Part shown: piece by piece, positions 1 through 64,000 of the stretch
Layout of the letters: each line of letters begins with the position of its first letter
Position numbering within the stretch: the first letter of the stretch is position 1
Source of the DNA: Micromonospora sp. NBC_01813
GTDB lineage: Bacteria > Actinomycetota > Actinomycetes > Mycobacteriales > Micromonosporaceae
DNA length: 64,000 nucleotides
Direction: 5' to 3'
NCBI RefSeq assembly: GCF_035917335.1
Contig: NZ_CP109067.1
Coordinates: 4,897,001 to 4,961,000, forward strand
Notes under the pieces: generated by a model
Seen by the model: only the letters and a program-made list of their open reading frames with translations
The model's database searches: none
Told to the model about the DNA's origin: nothing
Made by a program: the position numbers and the translations under genes

Positions 1-347
1 GGTGCTGTCGATCGATACGGGTGATCGTTCGTAGCTCGGGAGGTCAGGACGTAGCCGGGAGATCGTCACGGTGCGAGGTCCAACGGTCGGCCAGATTGCC
101 AGCAGCGCCACCGAGGTATCGTCTGAATGCCATGCGTGGCTCGTCACGGATAGACGATGCCGGCCTCGTCAGCAGACCGCCCACCAGCAGTCCGGTGGTC
201 GTGCACGTTCTGCCCCGGCCGGCATCACCCGCAGGTGTGCCCCACCGCGCCGCGCTCGTCGGCGGCCACCAGGACGACACCGTCGCCTCAGGGTAGTGCG
301 GACGGCGCCGACAGCGGGCGTCTTACGGCTTCCTCCGTCAGAGTGCC
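1..347. other. Leading stretch without a supported gene
   Basis: Only short, compositionally biased frames exist here on both strands and none resembles a known protein. The segment may hold the promoter of the nuclease gene that follows. I see no repeat or hairpin worth naming. Confidence 0.5.
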
Positions 348-1745
348 GTGCCCGGCGGCTGGGATACTGACGCGGTGCCCACCAATCCCGGACCGCAGAC
401 AAACACCAACCTCGTGAGCCGGTACGCCGACCTGCGCAAGCAGGTCGGCGGGATGACTGAGTCGGTACGCGGGATGCGGTTCAACACCCTGATCGCCGAC
501 GCACTGGTTCGCGACGAAATCGACGCCGAGGTTAATCAGCGGGGGCCACACGGCGAAGTCGACGTCGCGTTCTGTTACGACGGCACCTGGTGGCTGCTGG
601 AGGCGAAGTGGTACGCCGACCCGATCACCGACGAGCCGCTACGCCACCTGAGGGATGTGCTGACCGAGCGGCGACCGGGCACCATGGGCATCCTCGCCTC
701 GTGGTCGGGATTCGCCGCCAGCGCGCTACGCCGCGCCGAACGATCCCGCGACGTCGTACTGCTCGACCGCACCCACCTGGAAGCATTGATCAGCGGTACC
801 GTGTCCGGACCCGAACTGATCGACGCTGTGAACCGGTCGCTGTCGGTGTTCGGCCACCCGAACCTGCCGTTGGCGACGCTTCTGCGCCCACGACGCCCGG
901 ACCCGGCACCTCTACGGTCAGGTGTCCCCGATGGCTTCACCCCCGCTGCCGTCGCAGCACCCGGCGCGGTAGATCCCACCGTGACCGCCTACGGCGCCAC
1001 GATCGCCGGCATCACCGCCGACCACGGCCGACTGCTCATCACCGTGGACGACGGCATCATGAACCTCGCCGTCGGTCGCCGCGCCCAGCCTCGCCGGCGT
1101 CTGGAACTCACCGACTGCGTCGGCAGCCCGTTAGCCACGACCGATGGTGACCTCTTCGTGGTCCGCAACGGCGGGGTGCTGCGCTACCGGCAGGACGCCT
1201 TGGAAGTGGCCGCAGGCGGCTTTACCCGCCCGCCGATCATCGTCCCCGGCCCGCGCGGCACGCCGTGGCTGCTGGACCGCGACACGGTCGGCTGGCCCGG
1301 CGCCGAGCACGCCAGTCTGGTGCAGATCGGTGACCACCTCGGCGACCAGCGGCGATGGCCCGCAGGGCTCCCGGCGGGCGTCTGCCAGGCAGCGTGCTGG
1401 CTGCACGAACGCACATTCTTCGTGCTCGGCGACGGGCACAGCACGATCACCGACGTCGACACCGGCAAGCACCGGTGGATCGAGACCCCGGTCGGCCGGC
1501 CACACGGCCTCATCCGTCTCGACGAGCGCCACGTCCTGATCGTCGGTGCCGATCGCCACGTCCTCATCACGGTCCTCGACACCGCCACCGGGCAGGCGAC
1601 CGAACCCACGCCGATCAACCTGACCGGCCCGGTGCACGGAGCGGCGCGTATCCGCGATGCCCTGATCATCCTGGCCGGCGCACCGGTCGACCACGCCACC
1701 GTCGTGCCGGTAGTCGCTCGACTTGACCTGCCCAGCCTGGTGTAG
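348..1745 (+). CDS. PD-(D/E)XK (Mrr-like) nuclease-domain protein with C-terminal repeat domain
   Basis: The N-terminal third carries a restriction-endonuclease-like core. GEVDV (Asp72) is followed by LLEAK (Glu85, Lys87), the spacing of the PD-(D/E)XK catalytic triad, and by helices typical of the Mrr_cat fold. Residues about 200-460 are beta-rich, with recurring Gly-Asp turns and strand-like stretches that suggest a beta-propeller-type module. No methyltransferase lies next to it, so it is not an ordinary restriction-modification gene; a stand-alone DNA-targeting or defence role is inference. Both candidate starts are GTG (348 and 375) and neither has a strong ribosome binding site. The gene stands alone, convergent with hemC. 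The nuclease fold is fairly sure, the function is not. Confidence 0.7.
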   Translation: MPGGWDTDAVPTNPGPQTNTNLVSRYADLRKQVGGMTESVRGMRFNTLIADALVRDEIDAEVNQRGPHGEVDVAFCYDGTWWLLEAKWYADPITDEPLRHLRDVLTERRPGTMGILASWSGFAASALRRAERSRDVVLLDRTHLEALISGTVSGPELIDAVNRSLSVFGHPNLPLATLLRPRRPDPAPLRSGVPDGFTPAAVAAPGAVDPTVTAYGATIAGITADHGRLLITVDDGIMNLAVGRRAQPRRRLELTDCVGSPLATTDGDLFVVRNGGVLRYRQDALEVAAGGFTRPPIIVPGPRGTPWLLDRDTVGWPGAEHASLVQIGDHLGDQRRWPAGLPAGVCQAACWLHERTFFVLGDGHSTITDVDTGKHRWIETPVGRPHGLIRLDERHVLIVGADRHVLITVLDTATGQATEPTPINLTGPVHGAARIRDALIILAGAPVDHATVVPVVARLDLPSLV

Positions 1746-1947
1746 TTCCCACCCGACAACCGGCGCTGATGACTGCACGGTCACGCCCTCGCGAGCGGGC
1801 CGCCGCCTGTCCGACGAGGCGGGCTGGGTACGCGCGAGCGGGATCACCGCCCTGCCCGGCGCCGTCGTTCGGGCCCTGCTTTTCCCATGTCCTGTGGACA
1901 GACCAGGCGGACCCGCAAGGCAGAGAATTCGTGGTCCTGCTTCGGTA

Positions 1948-2877
1948 TCAGCTGGCCGCGGAGGCGATGAGGTCACGCGCCCCGGCCCGCAGCAGGGCGT
2001 CGGCGACTCGGCGTCCCAGGTCGTCGGCGTCGGAGTGGGGTCCTCGCATGGTCGCGGTGACCTGCTTGGCGCCGTCGGGGCTGTAGACGGCACCGTGCAG
2101 TCGTACCGCGTTCGACTCGACGTGGGCGAGCCCGCCGATCGGGCTGTGGCAGTGGCCGGTGAGCGCGCGGAGCATGGCGCGTTCGGCGGTGGCCGCCAGC
2201 GCGGTGGCCGGGTCGTTCAGCTGGGCGACGAGGCGGGTGGTCGTGGTGTCGCTGGTGCGGGTGGTGACCACGATCGTTCCGGCGCCGACGGCGGGCAGCA
2301 TGTCCTCGACCGGCAGCACCTGGGTGATCCGGGCGGTCTGGCCGATGCGGCGGAGCCCGGCGACGGCGAGGATCATGGCGTCGTACTCGCCCTGGTCGAG
2401 TTTGCGCAGTCTGGTGTTCGTGTTACCGCGTACGGCGGTGACGCGTAGGTGGGGCCAGCGGGCGGTGAGTTGAGCGCGGCGGCGCGGCGAGCTGGTCGCC
2501 ACGGTCGCGTCGGCGGGCAGTTCGTCGAGCGTGCCGCCGTAGCGGGACACCACCGCGTCGTGCACATCCTCGCGTGGCAGGTAGGCGGCGATCGTCACAC
2601 CCTCGGGCAAGGCGACGTCGCCGGGGACGTCCTTCAGGCAGTGCACGGCGATCGTGACCTCCCCGGCGAGCTGGGCGCGATCCAACTCGCGGACGAACGC
2701 GCCCTTGCCGCCGATGACCGCGAGGTCACCGGTCCACCGATCGCCGCTGGTCGTCATTGGCACCAACCGAATCTCCACAGCAGGGTCGAGCAGCGCCAAC
2801 ACCCTGGCGACCTGCTCCGCCTGCGCGAGCGCCATCGGAGAGGATCGAGTGCCGACGGTGATCAGTTGCATCGCCAC
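1948..2877 (-). CDS. hemC: Hydroxymethylbilane synthase (porphobilinogen deaminase)
   Basis: The enzyme polymerises four porphobilinogens into hydroxymethylbilane in tetrapyrrole synthesis. At 309 aa it has normal family length. Visible signatures are VGTRSSPMALAQA near the N-terminus, HCLKDVP with the catalytic Asp, TSSPRRRAQL, YDAMILAVAGLRRIG, and GHCHSPIGG, whose Cys243 would carry the dipyrromethane cofactor. HCLKDVP replaces the usual HSxKDxP, and SSPRR the usual SSLRR. No other hem gene is nearby, so this is a stand-alone copy rather than part of a hemACBD cluster. An ATG two codons downstream is an alternative start. Confidence in family is high; whether it is the housekeeping enzyme or an extra copy cannot be told here. 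Confidence 0.9.
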   Translation of the reverse strand: MAMQLITVGTRSSPMALAQAEQVARVLALLDPAVEIRLVPMTTSGDRWTGDLAVIGGKGAFVRELDRAQLAGEVTIAVHCLKDVPGDVALPEGVTIAAYLPREDVHDAVVSRYGGTLDELPADATVATSSPRRRAQLTARWPHLRVTAVRGNTNTRLRKLDQGEYDAMILAVAGLRRIGQTARITQVLPVEDMLPAVGAGTIVVTTRTSDTTTTRLVAQLNDPATALAATAERAMLRALTGHCHSPIGGLAHVESNAVRLHGAVYSPDGAKQVTATMRGPHSDADDLGRRVADALLRAGARDLIASAAS

Positions 2878-3405
2878 CCAGACAGCCTACGGCCGCGCCC
2901 CGTCGTGGCCGGAACAGCAGCAGCGACGCGCCGGGGCGACTCAATCCACCACCATGCTTCGCGCCGTCGACCGGCGGCCCGGTCGATGACCGTCACCTTT
3001 GCGCAGCCAACGGCTGCCTCGCTGCGATCGTCAGCGACGGAGGTGGTCCCGGTGGTCGGGGCGACACATCGGAGCGGACGACCAGCCGCTCCCCGCGACC
3101 AGTCACGTCTACACCTTCCGCGACGTGCAGAGAATCCCCGATGTTGTCCCCGACCGCTGCCGCGGTGTCGATGCCACCAGCATGCACGAAGCGCGCCACG
3201 TCGATAGCCGCCAGGTCGGCGCCGGGCGGGTACGCCTTCATGAAGAGCCGATCGCCGCCGTGGTGATCGACAGCGAAATTCGCGGTCGAGAGGCCATGGC
3301 CACCGGCGTCAGTTGCAGATTCGCCAATCCGTAAGCTGGCGCCAATATCAACTCTACGGATTCCCGCACAATAGAGGATATCGAAGTTGGAGCAGTGGCG
3401 TCTAG
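2878..3405. other. Non-coding or unassigned stretch
   Basis: About 530 bases between two minus-strand genes. Frames up to about 110 aa exist, but none has a recognisable protein signature and their composition is typical of chance frames in GC-rich DNA. The last 100 bases are more AT-rich. I see no RNA gene. Confidence 0.45.
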
Positions 3406-3915
3406 TCAGTCTGGACGCTCATTCGCGTAGAACTCGTAGCGCTCCTGCTCCAGCCCATATTGCTCGAACGTGCCGGTGAACGTCGCACCCGCTCGTGCCA
3501 GCAGTCGCCGCGAGCGTTCGTTGGCGCGCTGCGTCGTAACGACCAAAGGCTCCTCCGCGATGTTTTCGAAGAACCAGGTGCGGATCAGCGTGACTGCTTC
3601 ACCGGCCAGCCCGAGCCCCCAGTATGCGTGCCGTAGTTTGTACGACACCTCCCACGATCCACGCTTGCGCGCAATACTTCCCTGGCCAGCGACCTCCCCA
3701 CTGGTCAACGCAACCACGACGAACTTTCCCCACTCCGGCGCTTCGACCTTGCGGCGGGCACGCTCCTCGGCGACGCCCAGCTCAACCGGTCCTTTCAGAA
3801 ACCGGCAGACGCGAGGATCGGTCGCCATGTCGACCAGCGCCGGCTCATCACCCGGCGCAGGCGACCGTAGCAGCACCTTCGTGGCGATCAGCGGATTCAC
3901 CAGCCAGTCGGTCAT
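3406..3915 (-). CDS. GNAT-family N-acetyltransferase (RimJ/RimL-like)
   Basis: 169 aa from the ATG at 3915 (MTDWLVNPL). The open frame extends upstream, but that part is low-complexity and unlike the family. Residues 10-160 show the RimJ/RimL pattern: LRSPAPGDEPALVDMATDP, a central beta strand (GQGSIARKRGSWEVSYKL), the acetyl-CoA-binding turn YWGLGLAGEA, and a C-terminal RANERSRRLLARAGA helix. Such enzymes transfer acetyl from acetyl-CoA to a protein N-terminus or a small amine; the substrate cannot be read from sequence. The gene is monocistronic in this setting. Confidence 0.8.
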   Translation of the reverse strand: MTDWLVNPLIATKVLLRSPAPGDEPALVDMATDPRVCRFLKGPVELGVAEERARRKVEAPEWGKFVVVALTSGEVAGQGSIARKRGSWEVSYKLRHAYWGLGLAGEAVTLIRTWFFENIAEEPLVVTTQRANERSRRLLARAGATFTGTFEQYGLEQERYEFYANERPD

Positions 3916-4292
3916 AGGCCAAGGATCACAGACAGCCGAGCCAGGCGCGGCCGATCTGTCCCTCAAACCCCGAGGCTGTGGCGGGAATCGGTGTCGCGGG
4001 CGCGTCGCGGGCTGGCGTGCGGAGCCTGACCTTGTTCTCTCGCGTGCTCGGCCTGTTCTCGTCGGCCGTCCGGGCGAGGGGATCCACTGTTCGTCGGTGT
4101 GTCTGTGCGCTAGGAAGATCAGCTGCCGCTGGTCATCTGGGTCGTGGTCGTCTTTGCAGGTGTTGCCCTGGCCTGCACGTTGGTCGATGTGTTGGAATGA
4201 CGGTCGGGGTTTAGCTAGGGGATCATCGGTCGTGAGCAGGCGTTCTGGCTCCTCAAGCCACAAACTTGCAAAGATGATCGTCGATCACGACG
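3916..4292. other. Intergenic stretch without a supported gene
   Basis: Separates the acetyltransferase from a divergent small membrane-protein gene. The minus frame here runs into the acetyltransferase but has no family resemblance. It probably contains both promoters; no clear operator palindrome is seen. Confidence 0.4.
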
Positions 4293-4586
4293 ATGGGTGA
4301 GTACATGGACGTGGATCGCGGTGAGCGGCGGCGCGGCCGTGTGGCGGCGCGACGACGGGTGGTAGGTGTTGTTGTCGTCGTTGGTGCGGGCATGGCCGTG
4401 GCGAGCGTGCTGCTGGTCGTGGTGGCCTTACTGGTGCGGGTCTTCGCCGACGGTCTGAGTTTGGGTGTTCGTGTGGTGCTTGTCCTGGTCGGGACGGTGG
4501 TCGGGACCGGGTTGGTCGGCTGGTGGCTGCAGCCGGTGCTGGGTCCGGCCGTCGAGCGGCTTGTTCGTGTCCGGGATGAACGGTAG
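4293..4586 (+). CDS. Small two-helix membrane protein
   Basis: 97 aa. A basic N-terminus (RGERRRGRVAARRR) is followed by two strongly hydrophobic segments (roughly residues 23-48 and 58-80, rich in Val and Leu), then a short charged tail. No family is recognised. An ATG at 4305 (MDVDRGERRRG) is an equally good start. It converges on the minus-strand membrane protein at 4615 with a 28-base gap, and the two may be functionally linked. The hydrophobic pattern supports a real gene, though a chance frame is not excluded. Confidence 0.5.
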   Translation: MGEYMDVDRGERRRGRVAARRRVVGVVVVVGAGMAVASVLLVVVALLVRVFADGLSLGVRVVLVLVGTVVGTGLVGWWLQPVLGPAVERLVRVRDER

Positions 4587-4614
4587 ACACACCTGTTTCT
4601 TGTGACGTCGCCGC

Positions 4615-5232
4615 CTATCCCCGCGGTGGACGCTTGCGCCACCATGCGCGGATCCGCTGCGCGAGTCCGAACAGGGCACCGCCCGCGGGTACCGCCAGCA
4701 CCACGGCGATCTGCGGGACGAGGACTACCGCGATGAGGCATGCCGTCACGATGAACGCGAGCAGGCAGGCCAGGACCATGACGGTTCGTTGCCAGGGCTT
4801 CACGATCATGATGTAGAGCTTCGCCGCCTCCTCGGTGGTGTGCCCGTTTGTGATGAGGCGTTCGAGGAAGTCGAGTATCGCGACGACGGGCGCGGGGCCG
4901 CGAGGCACTGAGGCTGTGGTGCGGGTGGCCGGTGGCCGTATCGCAGGGACGTCGCTGTCGCCACCTCGGGTGGGGGTGCCTGGGTGTTGCGGGGGTGGCG
5001 GCGGCGCGGGTCGGGCGGAGCCGGTCGTGGGCACGTCGACCGGCGCGGAGGCGGCGTGGTCCGCGCCGGTGAGGGCGTCGGTGGTGTCGCCGCCTGTGTG
5101 TGCGTCGCCGGCGTCGTCGTTGCCGGACTCCGTGGCCTGGTCGGGCGGGTGGGACGCCGATGTGGTGGGTGCTGCTGTCGTTGTGCTCCGAGACCCGCCA
5201 TTGTCTGCGGAGGGGGGCGTGCTGCTGGGCAC
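4615..5232 (-). CDS. Pro/Thr-rich membrane protein of unknown function
   Basis: 205 aa. Residues 1-115 are disordered (Thr, Pro, Asp and Ala rich, with a run of prolines). Residues 118-140 form a short amphipathic stretch (VVAILDFLERLI). Then come two hydrophobic segments near residues 150-172 and 175-195 and a basic C-terminal tail (RAWWRKRPPRG). It looks like an inner-membrane protein with a long flexible cytoplasmic or outer extension. No family is recognised. It is transcribed away from the XRE regulator across a 286-base intergenic region with inverted repeats. Confidence 0.6.
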   Translation of the reverse strand: MPSSTPPSADNGGSRSTTTAAPTTSASHPPDQATESGNDDAGDAHTGGDTTDALTGADHAASAPVDVPTTGSARPAPPPPPQHPGTPTRGGDSDVPAIRPPATRTTASVPRGPAPVVAILDFLERLITNGHTTEEAAKLYIMIVKPWQRTVMVLACLLAFIVTACLIAVVLVPQIAVVLAVPAGGALFGLAQRIRAWWRKRPPRG

Positions 5233-5347
5233 CGAGCTCGTCCTTCTGTATGGGCTGTGCGTGCTGGGGGGTGGTGCGGAGGCGGCGTTGCCTCGGTACG
5301 GCTCAGCGCGGTGGCGACTCCCCGTCGTAGATGGCCGTCTCAGGTAC

Positions 5348-5375
5348 CTAGTTGCTCGTCGCTAGGAGCGACTAG
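5348..5375. promoter_or_regulatory. Inverted repeat in divergent promoter region
   Basis: Arms CTAGTTGCTC (5348-5357) and GAGCGACTAG (5366-5375) pair at 9 of 10 positions around an 8-base spacer. They lie between the divergent membrane-protein and XRE genes. Further CTAG-rich half-sites follow up to about 5415. It could be an operator of the adjacent XRE regulator; this is inference from position. Confidence 0.4.
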
Positions 5376-5518
5376 CTAGGTTACCGTGGGATCCTACCGG
5401 GGTAGCTACTAGCTTATGGCAAGTTGCAGACAACTACCTACAGTGGTCGTGTCAGCACTTCTAGTCATTGCAGTGGGTGCCCCGAACGAACTCGCGAAAC
5501 GGGGAGGAAGAGGCACCA

Positions 5519-6379
5519 ATGACAACAGGCACGGACCCCGCGGTGCAGCGACGACGGCTGCGGGTGGAGCTACGTCGGCTCAGGCTGGACAGACAACTGA
5601 CCCAGAAGGAGGTGGCGGAGCAGCTGGGATGGTCGCTGTCCAAGATGATCCGCATCGAAACCGGGCAGGTCGGCATCTCCCGCAGCGACCTACGCACGCT
5701 CCTGGAGGAGTACAACGTCTCGGACCCCGCCACGGTCAATGAACTGGCGGCCATGGCCAAGGACGGCCGCAGACAGCAATGGGGTCCATACCGGGACATC
5801 CTGAACTCGGACTTCCTGACCTACCTCAACGTCGAAGGATCAGCATCGGTCATACGTCAGGGAGAGCCACAGGTCCTTCCTGGACTCCTGCAGACCGAGG
5901 AGTACGCCCGGGCCGTCATCACCGGCGTCGGTGGCGCTGAACTCTCCGCTCAGACGATCGAGCGACAGGTCGAGGTCCGAATGAAACGACAGGAGATCAT
6001 CGAGAGACCCGACCCGCCCCAGATACACTTCATCATCGACGAGTCCGCTCTCCGCCGACCCGCCGGCGGCGTCAAGGTCATGAGATCGCAACTCAGACGC
6101 CTGGAAGAGATCGCCGCGCTCAAACACGTCCACCTCAGGGCGATCTTCCTGCGCGCCGGAGTGCACCCCGGACTACGAGGGTCATTCGTCATTCTGGAGT
6201 TCCCCGACCCCGCTGACGACGACCTGCTCTTCCTCGAAAGCGGCCAGAGCAGCCTGGCCACAAAAGACAGCCCGGAGGACATCGCCAGATACAGACAGGA
6301 CTTCGACACTCTCGAAGCCATCGCGGCCAGCGAAGACGACACCCTCCGCCTGATTACCGCCGCACAATCAGAACTGTAG
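5519..6379 (+). CDS. XRE-family transcriptional regulator with DUF5753 domain
   Basis: 286 aa from the ATG at 5519, chosen because GGAGG (5503-5507) lies 11 bases upstream. The N-terminal helix-turn-helix is clear (LRLDRQLTQKEVAEQLGW, then SLSKMIRIETGQ). Residues about 95-275 match DUF5753, with WGPYRDIL, the conserved VLPGLLQTEEYARAV turn and QIHFIIDESALRRP. Such regulators in actinomycetes normally pair with a DUF397 protein, as here at 6485-6700. Known family members act as Scr1-like antitoxin or developmental regulators. Oddly, the DUF397 gene is convergent rather than directly downstream on the same strand. Confidence 0.9.
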   Translation: MTTGTDPAVQRRRLRVELRRLRLDRQLTQKEVAEQLGWSLSKMIRIETGQVGISRSDLRTLLEEYNVSDPATVNELAAMAKDGRRQQWGPYRDILNSDFLTYLNVEGSASVIRQGEPQVLPGLLQTEEYARAVITGVGGAELSAQTIERQVEVRMKRQEIIERPDPPQIHFIIDESALRRPAGGVKVMRSQLRRLEEIAALKHVHLRAIFLRAGVHPGLRGSFVILEFPDPADDDLLFLESGQSSLATKDSPEDIARYRQDFDTLEAIAASEDDTLRLITAAQSEL

Positions 6380-6484
6380 CAACACGTAGCCGGCGAGGCC
6401 CGCCCGTGACCCCACCATCGCACCGTAGGAGAACCCCTCTTCCCGCGGCGGGGCGGGCACCGTCGACAACACCCACAGAAACTG

Positions 6485-6700
6485 TCAAGAGGCGCCACGC
6501 GGGCTGATGTCAGCCTTCAGCGAGGAAACGAACGACGCCCACCCTGCTGTCGGGAAACTCAGCCGGCACCCATCAGGATCCTTCGAGTCACGGACGAGAA
6601 CACGCCCCGTCCCGGACGACACCTCCACACAATTGTTGTCACCCGCCATACTCGCCTTACTCTTCCTCCAGCTACTCTCGACCACCACTCCTCCTGTCAT
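6485..6700 (-). CDS. DUF397-domain protein
   Basis: 71 aa from the ATG at 6700. The hallmark SSWRKSKAS at the start, NNCVEVS, VLVRDSKDPDG and the closing WASFVSSLK identify DUF397. These small proteins are thought to be partners of XRE/DUF5753 regulators, in some systems toxin-like (Scr2/BldB-type). It faces the XRE gene at 5519-6379 tail to tail, 105 bases apart, so the two cannot share a transcript. An upstream in-frame ATG at 6724 is less likely because family members begin near the SSWRKS motif. Confidence 0.85.
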   Translation of the reverse strand: MTGGVVVESSWRKSKASMAGDNNCVEVSSGTGRVLVRDSKDPDGCRLSFPTAGWASFVSSLKADISPRGAS

Positions 6701-7204
6701 GATCCGACCGCAGCAACAGATCACACCGCAAGGTCAACACCACCAGCGGCACGACCCGAAAATCATCGACGCTGATGAACATACGTCGAGTGTATGCAGC
6801 TGCGGCAACCGATGGCCAGCGCCACAGCAGCAGAACAGCGCGACGCTCTCGACGCCACCCGCACGATGCGCGGGTACTCGGACCGGCGCAAACCGTCCAC
6901 GCCGCGCCAGCGGTGGAAATTCCACTCTTGCAGGATCCCTGCTGGCCCGAAAACCTGCCCAGGAGTGCACACCTCAACAGAGTGGCGCAGATACTTTCGC
7001 CGTGGATGGCTTCTTTGTCCCGAAGTTGACCGGCTCGCATAAGCGAATCCCAGGCTACCAGGTCCGCAATTACCACTCTGCAAGCTGCCATTCAAAATTC
7101 CGCGCAGATGTCTTCGCTCGGTCCACCTGCGGTCGCTGGTCAAGCGACTTGATCGTATGTTCGGGCAGCTCACCGGAGTCGGTACCGGACTTCCGGCGTC
7201 GATC
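6701..7204. other. Unassigned stretch, no supported gene
   Basis: About 500 bases of lower GC than the flanks. Several overlapping frames of 80-140 aa exist on both strands, but their composition (Cys, Arg and Ser rich) is that of chance frames. It leads into an IS remnant, so it may be old mobile-element DNA. Confidence 0.4.
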
Positions 7205-7345
7205 GCCGTGAGCCTGGTTCCAGATCAGGATCCGGTCGAGGGTTCGTGGCGGCAGGCCTAGATCCAGCGATCCATGATCGAGTTCATTCTGGGCATCCGG
7301 ACTCCGCTGAGCACGACGTCGATGCCGCTGTCGGCGAGCCATCTG
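7205..7345 (-). pseudogene. Fragment of rve-type transposase (remnant)
   Basis: Reading the minus strand, IDVVLSGVRMPRMNSIMDRW matches the integrase core of the transposase at 27815-28858 (IDMVLSGVRVPRMNAIMERW). It is followed by an in-frame TAG and a shift of frame into LDRILIWNQAH, the next conserved block. Only about 50 residues of the C-terminal catalytic part remain. It lies immediately upstream of the NYN gene and may have brought in its promoter. Confidence 0.65.
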
Positions 7346-7408
7346 CCAGGATGGGAGCGTTGGACGGGTGGTAGCCAGACCCAACGAGTCTCCAGAACAG
7401 AGGACGTG

Positions 7409-8227
7409 ATGGACACCGCCGCCAAACTCGCTGTCTTGATCGACGCGGACAACGCACAACCGTCGGCGATCGAGGCGCTGCTGGCCGAGGTCGCCAAGTA
7501 CGGCACCGCCCACGTCAAACGCGCCTACGGAGACTGGACCGGCACCGGCCTTCGAGGCTGGAAGGAACTGCTGCTGTCCCAGTCGATCCAACCCATCCAG
7601 CAGTTCGCCTACACCACCGGCAAGAACGCCACCGACTCGGCGTTGATCATCGACGCGATGGACCTGCTGTACTCCGGGCGCTTCGACGGATTCTGCATCG
7701 TGTCCAGCGACAGCGACTTCACCCGCCTGGCGTCCCGGCTACGCGAGTCCGGACTCACCGTGTACGGCTTCGGCGAACGCAAGACCCCGAAACCGTTCGT
7801 CGCCGCCTGCGACAAGTTCGTCTACACCGAGAACCTGAACTACACCGGCGACCCCTCCCCAGGGGACATCACGCCGACGAGAGCCACCCCGACCATCGCC
7901 CCACCCAAGAACGACACCGCCCTCGTCGCTCTCCTACGCAACGCCGTCGAAGCCGCCTCCGACGACGACGGCTGGGCATCCTTGTCCAGCGTCGGCAACA
8001 TCATCCTCAAACAGCGCCCCGACTTCGACCCGCGAAGCTACGGCTACGGCAAACTCAGCGACCTAGTCACCGCGACCACCTTGTTCGACACGGAGCGCCG
8101 CAACCCCGGAGGCGGCAAACCCGGCGTCATCTACGTCCGCGACAAACGCCAGTCATCAGCACGGACTCCGAAATCCCGAGCAGCTTCAGCGGCTGACAGC
8201 GCCCCACTCTCGACGACCGCCGGCTGA
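7409..8227 (+). CDS. NYN-domain RNase-like protein with C-terminal OST-HTH/LOTUS domain
   Basis: 272 aa from the ATG at 7409. Residues 5-145 form a NYN (PIN-like) domain. Acidic residues sit in LAVLIDADNAQPS (Asp12, Asp14), ATDSALIIDAMD and CIVSSDSDFTRLA (Asp101, Asp103), where metal-dependent RNases of this fold have them. Residues about 165-245 (LVALLRNAVEAAS to YGKLSDLVTATTLF) match an OST-HTH/LOTUS RNA-binding module. A flexible Ser/Ala tail ends the protein. The architecture suggests an RNA-processing or decay enzyme; the target RNA is unknown. The gene is flanked by IS debris on both sides. Confidence 0.85.
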   Translation: MDTAAKLAVLIDADNAQPSAIEALLAEVAKYGTAHVKRAYGDWTGTGLRGWKELLLSQSIQPIQQFAYTTGKNATDSALIIDAMDLLYSGRFDGFCIVSSDSDFTRLASRLRESGLTVYGFGERKTPKPFVAACDKFVYTENLNYTGDPSPGDITPTRATPTIAPPKNDTALVALLRNAVEAASDDDGWASLSSVGNIILKQRPDFDPRSYGYGKLSDLVTATTLFDTERRNPGGGKPGVIYVRDKRQSSARTPKSRAASAADSAPLSTTAG

Positions 8228-8328
8228 ACGCGAAACTGGCACAGCAAGCGCGTGCGTTGGCGGCAACGAACCCGTTCGACGCCATCCCGCTCACGCCGAA
8301 TGTCGCGCAACAGACGGCGAGCACGGCG

Positions 8329-8570
8329 TGTACCGTTCGGAAAGTCGGCCACGCCCGGTGACGTGCGACTTTGTCCGGCGTGGGATCGATGGACGGCGTC
8401 AGGCTGCCGATCATGATCCTGTCGTTCGGCTACCTGATTCTTCGTCAGGCACTGCGGTTGATCATCCTGTTGAATCGCGGCGGGCACGCCAACGCGGTCG
8501 AGGTGCTCGTGCTGCGACACCAAGTCGCGGTCCTGCGCCGGCAGGTACGCCGGCTGGATCTGGCGGCCGC
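8329..8570 (+). pseudogene. Left end and N-terminal fragment of rve-type IS
   Basis: Begins with the IS terminus TGTACCGTTCGGAAAGTCGG at 8329, which matches the inverted terminus at 32190 and the copy at 34282. Downstream the frame reads YLILRQALRLIILLNRG and VEVLVLRHQVAVLRRQVRRL, the usual N-terminal helix of this actinobacterial transposase family. It then loses coding character after about 8570. The catalytic part is gone. Confidence 0.7.
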
Positions 8571-9006
8571 CGAATCATCAACCCCGCCGCGACATCGTCG
8601 ACGCGATCCGCCACCTCGACCGCAGCTTGCCACCCTTGGTCGGGGCGTGGTCCTCGGTCCACACGGCCCGCGGCACGCGCGGTGCTGATGGCGGTGCGGC
8701 GTTCGGGTTCGGTGCGGCCGTGCCACGAAGCGGGCAGACGAAGCCGGTGATGGCCCCACCGCCTGCACAACGTCACCTCGATCGCGTCGACCTTGCACCA
8801 AAATGGTCGATACATACCGATCACCACGACTCCTTGGACTTGCCCAAGAGACAAGTCTCGACCCTGCATAACCACTGCCCGGAAGGGCGACGGGCGGGAG
8901 TCCGAGGACCTCCCCACGAGGCGACTCCAGTCGGGCGCGTTTTGTCATATGCGCCCAATATCGTCGCCACGCATCCGCATCGCCTGCTCACGGAGGGTCA
9001 AACCAC
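8571..9006. other. Unassigned stretch downstream of IS remnant
   Basis: About 430 bases with no convincing gene on either strand. I looked specifically for a short precursor-peptide gene ahead of the FxLD-type methyltransferase and found none with a leader/core pattern. Confidence 0.4.
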
Positions 9007-10248
9007 ATGGTTGGTTCCGCGCTCGACACCGTCTCTGCCGATGAGGCCCGCGCCCGGCTCACCGACCAGCTCCTCGCCAACGGCTGGATCGCGTCGCCGG
9101 CGGTGGAGGCGGCGTTTCGCCGGGTGCCGCGACATCTGTTCGCGACCGACGGCGTCAGCGTCGAGGCCGCATACGCCGACGACGTCGTCATCACCAGACG
9201 CGGCCCGGACGGACGCGCGACGAGTTCGATCTCCGCGCCGTGGCTGCAGGCCTACATGCTGGAGCAAGCCACGCTGGCACCCGGCGCCCGGGTCCTTGAA
9301 GTCGGCTCCGGCGGCTACAACGCCGCGCTGATCGCCGACGTCGTCGGCCCGGACGGCACGGTCGTCACCGTCGACATCGACGCCGACGTCATCGACCGCG
9401 CCCGTACCGGCCTGGACCGTGCCGGCTACCGGCAGGTGACGGTGGTACACGGCGACGGCGAGTACGCACACCAGCCCGGCGCCCCGTACGACGCCATCAT
9501 CGTCACCGTGGAGACACCGGACCTTCCCCCGGCCTGGCTCGACCAACTCACCCCGGCAGGTGTTCTCATCGTGCCGCTGCGGATACGCGGCATGACCCGG
9601 TGCCTCACCCTGCGACGCCACGAGGATCATCTTCTCGCCACCGCGGCACTGCAATGCGGGTTCGTACCGATGCAGGGCAACGGACGCCATCCCACCCGCC
9701 GCCTGCCCCTGCACGGCGACGACGTCGTCCTGATCCTGGATGACACCACCACCGAGGTGAACCCGGACGCACTCGCGGCGGCGCTGCACTCCCCGCGGCG
9801 GGAGGCCTGGTCGCCGGTCACCATCACGATGCAGGAAGGCTCATCCTTCGAGTCACTGCACCTGTGGCTGGCCAGCCAACCCCGGCCCTTCGGCACCCTC
9901 GCCGTCGACCGCGAACGCGCCGCCGGCCTGGTCGACCCGCAAGACCGGTTCTTCTGCCCGACCCTGCTCACCGCCGACAGCTTCGCCTACCTCGCGATGC
10001 GCAAGCTCGACGACACCACCTGGCAGTTCGGCGTCCACGGCTTCGGACCCGACGCCGACACCCTCACCGCCGACATGCTCGACCTCATCACGCTCTGGGA
10101 ACACGACCACCGGCACCACCCCGGTCCGACGATCACCGTGCACCCCACCGGCACACACCCGCCGAAACCCGATGGACCCCACCTGCTCGTGACCCGCCGC
10201 CACGCCACGACCGCCGTCACCTGGCCCGCCTCGGGCAACCCGCGATGA
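9007..10248 (+). CDS. PIMT-like methyltransferase of the FxLD/lanthipeptide type
   Basis: 413 aa. Residues 15-235 resemble protein-L-isoaspartate O-methyltransferase. PRHLF and the YADDVVITRR segment precede the SAM-binding loop VLEVGSGGYNAALIADVVG (about residues 96-114), then VVTVDIDADVIDRA and PPAWLDQLTPAGVLIVPLR. Residues 240-400 form the extra C-terminal domain typical of stand-alone RiPP-associated enzymes (TIGR04364, FxLD system). Known relatives methylate aspartate in lanthipeptides. No precursor or cyclase is present, so the substrate here is open. Its stop overlaps the start of the P-loop kinase by ATGA, suggesting translational coupling. Confidence 0.8.
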   Translation: MVGSALDTVSADEARARLTDQLLANGWIASPAVEAAFRRVPRHLFATDGVSVEAAYADDVVITRRGPDGRATSSISAPWLQAYMLEQATLAPGARVLEVGSGGYNAALIADVVGPDGTVVTVDIDADVIDRARTGLDRAGYRQVTVVHGDGEYAHQPGAPYDAIIVTVETPDLPPAWLDQLTPAGVLIVPLRIRGMTRCLTLRRHEDHLLATAALQCGFVPMQGNGRHPTRRLPLHGDDVVLILDDTTTEVNPDALAAALHSPRREAWSPVTITMQEGSSFESLHLWLASQPRPFGTLAVDRERAAGLVDPQDRFFCPTLLTADSFAYLAMRKLDDTTWQFGVHGFGPDADTLTADMLDLITLWEHDHRHHPGPTITVHPTGTHPPKPDGPHLLVTRRHATTAVTWPASGNPR

Positions 10249-10880
10249 CCGCCGACCCGCCGCACATCGAACGACTCTCGCACCAGTTCCCGACCCTCGT
10301 CATCGTGCGCGGAAACTCGGCAAGCGGAAAGACGACCGCAGCCCGAGAAGCACGACACCGCTACGGGCGCGGCTGCGCCCTGCTGGAACAGGACTACCTA
10401 CGCAGGACCCTGCTACGGGAGCACGACAGCACCCACATCCAGCCGGTCGCCCCAGCGTTCATCACCGCGACCGCCCGCACCGCCCTCGACCTGGGCTACC
10501 ACGTCATCCTCGAAGGCATCCTGCACACCGAACGCTACGCCACTGTCCTGCTCCAACTCATCGACAGGCATCCCGGACCGGTCGCCGTGTTCTACCTGGA
10601 CGTCTCCTTCGACGAAACTGTCCGCCGCCACCTCAACCGGGCCGAGCCCATCCCCGTGACCCCTGACGAGATGCGCCGCTGGTACGCCCATCGCGATCTG
10701 CTCGGCGTCCCCGGCGAAACGGTCATCGGCGAAACCAGCACCTTCGAGCAAACGGTCACCACCATCCTGCACGCCAGCGGCCTCACCAGGGCGACATCGC
10801 AGACGCCATGCCCACGGCGTTGCCGGCGCTGCGCCCGCGAATCCGACAAGGCCGCTGCCGCCACCGCAGCAGGCGGGTGA
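10245..10880 (+). CDS. P-loop kinase (AAA_33/zeta-toxin-like)
   Basis: 211 aa. The N-terminal Walker A is VRGNSASGKTTAAREA (Gly23 to Thr30). LLEQDYLRRTLLRE looks like a substrate-binding segment, and LGYHVILEGILH, VFYLDVSFDETVRRHLNR and a later Arg-rich lid complete a small-molecule kinase fold. Related proteins phosphorylate nucleotides, sugars, antibiotics or UDP-GlcNAc (zeta toxins); which applies is unknown. The start overlaps the methyltransferase stop (ATGA), so the pair is probably one functional unit. The last 30 residues are Arg/Cys/Ala rich and may be a frame run-on. Confidence 0.8.
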   Translation: MTADPPHIERLSHQFPTLVIVRGNSASGKTTAAREARHRYGRGCALLEQDYLRRTLLREHDSTHIQPVAPAFITATARTALDLGYHVILEGILHTERYATVLLQLIDRHPGPVAVFYLDVSFDETVRRHLNRAEPIPVTPDEMRRWYAHRDLLGVPGETVIGETSTFEQTVTTILHASGLTRATSQTPCPRRCRRCARESDKAAAATAAGG

Positions 10881-11168
10881 CCCGTCGTGCGGACGGGCGG
10901 TGCGTGAACCGACGATGAAGCCGGGGTTGTCGTCGTCGAGTTCGCGCAGGTTGATCGAGCCTCGACGTGGATGCTAACCGGTTTACAGTGGCCCACTATC
11001 CGCCTGCCCTGTCCGCCCTCGGACGCCCTGGCCTTGTCTCAGGCCAGCATCCTCAGTGTCTGCCAGCGACTCACCGCGACCAGCCCACCGCCACCACTGC
11101 CCTACCCGTAGCACAATGTGACTCAGCGGAACGAGGGCCGACCACAACGATTGTTGGGGCGAACCAGG

Positions 11169-11687
11169 GTGAACGACGAGCTGCGGCATGAGCTGCTAGC
11201 CCTTGCGGATGAGGACCAGCGTGTCCGGAACGCCGCAGGTGAGCGGGCAGGGCCCGGCGGGGAAATCCCCGACGACGTCGCCCGGGAGTGGACGCGGGTC
11301 GATGAACGTAACACCGCCCGGCTGGCCGCGATCGTCAGCGAGCACGGTTGGCCCACCCGCAGTCTCGTCGGCGACGACGGCGCCAACGCCGCCTGGCTGC
11401 TGGCCCAACACGCCGACCACAACCTGGACCAGCAGAAACGCTTCCTCGACCTCATGCGCGCCGCCGTAGCCGCGAACGAGGCCAGCGCCGTCGACCTGGC
11501 CTACCTGACTGACCGGGTAGCCACACATGCCGGCCAGCCGCAGATCTACGGCACCCAACTGCGCCCCGGCCCAGACGGCCGGCTGACTGCCTACCCGATC
11601 GCCGACTCCGACACGGTTGACCAGCGGCGAGCCGCGCTCGGCCTTGACCCATTGGTCGACTACATCGCGGCCAGCCAGCAAAGGTAG
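11169..11687 (+). CDS. DUF6624-domain protein
   Basis: 172 aa from the GTG at 11169 (VNDELRHELLALADEDQ). The central region has the DUF6624 pattern: the HGWPTRSLVGDDGANAAWLL loop, then QHADHNLDQQKRFLDLM, DLAYLTDRVATHAGQPQIYG and a C-terminal VDQRRAALGL. The biochemical role of the family is unknown; members often stand alone or near toxin genes in actinomycetes. Here the next gene is a deaminase toxin 160 bases downstream. The frame extends upstream to 11118 but without similarity. Confidence 0.8.
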   Translation: MNDELRHELLALADEDQRVRNAAGERAGPGGEIPDDVAREWTRVDERNTARLAAIVSEHGWPTRSLVGDDGANAAWLLAQHADHNLDQQKRFLDLMRAAVAANEASAVDLAYLTDRVATHAGQPQIYGTQLRPGPDGRLTAYPIADSDTVDQRRAALGLDPLVDYIAASQQR

Positions 11688-11848
11688 GCAGGGCGCCAGG
11701 TGGGCACGCGAACCCCGCAGACGCGACGGCCGAGCCGGGCAGACGACGGAATGCCAACCACCATCGCATCCAGCAGAACTACCGCTCGTCCTGCCTACTG
11801 GCCGCGGCAGGAGTCGAACCTTGTGGGACGGGGCGAAGGACGGTACGG

Positions 11849-12652
11849 GTGAGTCTTGACGAGGTCGCCGCCGGGCTGCAGACCGTACTCGAACAGATCG
11901 CTCGGCAACGCGCCGGCCTGGCCGCCACCGTCTCCTCGGTCAACGCCGCATCGAATCGGCTACGAACCGTCACCGCCGGCAGCGATCACCTCCTCGTACG
12001 ACAGGCCCTCGCGGCGGCGGCAGCCTCCACCACGCGACTGCGTGAGGCAGACCGCCACCTTGCCGAAGCAACGATGGCGATCATCGAGTACGGAAAGGCC
12101 ATCGGCGTCGTCCTCACCCTCCCCCGAGACAGTGCCCCGCCGGCGGCGGCAGCATCAACGCGCCCTGAAGCAACGGGTAGCCGGCGTGAGGTCAGCCCGC
12201 AGCCGCGGGCGACGGCTGAGACTGCGTCCGGCCAATCAACACCGACGGGTGACGCCGCGCCGGCGCCATACGTGCCGGGTTTCCTGGAATCCTTGCCCGT
12301 GCGCCGGTCGGCGGACGCCCCGACCGACGGGGTCATCACCACGACGGACGGCGAAAGGATCAGTGATGTGCACAGCGGCAAGGGCGGGCCGGGTAAGGGC
12401 GGCCCCGGCCTCCGTCCGCCGTTCACGCACTACGTGTCCGCCCTCGACCATGCCGAGGGCCATGCGGCCGCGATGATGCGCACCCGTGGCATCACGGAGG
12501 CCACCCTGTACCTGAACAACACGCCATGCATGGAACCGATGGGCTGTGACCGGGTCCTACCGTATGTGCTGCCGAAAGACGCGACACTCACCGTCTACGG
12601 CCCGAACCGGTATGTCACCGTGTACCGGGGCAACGGAAAGGGGTTGGCATGA
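11849..12652 (+). CDS. DddA-like (SCP1.201-type) deaminase toxin
   Basis: 267 aa from a GTG start. Residues 1-90 are an Ala-rich helical region resembling a short WXG-like or coiled-coil module. Residues 95-160 are a disordered linker. Residues 165-267 form a cytidine-deaminase fold of the SCP1.201/DddA family: HSGKGGPGKGG, the zinc/proton-shuttle motif HAE (His201, Glu203) in HAEGHAAAMMRTRGITEATL, then TPCMEPMGCDRVLPYVLP with Cys227 and Cys233. DddA enzymes deaminate cytosine in double-stranded DNA; that this protein does so is inference from family. No signal peptide is seen, so delivery (ESX-like or cytoplasmic) is open. The stop overlaps the next gene by ATGA. Confidence 0.85.
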   Translation: MSLDEVAAGLQTVLEQIARQRAGLAATVSSVNAASNRLRTVTAGSDHLLVRQALAAAAASTTRLREADRHLAEATMAIIEYGKAIGVVLTLPRDSAPPAAAASTRPEATGSRREVSPQPRATAETASGQSTPTGDAAPAPYVPGFLESLPVRRSADAPTDGVITTTDGERISDVHSGKGGPGKGGPGLRPPFTHYVSALDHAEGHAAAMMRTRGITEATLYLNNTPCMEPMGCDRVLPYVLPKDATLTVYGPNRYVTVYRGNGKGLA

Positions 12653-13086
12653 GCAGCGAACCGGTCACGGTCTCCTACGATCGCGCCGAGCCGGTGACCA
12701 TCGACCGGCTCGACGACCTCGACGCGCTACTCGACCGGATAGCCGCCACCCCCGACTACCAGCGGTTCCCCGTCATGGTGTCACTAGAGACCAGCGACAG
12801 AGAACACGTCCTGGAAGTCTGCCTCGGCCGGCACGACCTCAGCGTCCTGATCTGGCATCACACGTTCGTCGAGATCGCCGCCAGCAAAGGCATGCTCAAC
12901 CAGCCCGCCGATCTCGCCTACAACTTCGGCGGCTCCCGCACCGACGCCTACGATGATTCGGCCATTCCCGTGACCACCGCACGGCAGGCCGCGCGGGAGT
13001 TCTTCACCACCAACGGCCAACGGCCCACCTGCCTCGACTGGCAGACACCCAGCTACGACGAGCAGGACGAGCCGGCCAAGGGCTGA
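12649..13086 (+). CDS. Candidate immunity protein (Imm1-like) for the deaminase
   Basis: 145 aa, acidic and soluble. MSSEPVTVSYDRAEPVTI is followed by DRLDDLDALLDRIAATPD, a beta-hairpin region (FPVMVSLETSDREHVLEVCLG), and the late segment IPVTTARQAAREFFTTNGQRP then CLDWQ. This pattern fits Imm1-family immunity proteins known beside SCP1.201 deaminases in actinomycetes. The ATGA overlap with the toxin stop gives coupled translation, as expected for toxin-immunity pairs. Family assignment is from pattern memory and could be refined by a profile search. Confidence 0.75.
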   Translation: MSSEPVTVSYDRAEPVTIDRLDDLDALLDRIAATPDYQRFPVMVSLETSDREHVLEVCLGRHDLSVLIWHHTFVEIAASKGMLNQPADLAYNFGGSRTDAYDDSAIPVTTARQAAREFFTTNGQRPTCLDWQTPSYDEQDEPAKG

Positions 13087-13240
13087 CGCTCCTCGCAACT
13101 GACAGGATCACCGAGGCGAACTGCCTCCTGCACGGTGCCGGACATCGCGTGCCCGGAGAACGGCAGCGAGGACGCCCCTGGCGACGGTCCTTCAGGGCTC
13201 AACCGGGGCTTGCAGCGGCTTTCAGCACTGGTACCGGGCG

Positions 13241-13861
13241 TCAGTCCTGCGGGAGTATCTGTAGATCCGTGGCCATTCGGGTGGCCACGCCAGCGTCCAT
13301 TTCCGCTCCGAACCCAAACGACCAAGCGCCGCCGCGTAGGTTCTCAACGGTTCGTGTCAGGGCGCGTCGCGCGTGGACGACGCTCTCGTCGCTCCAGAGA
13401 ACGGCAACACCGTGAGGTGCCGCGTGGTGCTTCTCCAATGCCTCACCGACGAGGGTCAGCCCATTGCTCGCATCGTCGAGAACTCCGATCGCATCCCACT
13501 TGTCGCTGTCCCCGCGCATAAGCTGCTCGTGGTTCAGGCTGACGCAACGGACCGCTTGGGCGAGTGACGCCACGAGCCGACCAGTGCCTTCGAGGCTGAT
13601 CACCGCGGGTGAAGCGTCTGCAATCTCTCGTTTCTGCGCCTCGTCTGCGCGCGCCAGGTCCTCTGCCAGAGCGGCGACATCGATGGAGCCAAGGTAGGTG
13701 CGTACGACCGTCTCCTCACGCACGCCGAGGCCGCTGGCCATGTTCTGGACAAGGTCGGCCAGAATGTCCTCTGCGGCGGCGGGTGCCAGGTCGAGGCCAT
13801 GCGCCCGGCATTCATCTCGAAGTCGTTCGACCATCTGCCGGAACTCGGCACGCTTCCGCAC
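13241..13861 (-). CDS. Hypothetical helical protein
   Basis: 206 aa, not recognised. The protein is largely alpha-helical and acidic, with LADLVQNMASGLGVREETVV and long amphipathic segments such as VAALAEDLARADEAQKREIA and LDDASNGLTLVGEALEKHH. No membrane segment or catalytic motif is seen. An internal ATG at 13834 (MVERLRDECRAHG) is an alternative start. It is transcribed toward the immunity gene. Codon choice (G/C-rich third positions) supports a real gene. Confidence 0.6.
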   Translation of the reverse strand: MRKRAEFRQMVERLRDECRAHGLDLAPAAAEDILADLVQNMASGLGVREETVVRTYLGSIDVAALAEDLARADEAQKREIADASPAVISLEGTGRLVASLAQAVRCVSLNHEQLMRGDSDKWDAIGVLDDASNGLTLVGEALEKHHAAPHGVAVLWSDESVVHARRALTRTVENLRGGAWSFGFGAEMDAGVATRMATDLQILPQD

Positions 13862-14076
13862 CTGCTCGACCCTTCCGAGTGCTCACCGGTGCACGCGACC
13901 CTGCAGTCGAGGAACCGATCGCCGGTGACAGTCTCTGGTTGTCGGGCGTCCCGCCGCCCCATGCATCAGGACGATCGCCGACACCCCGCGCGGGACCCGT
14001 AGTTCGGGGTGTCGACCAGGATAATGCTCCAGGAGTGCCCGACGGGGACCCCGGCAGGAATCGAGAGGACCGGCCC

Positions 14077-15053
14077 ATGCCGAAAAAGCGCACGCCTCGC
14101 CAGCGCCTCGCCGCCCAGCAGCGAGCACGTCTGCAGCGACGTGAACTGGCCAGGCAGGAGGAGTTCCGGGAGCAACACACCCGAAAGGTCCTGGAGCGCC
14201 AGGGAGACCCCCGGTTCGTCCAGCGCACACGGCACCCGGACGGCACCGCGACTGTCACCTGGGACAGCGAATCCGATCTGGGCCAGGAGATGTCCAGGCC
14301 CAGCGCGAGGCGTTCCGTGCGAAGTTCGGCCGAGACCCGGGACCCGAAGAACCGGTGTTCTTCGACCCGGACGCGGACGAGCCCACCCCGATGGGCAAGC
14401 GGCACTGGGACGAGGGCATGACCGCGATGATCGCCGCCGCCGAAGAAGCCGGGGTCGATCCGGCATTCATCCACGCCTGGCGGGAGGTCGGCTACATCGT
14501 CACCAGCGAAAACGAGCACCTGTTCAGCGCGACCGAGGTACAGGCCTACCACGACGCCGTCGCCCGACACCAAGACGACGATGACGATGAGATCGACTTC
14601 GCGGACAGCGTCGAGTTCTCGGCCGAGGGCCTCCGTGAACTCGTCGACGAGACGATCACCATTGCGTCGGACGAGCCCGCCTGGCGGATCCCGGAGACGC
14701 TCGAAGCCGCCGACGACCCGGAGGCCGCCGGCCTGGCAGCCAGCACCATGATCGCGGTGCTGATGATGTGGCTGACCAGGGCGAAAGAGGAAGCGAACGG
14801 CGACATAGCTGGTCCGGCGATGGAGTGGATCCGGGAGCATCTGGGCGGCGAGGCGGCCGACTATGCCTTCCAACTCGCCGGCCTCCTGGGCAGTCCTCTC
14901 GCCCCGAACACCACAGTTGACGAAGCCTTCAAACGCTTGGGCGACGCGTTCCTGCCCGCGTTGGTGTGGCTCGCGGCGGGCATGGTCGCGACACAGGCGA
15001 ACGGCGACGTGGAATGGCTCAGCCAGTTCGACCCCGAGCCCGAAGCGAATTGA
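14077..15053 (+). pseudogene. Hypothetical protein split by a frameshift
   Basis: The first part starts at the ATG at 14077 (MPKKRTPRQRLAAQQRARL) and runs in frame to about residue 70 (TATVTWDSESDLGQE). At about 14285-14292 the coding frame jumps, and VQAQREAFRAKFGRDPGPEEP continues without a break into an acidic protein that ends at 15053 (WLSQFDPEPEAN). The two halves join naturally, so this looks like one protein of about 325 aa broken by a one-base change. Alternatively, the second part restarts at GTG 14292 or GTG 14355. The C-terminal half is rich in Asp and Glu and has an AGLAASTMIAVLMMW helix. No family is recognised. Confidence 0.6.
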
Positions 15054-15141
15054 ATTGCGGCACCGACGGCATCGGCGGCCGTCCTGAGGTGATCAGGAGA
15101 TGCCGAACGTGCTGCGGCGTGATCTGTTCTCACAGGCGTTG

Positions 15142-15978
15142 TCAGTCGAGTATGTAGTGCTCCCCAATGTCGTAGATAAGCCACTCGCAAACGGCGTCGG
15201 GAATCTGCCATGGTCGGGTGAGCATCAGTCTTCGGACTGTTGCAAGGTCGGTGCCTGAGGGTGGTGCCGGTATCGGCTTGCCTCTCCAGATGCGGTGGTC
15301 GGGATTATCGAGCGCGGCGAACACGGCGTCCACGTGCGATGCGTACCCTGGCTTTCCCCACCATCCAGTCGCCCACGCGATGCTGAAAACTGCCGGGCCG
15401 TAGAGGACCGAACGAGTGTCGTACTTGTCCATACATAAAAGTGCGTAGCTGGCCGCGCCTGCTACTTCTTTTTCGTAGTCGGCGAGTTCGGACTCCGGCG
15501 TGACATCGTCTGGCACATCACATTCCGGATGGGCCCGCGCGTTGGACAGCGTCTGGGCCACTACATCATAGAGGGTGTTGCCGGTGACGAGAACCCGCTT
15601 CGGGTTGGTGAACCAGCGGTACAGGCGATAGACAACCACTTCTAGGGAGTCAGGGTCGGCCCCGGCTACATCCGTCATGCTACGGACGCCCTGCTGCCGG
15701 CACCAGGTCTTCAACCGCTCACGGACTTTTGACGTGCTGTGGGTGTTAACTCGATACATGTCCATGTCGGACAGGGCACCGATGTTAGCGCCCGCATGCC
15801 AGTCCTCTACCTTGGTGTTCCGCCACCATAGAGCCGTAATGCCGACAGCTGCCATGTCGACCATCTGGGCGAGGTTGTCGGGCTCGAACCCATGGTTGGC
15901 TAACATTTCCCGCAGAACGTCAGGGGACGGGTACCTCTCTTCATCGGTGGACGTTTTGTCCAGTTCGCGACTGCTCAT
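15142..15978 (-). CDS. Hypothetical protein, partner of the nucleotidyltransferase
   Basis: 278 aa, not recognised. It is soluble and Trp/Tyr/Asp rich, with blocks such as TALWWRNTKVEDWHAG, VVYRLYRWFTNPKRVLVTG, YALLCMDKYDTRSVLYG and SIAWATGWWGKPGY. It lies 51 bases downstream of the winged-helix nucleotidyltransferase gene on the same strand, so the two are probably co-transcribed. Base composition is visibly lower in GC than the flanks, as for its partner, which suggests recent joint acquisition. A role as target, toxin or antitoxin of the pair is speculation. Confidence 0.65.
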   Translation of the reverse strand: MSSRELDKTSTDEERYPSPDVLREMLANHGFEPDNLAQMVDMAAVGITALWWRNTKVEDWHAGANIGALSDMDMYRVNTHSTSKVRERLKTWCRQQGVRSMTDVAGADPDSLEVVVYRLYRWFTNPKRVLVTGNTLYDVVAQTLSNARAHPECDVPDDVTPESELADYEKEVAGAASYALLCMDKYDTRSVLYGPAVFSIAWATGWWGKPGYASHVDAVFAALDNPDHRIWRGKPIPAPPSGTDLATVRRLMLTRPWQIPDAVCEWLIYDIGEHYILD

Positions 15979-16029
15979 GGTTCGGGTACCCTCCGGCAGC
16001 GGAATGCTGGTGCGAGATTTCGGGCGTAT

Positions 16030-16719
16030 CTAGAACGGATGAGCCATCGCGTCGGGCCTTGGCTGAATGGCGAGGCTATCGTTTTGAACATCGTATACCA
16101 GGCGATAGCGGTCGGTGATCAGCTTGACGTCCTCGTTGGTTATATTGATCACCGGACTGCGATTTTTGAGCAGCATGATCAGCTCGCGCCCAGGCCAGCC
16201 GAGTTTGTCAATAAAACGGCTGAACCGCCGACCGCTCTGGGTCGCGTATTCGCGGGCCCGTTGTGACCACTCGCCACTTTCCACTCTACGTACTACCTCC
16301 ATAGCCAGATCGAGGTCACCGAGCTGCTCCTGTTTTAGGTCTAGGAAGCTGCCAAAAACCACAAGTTTGGTTACTGTCAGCAACTTGTGTGGGTCGGAGT
16401 TATATTCCCGTACTCGCACTACAGTTGACTCCAGGTGCCGTCCGGCCGTCGAGCGACTGATCGGCTTCCGAAAGGTAGCCTGCGCGAGCGCGTTCCCGCG
16501 CACCGTCGTGATCCACTGCGCCTCGCCGCTAGAGTGCTCGCTTCTGTCCAGGTAGCCCGCCGTGCAGAGTTTCGCGAGATGAGTGATCGCCTCATCCTCC
16601 GAAACGCCGAGAACCTCTGCCGCCCGCCAGGCGCCAGTGTCGTCCCGATAGGACCGCATCAGATCTCTCGCTGCTACCGCAGATAGGCCCTCGATCATTT
16701 CGTTCTTGTTGATGCGCAC
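16030..16719 (-). CDS. Winged-helix nucleotidyltransferase-fold protein
   Basis: 229 aa. Residues 10-80 form a winged helix (WRAAEVLGVSEDEAITHLAKL, then GYLDRSEHSSGEAQWITT). Residues 115-145 carry the pol-beta nucleotidyltransferase signature GS followed by ten residues and DxD (Gly123-Ser124, Asp135, Asp137) in VVFGSFLDLKQ and LGDLDLAMEV. The fold matches MNT-type proteins, which in toxin-antitoxin and defence pairs AMPylate or oligoadenylylate a partner. It lies upstream of, and 51 bases from, an unknown 278-aa gene rather than a HEPN gene. Low GC marks the pair as imported. Confidence 0.75.
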   Translation of the reverse strand: MRINKNEMIEGLSAVAARDLMRSYRDDTGAWRAAEVLGVSEDEAITHLAKLCTAGYLDRSEHSSGEAQWITTVRGNALAQATFRKPISRSTAGRHLESTVVRVREYNSDPHKLLTVTKLVVFGSFLDLKQEQLGDLDLAMEVVRRVESGEWSQRAREYATQSGRRFSRFIDKLGWPGRELIMLLKNRSPVINITNEDVKLITDRYRLVYDVQNDSLAIQPRPDAMAHPF

Positions 16720-17362
16720 CGCGCCTCACGCTCCAGTACTAACGTCGAGCATCAAAGTCATCCTGCCATACCCCCAAGGATCGACACCGGCCAGAAAGCT
16801 GATCTTGCCCTGGCCCGCGACCTACGGCGATTGTCGGAAGGTTGCGGAGGGTGGAGCGCATCTGTAGGCGATACGGATATATGCGATGGGTCATAGCTAG
16901 GCAGCAACCCAGGAGGTCACGCGGAGTGGTTCCGACATGACGATATGTCATGCCCAGGAGGCCGATGACCAGAGGCGAGATGGAGGAACGCTCGCACGCC
17001 TGACTATCGGGCCGACCGGGACAGGTCGGATTGAGTAACGATCCGGCCTGTCCCGGATAGCGCTGTTGAGCCCTATTTGTGCGAGTCGTCTCGGCTGGTA
17101 ACGATGAAGCCGGTACCGGGCAGGGGTCCAGGTGGTGCTCCGTGGGTGCTCGGACGTCGGGGAACTGACACGGACGTACAGGGATGCAGCCGGATTTGAG
17201 GGTCGCAGCGAGGGTGCCCAACGAATCGAGAGGTGCCGATGCATTGGCCCGCAGGGCGCGGACCTGCAGGGATGCGGCGGGACGCGGGGGGACTGGGCTG
17301 GATACGGCCGGACAAATTTTCTGATAGAGTGGAAAATGGAGGGGACTAAAATCCACTTCGGA
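16720..17362. other. Intergenic stretch before the attachment site
   Basis: About 640 bases with no supported gene. It holds a strong stem-loop (17018-17054) and, just before the repeat, an AT-richer segment (17325-17360). The 5' half of a tRNA expected ahead of the tRNA-like 3' end is absent. Confidence 0.5.
17018..17054. terminator. Stem-loop, possible terminator
   Basis: Arms 17018-17031 (GGGACAGGTCGGAT) and 17041-17054 (ATCCGGCCTGTCCC) pair at 13 of 14 positions with a 9-base loop. No U-run follows. It lies left of the attachment site with no gene clearly reading into it. Confidence 0.45.
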
Positions 17363-17409
17363 CTACGGATCAGAAGGTTAGGGGTTCGAGTCCCTTCGGG
17401 CGCGCCACA
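17363..17409 (+). repeat. Attachment site copy 1 (tRNA-Arg 3' end)
   Basis: The sequence folds as the 3' part of a tRNA: anticodon loop CTACGGA (anticodon ACG, Arg), variable loop, T-arm GGGGTTCGAGTCCC and an acceptor strand ending GGGCGCGCCA. It is identical to 27445-27491 over 47 bp and to 29953-29995 over 43 bp. The 5' half of the tRNA is not present upstream. Confidence 0.85.
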
Positions 17410-17413
17410 CGAA

Positions 17414-17449
17414 AGCCCGGTGAGCTGCCAGAACGGCAGGCACCGGGCT
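17414..17449. terminator. Hairpin after attachment site 1
   Basis: AGCCCGGTG (17414-17422) pairs with CACCGGGCT (17441-17449), with an inner GCTGCC/GGCAG helix, followed by CTTCT. This is the usual form of a terminator just after a tRNA. Confidence 0.65.
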
Positions 17450-17500
17450 CTTCTACGTCCAGGGGAAGATCAACATGTAGCAACGGATGTAGCGCCAGAG

Positions 17501-18709
17501 TCATCCCGCGCTCCCGAACTTCCGAAGGACCGCGTCCATCCGGTCCGCAGTGCCGCGCCGCACCGACTCGAAGACGTGCACGTACAGGTCACTGGTGGTG
17601 GCCTGCCGGGTATGCCGAAGCATGGACTGAACCTCCTTGATCGATGCGCCTTCCGCGAATGCGAGCGACGCCGCAGCGTGCCGAAGGTCGTGCAGCCGGA
17701 CCCCCTCGACGCCCGCCCGGGCGCACACCGCCGACCACGACCGGTTGACGTTGCGCGGTTCCAGGGCGGTCCCGATCGACGTGGTGAAGACCAGATCCGG
17801 ATCCACCCACACCCGCGCGGCCAACCGGTCCGCAGCCTGGTTCCGCCGGTGCGCGCGGAGCATCTCGACCAGTGCCGCCGGCAGGCTCAGCGTGGCCCGA
17901 GACTCCGCCGTCTTCAGGTCCTTCTCGACCAGACGGCCGCGCCGCTTGCCGGTCTCCGGGTCCATCTCACCCCGCACCCGCCGCATCTGCTTGCGGAGCG
18001 CCGTGGTCGACGCGTCCAGGTCGGTCAGGCTCCACCTCATCGCGAGCGCCTCACCACGGCGGGGGCCGAACGCCAGCATCGTGAACCAGAGGACCCGGTG
18101 CCGGTCGGCCACCATCTCCGCGAAGACCCTCCCCATCTCCTCCTCGGTGCGCTGTTCCGCCGGACGACTCTGCCCAGACGGCAGCCGCACCAGGGTGGCC
18201 ACGTTGCGCCCGATGATCTCGTCTCGCATCGCGTCGTTGAGCGCCCGTCGCAGAGCCGCGTGTGCCATGCCGACCGTGCGGGGCGAGAACGGCTTGCCGC
18301 GCGAGCTGATCGCCTTCAACCGCTCCCGCTGCCACGCCCGCACGTCGTCGGCAACCAGAGCGTTGATCTTCACCTTGGCCAGGAACGTCGGCAGTAGGTG
18401 GCCCTCCACCATCTGCCGGTAGCTGTCGGCCGTGCTCTCGTCCAGGTGCCCGGCCTCGACTTCGCCCGCGATCCGGACGTCAAGCCAGCGGACCAGGTAG
18501 GCGCCAAGCGTCGGCGTACGACCGAGCGGGACCGGCCGGCCCGCCTCGATCTCGGCGAGCAGAGCACGCCGGGCCTTGAGCGCCGCCTTCTCGTCAACCC
18601 CGTAGACGACCTTGCGTCGCCCGGACGGCAGCGTGACGGCAGCGCACCACTTCCCGTCCGACTCGCGTCGGTACACCGATCCTTCGCCGCTCGGCGCGCG
18701 CCCGGTCAT
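17501..18709 (-). CDS. int: Tyrosine site-specific integrase
   Basis: 402 aa from the ATG at 18709, which overlaps the upstream stop by ATGA. The N-terminal GSVYRRESDGKWCAAVTLPSG is an arm-binding/AP2-like segment; residues 65-165 form the SAM-like core-binding domain. Catalytic residues are visible: Arg217 in GPRRGE, His340 and Arg343 in LHDLRHAAAS, His366 in LRHTRQ and Tyr376 in SDLYVH. All are present, so it should be active. It sits next to the left attachment repeat and reads toward it. It probably integrates and, with the excisionase at 19384, excises the element at tRNA-Arg. Confidence 0.95.
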   Translation of the reverse strand: MTGRAPSGEGSVYRRESDGKWCAAVTLPSGRRKVVYGVDEKAALKARRALLAEIEAGRPVPLGRTPTLGAYLVRWLDVRIAGEVEAGHLDESTADSYRQMVEGHLLPTFLAKVKINALVADDVRAWQRERLKAISSRGKPFSPRTVGMAHAALRRALNDAMRDEIIGRNVATLVRLPSGQSRPAEQRTEEEMGRVFAEMVADRHRVLWFTMLAFGPRRGEALAMRWSLTDLDASTTALRKQMRRVRGEMDPETGKRRGRLVEKDLKTAESRATLSLPAALVEMLRAHRRNQAADRLAARVWVDPDLVFTTSIGTALEPRNVNRSWSAVCARAGVEGVRLHDLRHAAASLAFAEGASIKEVQSMLRHTRQATTSDLYVHVFESVRRGTADRMDAVLRKFGSAG

Positions 18710-19227
18710 CCGGCGCGCCCCTTCCTGGCCGGCCCGAGCAGGCCGAGCCGGCGCGCGTCGCGGACCCACCGATGCACCGTCGTCACCGGCACACCCGCCT
18801 CATCCGCGAGCGCCTTGGCGGGCGTCTTCGTCACCTTCACCGCCTCGTTGTAGGCGTCGGCGACGCGACGGGAGAACCCCTCCGGGTCGCTGCCGTCCGG
18901 CCGAGTAAGAGGCGGTCTCGGTTCCGCGTTCTCCGGTGGCCGGTTCACTGGGATCGGGAACGCGTCGATCGCGGCTTCCAGCGCCCGACACTCCTCGCGG
19001 TCGTCCGCCGGCCAACCGCTCTGCGCCAGCTGCCCGGCGAACGCGACCTGAGACCTGAGACCGATGCTCCGCAGCGTGGCTGCGGTGATGTCGGGTGCGC
19101 TGATGACCAGGCGGTCGACGACCACCCGCCCGTCGACGACCTTCGCGTGTGTCAGTAGGTGCGGGACGTCGGCGGTGAACCCCCATAGCCACCATCCGTC
19201 CGCGCCTGTTCGTTGCTGTTCAGACAT
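18706..19227 (-). CDS. Element-encoded helix-turn-helix protein upstream of integrase
   Basis: 173 aa. Residues 1-95 are an uncharacterised domain with a WWLWGFTADVPHLL start and the VISAPDITAATLRSIG segment. Residues 118-165 (FSRRVADAYNEAVKVTKTPAKALADEAGVPVTTVHRWVRDARRLG) read as a DNA-binding helix-turn-helix. The gene overlaps the integrase start by 4 bases and so is co-translated with it. It probably controls integrase expression or the shared operators just upstream (19251-19360). No named family is recognised. Confidence 0.75.
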   Translation of the reverse strand: MSEQQRTGADGWWLWGFTADVPHLLTHAKVVDGRVVVDRLVISAPDITAATLRSIGLRSQVAFAGQLAQSGWPADDREECRALEAAIDAFPIPVNRPPENAEPRPPLTRPDGSDPEGFSRRVADAYNEAVKVTKTPAKALADEAGVPVTTVHRWVRDARRLGLLGPARKGRAG

Positions 19228-19250
19228 CTCCCCATGATGCGACGGGCCGA

Positions 19251-19360
19251 CCTACGCGCGCAAGTGCGACCATGCAACCGCGAACATCCGCGTACTTGCT
19301 CACCACCCCCCGGACGTGCTAAACCGATCATGGCAGCCGCGTACCTGCGCGGACCTACGC
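19251..19360. promoter_or_regulatory. Cluster of operator-like motifs between integrase and excisionase operons
   Basis: Three related sites share the core GTACTTGCGCGGA or its complement: around 19254-19268 (GCGCAAGTGCG), 19288-19301 (CCGCGTACTTGCTC) and 19338-19354 (CCGCGTACCTGCGCGGA, itself palindromic). The same motif recurs as an inverted pair at 27357-27388, ahead of the rightmost operon. Position between divergent promoters suggests binding by an element-encoded repressor. Confidence 0.55.
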
Positions 19361-19383
19361 ACTCACCGAGGGAGAGCACCCCC

Positions 19384-19578
19384 ATGGAGTCAACCCCGCT
19401 CCTCGTAACCACAGTGGAGGCAGCGCAACGCCTCGGTTGCGGCCGAACCACCGTCTACGAACTGATCGCACGCGGCGAGCTGGAAACCGTCACGATCGGT
19501 CGGCTCCGTCGCGTCCCGGTCGACGCAATCGCCGACTACGTCAACCGACTGCGCGAGCAGGCAAAGGCCGCTGCCTGA
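19384..19578 (+). CDS. xis: Excisionase-family DNA-binding protein
   Basis: 64 aa from the ATG at 19384. LLVTTVEAAQRLGCGRTTVYELIARGELETVTIGRLRRVPVDAIADYVNRL is a MerR-like winged helix of the HTH_17/excisionase family. Small proteins of this type direct integrase toward excision and often activate the rep operon. It is the first gene of a rightward operon and its stop overlaps the next start (TGATG). A longer start near 19330 has no support. Confidence 0.9.
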   Translation: MESTPLLVTTVEAAQRLGCGRTTVYELIARGELETVTIGRLRRVPVDAIADYVNRLREQAKAAA

Positions 19579-19880
19579 TGTACCTCTACCGCGCATACGA
19601 CCGCCGTGGCCGACTGCTCTACATCGGCATGACGAGCTGCATCTACGAACGGGTCAAGAGCCACCGGCGTACGTCGAGCTGGTATCGCGACGTCCAGTCG
19701 TGGGCCGTCACCGACCTGGGGCGCATGTGCCCTTGGGACTCGGCTCACGCCGAGGAGATTCGGGCTATCCGGGCCGAAGACCCGACCTACAACGTGCAGC
19801 ACAGCCCCCGCTGGCGCAATCTCGGCCGGGCAGGTGGATGGGCACCCATCGACCAGACCAGGACGGTCGGTGCCCCGTGA
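19578..19880 (+). CDS. GIY-YIG-like nuclease-domain protein
   Basis: 100 aa. The N-terminal pattern MYLYRAYDRRGRLLYIGMTS, then IYERVKSHRRTSSWYRDV, matches the GIY-YIG fold (first strand with Tyr, then YIG and a downstream Arg/His), with EEIRAIRAEDPTYNVQHSP completing the domain. Such domains nick or cut DNA. It is translationally coupled to the excisionase (TGATG) and to the next gene (GTGA). In this setting a role in element replication or competitor cleavage is possible but unproven. Confidence 0.75.
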   Translation: MYLYRAYDRRGRLLYIGMTSCIYERVKSHRRTSSWYRDVQSWAVTDLGRMCPWDSAHAEEIRAIRAEDPTYNVQHSPRWRNLGRAGGWAPIDQTRTVGAP

Positions 19881-20080
19881 ACGCCGAAGGCCGGCCCGAA
19901 GACCGGCCAACCGACGTCCGTCACGACGAGCCGAGCGTAACCGACCAGACCGACGACGAACGCACCCAACAGCGGGCCGAAGTGCTCGACCGGCTACGGC
20001 GACCGGTATCGAACCGACACCGGCGGGTCGAAGTCGACTCCGGTCCGGGGTACAGCGTCGTCCGCTGGGTCAAGACGTGA
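19877..20080 (+). CDS. Small charged protein between GIY-YIG and rep genes
   Basis: 67 aa from the GTG at 19877, which overlaps the upstream stop (GTGA). Its own stop overlaps the next GTG start, so it is embedded in the coupled operon. It is hydrophilic and rich in Arg, Asp and Glu (RPEDRPTDVRHDEPS, then EVLDRLRRPVSNRHRRVEVD). No family is recognised. The overlap pattern at both ends is the main support for a real gene. Confidence 0.6.
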   Translation: MNAEGRPEDRPTDVRHDEPSVTDQTDDERTQQRAEVLDRLRRPVSNRHRRVEVDSGPGYSVVRWVKT

Positions 20081-21585
20081 CCGCCGGCACCGAGGAGCTC
20101 GCCCCCGTCGTCGCGTCCGAACGTGCCGTACTCGGCACGCTGATGACCGAGCTCGAACCCACCGCCGGCACCGACGACCTGAACCCCGACGACCTGTACC
20201 TCGACCGGCACCGCGTCATCCTCGACGCCATCCGCAGGGCCAGGGCCGCCGGGGAGCCCGCCGACATCGCCGCCATCGGCATCCGGCTGGCCGAATCCGG
20301 CCGCTTCGACCGGGCCGGCGGCGGCAGGTACCTGACCGATCTGGTCGAAGCGGCCATCACCCCGGGGAGCCTCGCCTACCACGTCGGGGTGATCGCCAAG
20401 GCCGCGCAGCGCCGCCGCCGGATCGCCGCGCACGAGCGGATGGGCCAGATCGTCGCCGACGACGACGCGTGGACAGCCCGGGGTGCCGAGCTGCTCGCCG
20501 AACTCGAGTCCGGCAGCCGACCTGCCGAGGCACAGGACCGACCCCGACCAAGCTGGAAGCCGGTCGACATCGGGCCAGTGCTGGCCGGCACCTACCAGCC
20601 ACCCCGGCCGACCGTCGGCCGTCGAGACGACGGCGTCGGCATGTTCTACCCGGGCCGGATGCACACCATCGCCAGCGAAAGCGAGGCCGGTAAGACCTGG
20701 CTTGCCCTGCTCGCCGTGCTCTCCGAGCTGGAATCCGGCAACGCCGTGGTGTACCTCGACTTCGAGGACGACGAAGGCGGCATCGTGGGTCGGCTGCTCG
20801 CCATGCAGGCCAAGCCCGAACACCTGCGCGAGCGGTTCGCGTACATCAAGCCTGACGACGCGATCGGCGTACTGGGCAACCGAGAAGACCTGCGCCAGGT
20901 CCTCGGCGACCTCCGGCCGACGCTCGCGGTACTCGACGGCGTGACCGAGGCAATGAGCCTGCACGGCCTGGAGATGAAGGACAACACCGACGTAGCCGCG
21001 TTCGGAAAGCTACTCCCCCGGTGGATCGCCGACCAGGGCCCGGCAACCGTCGCACTCGACCACGTCACGAAGAGCGCCGAAGGCCGAGGCCGGTACGCCA
21101 TCGGCGGCGTGCACAAGCTGAACGGGCTCAACGGTGCCGGCTACGTACTGGAGAACCGGCGCCCGTTCGGCGTTGGCCTGACCGGCAGGTCCACGGTCTA
21201 CATCACGAAGGACCGGCCAGCCCAGCTACGCCGACACGCCCAGCCCGGCCGCGAAGGTCTGTTCTGGTTCGGCGACCTGGTCGTCACCTCCCACGAACAG
21301 GGGTTCGTCGAACCAGCACTGACACCGCCCACGTCCAACCCCGACACCGGACTTCGGCCGACCAGCGTGATGACGAAGGTCTCGCGGATCCTCGCCGACA
21401 ACCCCGGCGGACTGTCGAAGAACGCCATCGAAACGATGGCCGGCGGCAAGGCCAGCATCGTGCGGGCCGCGCTCGAACTACTGGTGAACGAGGGGTTCGT
21501 ACTCCAGAGCAAGCAAGGCGCGTCGCTGATCCATACCCACATCCGTCCATTCACGATCGAGGCGCTGGAAGAGCCCCGTGGATAA
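20077..21585 (+). CDS. RepA-like replicative helicase/primase-loader protein
   Basis: 502 aa from the GTG at 20077 (GTGA overlap). Residues 10-125 resemble the DnaB N-terminal domain (VVASERAVLGTLMTE through LTDLVEAAITPGSLAYHV). Residues 180-390 are a RecA-type ATPase (AAA_25): Walker A SESEAGKTW (Ser200-Trp208), Walker B PTLAVLDGV, and a later ATVALDHVTKS strand with RYAIGG. Residues 420-500 form a winged helix (ILADNPGGLSKNAIETMAGG). Proteins of this kind replicate excised elements. Iteron-like repeats and a palindrome follow directly at 21588-21686, a likely origin. Fusion of both domains in one chain is notable. Confidence 0.85.
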   Translation: MTAGTEELAPVVASERAVLGTLMTELEPTAGTDDLNPDDLYLDRHRVILDAIRRARAAGEPADIAAIGIRLAESGRFDRAGGGRYLTDLVEAAITPGSLAYHVGVIAKAAQRRRRIAAHERMGQIVADDDAWTARGAELLAELESGSRPAEAQDRPRPSWKPVDIGPVLAGTYQPPRPTVGRRDDGVGMFYPGRMHTIASESEAGKTWLALLAVLSELESGNAVVYLDFEDDEGGIVGRLLAMQAKPEHLRERFAYIKPDDAIGVLGNREDLRQVLGDLRPTLAVLDGVTEAMSLHGLEMKDNTDVAAFGKLLPRWIADQGPATVALDHVTKSAEGRGRYAIGGVHKLNGLNGAGYVLENRRPFGVGLTGRSTVYITKDRPAQLRRHAQPGREGLFWFGDLVVTSHEQGFVEPALTPPTSNPDTGLRPTSVMTKVSRILADNPGGLSKNAIETMAGGKASIVRAALELLVNEGFVLQSKQGASLIHTHIRPFTIEALEEPRG

Positions 21586-21587
21586 GA

Positions 21588-21686
21588 CCTCGTCCCCTCG
21601 TCCCAACCTCGTCCCAACCTCGTCCCGGACGAACTCCCGGACCTCGTCCCCTCGTCCCCCTGTATAGGGACGAGGACGAGGGACGA
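21588..21686. repeat. Iteron-like direct repeats with palindrome (candidate origin)
   Basis: Six copies of CCTCGTCCC in 71 bases (21588, 21596, 21607, 21618, 21642 and 21650), then TGTATA and the inverted copy GGGACGAGG (21667-21675) with further GGGACGA at 21680. The last direct copies and the inverted copy can form a long hairpin with a small AT-rich loop. It lies directly downstream of the helicase gene. Confidence 0.65.
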
Positions 21687-21754
21687 ACCTCCGGGCGACC
21701 CTGCCAACCATCACCAGGGACGAACCCCGGCGACCCAACCCGGAAGGAACCCCC

Positions 21755-22366
21755 ATGCCCCTCGACCAGCCAGAGATCAACCACATCGACACCCGCACCC
21801 ACATCGAACACGGCCTACTCGACACCCACGAACGAAACGCCATCATCGACGCCGCCCGAGGAACCGGCGGCGAAGAACTCGAAGCCTTCGGCGGAAACCT
21901 CACCGCCCACCCCGTCGACGACCCCTACGAACTGTTCGGCGACCACATCGTCTACCGCCTCTGCAACGCCGTCCGCCACGCCAACGAAGCCATCTTCGGC
22001 TGGAACATCCCCCTCGACGTCTTCCGCTTCGGCGTCAACCACTACCGACCCAGCACCACACCCAACAACGAAGGCGACTCCATGGGCGTCCACGTCGACG
22101 ACGAACGACGCGAAGACTTCCCCTGGCACGTCGCCCACCGAGGCATCTCCATGAGCGTGCCGCTACGCCAGTCACCCGAAGGCGGACAGCTACGCCTACT
22201 CACCAACGCCGACACCGACGAATGGACAATCCCCCACCTCAACCCCGGCGACGCCATCATGTTCGGCTCATCCACCGACCACGAGGTCACCCCGGTGGCA
22301 GGCGGGGAACGCTGGGTGCTGCTGTTCTGGGCGTACACCAACCACTTCCGGAACGGCATCAGGTAG
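21755..22366 (+). CDS. 2OG-Fe(II) oxygenase-like protein
   Basis: 203 aa with a good ribosome binding site (GGAAGGA, 21741-21747). The double-stranded beta-helix core shows the iron-binding HVDD (in MGVHVDDERRED), then LRQSPEGGQLRLL, then the distal His in STDHEVTP followed ten residues later by Arg in GGERWVLLFWA, which would bind 2-oxoglutarate. This fits the prolyl-4-hydroxylase-like superfamily. Substrate is unknown. Carriage on an integrative element makes nucleic-acid or host-protein hydroxylation worth considering, but that is inference. All key residues appear present. Confidence 0.8.
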   Translation: MPLDQPEINHIDTRTHIEHGLLDTHERNAIIDAARGTGGEELEAFGGNLTAHPVDDPYELFGDHIVYRLCNAVRHANEAIFGWNIPLDVFRFGVNHYRPSTTPNNEGDSMGVHVDDERREDFPWHVAHRGISMSVPLRQSPEGGQLRLLTNADTDEWTIPHLNPGDAIMFGSSTDHEVTPVAGGERWVLLFWAYTNHFRNGIR

Positions 22367-22481
22367 CTCTCACCACCATGAGTAGTGATGCAGCTACTTA
22401 GAGTCCCCGATTTTCCCTTATAGCAGGTATAGGACACCCGCAGTACTGTCCGATTTCCCTCTCCCCTGGCGCGACGCCGGA

Positions 22482-22576
22482 GGATCGTCGGCCTTTGCTG
22501 GCGGTTACCGAGGATCCTTCGGCGAACTGGTCGCCAGACCGAAGGATCGTCGGCGGGTGCCGGTAGGCTGCCTACC
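22482..22576. promoter_or_regulatory. Repeated AGGATC motifs and a perfect palindrome at the next start codon
   Basis: AGGATC-containing repeats occur near 22482, 22510 and 22543. GATCCTTCGG and CCGAAGGATC there form an inverted pair about 18 bases apart. A perfect 15-bp palindrome GGTAGGCTGCCTACC (22562-22576) abuts the ATG at 22577, where a repressor or a hairpin would block translation or a leaderless start. Confidence 0.5.
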
Positions 22577-22867
22577 ATGCGGTTGAACATGGTGACGGAC
22601 GAACCGGCGATACGTCGGGCGCGTGCTGCCGGTGCGAGCGTGGTCGAGGCGGTGGCGTTGGCCCGGCTTCACGGTGACGACCTGGCGGCCGTCGACCGGG
22701 CGGTGATCGGGTTGGCGTCGGCGAGCACCGACCCGCCGACGCCGGAGACGGAGCCTCGCCCGGTGTGGGAGGTGCTGGCGGACATGCACCGGCAGCGGGG
22801 TGCTGGTCGACGGGCGGGCCCGCCGGGTGGGTTCGGTGGCCGGGTCGACGGGCGGGGCGGGTCGTGA
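22577..22867 (+). CDS. Small hypothetical protein
   Basis: 96 aa. An N-terminal helical part (AIRRARAAGASVVEAVALARLHGDDLAAVDRAVIGLA) could be a degenerate helix-turn-helix; a Gly/Arg-rich tail follows. Its stop overlaps the next start (GTGA). An ATG four codons in (22589) is an alternative, which would leave the palindrome at 22562-22576 upstream as an untranslated leader. Not recognised as a family. Confidence 0.55.
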   Translation: MRLNMVTDEPAIRRARAAGASVVEAVALARLHGDDLAAVDRAVIGLASASTDPPTPETEPRPVWEVLADMHRQRGAGRRAGPPGGFGGRVDGRGGS

Positions 22868-24033
22868 CGGCTCCGGAGTTCGACGCGTTGCGGGCCCGCC
22901 GCCGCGAGGTGGCGCGGCAGCTGCGCGCTGAGGGTCTGCCGGTGCGGCAGATCGCCGCACGTCTGGGTGTGAGTCATCCGACGGTGATCGAGGATCTGAG
23001 AGAGGTACCTGCCATGACGACGACATCCGCGACGACGACCGATGCGGTTCCGGTGCCGCCGCGATTCGATGAGCGGAACGCGCGGCTGACCATGCTGCTC
23101 GACGCCCTCGACGGGCTGGGCCTGGGTGGGATGCTCGGCGAGTCCCGGGCGCTGCTGGCCCGCGCGGCGGACGTCGAGCGTGCCGCCGCCGAGGGGCATT
23201 CCCGGGCGCGGTCGGAGGTCGACGGGCTGGTGTCGATGGTGGCGGACGGGACGTTGCCGCTCGACCAGGCCGCGGTGAAGGCCGCGGCGTTGGCGCCGTG
23301 GGAGCCGTGGGTGCCGCGGCCGGTCCGGGGTCGGGACAACCGGCGTACGCCGGCGTGGTCGGTGGCGGATCGGGTCGCCGGGGAGTTGCGGGAACGGGCC
23401 CGGCTGGCCGCGAAGGCGGCCGGGTTGGACGTGCACGGCCGGCTGTCCCAGTTGGCTGCTGGCGCGGTGAAACGGGGTGTGGAGGCGGGTCGGCACCTGG
23501 TCGACGTTCCGGCGGTTCTGGAGGCGTTGAAGCCGCCGAAGGTGCGGCCGGGTCTGATCCAGGCTGGTCCGCAGGCGTCGGACCCGTTCGCGGGACGCCC
23601 GCGCGCGAAGCTGCCGGCGCGTGTGCGGAGCGTCGACGACATCCAGGGCAACGGGCCGTTGATGGGCTGGTGGGCTGAGGCGACGTCGGCGACGGAGGAA
23701 CTGACCCGGCTTCACGACGTCGCCGGGCTGCTTCACGCGGTCGCGGGCGGGGCGTCGTCGGTGTTCGCCGTCGACCCGGACAGCGACAAGCTGGTAAGGG
23801 TGAACCGGGACTTGCCGCCGCAGGTGCATCTTGCGGTGGTCGACGCGCTGGGGTGGGGGCCGGGTCTGCACATGGCGTTGAAGGCGGTGCCGTCGCGTTC
23901 GTTCGCGGGTCGGGTGTGGGATGCGATCGCGGGTGCCGCCGGTCGGCCGTCGACGGATGGTGTCGAGGTTGTGAACGGGGTTCGGCAGCCTGCCGGTTGG
24001 TCGCCGCCGGTGTCGCCAAGGGTTGGGGCGTAA
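22864..24033 (+). CDS. Element protein with N-terminal helix-turn-helix
   Basis: 389 aa from the GTG at 22864. Residues 5-45 (RARRREVARQLRAEGLPVRQIAARLGVSHPTVIEDL) are a clear helix-turn-helix of the transposase/sigma-like type. The rest is helical and basic with no recognised domain; LDGLGLGGMLGESRALLARAADVERAA and RLAAKAAGLDVHGRLSQLA are the most regular parts. An ATG lies after the HTH, so a short form is possible. It is coupled to the preceding small gene and followed by a strong terminator. A regulatory or partition role is possible. Confidence 0.65.
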   Translation: MTAPEFDALRARRREVARQLRAEGLPVRQIAARLGVSHPTVIEDLREVPAMTTTSATTTDAVPVPPRFDERNARLTMLLDALDGLGLGGMLGESRALLARAADVERAAAEGHSRARSEVDGLVSMVADGTLPLDQAAVKAAALAPWEPWVPRPVRGRDNRRTPAWSVADRVAGELRERARLAAKAAGLDVHGRLSQLAAGAVKRGVEAGRHLVDVPAVLEALKPPKVRPGLIQAGPQASDPFAGRPRAKLPARVRSVDDIQGNGPLMGWWAEATSATEELTRLHDVAGLLHAVAGGASSVFAVDPDSDKLVRVNRDLPPQVHLAVVDALGWGPGLHMALKAVPSRSFAGRVWDAIAGAAGRPSTDGVEVVNGVRQPAGWSPPVSPRVGA

Positions 24034-24061
24034 GGGATTCAGCCCGGTTGCCCCGGTGTGC

Positions 24062-24094
24062 AGCGACCCCCGACCACGCCGGTCGGGGGTCGCT
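24062..24094. terminator. Strong bidirectional terminator hairpin
   Basis: AGCGACCCCCGACC (24062-24075) and GGTCGGGGGTCGCT (24081-24094) pair perfectly over 14 bp around a 5-base loop. It separates two convergent genes ending at 24033 and 24139. Confidence 0.8.
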
Positions 24095-24138
24095 CGTCGT
24101 GTGGGTGGGTTCGGCGGCCGGTGCCGTACCCGGGCGGG

Positions 24139-24408
24139 TCAGTCGTTCTGCCAGGGCCGGTTGCGGCTGATCCACTCGGCGACCTCGGACCGCAACCAGA
24201 TCGGGCCCTGGCCCAGCGTCGCGACCGGTTCGGGGAAGCCCTTCGCCCGGCTGATCACCCACGCGCGTTGCTTCGACATCGGGCGCCCGGGCGGGCCCAG
24301 CATGACGCGAAGCTCGGCAGCGCCGACCAGGTCGGCGGGATCGACTCCCACACTCGCTGACCGTAGGCAGGGACCGAGGTTGTTGACCGGGGTCTGTAGT
24401 TGCATCAC
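24139..24408 (-). CDS. AlpA/HTH_17-like DNA-binding protein
   Basis: 89 aa. VDPADLVGAAELRVMLG, then SKQRAWVISRAKGFPEP, GQGPIWLRSEVAEWISRNRP, is the AlpA-type winged helix used by phage and element regulators. It differs from the excisionase at 19384, so the element carries two small wHTH proteins. It is transcribed leftward from the centre, divergent from the small gene at 24450. It may regulate that intergenic region or the transfer-side genes. Confidence 0.75.
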   Translation of the reverse strand: MMQLQTPVNNLGPCLRSASVGVDPADLVGAAELRVMLGPPGRPMSKQRAWVISRAKGFPEPVATLGQGPIWLRSEVAEWISRNRPWQND

Positions 24409-24449
24409 CCTGTAGGGGTCACGTCACGACATCAGAGAGTGAGACCCCC

Positions 24450-24710
24450 ATGACGTCGATGGACGACAGCAGGTGGCTCGACACCGGCGCCGGGCCCGGC
24501 TACGGCGAGCAGACCGCCACCATCCGGCACTGCGGCCGCGACTGGCCCTCCGACCCGGCCGACGAGGAGCCCATCCCGGCGGACGCGGAGGTGACCTTCA
24601 CGTCGACCTGGACGTGGTCCGCGCTCGTCGACGAGTTCGGCGAGACCGAGGCAACGGCGATCCTCGCCGACCGGCTGATGGGCAAGCGGCCGGACCAGGG
24701 CAACGCCTGA
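24450..24710 (+). CDS. Small acidic hypothetical protein
   Basis: 86 aa. It is acidic with a Trp-rich core (EVTFTSTWTWSALVDEFGETEATAILADRLMG). No family is recognised. It is divergent from the AlpA-like gene and ends just before a run of palindromes. G/C-rich third positions support coding. Confidence 0.55.
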   Translation: MTSMDDSRWLDTGAGPGYGEQTATIRHCGRDWPSDPADEEPIPADAEVTFTSTWTWSALVDEFGETEATAILADRLMGKRPDQGNA

Positions 24711-24743
24711 AACCGTTGCGACGTAACGGATCCGGCGAGCAGA

Positions 24744-24827
24744 GATCCCGCACCCAGGTTCGGGATCCGTGAGGCGCTCACGGATTCGGAACCCGGGTTC
24801 CGAATCGCGCAGGCCTCTGCGCGATCA
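24744..24827. repeat. Run of four consecutive palindromes
   Basis: GATCCCG/CGGGATC (24744-24767), ATCCGTGAG/CTCACGGAT (24765-24785), a perfect 24-bp palindrome at 24783-24806 centred on CCCGGG, and ATCGCGCAG/CTGCGCGAT (24804-24825) follow and overlap each other. They lie between a small gene and the convergent DUF2637 gene. Too complex for a simple terminator; a transfer, single-strand-origin or recombination site is possible. Confidence 0.6.
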
Positions 24828-24929
24828 GGTGTCGTCGAGGGGCACGGCAGCAACGGGGATCCTCGGATCCCCGCCGGCAGGACAGGCGACAGCCGGCCGA
24901 CACCGAAGTGCCGGCCGGCCCACCACCGC

Positions 24930-25709
24930 CTACCGGGCCGACGAACCCACCAGCACCGGGCCACGCCCGCCCGTACCGGCGTCGTCCGGCTCGTCGGCGA
25001 GTAGCCGCGCCAACGCCGTAGCCCGGTCCGTGGACACCGCACAGCCGGCCGCACGCACCTGCCGGGCCAACTCGTCACGGGTGACCCGCCGGCCGGCAGA
25101 GCGGATCTCAGCGGCCACCGTGCGGGCAACCCGCATCACGTCGTCCTCAGGTCCGGGTCCGTCCTGACCGTCGTCCTGACCGTCCCGGTACCCGTCGCCG
25201 ACCAGGGAGGTCGACCCGGTCGACGCCGACCGGCGCCCGTCGGCGATCGGACGACCGGACCTGGTCAGCACCTCGACCGCGAGTAGGAAACTGACTGCCG
25301 GCACAGCAGCGACCAGCCGGGCCGTTGGGGTCGGCTCCGCGCTGGCGATGTTCGCCGCCACCGTGGCGAGCACACCGAACACCAACGCGACCCGGGCCGA
25401 CCACCGCGGCCGCCGGTGGTGCCGCTTGTCGTCGACCAGGGCCATCGTGCCGACGACGATCAGGCCGTCAACGGCGAGGGGCAGCAGCGCGGCGACGCTG
25501 GCCGGCTCGCCGGCGGACCGGGCCACAGCGGCGATGTGCATCCACGACGCGTACCCGGCGACCAGGGCGACGACAACAGCCGCTGCCCTCGACGCGAGGG
25601 TGGTCACCGGGGCGGCCGGCCGGTGGGCGACCTGCCACGCTACGGCGCCGATGGTGACACCGACCAGGCCGGCGCCGAACGCGGCGAGCAGTACAAGGGA
25701 ATGGGGCAT
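24930..25709 (-). CDS. DUF2637 membrane protein (SpdB-like)
   Basis: 259 aa. Residues 1-150 hold about four membrane helices with the DUF2637 pattern YASWMHIAAVARSAGEPASVAALLPLAVDGLIVVGTMAL. Residues 150-190 are a charged linker. The C-terminal part (VMRVARTVAAEIRSAGRRVTRDELARQVRAAG) is a wHTH-like segment. DUF2637/Spd proteins are typical of actinobacterial conjugative elements and linked to plasmid spread in mycelia. Here they appear without the TraB/FtsK pump that normally accompanies them. Confidence 0.8.
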   Translation of the reverse strand: MPHSLVLLAAFGAGLVGVTIGAVAWQVAHRPAAPVTTLASRAAAVVVALVAGYASWMHIAAVARSAGEPASVAALLPLAVDGLIVVGTMALVDDKRHHRRPRWSARVALVFGVLATVAANIASAEPTPTARLVAAVPAVSFLLAVEVLTRSGRPIADGRRSASTGSTSLVGDGYRDGQDDGQDGPGPEDDVMRVARTVAAEIRSAGRRVTRDELARQVRAAGCAVSTDRATALARLLADEPDDAGTGGRGPVLVGSSAR

Positions 25710-25778
25710 CGGGACATCCGTTCTGGGGAGTGTGGGGCCCGGCCCTCGACGGGGCCGGGCCCTGGGAAGTGGGGCGGG

Positions 25779-26105
25779 TCAGCGCAGGAGCTGCGGGCGG
25801 CGGCTCGACGGCCGGCCGAACGCGGTACCGCCGTCGAGCTGCCGGCGCGCGTCCTCGACAACCTCGATACGCGGCACCGACACGGGGATGTGATTGCGGC
25901 GGACGACGACGATCACGTCCGCCAGGCCGTCGAGCAGCAGCCGGAACACGGTCTGCCAGCGGTCACCGTCGGGGTTGTCGATGATCACCGACGCCAGGTC
26001 GTAGCCCTGCCGGGTGCACCAGTCGATGCCCTGTTCCTGCGCCCGTGCCAGGTCGCCGCCGGTCTGCAGGTCACGCAGGTACAGGCAGGCGCGTAGGGCG
26101 GTCAC
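25779..26105 (-). CDS. Resolvase-N-like mini-protein
   Basis: 108 aa from the GTG at 26105 (GTGA overlap with the upstream gene). RACLYLRDLQTGGDLARAQEQGIDWCTRQGYD, then VFRLLLDGLADVIVVV, resembles the start of serine-recombinase catalytic domains. However, the nucleophilic serine position reads TGG and the large C-terminal part is absent, so recombinase activity is unlikely. It may be a regulatory or dead domain. It belongs to the leftward operon that begins at 27249. Confidence 0.6.
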   Translation of the reverse strand: MTALRACLYLRDLQTGGDLARAQEQGIDWCTRQGYDLASVIIDNPDGDRWQTVFRLLLDGLADVIVVVRRNHIPVSVPRIEVVEDARRQLDGGTAFGRPSSRRPQLLR

Positions 26106-26398
26106 CGGTCGGCTCCGACCTGGTCGAGCAGGTCGACGCCGTTGAGCAGCGCGGCGGCCAGCTGGCAGGCCTCGGCCTTGGTCAGGTCGTCCTTGACGAA
26201 CACCGCGAGCTCGACGCCGTCGAGGGCACCCGTCGCCAGGTCCTGGCAGGCGTACAGCAGCACGGTCGCCTTGTCCTCGCCGTCGCGGTCGATGTCGAGC
26301 AGGGTCCGCGAGTGGTCCCGCGAGCCCATCACCATGTCGTGGTCGGTGATCGGCCCGTGGGCGGCGGTGCACCACTCGGGGCACGCCAGCGCGTTCAC
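26102..26398 (-). CDS. DUF6907-domain protein
   Basis: 98 aa from the GTG at 26398. CPEWCTAAHG, HSRTLLDIDRDG and VKDDLTKAEACQLAAALLNGVDLLDQV match the DUF6907 pattern (CxxWC near the start, then two beta strands and a helix). It is paralogous to the C-terminal half of the upstream gene. Starts and stops overlap by GTGA on both sides. Function unknown, but the family is common on actinobacterial integrative elements. Confidence 0.75.
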   Translation of the reverse strand: MNALACPEWCTAAHGPITDHDMVMGSRDHSRTLLDIDRDGEDKATVLLYACQDLATGALDGVELAVFVKDDLTKAEACQLAAALLNGVDLLDQVGADR

Positions 26399-27249
26399 CG
26401 CAGGCCGCCGGTCAGCTGCGACACCAGCGGGCCCGGCACGTCCCGCCGGCCGGGCAGCACACCGTCGAGCAGATCGGCACCGCGCAGCAACGCCGCCGCC
26501 GCCTGCCGCGCCTCGGCAGCCGTCAGGACGTCCTTCGCCTCGACCGACACGGCCGGCGCGTCGTGGTCGACGCCGTCGAGGTCCTCGCACGCCGACACCT
26601 CGACCCTGACCGCCAGCTGGTCGCCGTGGTCGATCCGCAGCAGGGTCCGCGAGTGCAGCCGCGAACCGGTCTCGACGTCGGCCGGTTCCCGCCGGCCGTG
26701 GTCGAGGGTGCACCACAGTGGGCAGCGGCCGCCGTCCTTCGCCGCCTGGTCGTCGCTGCGCCGGGCGGTGCGGTAGCCGAGTTCCATGCCGAGGTTGAAC
26801 ATCGCGAGCACGTCACGGCCGGTGTAGACCTGCCCGGCGTTGTAGACCTTCTCGACCAGCGCCCGGTCAGCGTCGGCCTGGTCGACGGGCACCGGGCCGT
26901 CGAGCGGCGACCAGGCCGGGTCGGTGTCCGTCTGCTCGTCGACGAGCTGGGCCGGCACCTGCCCGGCGGTGGGGGCGGTCAGCGCCACGGCGGTCGGGCC
27001 GGTGTAGTCCATGCCGTCGCCGCAGCGCTTCACCTGGCCCATCGGGGCGGGGCGGTGCGGAATCACGTGCGAGGTGAAGCCGGCGAACGTCAGCGACCAG
27101 GCAGCCGGAACGAGGTGCCCGGCGCACACGTACACCGACGCGTCGAGGTTGCCGTGAGCGTCGGCGGCGGCCTCGATCCGGTGGGCGGCCGGCTCGCCGC
27201 AGCGTGGTAGGTCGTTCGGCAACGGGTTGGGGGTGGGTACGGTGTTCAT
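26395..27249 (-). CDS. DUF6907-containing two-part protein
   Basis: 284 aa. Residues 1-130 contain paired Cys residues (RCGEPAAHRIEA, YVCAGHL, KRCGDGMDYTGP), suggesting a small metal site. Residues 130-170 include RALVEKVYNAGQVYTGRDVLAMFNLGMELGYRTA. Residues 180-275 (CPLWCTLDHG to AAALLRGADLLDGV) are a DUF6907 domain. It is the first gene of a leftward operon whose promoter region carries the inverted operator at 27357-27388. The protein is repeated in miniature by the next gene, a local duplication. Confidence 0.75.
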   Translation of the reverse strand: MNTVPTPNPLPNDLPRCGEPAAHRIEAAADAHGNLDASVYVCAGHLVPAAWSLTFAGFTSHVIPHRPAPMGQVKRCGDGMDYTGPTAVALTAPTAGQVPAQLVDEQTDTDPAWSPLDGPVPVDQADADRALVEKVYNAGQVYTGRDVLAMFNLGMELGYRTARRSDDQAAKDGGRCPLWCTLDHGRREPADVETGSRLHSRTLLRIDHGDQLAVRVEVSACEDLDGVDHDAPAVSVEAKDVLTAAEARQAAAALLRGADLLDGVLPGRRDVPGPLVSQLTGGLR

Positions 27250-27356
27250 GGGTCAGGACTCGCTTCCTGATCAAGGCTCCCGGCTGGTGCTCGCAACACC
27301 GCCGGGGGCCGTCCAATGTAAACGGCCGTGTAGCAGAACTTGTAGCGACACGACAA

Positions 27357-27388
27357 CGTCCGCGCAAGTACGCTAACTTACGCGGACG
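27357..27388. promoter_or_regulatory. Inverted operator upstream of the DUF6907 operon
   Basis: CGTCCGCGCAAGT (27357-27369) and ACTTACGCGGACG (27376-27388) pair with one mismatch around six bases. The half-site matches the motifs at 19251-19360, pointing to one regulator for both ends of the element. Confidence 0.6.
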
Positions 27389-27444
27389 GTCGCTGACAAG
27401 GGTTTACGGCATCTGGCGAACGTTGGCGGACGCCATGCCCCGAC

Positions 27445-27491
27445 CTACGGATCAGAAGGTTAGGGGTTCGAGTCCCTTCGGGCGCGCCACA
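27445..27491 (+). repeat. Attachment site copy 2 (tRNA-Arg 3' end)
   Basis: Identical over 47 bp to the copy at 17363. It marks the right end of the 10.1-kb element. The upstream bases do not form the 5' half of a tRNA. Confidence 0.85.
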
Positions 27492-27521
27492 GCCCCCCTG
27501 AACTGCATGTTCAGGGGGGCT
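27491..27521. terminator. Perfect hairpin after attachment site 2
   Basis: AGCCCCCCTGAAC (27491-27503) pairs with GTTCAGGGGGGCT (27509-27521) around five bases, followed by TTCGT. A typical post-tRNA terminator. Confidence 0.75.
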
Positions 27522-27621
27522 TTCGTCTGTCCGGGCGATGGCACAGCGCTCACACAGCATCTTATTCTTCGGATCTGCCGCCGAGCGCTGTAGAGCCGCA
27601 CCCCTCCCCCGGAGCAGACGC

Positions 27622-27784
27622 ATGGACGCGAACGACCTCACGCTCGCCTCGTACGAGCGCCACCTACGGATCAAGCGCCGCAGCCCGCGCACCATCCAGG
27701 GCTACCGCGAGGCCCTGGGCCAGCTGATCGCCCACCACGATGGCGCCGACCTCACCGAGATGACCCGCGCCGAGGTGGAGGCGT
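27622..27784 (+). pseudogene. Tyrosine recombinase, N-terminal fragment cut by an IS
   Basis: From the ATG at 27622, LTLASYERHLRIKRRSPRTIQGYREALGQLIAHH, then LTEMTRAEVEALYL, is the SAM-like N-terminal domain of a XerC/D-type recombinase. About 54 residues remain; coding then passes into the IS terminus at 27785. No catalytic part is found on the other side of the IS. It may have been the integrase of the second element. Confidence 0.75.
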
Positions 27785-28992
27785 TGTACCTGCCGAAAAG
27801 GTCATCCGGGCAGGTCAGGCGGCATGTTCGTATTCGTGGAGGATGCCGCCGAGGCGGTCACGTCGGTGGATGTTCAGGCGGGCGAGACGGTCCGGGTCGG
27901 TGATCGGTTCGGGCAGTGGCGCGAGTGGCCGGACGTTGGAGATGCCCTGATGAGGGCGATGCTCGTTGTAGAAGACCTCGTATTCGCGAAGCGCGTGCCG
28001 CAAGTGCCGCTGGTGGAGGATCAGCGTCCGGTCGAGGAGTTCACGCCGGCAGGTCCGGACCCAGCGTTCCATGATCGCGTTCATCCGGGGTACCCGGACT
28101 CCGCTGAGGACCATGTCGATACCGACGTCGGCGAGGACGGTGTCGAACAGGACCGGGTACTTGCCGTCCCTGTCCCGGATCATGTATTTCACCTGGCAGC
28201 CGGCGTCTTCCAGGTCCATCACCAGGTTGCGTGCGGTCTGGGTCACCCAGGCTGCGGTCGGGTGCGCTGTCACGCCGAGGAGTCGGATGCGGCGGGTGGC
28301 ATGCCCGATGACGGCCAGGACGTAGAGGCGGGTGCCGGTCAGCGTGGTCGTCTCGAAGAAGTCCGCGGCAATGACGGCGTGGGCCTGGGAGCGCAGGAAC
28401 GCCGCCCAGGAGCTGCTGGTGCGCTCGGGTGCCGGATCGACACCCGCCTCTTTCAGGATCTCCCAGACGGTGGACGCGGCGACCTTGACGCCCAGCACGA
28501 GCAGTTCGCCGTGGATACGGCGGTATCCCCAGGCGGGGTTCTCCGAGGCCAGGCGCAGGACCAGCCGGCGGATCGACCGGACGGTTCGTGGCCGCCCGGC
28601 CGGGTGGGGCCGGGAACGGCGGGCGTGCCGGTGGGCGATCAGGTCCCGGTGCCAGCGCAGCACGGTCTCCGGGCGCACCAGCAACCGCAGACGGTTGCGC
28701 ACGGTTCGCGGCAGCGAGTGCAGCAGAGCCGCGAGCCAGGCCCGGTCCGCCGGGGGTGAACCGGACCCGGTCGCCGTGCAGTTGCCGTTCGAGCACCATG
28801 ATCTGGTGCAGCAGGCCGGAGTGTTGGTCACGCCGAGGTACGCCAGTCGGAACAGCACACCCCATCGTCGCGCAGCGCTCGACGTCGACCACTGTCGCGA
28901 TTCAGCCGCCCGAACCCGCGCCGGAGCCGACCGCTCCAGGCTTGCTGATCAACAAGCTGCGACCAGGAGGGATGAGGTTTTCGGCATCCACA
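27785..28992 (-). mobile_element. Insertion sequence of about 1.2 kb (rve-type)
   Basis: Ends TGTACCTGCCGAAAAGG (27785) and, inverted, TGTGGATGCCGAAAACC (ending at 28992) form imperfect terminal repeats that share TGCCGAAAA and CTCATCC-type blocks. The single transposase gene reads leftward. No clear target duplication is seen. Confidence 0.65.
27815..28858 (-). CDS. rve-type (IS3/IS481-like) transposase, probably frameshifted at the N-terminus
   Basis: 347 aa as an open frame. From PADRAWLAALLHSL onward it is a full integrase-core transposase: an HTH region (VLRWHRDLIA, NPAWGYRRIHGEL), then DDE residues in ADFFETTTL, MIRDRDGKY and the ERWVRTCRRELLDR segment, ending in YEVFYNEHRPHQG. The true N-terminal segment (QIMVLERQLHGDRVRFTP) lies in another frame and joins at a run of five C's near 28758. 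Either this copy is broken or frameshifting is programmed. Confidence 0.8.
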   Translation of the reverse strand: MLFRLAYLGVTNTPACCTRSWCSNGNCTATGSGSPPADRAWLAALLHSLPRTVRNRLRLLVRPETVLRWHRDLIAHRHARRSRPHPAGRPRTVRSIRRLVLRLASENPAWGYRRIHGELLVLGVKVAASTVWEILKEAGVDPAPERTSSSWAAFLRSQAHAVIAADFFETTTLTGTRLYVLAVIGHATRRIRLLGVTAHPTAAWVTQTARNLVMDLEDAGCQVKYMIRDRDGKYPVLFDTVLADVGIDMVLSGVRVPRMNAIMERWVRTCRRELLDRTLILHQRHLRHALREYEVFYNEHRPHQGISNVRPLAPLPEPITDPDRLARLNIHRRDRLGGILHEYEHAA

Positions 28993-29092
28993 CACCAGCA
29001 ATCCGCTTCCCGGCGTCCGCTCCCGGCACCTGGCCGCACGCCCACCCTGAGGTGCGTCGATCGTATTGTCTGCCCGTTTCCCGCCGACGCGG

Positions 29093-29449
29093 TCAGGCCG
29101 CGTCGGCGTGGCCCTCGCCAGTGTGCGCGGTGACGATACGGCGGAGCACATCGAGGGCATGCTCGGCCTCGTGCTGGCCAACCGGCGCGGTACGGGTCGC
29201 CACGTACCCAGTCAAGGCGTCGCGGACGACGTCGGACCGGCGGGTCGCCGACTCCCCGGCGATACGGTCGAGCTGCTCGACGAGCGCGACGGGCAGCCGG
29301 ATGCTCACCAGCATCATCGGCGCCTCCGGTACGCCACCGGTCGCCGGCACCGCGGTCATCGACCTGATCACCGGCGCCAGGCTGTCGGTGTTCTGAAACC
29401 AGGTGATGACCTCGTCCTTGCTCATCCAGTCGAAATCCGGCTCACTCAC
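29093..29449 (-). CDS. BrnA-like ribbon-helix-helix antitoxin
   Basis: 118 aa from the GTG at 29449, which overlaps the toxin stop (GTGA). DWMSKDEVITWFQNT is followed by a ribbon-helix-helix MMLVSIRLPVALVEQLDRIA and RRSDVVRDALTGYVA. The order toxin-then-antitoxin and the N-terminal DEVITWF segment fit BrnA. The antitoxin would bind toxin and repress the operon. The pair lies between attachment copies 2 and 3 and may stabilise that DNA. Confidence 0.75.
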   Translation of the reverse strand: MSEPDFDWMSKDEVITWFQNTDSLAPVIRSMTAVPATGGVPEAPMMLVSIRLPVALVEQLDRIAGESATRRSDVVRDALTGYVATRTAPVGQHEAEHALDVLRRIVTAHTGEGHADAA

Positions 29450-29745
29450 AGGACCCGCCTCCTCCACTCATCCAGGTCCGCGCCAGCCAAGGCACGAACC
29501 CCCATGATCTTGTACGTCCCCGTGCCACCGATCCGGTCACACAACACGGCGATCACCCGGCCGCTGTCGGCCAACCCCATGACGATAAGCAGCAGGTCCC
29601 CGACCACCCGCTCATGACGCAAACCCGACGGTGCATACAACGCCTCGGTCGCCTCACCGACACCGACGTCGTTCCGACGAGCATTGGCCAGGCCCTCGTC
29701 GGTCCACACATACTCGCGTTCCCCCACCCACCGACCGTAACACAT
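29446..29745 (-). CDS. BrnT-like toxin
   Basis: 99 aa from the ATG at 29745. EREYVWTDEGLANARRNDVGVGEATEALY, then GRVIAVLCDR and YKIMGVRALAGADLDEWRRRV, has the layout of BrnT ribonuclease toxins (Trp near the start, GV-x-EA helix, strands, Arg-rich C-terminus). Similarity is moderate; another RelE-superfamily type is possible. It is the first gene of a two-gene operon with the RHH antitoxin. Confidence 0.65.
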   Translation of the reverse strand: MCYGRWVGEREYVWTDEGLANARRNDVGVGEATEALYAPSGLRHERVVGDLLLIVMGLADSGRVIAVLCDRIGGTGTYKIMGVRALAGADLDEWRRRVL

Positions 29746-29952
29746 CGTAATACGCGCTGTCGGCCGGACAGGCGACGACGCCCCACTCGGGCATGCGAGG
29801 AACACCCCACACGACTACCCCTACCAATTCCCCCACCCGCACACCACCGGACCCGGCGAGACAGACACGGTCAACCGCCCCACGACACCCCGCCGAGAGA
29901 ACCGTCGCCGCGCACCTGCCCAACACGAGGAAGACAGGGAAGGACGACCCCG

Positions 29953-29995
29953 CTACGGATCAGAAGGTTAGGGGTTCGAGTCCCTTCGGGCGCGC
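29953..29995 (+). repeat. Attachment site copy 3 (tRNA-Arg 3' end)
   Basis: Identical over 43 bp to the other two copies, but diverges after GGGCGCGC (no CCA). It marks a second insertion to the right of the 10.1-kb element. The decayed integrase at 30003-30816 reads toward it, just as the active integrase reads toward copy 1. Confidence 0.85.
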
Positions 29996-30002
29996 AAGAT
30001 CA

Positions 30003-30816
30003 TCAGGGGGTCTGACCTGCCGAAACGGCAGCAAGACCCTTTCTGTCGTCCGGCCGGTGTGGACGATGGGTGTCACGTGGGTGCGACGTGGGTGCCACGC
30101 CCGTCGGCGGCTTTCCCGAGCCTATCGGCCTGTTGACCTGCGGTTTCGCCGCTGCGACCGGGGCGGTGGGAGTCGGGGCACCTGGTTTCGGCCGGCGGGT
30201 CGGCCGGTTGTTCCGGGCCTTGTTCCTGATCTTCCTACGGGTGCGGCGGGCCGCGTTCAGGACGAGGTTGGCGGTGGCGTCGGCGCAGCGCCGCTGCGCC
30301 TCGGGTAGCACGCTGATGTAGTTCGGCGGTGATCACGACGCTGCAATGCCCGAGGAGATCCTGCAGGGTCTTCAGGTCGGCGGCAGCCCTGTGCGCTGGA
30401 CGAGTTTGCGGAACCGGGTAGTGGCGTAGTTCGGGTTGATCGGCAGCCCGTCGGGGCTGGTGAACACGTACCCGGTGTCGGTCCAGGGCGTGCCGGCGGC
30501 GGTGGCCCCGCTGCTCTGGCCGAGTTGACGGCAGCGGTGCGCGCGCAGGACCTGGACGGTGCGTTTATCCAGGGCGACAGCGCGGCGTCCGGCGGGGGGT
30601 CTTCGGGTCGCCTTCGACGAAGGTGTAGCCGGCGGTGGTGCGGTTACGCTCCACCGTCAGAACGCCCTGGTCGAGGTTGATGTCGACCCACCGGAGGCCA
30701 CAGTCCTCACCACGCCGTAGGCCTCGCAGCGCGCTCAGCCACCAGAACGCGAACAGCGAATCGTCGGTCACCGCCCCGAGGAAATCGGCGAGTTGGTCGG
30801 CGGTGTCGGGGTACAA
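30003..30816 (-). pseudogene. Decayed tyrosine integrase of a second integrative element
   Basis: Minus-strand pieces read, in order, LSALRGLRRGEDCGLRW (catalytic Arg box), VLTVERNRTTAGYTFVEGDP, then in other frames DKRTVQVLRAHR, YVFTSPDGLPINPNYATTRF, DLKTLQDLLGH and the tail LPEAQRRCADATANLVLNAA. The His-x-Leu-Arg box is deleted and several frames are needed, so it is dead. The N-terminal half is missing beyond about 30816. Further scraps of the same gene lie near 34440-34598 and 36413-36478. Confidence 0.8.
30008..30039. terminator. Hairpin after attachment site 3
   Basis: Outer GGGTCT/AGACCC and inner CTGCCG/CGGCAG helices with a loop of three A's, followed by TTTCT. Confidence 0.6.
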
Positions 30817-31380
30817 GCTCGTCTACATAGGCGCGTACGGCTAGGTGTACAGAGCTTTGTCGTACCCGCTGCAAGGACAAATGATCAACAAGTTGGAGGC
30901 CCCAGCCGAGGTGGCTGCAGACCTTGCAGAGGCAGCCGGGACCGGCGTGCTTCTGGCAGCGGGCCGTGAGCATGGAGGAGCTTCGGCGCGCAGCCGCAGC
31001 CAGGCGCTGTCATCGGTAGCAAGCCGACCCGCAGCCGCGCAGCGGCGAGGAGGGGAAGCGGCGCGGTAGGGATCTTGAGGTCGCGGCGCCCCCGCACGGG
31101 CCAACATCTGGTACAGCGCAGATCCTGCCGTCATGGTGTGTACGTGTGGCCGTACTTGCCTGTGTACTTCAAGCCGTACCCCGACAGGCGGTCCAGACCG
31201 GCACTGCCGGCCGGTCACCGGTCCGTTCCCACTGTCGACGCGGGCCTCGGTCCACACCTTCGCGTGGGGCTGCTGGTAGCCGGTGATCTCGATGTGCCGG
31301 GCCTCGACAGGCCGGCAAGGACCGCCCGGTCAGCCGGTTCCAGATCTGGACGGCGTACTTGCCGACGAAGGACCGGGCTG
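30817..31380. other. Scrambled stretch without a supported gene
   Basis: Lies between the decayed integrase and a truncated transposase. Minus-strand frames (for example KYAVQIWNRLTGRSL and HAKVWTEARVDSGNG) look like protein but change frame repeatedly and match nothing I recognise. Probably debris of the former element, perhaps its replication gene. Confidence 0.4.
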
Positions 31381-32083
31381 TCGGCGCATTCAGGGTGAGA
31401 TGATCGGCCTGGGCTACCGACTCGCGGCCAGCACGATCTGGGCGATCCTGACCACCACCGGTGCAGGTCCGGCTCCACGACGTGCGGGACCGACCTGGAC
31501 CGAGTTCCTCACCACCCAGGCCAAAGGCATCCTGGCCTGCGACTTCCTACACGTCGACACCATCGGACTAACCCGCATCTACGTCCTGTTTCTCATGGAG
31601 ATCGCGACCCGGCGAGTCCACCTCCTGGGCGCCACGACCAGCCCGACCGGCGAGTGGGTGGCGCAGCAGGCCCACAACCTCATGATGGACCTGGGCGAGC
31701 ATGCCGGCCAGTTCCGGTTCCTGATCCGGGACCGGGACACCAAGTACACCGCCGCATTCGACACCGTCTTCCACGCCGAGGGTGTCGAGGTGCTCCGAAC
31801 ACCACCGCAGGCACCCCGGGCCAACGCCTTCGCGGAGCGCTGGGTCCGCACCATCCGGCGGGAGTGCCTGGACCGGATCCTGATCTACAACACCCGACAT
31901 CTGCTCGTCGTGCTGCCGGAGTACCTGGCGCACTACAACCGGCATCGCCCGCATCAGGGTCACGGACAACGCCCCCCTGACCGCGACACGATCCCAGCCC
32001 CGGTGACCGACCTGGATGCCGTCCGAGTACGACGCAGGAAGGCCGTCCACGCGTTGATCAACGAGTACGAGCAGGCCGCGTAG
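31381..32083 (+). pseudogene. rve-type transposase, N-terminally truncated
   Basis: From about 31381 the frame reads CRRIQGEMIGLGYRLAASTIW, then the DDE core (ACDFLHVDTIGLTRIYVLF, FLIRDRDTKYTAAFDTVF, NAFAERWVRTIRRECLDR) and YNRHRPHQGHGQRPP. The N-terminal 100 or so residues are replaced by unrelated sequence. It is related to the copy at 27815 but clearly a different lineage. The right IS end follows at 32190. Confidence 0.75.
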
Positions 32084-32144
32084 CCGAACCCGAGCCATCG
32101 AACAGGGCGCCAACTCCGACCCAGATCGACCAAGCTCCACACCA

Positions 32145-32190
32145 CCAAAACCGCACTTCACCGGCCATGACCGAGTTTCCGAACGGTACA
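32145..32190 (-). repeat. Right terminus of the IS family
   Basis: Read on the minus strand from 32190 it begins TGTACCGTTCGGAAACTCGG, matching the left ends at 8329 and 34282. It shows that these fragments derive from one IS family with imperfect inverted termini of about 45 bp. Confidence 0.7.
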
Positions 32191-32203
32191 AGGTCATGCG
32201 CGT

Positions 32204-32398
32204 GTGGCCCCCGCCAAGACCCAGCAGAAGATCTCCGGCCCGGCTTCAGTCCGAAACCGTCACCGCTACCGCATTGCCGGCTACCTCAGCACCGCCCACA
32301 AGAACGGCATCAACACCCTCCACGCCTTCCGTGAGGCGCTCCTCGGCCAACCCTGGATCAGGAGCTTCGTTACGTCCGGCCACGTTCAGACCGCGTAG
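32204..32398 (+). pseudogene. IS66-type transposase, C-terminal remnant
   Basis: 64 residues: AKTQQKISGPASVRNRHRYRIAGYLSTAHKNGINTLHAFREALLGQPW. The QQKISG, YLSTAxKNGxN and LFREALxGxPW pattern is the conserved C-terminal end of IS66 TnpC. Nothing of the catalytic domain is left. Confidence 0.7.
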
Positions 32399-32713
32399 AG
32401 ACGAATCAGATTAGATCGTAATCTTACCTACAAAAACTACCAAGAACCGCTGTAATACGTAAAACTCAGGCCCCCATTGCTGCCCACCGAACATACATTG
32501 CATTGTTGTCCTTCCATCTCTAACGAGGGAGGGATCGGCGGCCGGCGACGGATCATGACTGCTCGCGACGAATCGCGCCCATCCGCCTGAGAGGAGGTGG
32601 CGAAATGCAGGCATTGTTTCGTTTGGCCTCAATGACAGCTTCTGAGATCGAGTTCCTGACCGTCGGATTGGCCTACAAATAAGATGCCATCGCCACAGGA
32701 AGCAGGACTTCAC
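32399..32713. other. Lower-GC leader region of the CHAP gene
   Basis: About 315 bases, AT-richer than the surroundings, with no gene. It likely holds the promoter of the secreted CHAP protein and entered with it. Confidence 0.5.
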
Positions 32714-34075
32714 ATGTTCCACGCAATGTCTTCACGCACATCGCGCAACAGCAAGAGATTGCCACGCAACGTCGTAAGCGCACTCATACTTTCGCTGCTC
32801 ATTACTGTTGGCGTTCTCGCCTCGGGACCTCCGGCCCATGCCGTCACTGTCCGGGATGCCATTGTCACGACCGCCCAGAGTCAACTAGGTAAAACGAACT
32901 GCAGCCCACACTCTGGGTACTACAACAGTTGCGGGATCCATTGGTGTGCAAACTTCGCCCGTTGGGTCTGGTCGCAAGCGGGCGTGACGCCGGTGACCGG
33001 GCTTAACTCGTGGGCTCAGTCTTTTAAGGTGTATGGATTTGCGCACAATACGTATCACGCCAGGTCAGGCTACACGCCGCAACCAGGTGATGCAGTAATC
33101 TTTGACTGGAATCCTGGCCAAGCGGACGACCATCCGATCGACCACGTCGCGATCGTGACGGCGGTTTCGGGCGGGAAGGTTTACTACACCGGCGGGAATC
33201 AGGGAAGCGGCGCGCCTACCGTTACCCAGGTAACGGCGGAGAACATGTCACTTTCCAGCGGGTACATTGATGGCTACGTTTCCCCCGCAAATGCCGGCTC
33301 TGACAGTGGGGCACCGAGCGACGATTCCGGACCTAAGGCGGTGCCCGGCTTTGCTGATGTCAACGGTGACGGGCGGTCCGACCTCATCGCGCAGAACAGC
33401 ACCGACACGTGGGTTCGTCTCTCGAACGGCGCAGGCTACAACGCGCCGGCACAGTGGTCGAACGTTGCGTTCTATGGTTCTGTGGCTAATCACGTCGGCG
33501 ACGTCAATGGTGATGGAAGGGCCGACCTTATCGCCCAAAACGATTACTCCGTCTGGGTCATGACGTCGACAGGCAATTCGTTCAATGCGCCGACTCAATG
33601 GTCGGCCGCGCACTTCGGCGGTGCTGTTGCTGATCATGTTGGGGATATCACCGGGGATGGCCGCGCCGATCTCATCGCGCAGAACGGTTCGAGTGTTTGG
33701 GTCATGACGTCGACCGGTTCCTCGCTGAACGCGCCTGCCCAATGGTCCACCTCGGCGTTCTATGGTTCTGTTGCTGATCACGTTGGGGATATCACCGGGG
33801 ATGGCCGCGCCGATCTCATCGCGCAGAACGGTTCGAGTGTTTGGGTCATGACGTCGACCGGTTCCTCGCTGAACGCGCCTGCCCAATGGTCCACCTCGGC
33901 GTTCTATGGTTCTGTTGCTGATCACGTTGGGGATATCACCGGGGATGGCCGCGCCGATCTCATCGCGCAGAACGGTTCGAGTGTTTGGGTCATGACGTCG
34001 ACCGGTTCCTCGCTGAACGCGCCTGCCCAATGGTCCACTGGCGCCTTCCACGGCACCATCGCCAATCACGGCTAG
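32714..34075 (+). CDS. Secreted CHAP-domain protein with FG-GAP/VCBS-like repeats
   Basis: 453 aa from the ATG at 32714 (AGGAAGCAGG upstream). Residues 1-43 are a signal peptide (basic start, VVSALILSLLITVGVLA, cleavage after AHA). Residues 45-190 are a CHAP-like amidase/peptidase domain: IHWCANFARWVWSQAG (catalytic Cys), GDAVIFDW and DHPIDHVAIVTAV (catalytic His). Residues 210-453 hold five repeats of the type DVNGDGRADLIAQN, a calcium-loop beta-propeller motif. The last three are nearly identical 48-residue units. Base composition is lower in GC than the flanks, and IS debris on both sides suggests import. Cell-wall cleavage is the likely activity. Confidence 0.85.
   Translation: MFHAMSSRTSRNSKRLPRNVVSALILSLLITVGVLASGPPAHAVTVRDAIVTTAQSQLGKTNCSPHSGYYNSCGIHWCANFARWVWSQAGVTPVTGLNSWAQSFKVYGFAHNTYHARSGYTPQPGDAVIFDWNPGQADDHPIDHVAIVTAVSGGKVYYTGGNQGSGAPTVTQVTAENMSLSSGYIDGYVSPANAGSDSGAPSDDSGPKAVPGFADVNGDGRSDLIAQNSTDTWVRLSNGAGYNAPAQWSNVAFYGSVANHVGDVNGDGRADLIAQNDYSVWVMTSTGNSFNAPTQWSAAHFGGAVADHVGDITGDGRADLIAQNGSSVWVMTSTGSSLNAPAQWSTSAFYGSVADHVGDITGDGRADLIAQNGSSVWVMTSTGSSLNAPAQWSTSAFYGSVADHVGDITGDGRADLIAQNGSSVWVMTSTGSSLNAPAQWSTGAFHGTIANHG
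33629..34060 (+). repeat. Three near-identical 144-bp tandem repeats in the CHAP gene
   Basis: The GGGGATATCACCGGGG block starts at 33641, 33785 and 33929, exactly 144 bases apart, with almost no changes between units. They encode 48-residue FG-GAP-like blades. Two older, diverged units precede them. Confidence 0.85.
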
Positions 34076-34281
34076 CGGTTACACGGCGTGGGCGCGGACG
34101 ATGGTCTGCGCCCACACCGACGCGGATTCATGTAGAGGTGGACCCAGAGCGGATCACCATTCGGGAGTTGGTAACTGGCCGACAGGAGTTGGTGAGTTTA
34201 CGCCGTCAACAGCCGCTTTGCGTACAGCGGGACGCGCCACAGGTCCGAGCCAAGAGGTCGCGGGCGGCCGCGAGCCGATCC

Positions 34282-34430
34282 TGTACCGTTCGAAATTCGG
34301 CCACGGGCGTTGACCTGCTATTTGGTCGGCCATGGGATCGATGAACGGCGTCATGATGCCGGTCATGATCCTGTCGTTCAGCTACCTGATTCTTCGCCAG
34401 GCACTGCAGTTGATCATCCTGTTCGGCGGT
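34282..34430 (+). pseudogene. Left end of rve-type IS (remnant)
   Basis: Starts TGTACCGTTCGAAATTCGG at 34282 and encodes VMILSFSYLILRQALQLIILF, the same N-terminal helix as the remnant at 8329. It then runs into integrase debris at about 34430. Confidence 0.7.
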
Positions 34431-34439
34431 GAGCAAGCA

Positions 34440-34598
34440 GGACTTGGACCGGGCGTTTGTCCAGGGCGACGGCGCGGCGGCCGGCGGGGTCTTGGGTGCG
34501 CCCTCGACGATCTGGTAGCCGGCGGTAGGCCGGTTCCGCTCCACGGTGAGGGCCCCTTGGTCGAGGTCGGTTCACCGGAGTCCGCACATCCCCCCGGC
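34440..34598 (-). pseudogene. Second scrap of the decayed integrase
   Basis: Minus-strand MERNRPTAGYQIVEGAPKTP and flanking DNA align with 30550-30700 of the other decayed integrase (VERNRTTAGYTFVEGDPKTP). Only about 160 bases remain. Confidence 0.65.
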
Positions 34599-34682
34599 TA
34601 GAGTCAGGACGGCTCCGCAGAGCGTTTCAGTGAGTCGAGCACACGGTCGTCGGTGCGGCTCAGGCCGAGAATGCTCCCGAGT

Positions 34683-35111
34683 TCAACAGGCACACTTGCC
34701 GGCCATGGACGGATCAGCTTTCAGCATCTGCGTAATCGCCGACCGGAGCTGCTTGACCGTGAGGTGCTCGAGCTGACCGAGCATGCCGTCCAGTCCCTGC
34801 AGGTCGCCTGCGTCGTCCTCTGTCCGGGCTTCCTGGATCGTCCTCAGCTGCTCCTCGCTGTACAGCCGCTGCAGCAGGGCCGACAGGAAACGTCGGCGTA
34901 CCTCCTCGGTGCTCATGGCCGGCCGGCGTTCCTCGAGCGCATTGCCAGGTGCCAGCGGCTCGCCAGCAACTGTTGCCTGTACGGTCGGGGCCTGGCCGGC
35001 TTGGACGGACGGCTGGCCGTGCTCGCGAGGTCTCCAACGACCCCACGCCGACCTCACGGCCGGCACCGCCCGCTCGACCAGCCACCTCTGCACATGCGGG
35101 CTGGCCCTCAA
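34683..35111 (-). CDS. Hypothetical protein, second gene of a decayed operon
   Basis: 142 aa. The well-formed part is residues 66-142: MSTEEVRRRFLSALLQRLYSEEQLRTIQEARTEDD, then LTVKQLRSAITQMLKADPS, a helical domain. An ATG at 34916 would give only this 77-aa part; the longer start at 35111 lies 24 bases after the upstream stop and keeps the operon compact. No family is recognised. The upstream gene is frameshifted, so this gene may also be decaying. Confidence 0.5.
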   Translation of the reverse strand: MRASPHVQRWLVERAVPAVRSAWGRWRPREHGQPSVQAGQAPTVQATVAGEPLAPGNALEERRPAMSTEEVRRRFLSALLQRLYSEEQLRTIQEARTEDDAGDLQGLDGMLGQLEHLTVKQLRSAITQMLKADPSMAGKCAC

Positions 35112-35134
35112 GACTACTGGGGCGGTTCAGGCGG

Positions 35135-35907
35135 TCACTTTTCCCATGTCGTGGCGTATGGGGGCCCTGCACAGTAGAGCAAATGATCACTCAGCCACTC
35201 CAGCACCTCCACCGGCAGGGTGGACGGTTCCGCCCGCAGGGCGGCGGTGAGCTGGTCGAGCGATGAGACCTGCTGCGGCATCGTGGCCAGCGCCTGTGCA
35301 CCTCGATCAGAATCGCGCCACGCCTCGTGACTCAAGTCGGTCAGGAGGACGCCGATACGGTCGACGATCTGCGTCCAGCGGGGCATCCCCTTGTGGTTAC
35401 GCCCGTGCGTCAGCGCCCGGCTCACCAGGTAGACCTTCAACGGAGCGTCGACGCACGTATGGTCATCGAGCGTCATCAGCGCGTCGACACGGTCTTTCAC
35501 GTGCCGGCGGTACTCGCCGAGAAAGCCGTAGCCCAAATCCTTGAGTGTCTTGCCACCCGTGCCCGCCCACGCCCGGTCCGGTCCAGCAGGTGCTCCTCAA
35601 AGTCAATCAGCCCGGGGGCACGGTTCACGGCGGTCAACGCCTTGACCGCTTCACCGTGGAGCGCGGTGGACTCGGCGAACATCGCCGCATCGCTCGGTCC
35701 CCGACGGCCGGCGTGCATGTCTTCCACGGGACCGTTGCGCCAGACCTCGATGACTAGACCGACCCCAGCCGCGTTCACGACGGCGTCCGGGCCGGTGATT
35801 GTGGCTTGGGCGCACCGCTCCGCATGAAGTTCACCAAGCCCGATCAGCAACTCGCAGTTACGTGATGCGCGCACACACGCCGGCTCCACGGCCATCGTCA
35901 CCACCAT
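35135..35907 (-). pseudogene. Hypothetical gene split by a frameshift
   Basis: The first part (from 35907, MAVEPACVRASRNCELLIGLGELH to LIDFEEHLLDR) and the second part (AWAGTGGKTLKDLGYGFLGEYRRHVKDRVDAL to PPYATTWEK, ending at 35135) lie in different frames and join cleanly near 35570. Intact, the protein would have about 255 residues. VYLVSRALTHGRNHKGMPRW is its most conserved-looking block. Family unknown. A small helical-protein gene follows 24 bases downstream. Confidence 0.6.
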
Positions 35908-35959
35908 CTCCTTCTTAGCCTCAGCCCTTCAATAAGGGCGGGTCCAGATAGTGGATCTT

Positions 35960-36435
35960 GAAAGGAAGGTGCCTTCTGACCTGGGAAGATAGGACTTGTT
36001 GAGGGTCTCATCTATCCCGGACGGAAGGCACCTGTCAGGTGAAGGCTACTGGAACACGCCCGAAGATCATCTTCAGCGGCGACGGACGTGGCGTGGTCGG
36101 CCACGCCGGCGCCCGTCTGTTGACCGACGTCGCCGACGCGGCGGGGTTGACCGGGGCGTTCAGCGAAGCCCTGTCGGGGTCACGGCAGCGGCGGGGCGGT
36201 CACGACCCGGGACGGGTCGCGGTGGACCTGGCGGTGACGATCGCCGACCTGGCGGTCCTGCGGGACCAGACCGGCCTGTTCGGCGCGGTGGCCTCGGACT
36301 CCACCGCGTGGCGCGTCCTGTCGAGGATGGACAGCGAAGCGTTGGTGCCGCTACGGACGGCCCGCGCACGGGCACGGGAGGTCGCCTGGGCGCAGATGGC
36401 CGCTGCGGCGGGGGCGGCGGGTGTCAGGGCACCTG
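35960..36435 (+). pseudogene. IS1380-type transposase, N-terminal remnant
   Basis: From the GTG at 36039, KATGTRPKIIFSGDGRGVVGHAGARLLTDVADAAGL, then GGHDPGRVAVDLAV and SDSTAWRVLSRMDS, is the start of an IS1380 transposase. A few residues appear deleted before IADLAVLRDQ. The IS left end (GGAAGGTGCCTTCTGACC, near 35963) is present with an inverted partner GAAGGCACCT. The gene stops abruptly at integrase debris near 36413-36435. Confidence 0.75.
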
Positions 36436-36478
36436 GTTTCGGCCGGTTGTTCCGGGCCTTGCTCCTGTTCCGGCACCC
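36413..36478 (-). pseudogene. Third scrap of the decayed integrase tail
   Basis: GGGCACCTGGTTTCGGCCGG and GGTTGTTCCGGGCCTTG recur from 30175-30230. On the minus strand they encode the basic tail of the decayed integrase. It closes the remnant zone just before the intact two-component system. Confidence 0.55.
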
Positions 36479-36499
36479 ACAATGCCGCGAATCCGTGCG

Positions 36500-38239
36500 T
36501 CATCTCCCTGCGGGGTGCCCGATCTCCGGCAGTCTGATCGTGAACGTCGTGCCGACGCCGACCTCACTGGTGACGCTTATCGTCCCGCCGTGGTCGTTGA
36601 TGATCTGCCGGACGATCGCCAGCCCCAGCCCGCCGCCACCGGTGTGCCGGCCCCGGGCCGGGTCGGCGCGCCAGAACCGGTCGAAGATGTGCGGCAGGGC
36701 GGCCGATTCGATCCCGATTCCGGTGTCGACGACCTGGATCCGGGCGCAAGTGCCGTCCCTGTCGAGCCGCAGCGACACGGTGCCGCCGGACGGTGTCGCC
36801 CGCAGCGCGTTCGTGATCAGGTTGCCCATCGTCTGGCGCAGCCGATCTGGATCTGCGTAGACCAGCGGCGAGCTGCCATCGGCCGGTCGGGGATCGTCGT
36901 GGAGCGGCGGGTGATGGGGCAGTGTCAGGGCCACGCCGGCCGACTCTGCCAGGGCGCGGTGCGCGACGTGGCAGGTCTCCAGCAGGTCGGCCAGGTCGAC
37001 CTCGACCCGGTAGTAGGCGAGGTTCCCGGCCTCGGCCAACGCCAGATCCTGCAGGTCGTCCACGATTCGTTGCTGCAGCACGGCCTCCTCGTGCAGCGAG
37101 GCGAATAGTTCGGGGCTCGGCCGGATCACCCCGTCGGAGAGCGCCTCGAGATAGCCGCGCAGGTTCGCCAGCGGTGTCCGCAGTTCGTGCGCCACGTCGG
37201 CGACGAGCCGCCGCTGTCGCTCCTCGCCGCGCCGCAGCGACTCGGCCATCCGGTTGAACGAACGCCCCAATTCGGCGAGTTCGTCGTTTCCGTGTACCGG
37301 GACCCGGCTGTCCAGGTCGCCCCGGCCGAGCCGGTGAGCGGCGGCGGTCAGGATGCCGATCGGCCGCAGCACCCGGTGACTCAGCAGCACGGTGCCGACG
37401 ATCACCACCAGTGCCATGCCGGCGGCGGCGGCGAGAAGCGGGCCGACCGCGAGGGTGAACGCCGGATCACCGCGGGCGCCGAGATACACCACCGCGGGTA
37501 CGGGCGCGACGTCGCTGATCTGTTCGGTGAACGCCCGCGCCAGGCAGTCCAGCCGGGAATCCTCGACCGGTGGTGCCCGTCCGGGCTGCGGGGGAAAGTC
37601 CTGCGTGGGTGCCGTCAGCGGATCTTGGGCGCAGCGGGCCACCCGGAGAATGGCGGCCTTCCTCTCCTCTGGCGTGACCTCCGCCCGCTCGCATGTGTCG
37701 ACGGTGCGGTCGGCGAACGTCCGCGCGTCGGCGGAGGGGACGAAACGCGGCAGGCCGAGGGAATCCGGGAAGGCGGCGACCCCGACGCCGTTGCGGGTCA
37801 GGCAGGCGGCCACCCGGACCTCGCGCCGGTAGTTGATGATCGCGTCGATGACGGCCTCCGCCACGTTGCCGGTGGCACCCGACAACGAGATCTGGGGACG
37901 GGGATCGAGCAAACTGCTGGCGCTGCCGAGTGGTCGGGCGTCCTGTTGCCGCAGCGTGTCGGTGTCGACTATGACGATGCCGGATTCGGAGACGAGATGG
38001 ATTCGCTGGCCCGTCTGGCCGTGCAGGTCCTGGATCAGGCCGACGACGCCCTCCCAGGTGCCGTGTTGCTCGCCGTAGTCCCGCAGCCGGTCGCTGATCA
38101 GCGCCAACTGGCTCCGGTCGACGGTTGCCGAGTCGCTGAACTGCTGGGACGCCTGCCGCAGGGTCAGCCACCCGGTCGCCACGGTGGCGGTCACCGCGAC
38201 GAGGACGACCAGCAGCAGAACCCGTAGCCGGAAGCTCAC
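36500..38239 (-). CDS. Sensor histidine kinase (BaeS-like)
   Basis: 579 aa. An N-terminal membrane helix (VLLLVVLVAVTATVATGW) is followed by an outer domain of about 230 residues with several Cys (TRNGVG, CERAEVTPEE, RLDCLARAF). A second helix (LLAAAAGMALVVIVGTVLL), a HAMP region, the HisKA box DVAHELRTPLANLRG (His near residue 350) and a HATPase domain (NLITNALRATPSGG, DTGIGIE, GGGGLGLAIV) complete it. It should sense an external signal and phosphorylate the regulator upstream in the same operon, which it overlaps by ATGA. The signal is not evident. Confidence 0.9.
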   Translation of the reverse strand: MSFRLRVLLLVVLVAVTATVATGWLTLRQASQQFSDSATVDRSQLALISDRLRDYGEQHGTWEGVVGLIQDLHGQTGQRIHLVSESGIVIVDTDTLRQQDARPLGSASSLLDPRPQISLSGATGNVAEAVIDAIINYRREVRVAACLTRNGVGVAAFPDSLGLPRFVPSADARTFADRTVDTCERAEVTPEERKAAILRVARCAQDPLTAPTQDFPPQPGRAPPVEDSRLDCLARAFTEQISDVAPVPAVVYLGARGDPAFTLAVGPLLAAAAGMALVVIVGTVLLSHRVLRPIGILTAAAHRLGRGDLDSRVPVHGNDELAELGRSFNRMAESLRRGEERQRRLVADVAHELRTPLANLRGYLEALSDGVIRPSPELFASLHEEAVLQQRIVDDLQDLALAEAGNLAYYRVEVDLADLLETCHVAHRALAESAGVALTLPHHPPLHDDPRPADGSSPLVYADPDRLRQTMGNLITNALRATPSGGTVSLRLDRDGTCARIQVVDTGIGIESAALPHIFDRFWRADPARGRHTGGGGLGLAIVRQIINDHGGTISVTSEVGVGTTFTIRLPEIGHPAGR

Positions 38240-38934
38240 GACGTGACGGCCGGTACGGCGAGCCGGTAGCCACGACCGAAGACGGTCTGGACGAAGCGTG
38301 GCTCGGTGGGGTCCTCCTCGGTTTTGCGGCGGAGGTTCATCACGTGGGCGTCGACCGTGCGTTCCAGGACGTCCCGGTCGAAGCCGAACGCCCGCTCGAT
38401 GATCTGGGCCCGGGTGAACGCCCGCCCGGGTTCGCCGGCCAGCACCTCGAGGATGCCGAACTCCTTCGCGGTCAACGTCACCGGGCGTCCGGCGACCCGT
38501 ACCTCGAACCGGCCCGGGTCGATCTCCAGATCACCCACCCGCAGGATCGCCTGAATCCCGGCGTTGACCACCCCGGCCCGGCGTAGCAACGCGCGGACCC
38601 GGGCGACCAACTCCCGCGGGCTGTACGGCTTGGTGACGTAGTCGTCCGCGCCGATGTCGAGGCCGAGCAGGATGTCCTCCTCGGTGGTGCGGGCGGTGAG
38701 CAGCAGCAGCGGGACGTCGGACTCGGCGCGCATGATCCGGCAGACGTCGAGCCCGTCTACGACCGGCATCATCACGTCGAGAATCACCAGGTCGGGCCGG
38801 CGGGACCGGTACTCGTCGAGGGCGGCCCGGCCATCGCCGACGACCCGCACGCTGTGTCCCTCGCGCTCCAGATAGAGGCGTACGAGGTTCGCCTGTTTCG
38901 GGTCATCCTCGGCGACCAGAATCCGCCCGGCCAT
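38236..38934 (-). CDS. OmpR-family response regulator (BaeR-like)
   Basis: 232 aa. The receiver domain has the acidic pair (VAEDDPKQ), phospho-Asp in VILDVMMP, Thr in LLLTART and Lys in YVTKPYSP. The C-terminal winged helix is complete (VTLTAKEFGILEVLAGEPG, DRDVLERTVDAHVMNLRRK, FVQTVFGRGYRL). It is the first gene of a two-gene operon; the partner kinase starts within its stop codon. Targets could include the neighbouring dioxygenase-like gene, 65 bases away on the same strand, but that is not shown. Confidence 0.92.
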   Translation of the reverse strand: MAGRILVAEDDPKQANLVRLYLEREGHSVRVVGDGRAALDEYRSRRPDLVILDVMMPVVDGLDVCRIMRAESDVPLLLLTARTTEEDILLGLDIGADDYVTKPYSPRELVARVRALLRRAGVVNAGIQAILRVGDLEIDPGRFEVRVAGRPVTLTAKEFGILEVLAGEPGRAFTRAQIIERAFGFDRDVLERTVDAHVMNLRRKTEEDPTEPRFVQTVFGRGYRLAVPAVTS

Positions 38935-38998
38935 GACTCTCCGTTCCGATCAGTCAAGCGGCCCTTCCCTTTCGACCGAGAGAGTAGCCACAGGTCCG

Positions 38999-39919
38999 TC
39001 ACCTCAGCCAGGGGACGCTGCGGTCGAGGAGTCCGCGTTGCTTGAGAGCGGCCCGTAGCGGGATGGAGTCGTCAACATAGCCGTCCCAGTCGATGCCCCA
39101 GTAGTTGGCGGTGTGGCTGCCCTCGCCGAGCAACTGCCGCTGAACCGGGCTGCGCGCCGCCCACCAGGCGCCGGCCCGGTCGAGGTCGGGTTCGTCGAGG
39201 GGGCGGATCCAGCGGTAGGTGTAGCCGACGAAGAGCATCTTCCGGGTGATGCTGGAGAGGTTGGTGGAGCGGGAGTGCCAGAGCCGGCGGTCGAAGATGA
39301 AGGCGTCACCGGGCTCGGCGGTGATCTCGACCGCGCCGGCGGGATCCGGGTTCTGCGTGGTCAGGTCGGCCGGCCGGGGCAACGAGTTCCACAGGTGGCT
39401 ACCGGGGATGACCTTCGTCGCACCCCGGCCGGTCTGGGAGAGATCGGTCAGGACGTAGGCGACCTTGAGCGAGAACATCGGCCGGGGCAGGTTCGGATCC
39501 ATCGTCTCCGGGTCGGAGTTCTGCCGGTAGCCGTCCTGATGCCAGCCCCAGTAGGGCCGTTCCGGCTCGGTCGCCGGTGGCGTCACGTCCAGGTGGTTGT
39601 GGTGGCTGTAGATGTTCCAGCCGGCCAGCCCCCAGACGTAGGGGAACGTGATCGGGTGCGTGAGCAATTCGCCGAAGAGTTCGTCCCGCTCCAGGAATCC
39701 GAGCAGGTGCAACGTGTCGTCCTTTGTGGTGTTGCCGGCTGCGGACATCCGGGCGTGGATCCGGTCGACCGCCTCCTCCAGGGCTGCCCGGTGATCCTCG
39801 GTCAACACCTGGCGGAGCAGCAGGAAGCCCTGCTCGTGGAACTCCTTCCGGTCGACGTCGCTGATCGGCTCGTAGCCCGTTCTGCCCTGGTAGTCGAACA
39901 TCAGCCGTTCTCTCCCCAT
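38999..39919 (-). CDS. Phytanoyl-CoA dioxygenase (PhyH)-family protein
   Basis: 306 aa (an ATG at 39901, MFDYQGRTGYEP, may be the real start). EFHEQGFLLLRQVLTEDH, the iron motif WHQDGYR (His-x-Asp), then KVIPGSHLWNSLP and AGDAFIFDRRLWHSRSTN with distal His and a later Arg, identify the PhyH fold. It is a 2-oxoglutarate/Fe(II) hydroxylase; the substrate could be a lipid or a natural product. It lies upstream of, and on the same strand as, the response regulator. No biosynthetic cluster surrounds it. Confidence 0.85.
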   Translation of the reverse strand: MGRERLMFDYQGRTGYEPISDVDRKEFHEQGFLLLRQVLTEDHRAALEEAVDRIHARMSAAGNTTKDDTLHLLGFLERDELFGELLTHPITFPYVWGLAGWNIYSHHNHLDVTPPATEPERPYWGWHQDGYRQNSDPETMDPNLPRPMFSLKVAYVLTDLSQTGRGATKVIPGSHLWNSLPRPADLTTQNPDPAGAVEITAEPGDAFIFDRRLWHSRSTNLSSITRKMLFVGYTYRWIRPLDEPDLDRAGAWWAARSPVQRQLLGEGSHTANYWGIDWDGYVDDSIPLRAALKQRGLLDRSVPWLR

Positions 39920-40197
39920 CTCGTGGAACCGGGTCGCGGGAGAGTCAACCGGTCGGCTGTGAAGAAGCTGTGCGAACCGGATGTGGACGCCGTTCGATCC
40001 AAAACTTTAACCTCGGTCGGTGGTGGCCGTGGTGATCCTGTGTGGATGTCGGCGTGTCGTGTCCGAAGTGAGACGGCCACCGCTTGATGATCTTCCGGTT
40101 CCTGGCGAGAACTCGAAGACCGAAGGCGGTGGCCGTGGCCACGATTCTGGACTACCTCGGCGGGTTGGTGCTACCCACCACCCCCTGTGGTCGGGCC

Positions 40198-40953
40198 GGT
40201 GACCGATCCAGCGCAGGTGTTGGCCGACTTCCGTCGGGACCTGTACCGGTGACTGAGCCGGCGGGCGGACGTGCTGTTCGAGCTGACGGACGCGATGTTG
40301 TGTGTCGACGGGCCGGTGCACAGCCTGGTCGACCTGACCCTCGCGGCGGAGCACCGTCGGGGTCACGGCGCACTGTACGACGGGGTGAACGCCGGCCGGA
40401 TCGACATCGCCCGCCTGCGTACGAGCCTCGCCGGTCTGCCGGTGCCCCGCGCGTGCGACGGTCGGATCGTCCTCGCGGTCGACGTGAGCAACTGGCTGCG
40501 TCCGGACGCGTCGACCAGCCCGGACCGGCTGTTCTGCCACACCTACGGACCGGACGGCCACCCAGACACGGACACCCACGTCTGACCCGCCGTACCTGCT
40601 GGATCGACCACGACGGGGACCTACCCGTCATCGAGGGCACCCTGATCCGTCTGCGGGTCGACCGCTGGTGGCGGGCGTTCCTACGCCGCTTCAACCTGGA
40701 ACACACGTTCCGGCTGTTCAAACAGACCCTCGGTTGGACCCGGCCGAAGCTCCGGCGCCCCGCAGGCCGCCGACCGGTGGGCCTGGCTGATCATTGCCGC
40801 CCACGGCCAACTCCGCCTCGCCTGCCCCCTCGCCACGGACCTACGCCGCCCCTGGAAACGACCGGCCGCGCCAGACCGGCTCACTCCCGCCCGGGTCCGT
40901 CGAGGGTTTCGTAACCTCCGCGCGACGTGGAGCAGCTCGACCGCACGACGCGC
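40198..40953 (+). pseudogene. IS701-like transposase remnant
   Basis: From the GTG at 40198, VTDPAQVLADFRRDLYR meets an in-frame TGA (40250-40252) and continues as LSRRADVLFELTDAMLCVDGPV to SPDRLFCHTYG. A large internal deletion near 40570 joins it to the C-terminal part [32 protein letters not shown], followed by another frame change and [17 protein letters not shown]. Three lesions mean it is inactive. Bases 39920-40197 upstream hold no gene. Confidence 0.75.
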
Positions 40954-41020
40954 TAATCCTGGCCTCAGGTTGATCGGGGAAAATGGGCGGCGAAAGCATC
41001 GATTGGGAGGGGCTGCCGGC

Positions 41021-41704
41021 GTGCGAATCATGATCGCGGATGATGACGCGGCTATCCGTGAGTCGCTGGAGCGGGTGCTCCAGGTCGAGGGTTACGACAC
41101 CAGCACCGTCGCCAACGGTCTCGCCGTGCTCGACGGGGTCGGCGGTGACACGCTGGATCTGCTGATCCTCGACGTGATGATGCCCCGCCTCGGCGGGTTG
41201 GAGACCTGCCGGCGGTTGCGGGCGGCGGGTCGGGATCTGCCGGTGCTGATGCTGACCGCCCGGGATCAGGTCTCCGACCGGGTCGCGGGGCTGGACGCGG
41301 GCGCCGACGACTATCTGCCCAAACCGTTCGCCACCGAGGAGTTGCTGGCCCGGGTACGGGCTCTGCTGCGCCGGCGTACGCCGATCGACGGGGAGTCGCA
41401 GATCCTGTCGTTCGCCGACGTCCGGCTCGATCCCGACAGGTTTGAGGCGTGGCGGGGCGGACGGCCGCTGCGCCTGACCCGGACCGAGTTCTCCCTCCTG
41501 CAGGTCCTCATGCGCAACGCGACCCGGGTGTTGACCCGAGACGCGCTGTTCGAGGCGATCTGGGGCTTCGACATGAGCGCCACTGCCAACAACCTTCAGG
41601 TATATGTGAGCTATCTGCGCCGCAAGATGGAGGCCGGGGGTGAGCCGCGGATGATCTACACGCTGCGCGGCCTGGGGTACACGTTGCGGGAGACTCCTCC
41701 GTGA
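41021..41704 (+). CDS. OmpR-family response regulator (MprA/TcrA-like)
   Basis: 227 aa from the GTG at 41021, with GGGAGGGG upstream. Receiver: MIADDDAAI, phospho-Asp in [30 protein letters not shown]. Winged-helix effector: [54 protein letters not shown]. The stop overlaps the kinase start (GTGA). This is the second complete two-component system in 7 kb, divergent from the first and separated from it by a dioxygenase gene and an IS remnant. Confidence 0.92.
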
Positions 41705-43152
41705 GCAGGCCCGCGGGCCGGGAACCGCGCCGGCTGGCCCGATGGTGGCGCCGGCGGTCCCTGCGCACCAGGCTGACGGTGATCGCGGCGACGGCCATCG
41801 CGGTCAGCGTGTTCGTGGCCTTCCAGGTGGCCAACGAGCTACTGGACTCGGAGCTGCAGGACAGCGCCGAGAATCAGCTACGCGCCGACTCCCGCGTCCT
41901 CGCAACAAACGCGGAGGGCGCCGGTCTGGCGCAGGTCCAGCTACCGCCGTATCCCGGATCCGGTCTGCTGGTGCGGGTCATCCTGCCCGACGGCTCGACC
42001 CGGACGCCGGCCGGTCAACCCGCGCTGCCCCCGGTCAGCGAGCACGCCGGGCGCGTGGCGCAGGGCGGCTTGGCCGACCTGATGGAGTCGAACGACAGCG
42101 ACGAGGACGGCTACCTCGTCTACACGCTGCGGGCGGGCGACGGCGCGGTCCAGGTGGCCCGCGTCGTCGACGACAGCCCGATCAACCAGTTCGGATTCGG
42201 CATGCTGCTGATCGGGCTGCTCTGCGTGGTCGGCGGCGCCCTTGTCGGGCGGACCGTGGCGCGGACCGGGCTGGCACCGATCGACCGGCTGACCGCCGCC
42301 GCGGTCCGTGTCGCACACACCCAGGATCTCGACGCCGACATCCCGGATGAGGGCGGTGGGGAGATCCGGCGGCTGATCCAGTCGATCAACGACATGCTCG
42401 CCGCGCTCCGGGACTCCCGGCGGGCCCAGCGGCTACTCGCCGAGGACGCCGCCCACGAGCTCAAGACCCCGCTCACCAGCCTGCGCCTCAACGTCGAGCT
42501 GCTGATCCGGCTCGATCGGCGCGGCACCCTGGACAGCGCTCTGCCGGCGGAGAGCCGGACCCGGCTGCTCAACGATCTCGGCACCCAGGTGGCCGAGTTG
42601 AGCACCCTTGCCGCCGAGCTGACCGACCTGGCGCGCGGTGACGTCAGCGACGAGAGCACCGAGCTGCTCGACCTCGCCGACGTGGTGGTGGCCGCCGCGA
42701 CCCGGGCGCGTTCCCGCCTGCCCGACATCGAGGTCGCGCTCGACGTGACCTCCGTGTGGGTGAGCGGCCGTCCAGCTGCGCTCCAGCGGGCGGTGCTCAA
42801 CCTCATCGACAACGCCGGTAAGTGGTCCCCCGCGGACCAGCCGGTCCAGGTCCGGCTCCGCGCCGAGGGCGCTTCGGGGGTGCTCGAGGTCGACGACGCC
42901 GGGCCGGGCATCGACGCCGCCGACGTGCCGCGGGTGTTCGACCGGTTCTACCGTGCCGACAGCGCGCGGGCGTTGCCGGGATCCGGACTGGGGCTGTCGA
43001 TCGTGCAGCGGGTCGTTGACGCCCACGGCGGCCGGGCCACCGTCGCCCGCTCCGCGCGCGGTGGCGCGCTTCTTCGGGTCGACCTTCCGGCCGCGTACCC
43101 GCCCGACCCGATCGCGCGGCTCGCCGCCGGGGAGGACACCGCGGTGCATTGA
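41701..43152 (+). CDS. Sensor histidine kinase (MprB-like)
   Basis: 483 aa from a GTG. TM helix 1 ([17 protein letters not shown]), an outer domain of about 120 residues, TM helix 2 ([18 protein letters not shown]), HAMP, then His[21 protein letters not shown] (Lys after HEL as in MprB/TrcS) and HATPase motifs ([29 protein letters not shown]). It is translationally coupled to its regulator. An MMPL exporter remnant lies just downstream on the other strand, but it is broken. Confidence 0.9.
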
Positions 43153-43199
43153 CCCTCCCCGGCGCGCGGCGCAGGGCCAACGGGCGGCGACCGCCGGGG

Positions 43200-43383
43200 C
43201 CCTAATCGGATGGCACAACCGGCTCGACCACCAGATCCGCCAGCCGATCAGCAGGGTGAGGGCGGGCACCAGGACCGACCGCACCAGCAGGGCGGCGAGC
43301 AGCACACCGAAGGCGACCAGGAACCCGACCTCGTTGTAGTCGACGCCAAGCGCCACCAGGAACAGGAACGCCAGCAGTGGCAC
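43200..43383 (-). pseudogene. MMPL-family exporter, C-terminal remnant
   Basis: Minus strand: MPLLAFLFLVALGVDYN jumps directly to EVGFLVAFGVLLAALLVRS, VLVPALTLLIGWRIWW. In MMPL proteins these blocks are separated by about 60 residues, so an internal deletion is evident and the N-terminal 500 or more residues are absent. Confidence 0.7.
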
Positions 43384-43388
43384 CGGAT

Positions 43389-43760
43389 ACCCTTGAACCC
43401 GAGGATCGTGTCGAGGACGAACACGGCGACCACATCGCGTTCCTGGACCAAGCCCACCAACGGCTGAACGCGCCGATCGTGCTGGTCTGGGACAACCTCA
43501 ACACCCACGTCGGCATCCGGATGCGGACCCTGATCGCGGCCCGGGATCGGCTGACCATGTGCGGCTACCGGCATACGCACCCGACGTCAATCCGACCGAG
43601 GGCGTCTGGGCCTGGATGAAACGCGGCATCCCCAACATCTCGTCCACGACGTCGACCACCTCGCCGACCTGGTCCGACAGCGGCTAGGCGCCTGCCAGAA
43701 CCAGACAGACCTCACCGCCGGCTTCCTCGCCCAGGCCGGTATGACCCTCGATCGGGTATG
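43389..43760 (+). pseudogene. IS630-type transposase, C-terminal remnant
   Basis: DHIAFLDQAHQRLNAPIVLVWDNLNTHVG is the DDE core of IS630. After a frame change near 43570 it continues YAPDVNPTEGVWAWMKR, then GFLAQAGMTLDRV. The N-terminal part is missing, and it abuts an MMPL remnant on the left and a DedA remnant on the right. Confidence 0.75.
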
Positions 43761-43914
43761 AACGTTGCCTGCCATACTCGATGCCCGACACGGCGAATAC
43801 CGCCGCCGCCATGACGACCGACTCTGACGGCGGGAAAGGCAGGAACGCGTCGAGGATCGCCAGATAGATGACCGGAGAGGTCATCGCGTTCTCGATCATG
43901 GCCGTCAGGTCCAT
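43755..43914 (-). pseudogene. DedA/VTT-family protein, N-terminal remnant
   Basis: MDLTAMIENAMTSPVIYLAI, LDAFLPFPPSESVVMAAAV, FAVSG is the start of a DedA-like membrane protein, cut after about 50 residues by IS630 DNA. Its start overlaps the stop of the DUF998 gene by 10 bases, so it was the last gene of the glycosyltransferase operon. Confidence 0.7.
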
Positions 43915-44552
43915 CGGGATCGCTCCTCTCCTTCGAGCACCCAGGCGCAGAGCCCGACTACGACGACCAGGAGCGCCAGCAGGACCCGTTCGGCCAGGCC
44001 CGCGTACGGGAGAGAACCTTGGCCGAGCAGCACCGCCGGCCCGTTCACCGCCGCGAACGCGACGCACGCGGCAAACGCGGACCACCCGGCCGCGCGCAGC
44101 CAGCGGACCCGGGCCGGGTCGGCCCCGCGCCCGGCACGCTTGGCGATGAGCAGGGCGAAGAGCGGTGGCAGCGCCGCCATCAGCGCCGCGCCGAAGCGAT
44201 GCAACCCGGCAGCGACGCCCGGTTCGGTCCCCGGCAGGTTAGTGGGGAACACCACCACCGCGACCAGGGACACGCACCACACCGACAGCAGCACGGTGAG
44301 GGGCCAGGCCGGTGGCAGCACACGCCGGACGCCGGCCAGGAGCGATGCGCCGGCTGCCGCGAGCCCACACGCCGCCAAGGCCAGCAGGACGGCGCCCGGC
44401 ACGGTCCGGATCGATTCGCTGACCATCTCGTCCACCGGGTCGACATCGCCGACCAGCAGCAGGCCCGTCCCGGCCGCCGTGCCCACGCCCAGGCTCAGCT
44501 GGACGTTGCGATACCAGCGGAAGGTGCCCGCCCGGACGATCGTCGTTGTCAT
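43905..44552 (-). CDS. DUF998 membrane protein
   Basis: 215 aa with about six membrane helices. The DUF998 pattern is visible: DEMVSESIRTVPGAVLLALAA, then PAWPLTVLLSVWCVSLVAVVVFPTN, AGLHRFGAALMAALPPLFALL and RVLLALLVVVVGLCAWVLEGE. The start overlaps the glycosyltransferase stop by 4 bases. Family members are uncharacterised membrane proteins; the operon suggests a role in membrane lipid or glycan modification. Confidence 0.8.
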   Translation of the reverse strand: MTTTIVRAGTFRWYRNVQLSLGVGTAAGTGLLLVGDVDPVDEMVSESIRTVPGAVLLALAACGLAAAGASLLAGVRRVLPPAWPLTVLLSVWCVSLVAVVVFPTNLPGTEPGVAAGLHRFGAALMAALPPLFALLIAKRAGRGADPARVRWLRAAGWSAFAACVAFAAVNGPAVLLGQGSLPYAGLAERVLLALLVVVVGLCAWVLEGEERSRWT

Positions 44553-45754
44553 GCGGCAACCTCGGCGGGCGCGGGCACCTCACGGGCGTCACGGGCCGGA
44601 CGGATCCGGTAGAGCTGCTCGAACGCGGACACCGTGCGGGTCTGGTCGTGCTGCTCGGCTACGGCACGAGCCCGGTGCCCGAGCTCTTCCGCGTGCTTGG
44701 GGTCGCGGAGCACGGTGAGCAGTCGCTCGGCGAGCACGACAACGTCGCCGGGCGGGAACAGGTAGCCGGTCTCCTCGTCCCGTACGAGGTGGGGCAGGGC
44801 TGCGGCATCGGCGCCGATCACGGGCCTTCCGCTGGCCATCGCCTCGAGCGTGACCAGGCTCTGCAGCTCGGCGGTGCCCGCGTTGACGAAGACCGCCGAC
44901 GCCGCGTATGCGGAGGGAAGGTCCTCGTCAGGGATGAAGCCGGTGAACGTGACATGCTCGGCGATGTCCAGTTCCCCGGCGAGCGACCGCAGCGTCCGGT
45001 CCTCGGACCCGGTGCCGACCAGGAGCAACTGGACGTCGAGAGAGCGCCGCACCAGCGCGAACGCCCGCAGCACGACGTCGAGGTTCTTCTCGGCGTCGAG
45101 CCGACCCACGTAGGTGATGGTGGGCTTGTGCGCGAGGCTGTAGGCCCATCGGAACTCGGCCGCGGGCGCCTGCTCGCGGAAGCGGGTGAGGTCGATGCCG
45201 CACGAGATGGGCAGGACCGGCCCGGGCACACCGGAGACGACGGCGAGCGTGGCGGCGTACGGGGTCGGGGCCGTGACGATGTCTGCCTTGGCGAACACCC
45301 GGGCGGCGTCGCGCCATGCCCACTCGTGCGCCCTCGTCCGGCCAGCGTTACCGATGGGCAGGTAGTGGATCAGGTTCTCGGGCATGAAGTGGTTGGTGGC
45401 GATGACGAACAGGCCGCGCTCGTGCGCCGCGTCGACCAGCGCCCGGCACACCGGGAAGTGGCTCTGCACGTGCACCACGTCTGGCTGGACCTCGTCGAGG
45501 ATCCGGCGGGCTGCCGCGCGCAGCCCCAGTGGCGGGCAGAACCGGAAACCTGAGCGGCCCGGCACCGGCAAGGAACGCACCCGGTGTTCGACGACGCCGT
45601 CGCTGGACCTGCCGGCATGGTTGCGGGTGTCCGTCGACGGCGCGACCACGTGCACCTCGTGCCGGGCGGTCAGTGCCACGGCCAGGCGCTGGGCGAAGTA
45701 GGACGCCCCGTTGACGTGAGGGGCGTAGGTGTCGGCACCGATGAGGATGCGCAT
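44549..45754 (-). CDS. GT4-family glycosyltransferase
   Basis: 401 aa. GT-B fold: MRILIGADTYAPHVNGASYF (acceptor loop), DVVHVQSHFPVCRALV and PYAATL, then SCGIDLTRF, the VGRLDAEKNLDVVLRAF donor-side strand and FVNAGTAELQSLVTLEAMASGRPVIG (EX7E). It transfers a nucleotide-activated sugar, probably to a membrane lipid, since three membrane-protein genes share the operon (VTT protein before it; DUF998 and the DedA remnant after it). Exact acceptor unknown; PimB'- or digalactosyl-type lipids are possible. Confidence 0.88.
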   Translation of the reverse strand: MRILIGADTYAPHVNGASYFAQRLAVALTARHEVHVVAPSTDTRNHAGRSSDGVVEHRVRSLPVPGRSGFRFCPPLGLRAAARRILDEVQPDVVHVQSHFPVCRALVDAAHERGLFVIATNHFMPENLIHYLPIGNAGRTRAHEWAWRDAARVFAKADIVTAPTPYAATLAVVSGVPGPVLPISCGIDLTRFREQAPAAEFRWAYSLAHKPTITYVGRLDAEKNLDVVLRAFALVRRSLDVQLLLVGTGSEDRTLRSLAGELDIAEHVTFTGFIPDEDLPSAYAASAVFVNAGTAELQSLVTLEAMASGRPVIGADAAALPHLVRDEETGYLFPPGDVVVLAERLLTVLRDPKHAEELGHRARAVAEQHDQTRTVSAFEQLYRIRPARDAREVPAPAEVAA

Positions 45755-46317
45755 GGGACAACTACCTTTCGTAGGTGGTATCGCTTCATGACGAGGTGGA
45801 AGACAGCGACCGGCCCGGCGACGGCCGCGGTGAGCAGGAAGATGCCGCCGGGCAGTGCGAGCAGGCCGGACAGCTGGCTGCCGAGCAGAGCGCCGAGACC
45901 GATCAGCACCAGGCCGCGTACGGCGGCGGCGGCACCCACCCAGGCGGCGAATCTCCGGTACGGGAGCCCGGCGAGCCCCGCCGACACGAACGCCGGCAGG
46001 GCGAGGACGTCGACGAGCTTGGCGGTGATGACCAGCCGAGGCAGTGACATCCCGGCCAGCCGGTCGAGCAGCGCCGTCGCCTTGAGCCTGCTCAGCAGGG
46101 ACGCCACCCAGGGCCGGCGGGCCGACCTGCCGACGAGGTAGAGCAGGCTGTCGCCCACCACCTCGGCCAGCACGACGATCACCCAGATCGGCCAGAACGC
46201 CGCAGCGCCGGCGCCGACCAGGGTGCCCGCGGTGATCGTCGCGGCCGGCCCCTCGACGAGCACGAAGAGACCGAGTACCAGGTAGGGGTGCTCGAGCACG
46301 GCCTGTGTCAGATCCAT
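45670..46317 (-). CDS. DedA/VTT-family membrane protein
   Basis: 215 aa from the ATG at 46317 (MDLTQAVLEHPYLVLG). LVEGPAATITAGTLVGAGAA, then EVVGDSLLYLVGRSARR and AKLVDVLALPAFVSAGLAGLPYRRFA match the VTT (SNARE-associated) pattern of DedA flippases. Its C-terminal 28 residues overlap the glycosyltransferase gene by 85 bases in another frame, an unusually long overlap; the last residues (PTPTPLTSTGRPTSPS) are low complexity and may be run-on after loss of the original stop. Confidence 0.8.
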   Translation of the reverse strand: MDLTQAVLEHPYLVLGLFVLVEGPAATITAGTLVGAGAAAFWPIWVIVVLAEVVGDSLLYLVGRSARRPWVASLLSRLKATALLDRLAGMSLPRLVITAKLVDVLALPAFVSAGLAGLPYRRFAAWVGAAAAVRGLVLIGLGALLGSQLSGLLALPGGIFLLTAAVAGPVAVFHLVMKRYHLRKVVVPCASSSVPTPTPLTSTGRPTSPSAWPWH

Positions 46318-46448
46318 GCCGAGAAGCTTCGGCCGAGGGTCCCGCACCGGTCGTCCCTCCGCGGGGCCGACCGATGAAGCTCCGTGGTGAGGGCTCCGAT
46401 CACCGACCACGGCACCCACCGGCCTGCCAACCGACCGGCCGGCGATTC

Positions 46449-46650
46449 CCCGGGCGGCGCTGCGTTGACTGCCATCACTAGCCCCCTACCTGCGGGTTAC
46501 GTCGCTTGTCTGACGCCGACTTCCTACCGAGCGAATCTGAGACGACCGTTAATGCGGCGCTCAGGCCGGGTGGCCGAACCATGTGCCCAGCGCACCCACC
46601 AGCGCGGTGGCGTCGAGGTCCTGCCCGGTACGCAAGGCCCAGGCGACACA
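46449..46650. repeat. 202-bp inverted repeat, left copy
   Basis: Matches the reverse complement of 49346-49547 with about four differences in 202 bases. It contains the C-terminal codons of a FAD-monooxygenase remnant and a 28-bp IS-like terminus (46525-46552). It brackets a 2.7-kb segment. Confidence 0.85.
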
Positions 46651-46890
46651 GCCGTCGGGCCGGATGAGCAACGCGTCGACGTCCACCCGGTTTGTGCGGG
46701 CGGTGACGGTGTTGACCCCGTGCGGTCCAGGCGGCTGCGGCGTCGCGGACCGCCCCAGCGTCAACTTCAGTCCGGGCACAGGATGCCGACGAGCCGGTGG
46801 TCGTCGCCCAGGTCGTACTGGACGTCCATGCCGGCGTCCATGCCGGCGACGTACCGGTGGAGAGGTAGTACCGTGGCACTACCTCCCTTC
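46561..46890 (-). pseudogene. FAD-dependent monooxygenase, C-terminal remnant
   Basis: Minus strand: MDVQYDLGDDHRLVGILCPD, then after a frame change VDVDALLIRPDGCVAWALR and DATALVGALGTWFG. This is the thioredoxin-like C-terminal end of PheA/TfdB-type aromatic hydroxylases. The FAD domain is missing. The last 30 codons recur in the right inverted repeat. Confidence 0.6.
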
Positions 46891-46948
46891 CGAGGATGAC
46901 GACCGCGGTACGACGAAACGGGACGGAATCGGGCCTAGTTTTCAGGCT

Positions 46949-48172
46949 ATGACGAGACTTGACAGTCCACTGCGGATATTTGGGGCGGCCACCATGGCGC
47001 TGGCGACGGCGTTCGCTGTCGGCGCCTGTGGGTCGGACGCCGACAACAGTTCGGCGCCCGCCGCGGCCAGCTCGCACGACGCGCACGCGGGCGGGTCGTC
47101 GGCTCCACCGCAGCCGCTGCGCGCCGGCGAGCGGTTCGTCGACCTGAGGATGCCCGAGGCCTACACGCCCGCGCCGCCGGAGGGCGGGGTAGACGAGTAC
47201 CGGTGCCAGGTGCTCGATCCGGGCCTGACCAAGGCGGCGTTCCTGACCGGGACCCAGGTCATGCCGGAGAACGTCGCCATCGCGCACCACGGCATCGTGT
47301 ACGCGGTGCCGCCGGGCGGCGCTGCCGCGGTGCGCGAGCAGGACGCGAAGACTCCCGGCCTCGGCTGGCAGTGTTTCGGCGGGACCGGCGTGGACGGCGC
47401 CGACGTGGAGGGCGACGACGAGGGCACCGACCCGGGCGCGGCGTGGGTGGACACCTGGGCGCCGGGCGCCACGGAGACGCTGCTCGACCAGGACGCCGGC
47501 TTCAAGCTGGAGCCGGGCAGCCTGGTCATCCTCCAGATGCACTACAACCTGCTCGCGACCGACGGCAAGCCGGGCGGGTCGGACCGCTCGGCGGTGCGGC
47601 TGCGGCTGACGGACGGCACGCCACAGACCCGGGAACTCGAGACGTGGTCGCTCGACGGGCCGATCGACCTGCCCTGTGCCGCCGACGAGTCGGGTCCGCT
47701 CTGTGACCGGGCGGCCTCGATCGCGGACGTGACGAAGCGGTTCGGGCCGGAGGTCGGCGAATTCGCGGACCGTCAGGCGGAGGAGTGCAACGAGGGCGGC
47801 GTGCCGAAGCCCGGTGACACCCAGTCCTGCGACCACGAGGTGGAGGAGCCGGTGACGGTGTTCGCCGGTTTCGGTCACATGCACATGCTCGGGCGGTCCT
47901 TGAAGGTCGAACTCAACCCGGGCACGCCGAAGGCCAAGGTCCTGCTGGACGTGCCGCAGTTCGACTTCGACAAACAGCGGATGGTGAAGCTGCCGTCGCC
48001 GGTGGAGGTCGGTCCGGGGGACACGCTGCGGGTGACGTGTACGCACGACGTGGGGCTGCGCAAACAGGTTCCGCAGCTGAAGAAGCTGCCGCCGCGCTAC
48101 GTGGTATGGGGCGACGGCACCGGCGACGAGATGTGCATTGGCATCATGACGGTCTCCCCCCGCAAGTCCTGA
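46949..48172 (+). CDS. Secreted copper type II (PHM-like) monooxygenase, lipoprotein
   Basis: 407 aa from the ATG at 46949. Signal peptide with lipobox VGAC (Cys27), then a Ser/Ala linker. Two beta domains follow the peptidylglycine/dopamine monooxygenase plan: His pair in VAIAHHGIVY, QMHYN in the first copper region; GFGHMHMLG (His-x-His), CTHD and the possible Met ligand in EMCIGIM in the second. Several Cys pairs could form disulfides. Substrate is unknown; bacterial members are little studied. The gene lies between inverted repeats with an orphan regulator. Confidence 0.85.
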   Translation: MTRLDSPLRIFGAATMALATAFAVGACGSDADNSSAPAAASSHDAHAGGSSAPPQPLRAGERFVDLRMPEAYTPAPPEGGVDEYRCQVLDPGLTKAAFLTGTQVMPENVAIAHHGIVYAVPPGGAAAVREQDAKTPGLGWQCFGGTGVDGADVEGDDEGTDPGAAWVDTWAPGATETLLDQDAGFKLEPGSLVILQMHYNLLATDGKPGGSDRSAVRLRLTDGTPQTRELETWSLDGPIDLPCAADESGPLCDRAASIADVTKRFGPEVGEFADRQAEECNEGGVPKPGDTQSCDHEVEEPVTVFAGFGHMHMLGRSLKVELNPGTPKAKVLLDVPQFDFDKQRMVKLPSPVEVGPGDTLRVTCTHDVGLRKQVPQLKKLPPRYVVWGDGTGDEMCIGIMTVSPRKS

Positions 48173-48183
48173 CGAAGCGTCGA

Positions 48184-48240
48184 ACGTGTGTGAGCTCACT
48201 GAGGTCGACGAGCCGAAATCAGCTCTGAGCTCACACACGT
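48184..48240. terminator. Long-armed hairpin after the copper monooxygenase gene
   Basis: ACGTGTGTGAGCTCA (48184-48198) and TGAGCTCACACACGT (48226-48240) are perfect 15-bp inverted arms around 27 bases. A partial third copy (ACTCACATCCGTG) follows. Could be a terminator or a protein-binding site. Confidence 0.55.
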
Positions 48241-48410
48241 CCGCACTGAACTCACATCCGTGCCGCGTCGTGGCAGTCGGACGGGCGGTGACGTGGGCGG
48301 CTGGACGCGGACCCGGCAGCGGAGCGGTCGATCACGCGGAGCGGATCGACCCGGAGCGGTGCGGCTGGGAACTACGGTCGCCTTCCCCGACGGACGCGCG
48401 AGATGAAGCG

Positions 48411-49076
48411 CTAATTCGGCCGGGTGAGTCTCAGGTCATAGGCGAGGGTGACGGCCTGGATCCGGTCCCGTGCGCCAGTCTTGGCGAGGACCCGCCCGAC
48501 GTGGGTCTTCACCGTCGACTCCGACAGCGTGAACCGTTGCGCGATCTCGCCGTTGGTGAGGCCGTGGCCGATGGCGACGAGGATCTCGCGCTCGCGGTCG
48601 GTCAGGGAGTGCAGCCGGGGATCCTCCCGCACGGGCCCGCAGAGGTCATCGTCGAGCCGATCGGCGAACGCGTCGAGCAGCCGCCGAGTCAGCGCCGGCG
48701 CAATCACCGCGTCCCCGGCGGCGACGGCCCGGATGCCAGCGAGCAGTTGCTCCGGGCGAGTGTCCTTGAGCAGGAAACCGCTCGCCCCGGCCCGCAGCGC
48801 GGCGAACGCGTACTGGTCCACGTCGAACGTCGTCAGCATCAGGATCCGCGAACGCCCACCGGCGGCGACGATGCGCCGGGTTGCCTCGATCCCGTCGACG
48901 CCCGGCATGCGGATGTCCATCAGCACCACGTCGGGATGCAGCTCGGTGGTCCGCCGAACGGCCTCGGCGCCGTTCTCGGCCTCGCCGACGACCTCGGTGT
49001 CGGGAGTGCTCTCCAGCAGCATGCGGAACCCGAAGCGCTGCAGCGGCTGGGCCTCCACCACGAGCACAGTGATCAT
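48411..49076 (-). CDS. NarL/LuxR-family response regulator (orphan)
   Basis: 221 aa from the ATG at 49076. Receiver: VLVVEAQPLQRFGFRMLLE, phospho-Asp in VVLMDIRMPGVDG, LMLTTFD, FLLKDTRPEQ. Effector: LTDREREILVAIGHGLTNGEIAQRF and STVKTHVGRVLAKT (LuxR helix-turn-helix). The first acidic pair reads Glu-Ala instead of Asp-Asp/Glu-Asp, which may weaken metal binding. Its kinase, directly upstream and overlapping by ATGA, is reduced to a fragment, so it is probably orphaned. Confidence 0.9.
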   Translation of the reverse strand: MITVLVVEAQPLQRFGFRMLLESTPDTEVVGEAENGAEAVRRTTELHPDVVLMDIRMPGVDGIEATRRIVAAGGRSRILMLTTFDVDQYAFAALRAGASGFLLKDTRPEQLLAGIRAVAAGDAVIAPALTRRLLDAFADRLDDDLCGPVREDPRLHSLTDREREILVAIGHGLTNGEIAQRFTLSESTVKTHVGRVLAKTGARDRIQAVTLAYDLRLTRPN

Positions 49077-49240
49077 GAGTGGCTGCCTTTCTGGGTCGCG
49101 TGCACGATCCAGCCGCCGTCCGGTGCGGGGCTGGCGCTGACCGTGCCGCCGTAGAGCACGGCGCATTCGGCCATGCCGGCGAGGCCGAGACCCGCGTCGC
49201 CAGCGATGCCCAGTTCATACCGAGCGAACCTGAGACGACG
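49073..49240 (-). pseudogene. Sensor histidine kinase, C-terminal fragment
   Basis: Minus strand: GLGLAGMAECAVLYGGTVSASPAPDGGWIVHA is the end of a HATPase_c domain of NarX/DesK-type kinases. Everything upstream is cut off at the IS-like terminus at 49218-49245. The stop overlaps the regulator start. Confidence 0.75.
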
Positions 49241-49471
49241 GTTAAAACCGGTGACGTACGGTGCCCGTGCCGCCGACGTCGTACTCCCACGTCTGGATGG
49301 ACCAGGGCGGTCTTTTCCCTCCGCCATCAGCAGGACTTGGTGCTCTGTGTCGCCTGGGCCTTGCCTACCGGGCAGGACCTCGACGCCACCACGCTGGTGG
49401 GTGCGCTGGGCACATGGTTCGGCCACCCGGCCTGAGCGCCGCATTAACGGTCGTCTCAGATTCGCTCGGTA
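49218..49471. mobile_element. 254-bp MITE-like segment with 28-bp terminal inverted repeats
   Basis: The termini 49218-49245 and, inverted, 49444-49471 begin TACCGAGCGAA and end GTTAA and differ at only two of 28 positions. A third copy lies at 46525-46552. The segment has no transposase gene; its right part is the FAD-monooxygenase tail also found in the left inverted repeat. Confidence 0.55.
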
Positions 49472-49547
49472 GGAAGTCGGCGTCAGACAAGCGACGTAAC
49501 CCGCAGGTAGAGGGCTAGCGATGGCAGTCAACGCAGCGCCGCCCGGG
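49346..49547. repeat. 202-bp inverted repeat, right copy
   Basis: Reverse complement of 46449-46650. It carries CVAWALPTGQDLDATTLVGA on the plus strand, the duplicated end of the monooxygenase remnant. The pair could recombine to invert or hold the 2.7-kb segment between them. Confidence 0.85.
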
Positions 49548-49583
49548 CAAGCGCCGACAAAGCCGTGAAGCACCAAGGGTTTC

Positions 49584-50416
<833 letters not shown>

Positions 50417-50420
<4 letters not shown>

Positions 50421-52951
50421 GCCAGATGATACGGAGTGCGGCTCGAAGCGTGCTCGCGAGTCGGGGCCGGTTCGTGCTAACGGGCACGGCGATCACGCTG
50501 TCGGTGGCGTTCCTCGTCGCGACGCTGGTGCTGTCCGACTCGATGCGTGGCCGAGCGGCCGGTGACATCGCCGAAGCGTTGGCCGGGACGGACGCCGTAG
50601 TGCAGGGCGTCGCCCTCGGCGAGCCCGGCGGAGGGCCCGGAGATCCGGAAAGGTCGGTTCGGCGATCGTTGGAGCCCGACATCACCGAGCGCGTGGCTAC
50701 GGTCGATGGCGTCGACGGGGCCGCCTCGCAATGGGTCGGCTTCGCGAAGCTGGTCGTCGACGGATCGTCCGTCGGAACCGGCACGGCGAGCGACGTCGGT
50801 CGCAACTGGGTCGCCGACCCGGCGCTCAATCCGTTCCGGCTCACGAGCGGGCGACCACCGATCGAGGTCGGCGAGATCGTGATCGACCGATCGCTCGCCG
50901 ATGACGCAGGCTTGGCTCCGGGTGACGTCGTACAGGTCCTGACCACGACGGGGATGCACGACGCGACCATCACCGGTGTCGCGACGTTCGCGTCGGCGGA
51001 CGCGGCACCGCTGCAGCGAACGGTGCTGTTGCCCGACGGAGCGGTGTCCGCCTGGCTCGACACTGCGGTGCCGACGGAGGTGCTCGTCGACGTCGCGGAG
51101 GGCGCTGACCGCGCCGAGGTGCTCGACCGATTGTCGGCGCTGGCTGATGCCGAGGTCATCGACGGGCCCGACCACACCCGGACGATGCAGGACGCCGCGA
51201 CGTCACCGCTGCAGTTCCTGACCGTGTTCCTCCTGGCCTTCGCCGTGGTCGCGGTGTTGATCGGTGTCACGATCATCTTCAACACGTTCGCGCTCACCGT
51301 CGCCCGCCGCCGGCGGGAGTCGGGGCTTCTACGTGCGATCGGTGCGCAACGACGCCAACTGCTCGGCGGAGTGGTGACCGAGGCGGCGCTCGTCGGGACG
51401 ATCGCCACGCTCGCCGGCCTCGTGTGCGGGGTCGTGGGAGTGGGCGCGCTGCGCTGGCTCGTCGGACTCGCCGGGGTCACGTTGCTCACCGGGCCGTCGA
51501 TCGTAAGCCCGACCTCGATCGTGGTCGCCGCGACCGTCGGTATCGGCGCAACGATCCTCTCGGCATGGATCCCGGCTCGCCGCGCGGCGGCGACACCGCC
51601 GATCGAGGCGCTGCGCGAGAGCGCGGCGGAACCCAGGGTCGTGAGCCCGGCGCGAACTGCGAGCGGGCTCGTGCTCGCCGCGGCGGCGATCGCTGGAGGA
51701 GCCGTGGCTGTGGTGCGCTCGAGCGCGACGTGGGTCATGCTCATCGCTGCCATCATCCCGGCGCTCGTGCTGTGCGGCCCGGCGATCGTGACCGCCGCAG
51801 CGCGTGGGAGCGCTCAGGTGGCCCGCCGCGCCGCCGGTGTGTATGGCTCGATCGCAGCGGGCAACCTGGCTGCGAGCCCTCGTCGATCGGCGTCGACGGC
51901 GCTCGCGCTCATGCTCGGCACCGCGATGGTGACGATGTTCGCGATCTTCGCGAGCTCCCTGACGAGCGCGGTCGGGACGGACGTTCGTGACGGACTGCAG
52001 GCCGATCTGGTGGTCACGTCGGCGACCGCCGACTTCCCGACGATCGACCCCACCCTGGCCAGCCGGATCGCAGCGCTGCCCGACGTCGACGCAGTCGCCG
52101 CGCTGTCGATCGCCGAAGGAATCGCGGCAGGGAAAGCCGAGGCGATCGGCGGCATCGACCCAACGGCACTGCCCACCATGTTCGACCTCGACCCGATCGC
52201 CGGCGACCTCGCCGACCTGAGCGAGGGGGGCGTGGCCGTGGTCGGCGACGACCCGACGCTGCTCGGCGGCACCCTCGCGATCGAGTTCGAACGCTCGACA
52301 CTCGAGGCGCCGATCGTTGCCGTGGTCGCGAGGAGCACCGGCGGTTTCGAAGCCCCTTTGTACTTCGTCGACCGTGCGACACTCGACGCCTTGGTCGGTC
52401 GCCTGCTCGACGCTCTGTTGTTCGTCGACCTCGCCGACGGAGCGGTCGCAGACGCCGAAGAAGACGTGAGGGCGCTGGTCCGAGCCACGCCCGGGTCGTT
52501 CTTCGAGACCCGGGCAGAACACGTCGCCAACAGCGGGAGCGAAATCGCCGCGTTCCGGAACTTCATCGACGGGATGCTCCTTCTCGCGAGTTTCATCGCG
52601 CTCCTCGGAGTCGCCAACACCACGGCGCTCGCGATCAATGAACGCTCTGGAGAGCTCGGGCTGCTGCGAGCGGTCGGCGCGACTCGCCGAGAGTTGCGGC
52701 GAATCGTGCGGCTCGAGATGGCACTCCTGTCGTTCGTGGCAGCATCGATCGGTATCGCCGTCGCAGTCGGCTTCGGCTGGGCGCTGATCGACGTCACCGG
52801 TGGCGCGGAGATCCCATCCGTCGTCGTACCGTGGTCCCGCCTCGCAGTAACGCTCGTCGTTGCGGTCGCAGCCGGCGTCGTCGCTGCAGCGTGGCCCGCG
52901 TTCCGGGTCTCCCGGGTGCCCGTGCTCGAGCTGGCGGGCCGGGACCACTGA
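50417..52951 (+). CDS. FtsX-like ABC permease
   Basis: 844 aa. Two copies of the MacB-core plus FtsX arrangement: TM near the N-terminus (FVLTGTAITLSVAFLVATLVL), an outer domain, three helices (LTVFLLAFAVVAVLIGVTIIFNTF...), then a second outer domain (VDAVAALSIAEGIAAGK...) and terminal helices (LLASFIALLGVANTTALAINER, LVVAVAAGVVAAAWP). SGLLRAIGAQRRQL and LGLLRAVGATRRELRR are the paired FtsX coupling helices. It forms the export complex with the preceding ATPase. Codon use looks somewhat less GC-extreme than the kdp genes, which could mean acquisition. Confidence 0.9.
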
Positions 52952-53196
52952 TGCGCAGGTCCTGCGCCTGGACCGGGCGGCCCACGACCGGTCCCGGCGG
53001 AGGGACCTCCCGGCGGAGTACGCGCCCACCATCGGCCGCGACGATGATCATGCTGTGACGTTGCGGGTGCCGAGAATCTCATCCACGCTGGTCAGGCAGG
53101 TCAAGGGCGCGGGCCTCCTCGGCGAGGCGGCAGGGCGGGTACGGTACCGGCGCTCGGACCATGCACCCGGCCACCAGCTGCGGTCGGCGGGGTTGG

Positions 53197-53700
53197 TCAG
53201 CCCTGGGGGCGGGGCCTGCCCTTGAGCCGACGGCCGAACTCCCGGGCGATCTCCCGGTTCGCCTCCCGTTCGGCGATGGCCTGCCGCTTGTCGAACCTGC
53301 GCCGGCCCTTCGCGAGGCCGAGTTCGACCTTCGCCCAACCGTTCTCGAAGTACAGCGACAGCGGTACGAGCGTCAGGCCGCCCTCCCGGAGGCGTTCCAG
53401 GATCCGATCGATCTCCGCCCGACGCAGGAGCAGCTTTCGGGTACGCCGGGGCTGGTGGTTCGCCCGGTTCCCGAAGCCGTACTCGGCGATGTGCAGCCCG
53501 TGCAGCATGATTTCGCGGTCCCCTTGCTGCGCGAAGGCGTCCACCAGCGACACCCGACCGGCCCGCAGCGACTTCACCTCGGTGCCGACCAGGGCTATCC
53601 CCGCCTCGTAGGTGCGCAGGATCTGGTAGTCGTGCCGCGCCCTCTTGTTGGTGGCCACCAGCAGGTGACCGCTCTCGCCGGACCTACCCATGGAATCCAT
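53197..53700 (-). CDS. smpB: SsrA-binding protein SmpB
   Basis: 167 aa from the ATG at 53700. [40 protein letters not shown], the [25 protein letters not shown] block and [25 protein letters not shown] are full SmpB signatures; the tail [15 protein letters not shown] is basic as expected. SmpB delivers tmRNA to stalled ribosomes. No tmRNA gene was seen within the window. This is the first clearly core gene after a long accessory stretch. An ATG at 53691 is an alternative start. Confidence 0.95.
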
Positions 53701-53816
53701 CACCTCGCTGCGGCGCCTCCCCACCAGGGTATCGGGGCGCGGCGTGCAGCGGGCTCGACGCAAGAATCCGGACCAGGTACGCATCGAATGTCGTACCCGG
53801 CGGGCACCATGACCGG

Positions 53817-54230
53817 ATGGCTGCCCCCTTCCTGGATCCGGAGCACGTCCGGCCGCAAGCCCTGTCATTGCGTGAGGCCCGCACCCGGCTGGCCCAACTC
53901 GTCGCACTCGCCGAGTTGACCGACACCGTCACAGTGATCGAGCACGACCGCGACGCCCGCCCCGTCGCCGCCATCGTGCCGGCGGCTGCCGCGCGGAGCG
54001 TCGCGCAGGCACGCGCCGATGCGGGGCGGATCGCCGAGGTCACCGCCGGCTGGGCGCGCCGGTTGGAGCAGACGCGACAGCACAGCGCCCGCCAGCACGC
54101 CGACAACCTGCGGGTGCTGACCGACGCCCTCGCGGAGGTCTGGGCCGAGCTTGACCGGCGGGTCCCGTCGGCCAGCGACCCGGCGCTGGCGCGGCTGCGG
54201 GCCGTGCACATGGACCTGCTGCGGCACTGA
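53817..54230 (+). CDS. Phd/YefM-like antitoxin-domain protein, no toxin gene beside it
   Basis: 137 aa. Residues 15-62 ([41 protein letters not shown]) show the Phd/YefM N-terminal DNA-binding fold; a long helical C-terminus follows ([30 protein letters not shown]). No toxin gene is adjacent on either side. It may be a solitary regulator. Divergent from smpB, 116 bases apart. Confidence 0.7.
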
Positions 54231-54282
54231 ACGCGCTGGCGGGTCGCCGACTCTCCGGCGATTCTGAAACCAGGCTCCTTGC

Positions 54283-55512
54283 TCATCCGGATGCGACGAC
54301 CAGCGCACTGCGGCGTCCTACCGCCCAGACCGCAAGAGCGAAGGTGCTGAGCACGATGCCGGCGATCGAGACCATCGTCCACCCGCCAGCCGACCAGAGC
54401 ACCGTCGCGGCGGCGGAGCCGAGGGCACCACCGATGAAGTTACTGGTCACATAAGCAGTGTTGACCCGGCTGCGGGCCTCGCGCGAGACGGCGAACACGC
54501 GCAGTTGATTCAGAATGCCAACGGCCTGCAGAGCGATGTCGACAACGATCACAACCACCACGATGAGGACCACGGACCGATCGGCGAATGCCGCGACGAC
54601 GAAGGACGCCAGCACCAACCCCCATGAGGCGCCCGTTGCCGGCAGCGACCAGCCACGGTCGTGCAGGCGTCCACTGCGCTGTGCCGCAACCGCGCCGGCC
54701 AGCCCGGCAAGGCCGAACAGCCCGATGACGGACACCGGGTAGTTGAACGGTGGGCCGCTCAGCAGGAATGTCAGCGCAGTCCAGAACATCGTGAACGCGG
54801 CGAAGCCCGTGGCGCCGAGCACCAGCGTCCAGCGGACGGTGCGCTCGCGGGCCACCACGGCCGCGACCGATGCAATGAGCGCCGGGTATGCAATGCGGAT
54901 CTTGGGTGCCAGCGGCGGAATCGACCGATAGAGCAGCACCGCGAAGAGCACCGCGGCGACGGCAGCGACGACATAGATGGCGCGCCACCCGGCGACATCG
55001 GCGACCAACCCGCTGATCGTCCGGGAGACCAGGATGCCGGTAAGGATGCCGGACACGACGGTGCCCACGACGTGGCCGCGGTTGCTGTCGTCGGCGAGGT
55101 CACCCGCCAGCGGGGTGAGGATCTGCCCCGAGACGGTCGTCATCCCCAACACGGTGATCGCCGCCAAGAGCACCCCGATGTTCGGCGCCAGCGCGCACGC
55201 CGCGAGCGCGGCCACGGAGCACAGCAGCATCACTGGGACGAATAGGCGCCGGTTCAACACGTCACCGAGCGGCACAAGCAGCAGGATGCCAGCCGCGTAG
55301 CCGAGCTGAGTCGCGGTGATCAGCCAGCCCGCAGTCGTCGTCGACGCGTCCAGATCGTCGGCAATGAGTTCGAGCAACGGCTGCGCCCAGTAGAGGTTGC
55401 CGACCGCCGCGCCGCCAGCCACGGCAAACAGCAATGTCAGCGCGCCGGTCATTGCCCGCCGCGGCGGGATCGGTTCTGCGGTCACCTGCCCATCCTCGCG
55501 CCCAGCCATCAA
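54283..55512 (-). CDS. MFS transporter (drug exporter-like)
   Basis: 409 aa, about 12 membrane helices. LYWAQPLLELIADDLDAS, GWLITATQLGYAAGILLLVPLGD and LNRRLFVPVMLL are the N-terminal MFS loop motifs; the second half begins RTVRWTLVLGATGFAAFTMF. It resembles bacterial sugar-efflux/drug-efflux MFS members of the YdhP/NepI kind. The true start may be the GTG at residue 10 (VTAEPIPPRRAM). Its substrate is unknown. Bases 55513-55788 upstream hold no gene and separate it from the divergent kdp operon. Confidence 0.85.
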   Translation of the reverse strand: MMAGREDGQVTAEPIPPRRAMTGALTLLFAVAGGAAVGNLYWAQPLLELIADDLDASTTTAGWLITATQLGYAAGILLLVPLGDVLNRRLFVPVMLLCSVAALAACALAPNIGVLLAAITVLGMTTVSGQILTPLAGDLADDSNRGHVVGTVVSGILTGILVSRTISGLVADVAGWRAIYVVAAVAAVLFAVLLYRSIPPLAPKIRIAYPALIASVAAVVARERTVRWTLVLGATGFAAFTMFWTALTFLLSGPPFNYPVSVIGLFGLAGLAGAVAAQRSGRLHDRGWSLPATGASWGLVLASFVVAAFADRSVVLIVVVVIVVDIALQAVGILNQLRVFAVSREARSRVNTAYVTSNFIGGALGSAAATVLWSAGGWTMVSIAGIVLSTFALAVWAVGRRSALVVASG

Positions 55513-55788
55513 CGCCGCCCGGCCGGCTCATCCCCAGCGCTGGGGCCCTTTGGTATCGGCGCAGCTGGCCTGAGAAGGGTCGAGGGGTACGCCGAACGGG
55601 GTTCTGGTCCTGGGACGAGTGACCGCTGACCTGGACGGGGGATGGCGTGAAGGGGGCGTTAAAAAGCGCCGGTTCGCCGTGAGGGTCGCGTGACAGACCC
55701 TGTCGTTACGGCCTGGCTGGCGTTGTGATTGCCCGGAACGGCCGCATGGTGGCCGTGACAAGCCTGGTCTGCGATCGAGGAGTCAGCC

Positions 55789-55872
55789 GTGTCTGACGTG
55801 GTGTTCGTGGTGTTGACGGTGGCGCTGTTCGCCGCCCTGGCCCTGGCGATGAGGGGCGTGGAGAAGCTGTGA
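55789..55872 (+). CDS. 27-residue membrane peptide at head of the kdp operon
   Basis: GTG at 55789: [28 protein letters not shown] single membrane helix followed by a basic end. A similar short gene precedes kdpF in many actinobacterial kdp operons. It overlaps the kdpF start by 4 bases (GTGA), so it is translationally coupled. A role in Kdp complex assembly is inference. Confidence 0.7.
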
Positions 55873-55958
55873 ATGCCGTCAACGCCGTCGGTCTGGTGCT
55901 GGCGACCGGGCTGGCCGTGTTCCTGGTGGTCGCCCTGCTTTTCCCGGAGCGTTTCTGA
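55869..55958 (+). CDS. kdpF: KdpF, small stabilising subunit of the K+ ATPase
   Basis: 29 aa from the GTG at 55869: one membrane helix [22 protein letters not shown] with the typical FPE-x-F end. KdpF stabilises the KdpABC complex. The stop overlaps the kdpA start (TGATG). Confidence 0.85.
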
Positions 55959-57609
55959 TGACCGTGACGACAGCCGGTGCGCTGTTCATTCTCTCGCTGG
56001 CGGCGGCGCTGGTCGCCGTACACAGACCGTTCGGCGACTACCTCTACCAGGTGGTCTCCGGCACCCGGCACTCCCGCGTCGAGCGCGGCGTCTATCGCCT
56101 GGTCGGCGTCGACCCGGCGGCTGAACAGTCCTGGGCCGCGTACGGCCGCAGTCTGCTGGCGTTCTCCGCCGTCTCGGTCCTGTTTCTGTACGGGTTCATG
56201 CGGCTGCAGAACCACCTGTGGTTGTCGCTCGGCTTCGAGCCGGTGATGACCCACGGCGCGTGGAACACGGCGGTGTCGTTCGTGACCAACACGAACTGGC
56301 AGTGGTACTCGGGTGAGTCGACCATGGGTCATCTGGTGCAGATGGCCGGCCTGGCGGTGCAGAACTTCGCCTCGGCCGCCGTCGGCATCGCGGTCGCGGT
56401 CGCGCTGGTCCGCGGGTTCGCCCGCAGCCGTACGGGCGAGTTGGGCAATTTCTGGGTGGACCTGACGCGGATCTTGTTGCGGGTCCTGCTGCCGATCTCG
56501 GTGTTCGCCGCGATCGTGCTGATGGTCGGCGGTGCGGTGCAGAACCTCTCCGCCGGCACCGAGATCACCACCCTGTCCGGCGGCGGCCAGAGCATCACCG
56601 GCGGGCCGGTGGCCAGCCAGGAGGCGATCAAGGACCTCGGCACCAACGGTGGTGGCTTCTACAACGTCAACAGCGCCCACCCGTTCGAGAACCCGACCGC
56701 CTGGACGAACTGGTTCGAGATATTCCTGCTGCTGGTGATCCCGTTCACCCTGCCGCGGGTCTTCGGTCGGATGGTCGGACAGATCCGGCAGGGCTACGCG
56801 ATCGCGGCGGTGATGGCGGTCCTGGCGATCTCGAGCATCGCCTTCACCAACGTGTTCGAGCTGGCCGGCGACGGCACGGTGCCGCAATCGGTGGGTGCCG
56901 CGTTGGAGGGCAAGGAGGTCCGCTTCGACGTGTCGAACTCGGCCACGTTCGCTGCCGCCACCACGTTGACCTCCACCGGCTCGGTGAACTCGTTCCACGA
57001 CTCGTACACGGCACTCGGTGGCGGAATGTTGCTGGTCAACATGATGCTCGGTGAGGTAGCGCCCGGTGGGGTCGGTGCCGGTCTCTACGGCATGCTGATC
57101 CTGGCCGTGATCACGGTGTTCGTCGCCGGTCTGATGGTCGGCCGCACCCCGGAGTACGTGGGCAAGAAGATCGGCTCGCGGGAGATCAAGCTCGCGTCGC
57201 TGTACTTCCTGGTGACCCCGGCGCTGGTGTTGATCGGCACTGCGGCGGCCTTCGCCACCGGCAACGACTCCACCGCGCTGAACACCGGTCCACACGCCCT
57301 GTCCGAGGTGCTCTACGCGTTCACCTCGGCGAGCAACAACAACGGCTCCGCGTTCGCCGGCCTGACCGTCAACACGCCGTGGTGGAACACCGCACTGGGC
57401 CTGTGCATGCTGCTCGGCCGATTCCTGCCGATCATCCTCGTGCTCGCCCTGGCCGGCTCGCTCGCTCGACAGCAGCCGACACCCGCCTCCGCAGGCACCC
57501 TGCCGACCGACCGGCCGCTGTTCGTCGGGATGGTCGTGGGCGTGACGGTGATCCTGGTCGCGCTGACCTTCCTGCCCGCCCTTGCGCTCGGTCCCCTGGC
57601 GGAAGGGCT

Positions 57610-57613
<4 letters not shown>
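55958..57613 (+). CDS. kdpA: KdpA, K+-binding channel-like subunit
   Basis: 551 aa, ten or so membrane helices. Selectivity-loop segments are visible: [57 protein letters not shown]. It binds K+ and passes it to KdpB. Full length for the family. It is the third gene in a coupled run and overlaps kdpB by GTGA. Regulation is expected from KdpDE encoded downstream. Confidence 0.97.
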
Positions 57614-59753
<2,140 letters not shown>

Positions 59754-59754
<1 letters not shown>

Positions 59755-60635
59755 TGCGCCTACCTACCTGGCTCGCCCTGCACCTGGCCGCGCTGCGCGC
59801 CCTGCTCGTCTTCACCGTGCTGCTCGGCCTGGCCTACCCGCTCGCCATGGTCGTCGTCGGCCGGATTCCCGGCCTGGCGGGCAGGGCCGACGGTTCGATC
59901 ATCGAGGTCGACGGACGGCCCGTGGGCAGCGCCCTGATCGGGCAGTCGTTCACCGACGCGGACGGCGCCCCTGTCCCGCGCTACTTCCAGTCCCGCCCAT
60001 CGGCGGCCGGCGACGGATACGACCCCACCTCCACCAGCGCCAGTAACCTCGGCCCGCAGGACGTCGTCGACACCATCGCCGTCGACCCCGACGACACGAC
60101 CCGGAGCCTGCTCACCCAGGTCTGCGCCCGCAGCGCAGCGGTCGGTGAACTCGAGGGCGTCGACGGACGACGCCCGTACTGCACCCCAGAGGGAGTCGGG
60201 GCCGTGCTGGCGGTGTTCCGCCGTGACGGCCTGTCCGGGCCGGTCGTTCAGGCGGTCAGCGTCAACCAGACCGCACCCGCCACCCCGTTCGTCGCCCGCT
60301 ACGAAGGCGTACCGGTGGAGCTGGCCGACCCGGGCGTGGACTACCGGGCGGCCGGGGCGACGATCGTCGCCGTCCGGGGCGGCGCTCCGGCGGAGCCGGC
60401 GGTGCCCGCCGACGCGGTCACCGCCAGCGCCAGCGGTCTCGACCCACATATCAGCCCGGCGTACGCCGGGATCCAGGTCGATCGGGTGGCGCGCGAGCGT
60501 GGCGCGGACCCGAGCGAGATCCGGCGCCTGGTTCAGGAGCACACCATCGGCCGGTCGCTCGGTTTCATGGGCTCGCCGGGGGTGAACGTGTTGGAGCTCA
60601 ACCTCGCGTTGGACGAACAGTTCCCGGCACGCTGA
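59754..60635 (+). CDS. kdpC: KdpC, with a long insertion
   Basis: 293 aa from the ATG at 59754 (TGATG overlap; a GTG one codon earlier is possible). N-terminal helix LLVFTVLLGLAYPLAMVVVG, then GSALIGQSFTDADGAPVPRYFQSRPSAA, and the conserved end TASASGLDPHISPAYAGIQV, RRLVQEHTIGRSLGFMG, VNVLELNLALD. Typical KdpC proteins have about 190-220 residues; the extra 80 or so lie between SASNLGPQ and TASASGLDPHIS and include two Cys (QVCARS, PYCTPEG). The insertion would be outside the membrane. Confidence 0.95.
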
Positions 60636-60731
60636 CCACGACGGCACGCTGAAAACGACGGCGCCGCGCTGGGACGCTGGTACCGTCCCGGCTCGGCGCC
60701 AGCCGGCAACGCTACGAGAGGACACCTGCCC

Positions 60732-63287
60732 GTGCCACGGGGAGAACTACGTATCTACCTCGGTGCCGCACCCGGCGTCGGCAAGACATATGCCATGCTC
60801 GAGGAGGCTCACCGCCGCGCCGAACGCGGCACCGACGTGGTCATCGGGTTCGTCGAGACGCACGGCCGAGAGCACACGGCCGCCATGATCGGCGGCTTGG
60901 AGACGGTCCCCCGCCGCACGATCACCTACCGGAACACCCAGTTCACCGAGATGGACCTCGACGCGATCCTGGCCCGCCGCCCCGAGGTGGCCGTCGTCGA
61001 CGAGCTCGCCCACACCAACGTGCCCGGCTGCCGCCACGAAAAACGCTGGCAGGACATCCAGGAACTGTGCGACGCCGGGATCACCGTGCTGACCACTGTC
61101 AACGTCCAGCACCTGGAGTCGATCAACGACGTCGTCGCCCAGATCACCGGCACCACCCAGCGGGAAACGATCCCGGACGCCGTCGTCCGCGCCGCCGAGC
61201 AGGTCGAACTGGTCGACATGACCCCGGAGGCGCTGCGCCGGCGGATGGCACACGGCAACATCTACCGTCCCGACAAGATCGACGCCGCGCTCGGCAACTA
61301 CTTCCGTGTCGGCAACCTCACCGCCCTACGCGAGCTTGCCCTGCTGTGGCTTGCCGACAAGGTCGACGAGCAACTCGACGCGTACCGAGCGCAGCAGGGC
61401 ATCTCCGCGACCTGGGAGGCACGCGAGCGAGTCGTCGTCGCACTCACCGGCGGGCCGGAAGGGGAGGCGCTGATTCGGCGCGCCGCCCGGATCTCCGCCC
61501 GCAGCAAAGGCGCCGATCTGCTCGCCGTGCACGTTGCGCGTAGCGACGGGCTCGCCGGCGCCGACCCGGCCCAACTCGCCCGGCACCGGGTCCTGGTGGA
61601 GAGCCTCGGCGGCACCTACCACCAGGTCCTCGGCACCGACATCCCCGCCGCGCTGCTCGACTTCGCCCGAGGCGTCAACGCCACCCAACTCGTTCTCGGC
61701 GCCAGCCGCCGCGGCCGATTCGCACAGCTGTTCTCCCGTGGGGTCGGCGTCACCACCACCGCGTTGTCCGGGCCCATCGACGTACACCTGGTCACCCACC
61801 CCGAGGCCGGTCGCGGCCGGCCCGGACCGACGGTCCCGGCCGCGCTGTCCCGGCGTCGCCAGCTGTACGGCTTCGCCCTCACCGTCGCGGGCCTGCCCGC
61901 CCTGACCGCGCTGCTCAAGGCGCTACCCGATCTCACGCTCACCAGCGACATCCTGATATTCCTCGCCTCCGTCGTCGGCGTGGCGCTGGTCGGTGGGCTC
62001 TGGCCGGCGCTGCTCGCCGCCCTCGGCGGGTCGCTGCTGCTGAACTGGTTCTTCACCCCGCCCTTCTACACACTGACGATCGCCGAGCGGGACAACTGGC
62101 TTGCCCTGGGCGTCTTCGTCGGCGTCGCCGTCGCGGTCAGCTGGATCGTCGACGTGGCCGCCCGACGCACCCGCGAGGCCGCCCGTGCGTCTGCCGACGC
62201 GCAGACGCTCGCCACCGTCGCCGGCAATGTTCTCCGTGGCCAGCGGCCCTTGCCCGCGCTGCTGGAACGGCTCCGGGAGACCTTCGCGCTCCGCGCGGTC
62301 AGTGTGCTCGAGTTGGTCGAGACCGCTGGCGGCCGACCGGATCGGGCTCGTGAGGAGGCTGCCTGGCGGATCGTCGCGAGCGTCGGCGAGGCGCCGGCGA
62401 CGAACCCTGACGCGGGTGAGACCGCCGTACCGGTGGACGAACGGCTCACCGTCGTGCTCTGCGGCCGCAGGCTCGAGGCCGCCGACCGGCGCATCATCGA
62501 GGCGTTCGCAGCCCAGGCCGCCGTCGCGCTGCGGCAGGAACGCCTCGCCGCCCAGGCCGCCACCGCCCGGCCGTTGGCCGAAGCCGACCGGATGCGCACC
62601 GCGCTGCTCGCCGCCGTCAGTCATGACCTGCGCACCCCCCTCGCGTCGGCGAAGGCCGCTGTTTCCAGCCTGCGCAGCCGCGACGTCGACTTCGACTCCG
62701 AGGACCGAGACGAGCTGCTGGCGACAGCCGACGAGTCGCTCGACCGGCTCAGCCGCCTGGTGGTGAACTTGTTGGACATGAGTCGGCTGCAGGCCGGGGC
62801 ACTCGGCATCACCGCCGTCATGATCGGCCTCGAAGACGTCGTACCCCGGGCTTTGGACGAACTTGGCCCGCCCGCCGCCGACGTCACCACCGACATCCCC
62901 GCCGACCTGCCCGCCGCCACCGCCGATCCGGGCCTGCTCGAGCGGGTCCTGGTCAACCTCGTCTCCAACGCCCTGCGCCACAGCCCACCCGGGCGACCAC
63001 CCGCCATCACCGCCAGCGCCCACGCCGGCCAGGTCGAACTCCGCGTCATCGACAGCGGCCCCGGCATCCCCGAAGACCAGTGGGACCATGTCTTCCTACC
63101 GTTCCAACGACTCGGTGACCGCGACAACACCATCGGCGTCGGGCTCGGTCTCGCCCTGTCCCGTGGCCTCGCCGAAGCGATGGGCGGAAGCATCACCCCG
63201 GAGACCACCCCCGGCGGCGGACTCACCATGGTGCTGCGCCTGCCCGCGGCCACAGCCGCCGAACCCACGGAGGGGCGACAGGAATGA
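60732..63287 (+). CDS. kdpD: KdpD, K+/turgor sensor histidine kinase
   Basis: 851 aa from a GTG. N-terminal KdpD domain with Walker A GAAPGVGKTYAMLEEAHRR and Walker B VAVVDELAHTNVPG; USP-like domain about residues 235-370; four helices (DUF4118) about 376-480; GAF-like region; HisKA AAVSHDLRTPLASAKAAV (His near 630); HATPase motifs (NLVSNALRHSP, DSGPGIPE, GVGLGLALSRG). It controls KdpE according to K+ supply. It follows kdpC after 96 bases, possibly with its own promoter. Confidence 0.96.
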   Translation: MPRGELRIYLGAAPGVGKTYAMLEEAHRRAERGTDVVIGFVETHGREHTAAMIGGLETVPRRTITYRNTQFTEMDLDAILARRPEVAVVDELAHTNVPGCRHEKRWQDIQELCDAGITVLTTVNVQHLESINDVVAQITGTTQRETIPDAVVRAAEQVELVDMTPEALRRRMAHGNIYRPDKIDAALGNYFRVGNLTALRELALLWLADKVDEQLDAYRAQQGISATWEARERVVVALTGGPEGEALIRRAARISARSKGADLLAVHVARSDGLAGADPAQLARHRVLVESLGGTYHQVLGTDIPAALLDFARGVNATQLVLGASRRGRFAQLFSRGVGVTTTALSGPIDVHLVTHPEAGRGRPGPTVPAALSRRRQLYGFALTVAGLPALTALLKALPDLTLTSDILIFLASVVGVALVGGLWPALLAALGGSLLLNWFFTPPFYTLTIAERDNWLALGVFVGVAVAVSWIVDVAARRTREAARASADAQTLATVAGNVLRGQRPLPALLERLRETFALRAVSVLELVETAGGRPDRAREEAAWRIVASVGEAPATNPDAGETAVPVDERLTVVLCGRRLEAADRRIIEAFAAQAAVALRQERLAAQAATARPLAEADRMRTALLAAVSHDLRTPLASAKAAVSSLRSRDVDFDSEDRDELLATADESLDRLSRLVVNLLDMSRLQAGALGITAVMIGLEDVVPRALDELGPPAADVTTDIPADLPAATADPGLLERVLVNLVSNALRHSPPGRPPAITASAHAGQVELRVIDSGPGIPEDQWDHVFLPFQRLGDRDNTIGVGLGLALSRGLAEAMGGSITPETTPGGGLTMVLRLPAATAAEPTEGRQE

Positions 63288-63967
63288 ACCGGATCCTCGT
63301 CGTCGACGACGACCCGCAGATCCTGCGCGCGCTGCGCATCAATCTGCGCGCCCGCGGCTACCACGTCGATGTCGCCGCCGCCGGCACCACCGCGCTCAAG
63401 GTCGCCGCCAGCCATCCGCCCGATCTGGTCGTGCTCGACCTCGGTCTGCCCGATCTCGACGGGGTCGACGTCATCCGGGGACTCCGTGGCTGGACCACCG
63501 TCCCGATCGTCGTGCTCTCCGGCCGCGCCGGGAGCAACGACAAGGTCACTGCCCTCGACGCCGGCGCGGACGACTACGTCACCAAGCCCTTCGGCATCGA
63601 CGAACTCCTCGCCCGCATCCGCGCCGTCACCCGCCGAACCGCACAAGGTGCCGACACGAGCAGCCCCACCGCACGACTCGGCCACCACACCGTCGACCTC
63701 GCCGTCCACACCGTCACCGCCGACGACGGCACCGAGGTCAAACTGACCCCCACCCAGTGGCGGGTCCTCGAGACACTGCTGCGTAACCCCGGCAAGCTGA
63801 TCAGCCAGCGCCAACTCCTGCACGACATCTGGGGCCCGGGGTACGAGACCGAGACCAGCTACCTACGCCAGTACCTGGCCCAGCTACGCCGCAAACTCGA
63901 ACCCAACCCCGCCCGGCCACGCCACCTGCTCACCGAACCCGGTATGGGCTACCGCTACCAGCCTTGA
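63284..63967 (+). CDS. kdpE: KdpE, OmpR-family response regulator
   Basis: 227 aa. Receiver ILVVDDDPQILRAL, phospho-Asp in LVVLDLGLPDLDG, VVLSGRAG, YVTKPFGIDELLARI. Winged helix VKLTPTQWRVLETLL, QRQLLHDIWGPGYETETSYLRQYLAQLRRKLE, EPGMGYRYQP. It activates the kdp operon when phosphorylated by KdpD. Start overlaps the kdpD stop (ATGA). It ends 33 bases before the window edge. Confidence 0.96.
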   Translation: MNRILVVDDDPQILRALRINLRARGYHVDVAAAGTTALKVAASHPPDLVVLDLGLPDLDGVDVIRGLRGWTTVPIVVLSGRAGSNDKVTALDAGADDYVTKPFGIDELLARIRAVTRRTAQGADTSSPTARLGHHTVDLAVHTVTADDGTEVKLTPTQWRVLETLLRNPGKLISQRQLLHDIWGPGYETETSYLRQYLAQLRRKLEPNPARPRHLLTEPGMGYRYQP

Positions 63968-64000
63968 CCGAGGACCGGGAGCTCCGATCTGCGGCAGCCG

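What the first reader, a model, noticed from the sequence alone, without database searches (positions are those of the whole stretch)
17363..27491. Compact integrative element with replication but no visible transfer pump
Integrase, excisionase, RepA-like helicase, iterons and the Spd-like DUF2637 gene fit actinobacterial integrative and conjugative elements, yet no FtsK/TraB translocase or relaxase is encoded between the repeats. Cargo instead includes a GIY-YIG protein, a 2OG oxygenase and a resolvase-like mini-protein. It could be a satellite that depends on a helper element or phage, a class hardly described in actinomycetes.
Basis: partly seen in the sequence, partly recalled or inferred. 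Interest (0 to 1): 0.75.

Follow-up and report, generated by a model that had tools for sequence, protein, structure and literature searches.

The report
Compact phage-related hitchhiker element
A 10-kb piece of mobile DNA in an actinomycete chromosome carries what it needs to insert, leave and copy itself, but no recognisable machinery to move between cells; its copying module is of phage type, so it probably rides on a helper, perhaps a phage.

Summary
The observation largely holds. An exact 47-bp repeat (3' part of tRNA-Arg ACG) bounds a 10.1-kb element with tyrosine integrase, excisionase-type protein, GIY-YIG protein, DnaB_N/AAA_25 Rep, iterons, 2OG oxygenase, DUF2637 and DUF6907. No FtsK/TraB, relaxase, terminase or capsid gene was recognised; the 389-aa protein has no FtsK domain. 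The 'resolvase-like' protein was not confirmed. The repeat has four genomic copies, the intact tRNA lying 140 kb upstream: one unit of a tandem array.

It is not an AICE by published criteria (no Tra; Rep unlike the three AICE types). Rep and iterons are of phage type: its Rep clade holds a full prophage and two compact elements with tape-measure genes but no terminase or head gene recognised. The integrase has three relatives at the same tRNA, one with capsid, protease and tape-measure genes. Against this, its DUF2637 is closest (82%) to that of an FtsK element, and one 8-base word is over-represented both here and in a resident AICE.

Best reading: a non-autonomous, phage-lineage integrative element moved in trans, most likely a satellite; a mobilizable AICE derivative or a reduced prophage is not excluded.

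The parts
17363..17409 (+). att repeat, left copy (3' part of tRNA-Arg ACG plus a few bases)
   Evidence: identical to 27445-27491; intact tRNA-Arg at G000:C1:4773603-4773676
17476..17493 (+). left arm: two TGTAGC boxes (17476, 17488), probable integrase arm sites
   Evidence: the only four copies in the element are two in each arm, none inverted; alignable in G321 and G170
17501..18709 (-). tyrosine integrase
   Evidence: PF00589 2.9e-13, phrog_1 4.9e-52; 76-80% identical to integrases at the same tRNA in G321, G170, G140
18706..19227 (-). 173-aa protein with C-terminal HTH, coupled to integrase
   Evidence: kept beside the integrase in G321, G140, G170; only weak HTH matches
19384..19578 (+). 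excisionase-type HTH protein
   Evidence: TIGR01764 1.6e-13, HTH_17 1.2e-12
19578..19880 (+). GIY-YIG nuclease-like protein
   Evidence: PF01541 8.1e-5, 23.3 bits against cut-off 22.6; phrog_16880 7.1e-13
20077..21585 (+). Rep: DnaB_N plus AAA_25 helicase (frame open from 19834; start at 20077 inferred)
   Evidence: PF00772 4.8e-13, PF13481 1.2e-10; tree; Ka/Ks 0.15-0.38
21589..21674 (.). iteron array, probable replication origin (CTCGTCCC x6, x1 inverted)
   Evidence: the same word is repeated after rep in G279, G155, G225, G086, L041, L042, L043
21755..22366 (+). 2OG-Fe(II) oxygenase (cargo)
   Evidence: PF13640 2.2e-10
22864..24033 (+). 389-aa HTH protein without relatives found; no FtsK domain
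   Evidence: HTH_23 1.3e-5 on the longer ORF; own genome only among 354 genomes, none in phages, IMG/VR or plasmids
24139..24408 (-). 89-aa HTH-like protein
   Evidence: 35-38% identical to small HTH-type proteins of the G155 and G192 loci; no Pfam match at E<=1
24450..24710 (+). 86-aa unknown
   Evidence: no family match; GC3 minus GC2 0.42
24930..25709 (-). DUF2637 membrane protein
   Evidence: PF10935 5e-14; 82% over 133 aa to G307
25779..26105 (-).
   Evidence: no Pfam match at E<=1, chance-level PDB matches
26102..26398 (-). DUF6907-like, short copy
   Evidence: PF21848 3.2e-4, 21.6 bits, below cut-off 26
26395..27249 (-). DUF6907 protein
   Evidence: PF21848 1.3e-7; relatives in G307, G225, G279, G155
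27329..27346 (+). right arm: two TGTAGC boxes (27329, 27341)
   Evidence: about 180 bp of right end 80% alike in G321, 72% in G170
27445..27491 (+). att repeat, right copy

Best explanation
A non-autonomous integrative element of phage lineage, most likely a phage satellite. Shown by sequence: it is bounded by an exact tRNA-Arg att repeat, with paired TGTAGC boxes in both arms that look like integrase arm sites, and encodes an integrase, an excisionase-type protein and a phage-type Rep with an iteron array, but no recognised transfer, packaging, capsid or lysis gene. Inferred: Int (with Xis for excision) recombines the repeats to release a circle of about 10.1 kb; Rep acts at the CTCGTCCC iterons and replicates it; transfer between cells is supplied in trans, most likely by packaging in a helper siphophage. 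The oxygenase and the 389-aa protein are strain-specific cargo of unknown role. The right arm (DUF2637, DUF6907) is a module exchanged among prophages, compact elements and FtsK-bearing elements.
For: Integration module intact and conserved: 47/47-bp repeats, arm boxes kept in G321 and G170, integrase Ka/Ks 0.19 and 0.24. The Rep clade (100/99) holds the window, the full prophage G279 (terminase, portal-protease-capsid fusion, tape measure) and the compact elements G155 and G225, in which the proteins scanned include a tape measure and phrog_9849 but no head or packaging protein, and whose genomes hold no phrog_9 terminase (tree). The iteron word is shared with these and with IMG/VR phage contigs; the IMG/VR Rep loci read by eye (5 of 8, of which L045 and L046 are copies of one sequence) have terminase-like genes downstream. 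Same-integrase relatives are not full phages either: G321 (13.5 kb) has capsid, protease and tape measure; G170 (21.6 kb) a type I RM system. No structural or FtsK remnant inside the element.
Against: No gene of the element itself is phage-structural or a known helper-hijacking gene, and no packaging site was sought or found, so packaging is inferred from relatives only. The one phrog_9 prophage of the same genome shares no recognised gene with it. DUF2637 is closest to that of an element with an FtsK-like protein, and a plasmid with a 50% Rep relative also carries FtsK and DUF2637. The word TCGACCAG, clustered four times in the resident pSAM2-type AICE, occurs 12 times in the element against 2.8 expected: a possible sign of TraB-based transfer. 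The window-G225 pairing has weak SH-aLRT support (91/59). G170's AAA protein is only 29% identical over part of its length (one search lists 30%, 29%).
Confidence: 0.45

Rival explanations
1. A mobilizable element or derivative of an AICE: it lost (or never had) TraB and is moved by the TraB of another AICE in the same cell, which recognises short words on its DNA.
For: The genome holds a pSAM2-type AICE (RepSA 317 bits, FtsK 58 bits, GntR, integrase) and another FtsK-bearing locus at 4.60 Mb (28 bits). In the AICE locus the only 8-mer with four copies within 150 bp is TCGACCAG (in the gene after traB); the element has 12 copies against 2.8 expected from 283 kb of the same genome, and of 371 words of similar background count it alone reaches 12; the AICE has 11 against 2.3. 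The closest DUF2637 relative (G307) has an FtsK-like gene beside it. Plasmid p-XQ-29-C combines a 50% Rep relative, FtsK and DUF2637. Elements lacking tra or rep were noted in Frankia (PMC3218068, passage).
Against: Rep is of phage type, not RepSA/RepAM/Prim-Pol. No FtsK remnant. The 12 TCGACCAG copies are scattered, on both strands and mostly inside genes, not clustered; the word is also denser than background in G225, G170 and G278 loci (0.6-0.7 per kb), so it may reflect codon use of mobile DNA. The clustered words of the 4.60-Mb locus, TGCCGAGA and TCTCGGCA, do not occur in the element, though overlapping words do once or twice.
Confidence: 0.28
2. A reduced prophage: a temperate phage that cleanly lost its structural block and now only persists, excises or replicates locally, without regular transfer.
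For: The Rep/iteron module and the DUF2637/DUF6907 module bracket the structural genes in the full prophage G279; the middle of the window element is taken up by genes without close relatives. 'Remnant prophages' are common in Actinobacteria (PMC10023795, section 6).
Against: No structural remnants; intact ORFs and low Ka/Ks for int and rep; exact att repeats; integrase relatives at the same tRNA also lack full phage gene sets as far as scanned, which suggests a lineage and not one deletion.
Confidence: 0.22
3. A unit that moves only as part of the larger tandem array (four att copies over 153 kb).
For: Four att copies; the segments next to it hold integrase fragments and an IS-like transposase (by eye).
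Against: Complete int-xis pair with both arms inside these limits; the same int/173-aa/xis block directly beside the intact tRNA in three other genera.
Confidence: 0.05

Closest known systems
AICE (pSAM2 type)
   Same: tyrosine integrase, excisionase, tRNA site, own replication, compact size; DUF2637-type membrane protein occurs with FtsK in some relatives
   Different: no FtsK/TraB; Rep is DnaB_N/AAA_25 with iterons, not RepSA, RepAM or Prim-Pol
Phage satellites (PICI-like)
   Same: about 10 kb, integrase, HTH regulators, replication module, no structural genes, helper needed
   Different: no recognised AlpA, TerS, capsid-remodelling or interference gene; no induction or packaging shown
Capsid-forming PICI and Streptomyces MulchRoom/MiniFlayer satellites
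   Same: non-autonomous phage-related DNA; MulchRoom too has a tyrosine integrase (PMC10690885, passage)
   Different: those encode capsid and packaging genes, and Mulch/Flayer satellites lack key replication genes (PMC10690885, abstract); this element is the reverse
Temperate prophage G279 (Micromonosporaceae)
   Same: Rep 72% over DnaB_N plus AAA_25, iteron array, DUF2637 and DUF6907 at the right end
   Different: G279 has terminase, portal-protease-capsid fusion, head-tail adaptor and tape measure between the modules
Compact elements G155, G225 (M. qiuiae), G278
   Same: integrase (serine or tyrosine) and DUF2637 in all three; this Rep and the iteron word in two, DUF6907 found in two; no terminase or capsid recognised in the element
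   Different: carry tape measure and phrog_9849 genes and a conserved block of small genes that the window element lacks

Membership tests
AICE | site-specific recombinase beside att (PMC3218068) | tested here: met
   PF00589 2.9e-13; int about 90 bp from the left repeat
AICE | Rep of RepSA, RepAM (DUF3631) or Prim-Pol type | tested here: not met
   only DnaB and AAA_25 in Rep; none of the three in the ten main ORFs at E<=1
AICE | FtsK/SpoIIIE translocase (Tra) | tested here: not met
Phage satellite (PICI-like) | integrase plus own replication module, no full set of structural genes | tested here: met
Phage satellite (PICI-like) | AlpA-type or Stl-type regulator | tested here: inconclusive
   24139-24408 resembles small HTH-type proteins of related elements but has no Pfam match at E<=1 and no PHROG match at E<=1e-5; a PADLOC model at 1.2e-3
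Phage satellite (PICI-like) | induced and packaged by a helper phage | not testable with these tools
   needs induction and particle sequencing
Capsid-forming PICI | own capsid, portal and terminase genes | tested here: not met
   none recognised in the element; no PF05065 match in the genome (a model that also misses the G279 capsid); the only phrog_9 match lies at 2.81 Mb
Intact temperate phage | terminase, portal, capsid, tail genes | tested here: not met
Integrative mobilizable element with relaxase | relaxase and oriT | tested here: not met
   no relaxase among the ten main ORFs; oriT not searched

The most novel reading that the evidence does not exclude
The element belongs to an undescribed group of actinobacterial phage satellites that, unlike the known Streptomyces satellites, keep a complete phage-type replicon (DnaB_N/AAA_25 Rep plus CTCGTCCC iterons) and shed head and packaging genes, some members keeping only a tape-measure and one further gene; integrases are swapped among tRNA-Arg, comM and glnA sites while the replicon and the DUF2637/DUF6907 arm are retained.
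Probability: 0.3. Interest if true: 0.7.

Novelty: new variant of a known kind. Interest (0 to 1): 0.42.

Why it matters
It would show that the pump-less elements of actinomycetes need not be broken AICEs: some are built on phage replicons and may travel in phage particles. It gives a concrete, testable set (this element, G321, G170, G155, G225, G278) for finding helpers in Micromonosporaceae, where satellite biology is, as far as my searches went, conjecture in print.

Tried and rejected
FtsK in the 389-aa protein: rejected. 'Resolvase-like' protein: not confirmed. Relatives of the 389-aa protein: none in the 353 other family genomes, in phages, plasmids or IMG/VR; BLASTP against two plasmid proteins of similar size gave only chance matches. 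PADLOC on nine element proteins: no convincing defence gene; a 2OG model at 8.9e-11 restates the oxygenase, and two HTH-type matches are weak (1.6e-4, 1.2e-3). Core repeat of the G155 element: only 10 bp shared, not informative. The 229-aa protein of the compact elements: none in IMG/VR and 0 of 190 genomes of the order; that draw held no known positive, so it shows little. It looked to me like a derived head protease, but PHROGs and Pfam gave nothing, so I do not claim it. DUF6907 against G307 gave Ka/Ks 0.93 over 109 codons and DUF2637 0.45: weaker support for selection than for int and rep.

One search does list one, TCGACCAG, with 12 copies in the element; I tested it, report it above, and moved odds from satellite (0.50 to 0.45, novel case 0.33 to 0.30) and reduced prophage (0.23 to 0.22) to the AICE rival (0.22 to 0.28).

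Limits: genes in related loci were called with a simple GC3-based script, not a gene finder, and many were named by eye. G170 was read by eye and with PADLOC (9 ORFs) only. PHROGs saw 8 ORFs of G155, 7 of G225, 2 of G278 (the rest by likeness to G155) and 10 of the G321 locus. G278's genome does hold two phrog_9 terminases, both outside the element. PF05065 misses divergent capsids. Of the 36 loci, L012 overlaps L052, and four are from the own genome.
Full report
Observation. The window lies at 4,897,001-4,961,000 of a single-contig 7.63-Mb genome of a Micromonosporaceae genus (inferred: same-family genomes include the M. qiuiae locus). The 47-bp repeats at 17363 and 27445 are identical and are the 3' part of tRNA-Arg(ACG); ARAGORN finds the intact tRNA at G000:C1:4773603-4773676, beside tRNA-Ser. 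With up to 3 mismatches the 32-base core has four places in the genome, all on one strand. The two copies around the element share CACA at the end, whereas the tRNA copy and the fourth copy (window 29953) both end AAGA. The element is therefore one unit of a tandem array. The core occurs at least twice in 5 of 6 other genomes of the genus with at most one mismatch, and in all 6 with up to two; in some of them the copies lie far apart or on different contigs.

Integration module. Integrase, a 173-aa protein and a small excisionase-type protein form a block. Of 354 family genomes, four match the integrase at E<=1e-60: its own and G321, G170, G140, at 76-80% identity. In all three the integrase lies directly beside tRNA-Arg(ACG) next to tRNA-Ser. 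The right end of the element is alike over about 180 bp in G321 (80%) and G170 (72%). TGTAGC occurs four times in the whole element, twice in each arm, and not at all inverted; the boxes align in G321 and G170. I read them as arm-type integrase sites (inference). Ka/Ks of the integrase is 0.19 and 0.24.

Replication module. Rep combines DnaB_N and AAA_25. Relatives at E<=1e-20 occur in 13 of 354 family genomes, the own genome included; in 14 phage records, best Microcystis phage MinS1 at 43%; in two plasmids; and in eight IMG/VR loci. The word CTCGTCCC is repeated directly after rep with much the same layout in the prophage G279, the compact element G155, the loci L041, L042, L043 and G086, and with another layout in G225; L013 and the Streptomyces plasmid have different but analogous repeated words, as if repeat and Rep changed together (the last is inference). 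In the Rep tree of 21 rows the window groups with G225 (91/59) and these with G279 plus G155 (100/99). Rep Ka/Ks is 0.15 (G225), 0.33 (G155) and 0.38 (G279).

What the relatives are. G279 is a full siphophage-type prophage: terminase, portal-protease-capsid fusion, head-tail adaptor and tape measure, with DUF2637 and DUF6907 at its right end. G155, an insertion of about 16 kb in a gene read as comM, and G225, beside a gene read as glnA, share the Rep; among the proteins scanned only a tape measure (phrog_13339, 5e-122 and 1.3e-135) and phrog_9849 are of phage virion type or unknown phage families. G278 is a third such element with another Rep. Phage-type loci G208, G231, L126 and L127 carry the same tape measure at 65-84% identity, with further genes between it and phrog_9849. 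No phrog_9 terminase was found in the G155, G225, G321 or G170 genomes (0 of these 4; 5 of the 9 genomes searched have one, among them G278, elsewhere in its genome). G321, with the window's own integrase type, has capsid (6.8e-33), head protease (1.2e-14) and tape measure (2.9e-54) in 13.5 kb between att copies. G170 has a type I restriction-modification system within 21.6 kb.

Evidence the other way. G307, of the same genus, has the closest DUF2637 (82% over 133 aa) and carries, in its own element at tRNA-Pro, a DUF3987 protein, a phrog_34159 protein with tape-measure-like stretches, and an FtsK-like protein (PF01580 22.3 bits, under the cut-off of 24; phrog_1358 FtsK-like 3.2e-14) next to DUF2637. 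The 7.9-kb Streptomyces plasmid p-XQ-29-C has Rep (50%), FtsK (46.6 bits) and DUF2637. So parts of this element also circulate with FtsK systems. The same genome holds a complete-looking pSAM2-type AICE, a second FtsK-bearing locus, and a terminase-bearing prophage, so candidate helpers of both kinds are present; of the element's genes only distant integrases matched in these loci. In the AICE locus one 8-mer, TCGACCAG, has four copies within 150 bp. It occurs 12 times in the element against 2.8 expected from 283 kb of the same genome, the highest of 371 words of similar background count, and 11 times in the 8.3-kb AICE against 2.3; in the window it is 25 times against 3.7 in shuffles. The copies in the element are scattered over both strands, and the word is also dense (0.6-0.7 per kb) in G225, G170 and G278 loci. 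It may be a translocase signal or codon use of mobile DNA; I cannot tell which.

Is it a deletion product? Searching 720 ORFs of 36 loci against the element found nothing in 21,714-24,147, where a traB or structural block might have been. The 2OG oxygenase has one phage match, over 34% of its length, and the 389-aa protein has no relative found. No recent deletion is visible; an old, clean one cannot be excluded.

Comparison with print. The AICE survey (PMC3218068, abstract and passages seen) requires Int, Rep of three types and an FtsK-type Tra; [quoted passage not shown] The prophage survey of Actinobacteria (PMC10023795, section 6 read) supposes that many elements under 15 kb may be satellites and says experimental validation lags. 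The Streptomyces Mulch/Flayer satellites (PMC10690885, abstract and passages) encode encapsidation genes and lack key replication genes, the reverse of this element. A review (PMC11389934, passages) lists the known satellite families. Searches for phage satellites with Micromonospora (one paper, the prophage survey), with Actinomycetota (two papers), Micromonosporaceae with PICI (none), satellites with tape measure, Actinobacteria and 'integrative' (none) and DUF2637 (one genome paper, listing only) showed no description of these elements; the library holds open-licence papers only.

Verdict. It is better described as a phage-lineage, non-autonomous integrative element than as an AICE; a satellite is the likeliest single reading (0.45), with a mobilizable AICE derivative (0.28) and a reduced prophage (0.22) as live rivals.

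Noticed in passing
L050:6612 to L051:2900 (G155), L052:3722-18550 (G225, M. qiuiae), L093:4883-20000 (G278): Three compact elements with different integrases and sites share small genes, a 229-aa protein (82-84% alike), a tape measure and phrog_9849, with no terminase or capsid recognised in the element; a candidate satellite family.
   Followed up: partly
L071:5184-18736 (G321): 13.5-kb element at the same tRNA-Arg with capsid, head protease and tape measure but no terminase or portal seen.
   Followed up: partly
L076:1185-8200 (G307): Element at tRNA-Pro combining a tape-measure-like protein, an FtsK-like protein and DUF2637/DUF6907: an apparent phage/AICE mosaic.
   Followed up: partly
window 17363-27491 and L121:5900-14200: The word TCGACCAG is over-represented both in the element (12 against 2.8 expected) and in the resident pSAM2-type AICE (11 against 2.3).
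   Followed up: partly
G000:C1:4773603-4914363 (window 1-17362 and upstream): 140 kb between the intact tRNA-Arg and this element; a stretch after the tRNA is 97% identical to one after the same tRNA in G304. Possibly further accreted elements.
   Followed up: partly
window 27492-29952: Between the 2nd and 3rd att copies in the window: an integrase fragment cut by an IS-like transposase, then two small minus-strand ORFs that look like a toxin-antitoxin pair (by eye).
   Followed up: no
L121:5962-14177 (G000 about 7.316-7.324 Mb): pSAM2-type AICE in the same genome: GntR regulator, TraB/FtsK, membrane protein, RepSA, integrase.
   Followed up: partly
L160/L161 (G000 2.795-2.835 Mb): Siphophage-type prophage with the genome's only phrog_9 terminase match; possible helper.
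   Followed up: partly
L081:3130-3330: Plasmid p-XQ-29-C has CCTGCCC repeats after rep where the window has CTCGTCCC; L013 has CCCCGTCC. Repeat word and Rep may coevolve.
   Followed up: no
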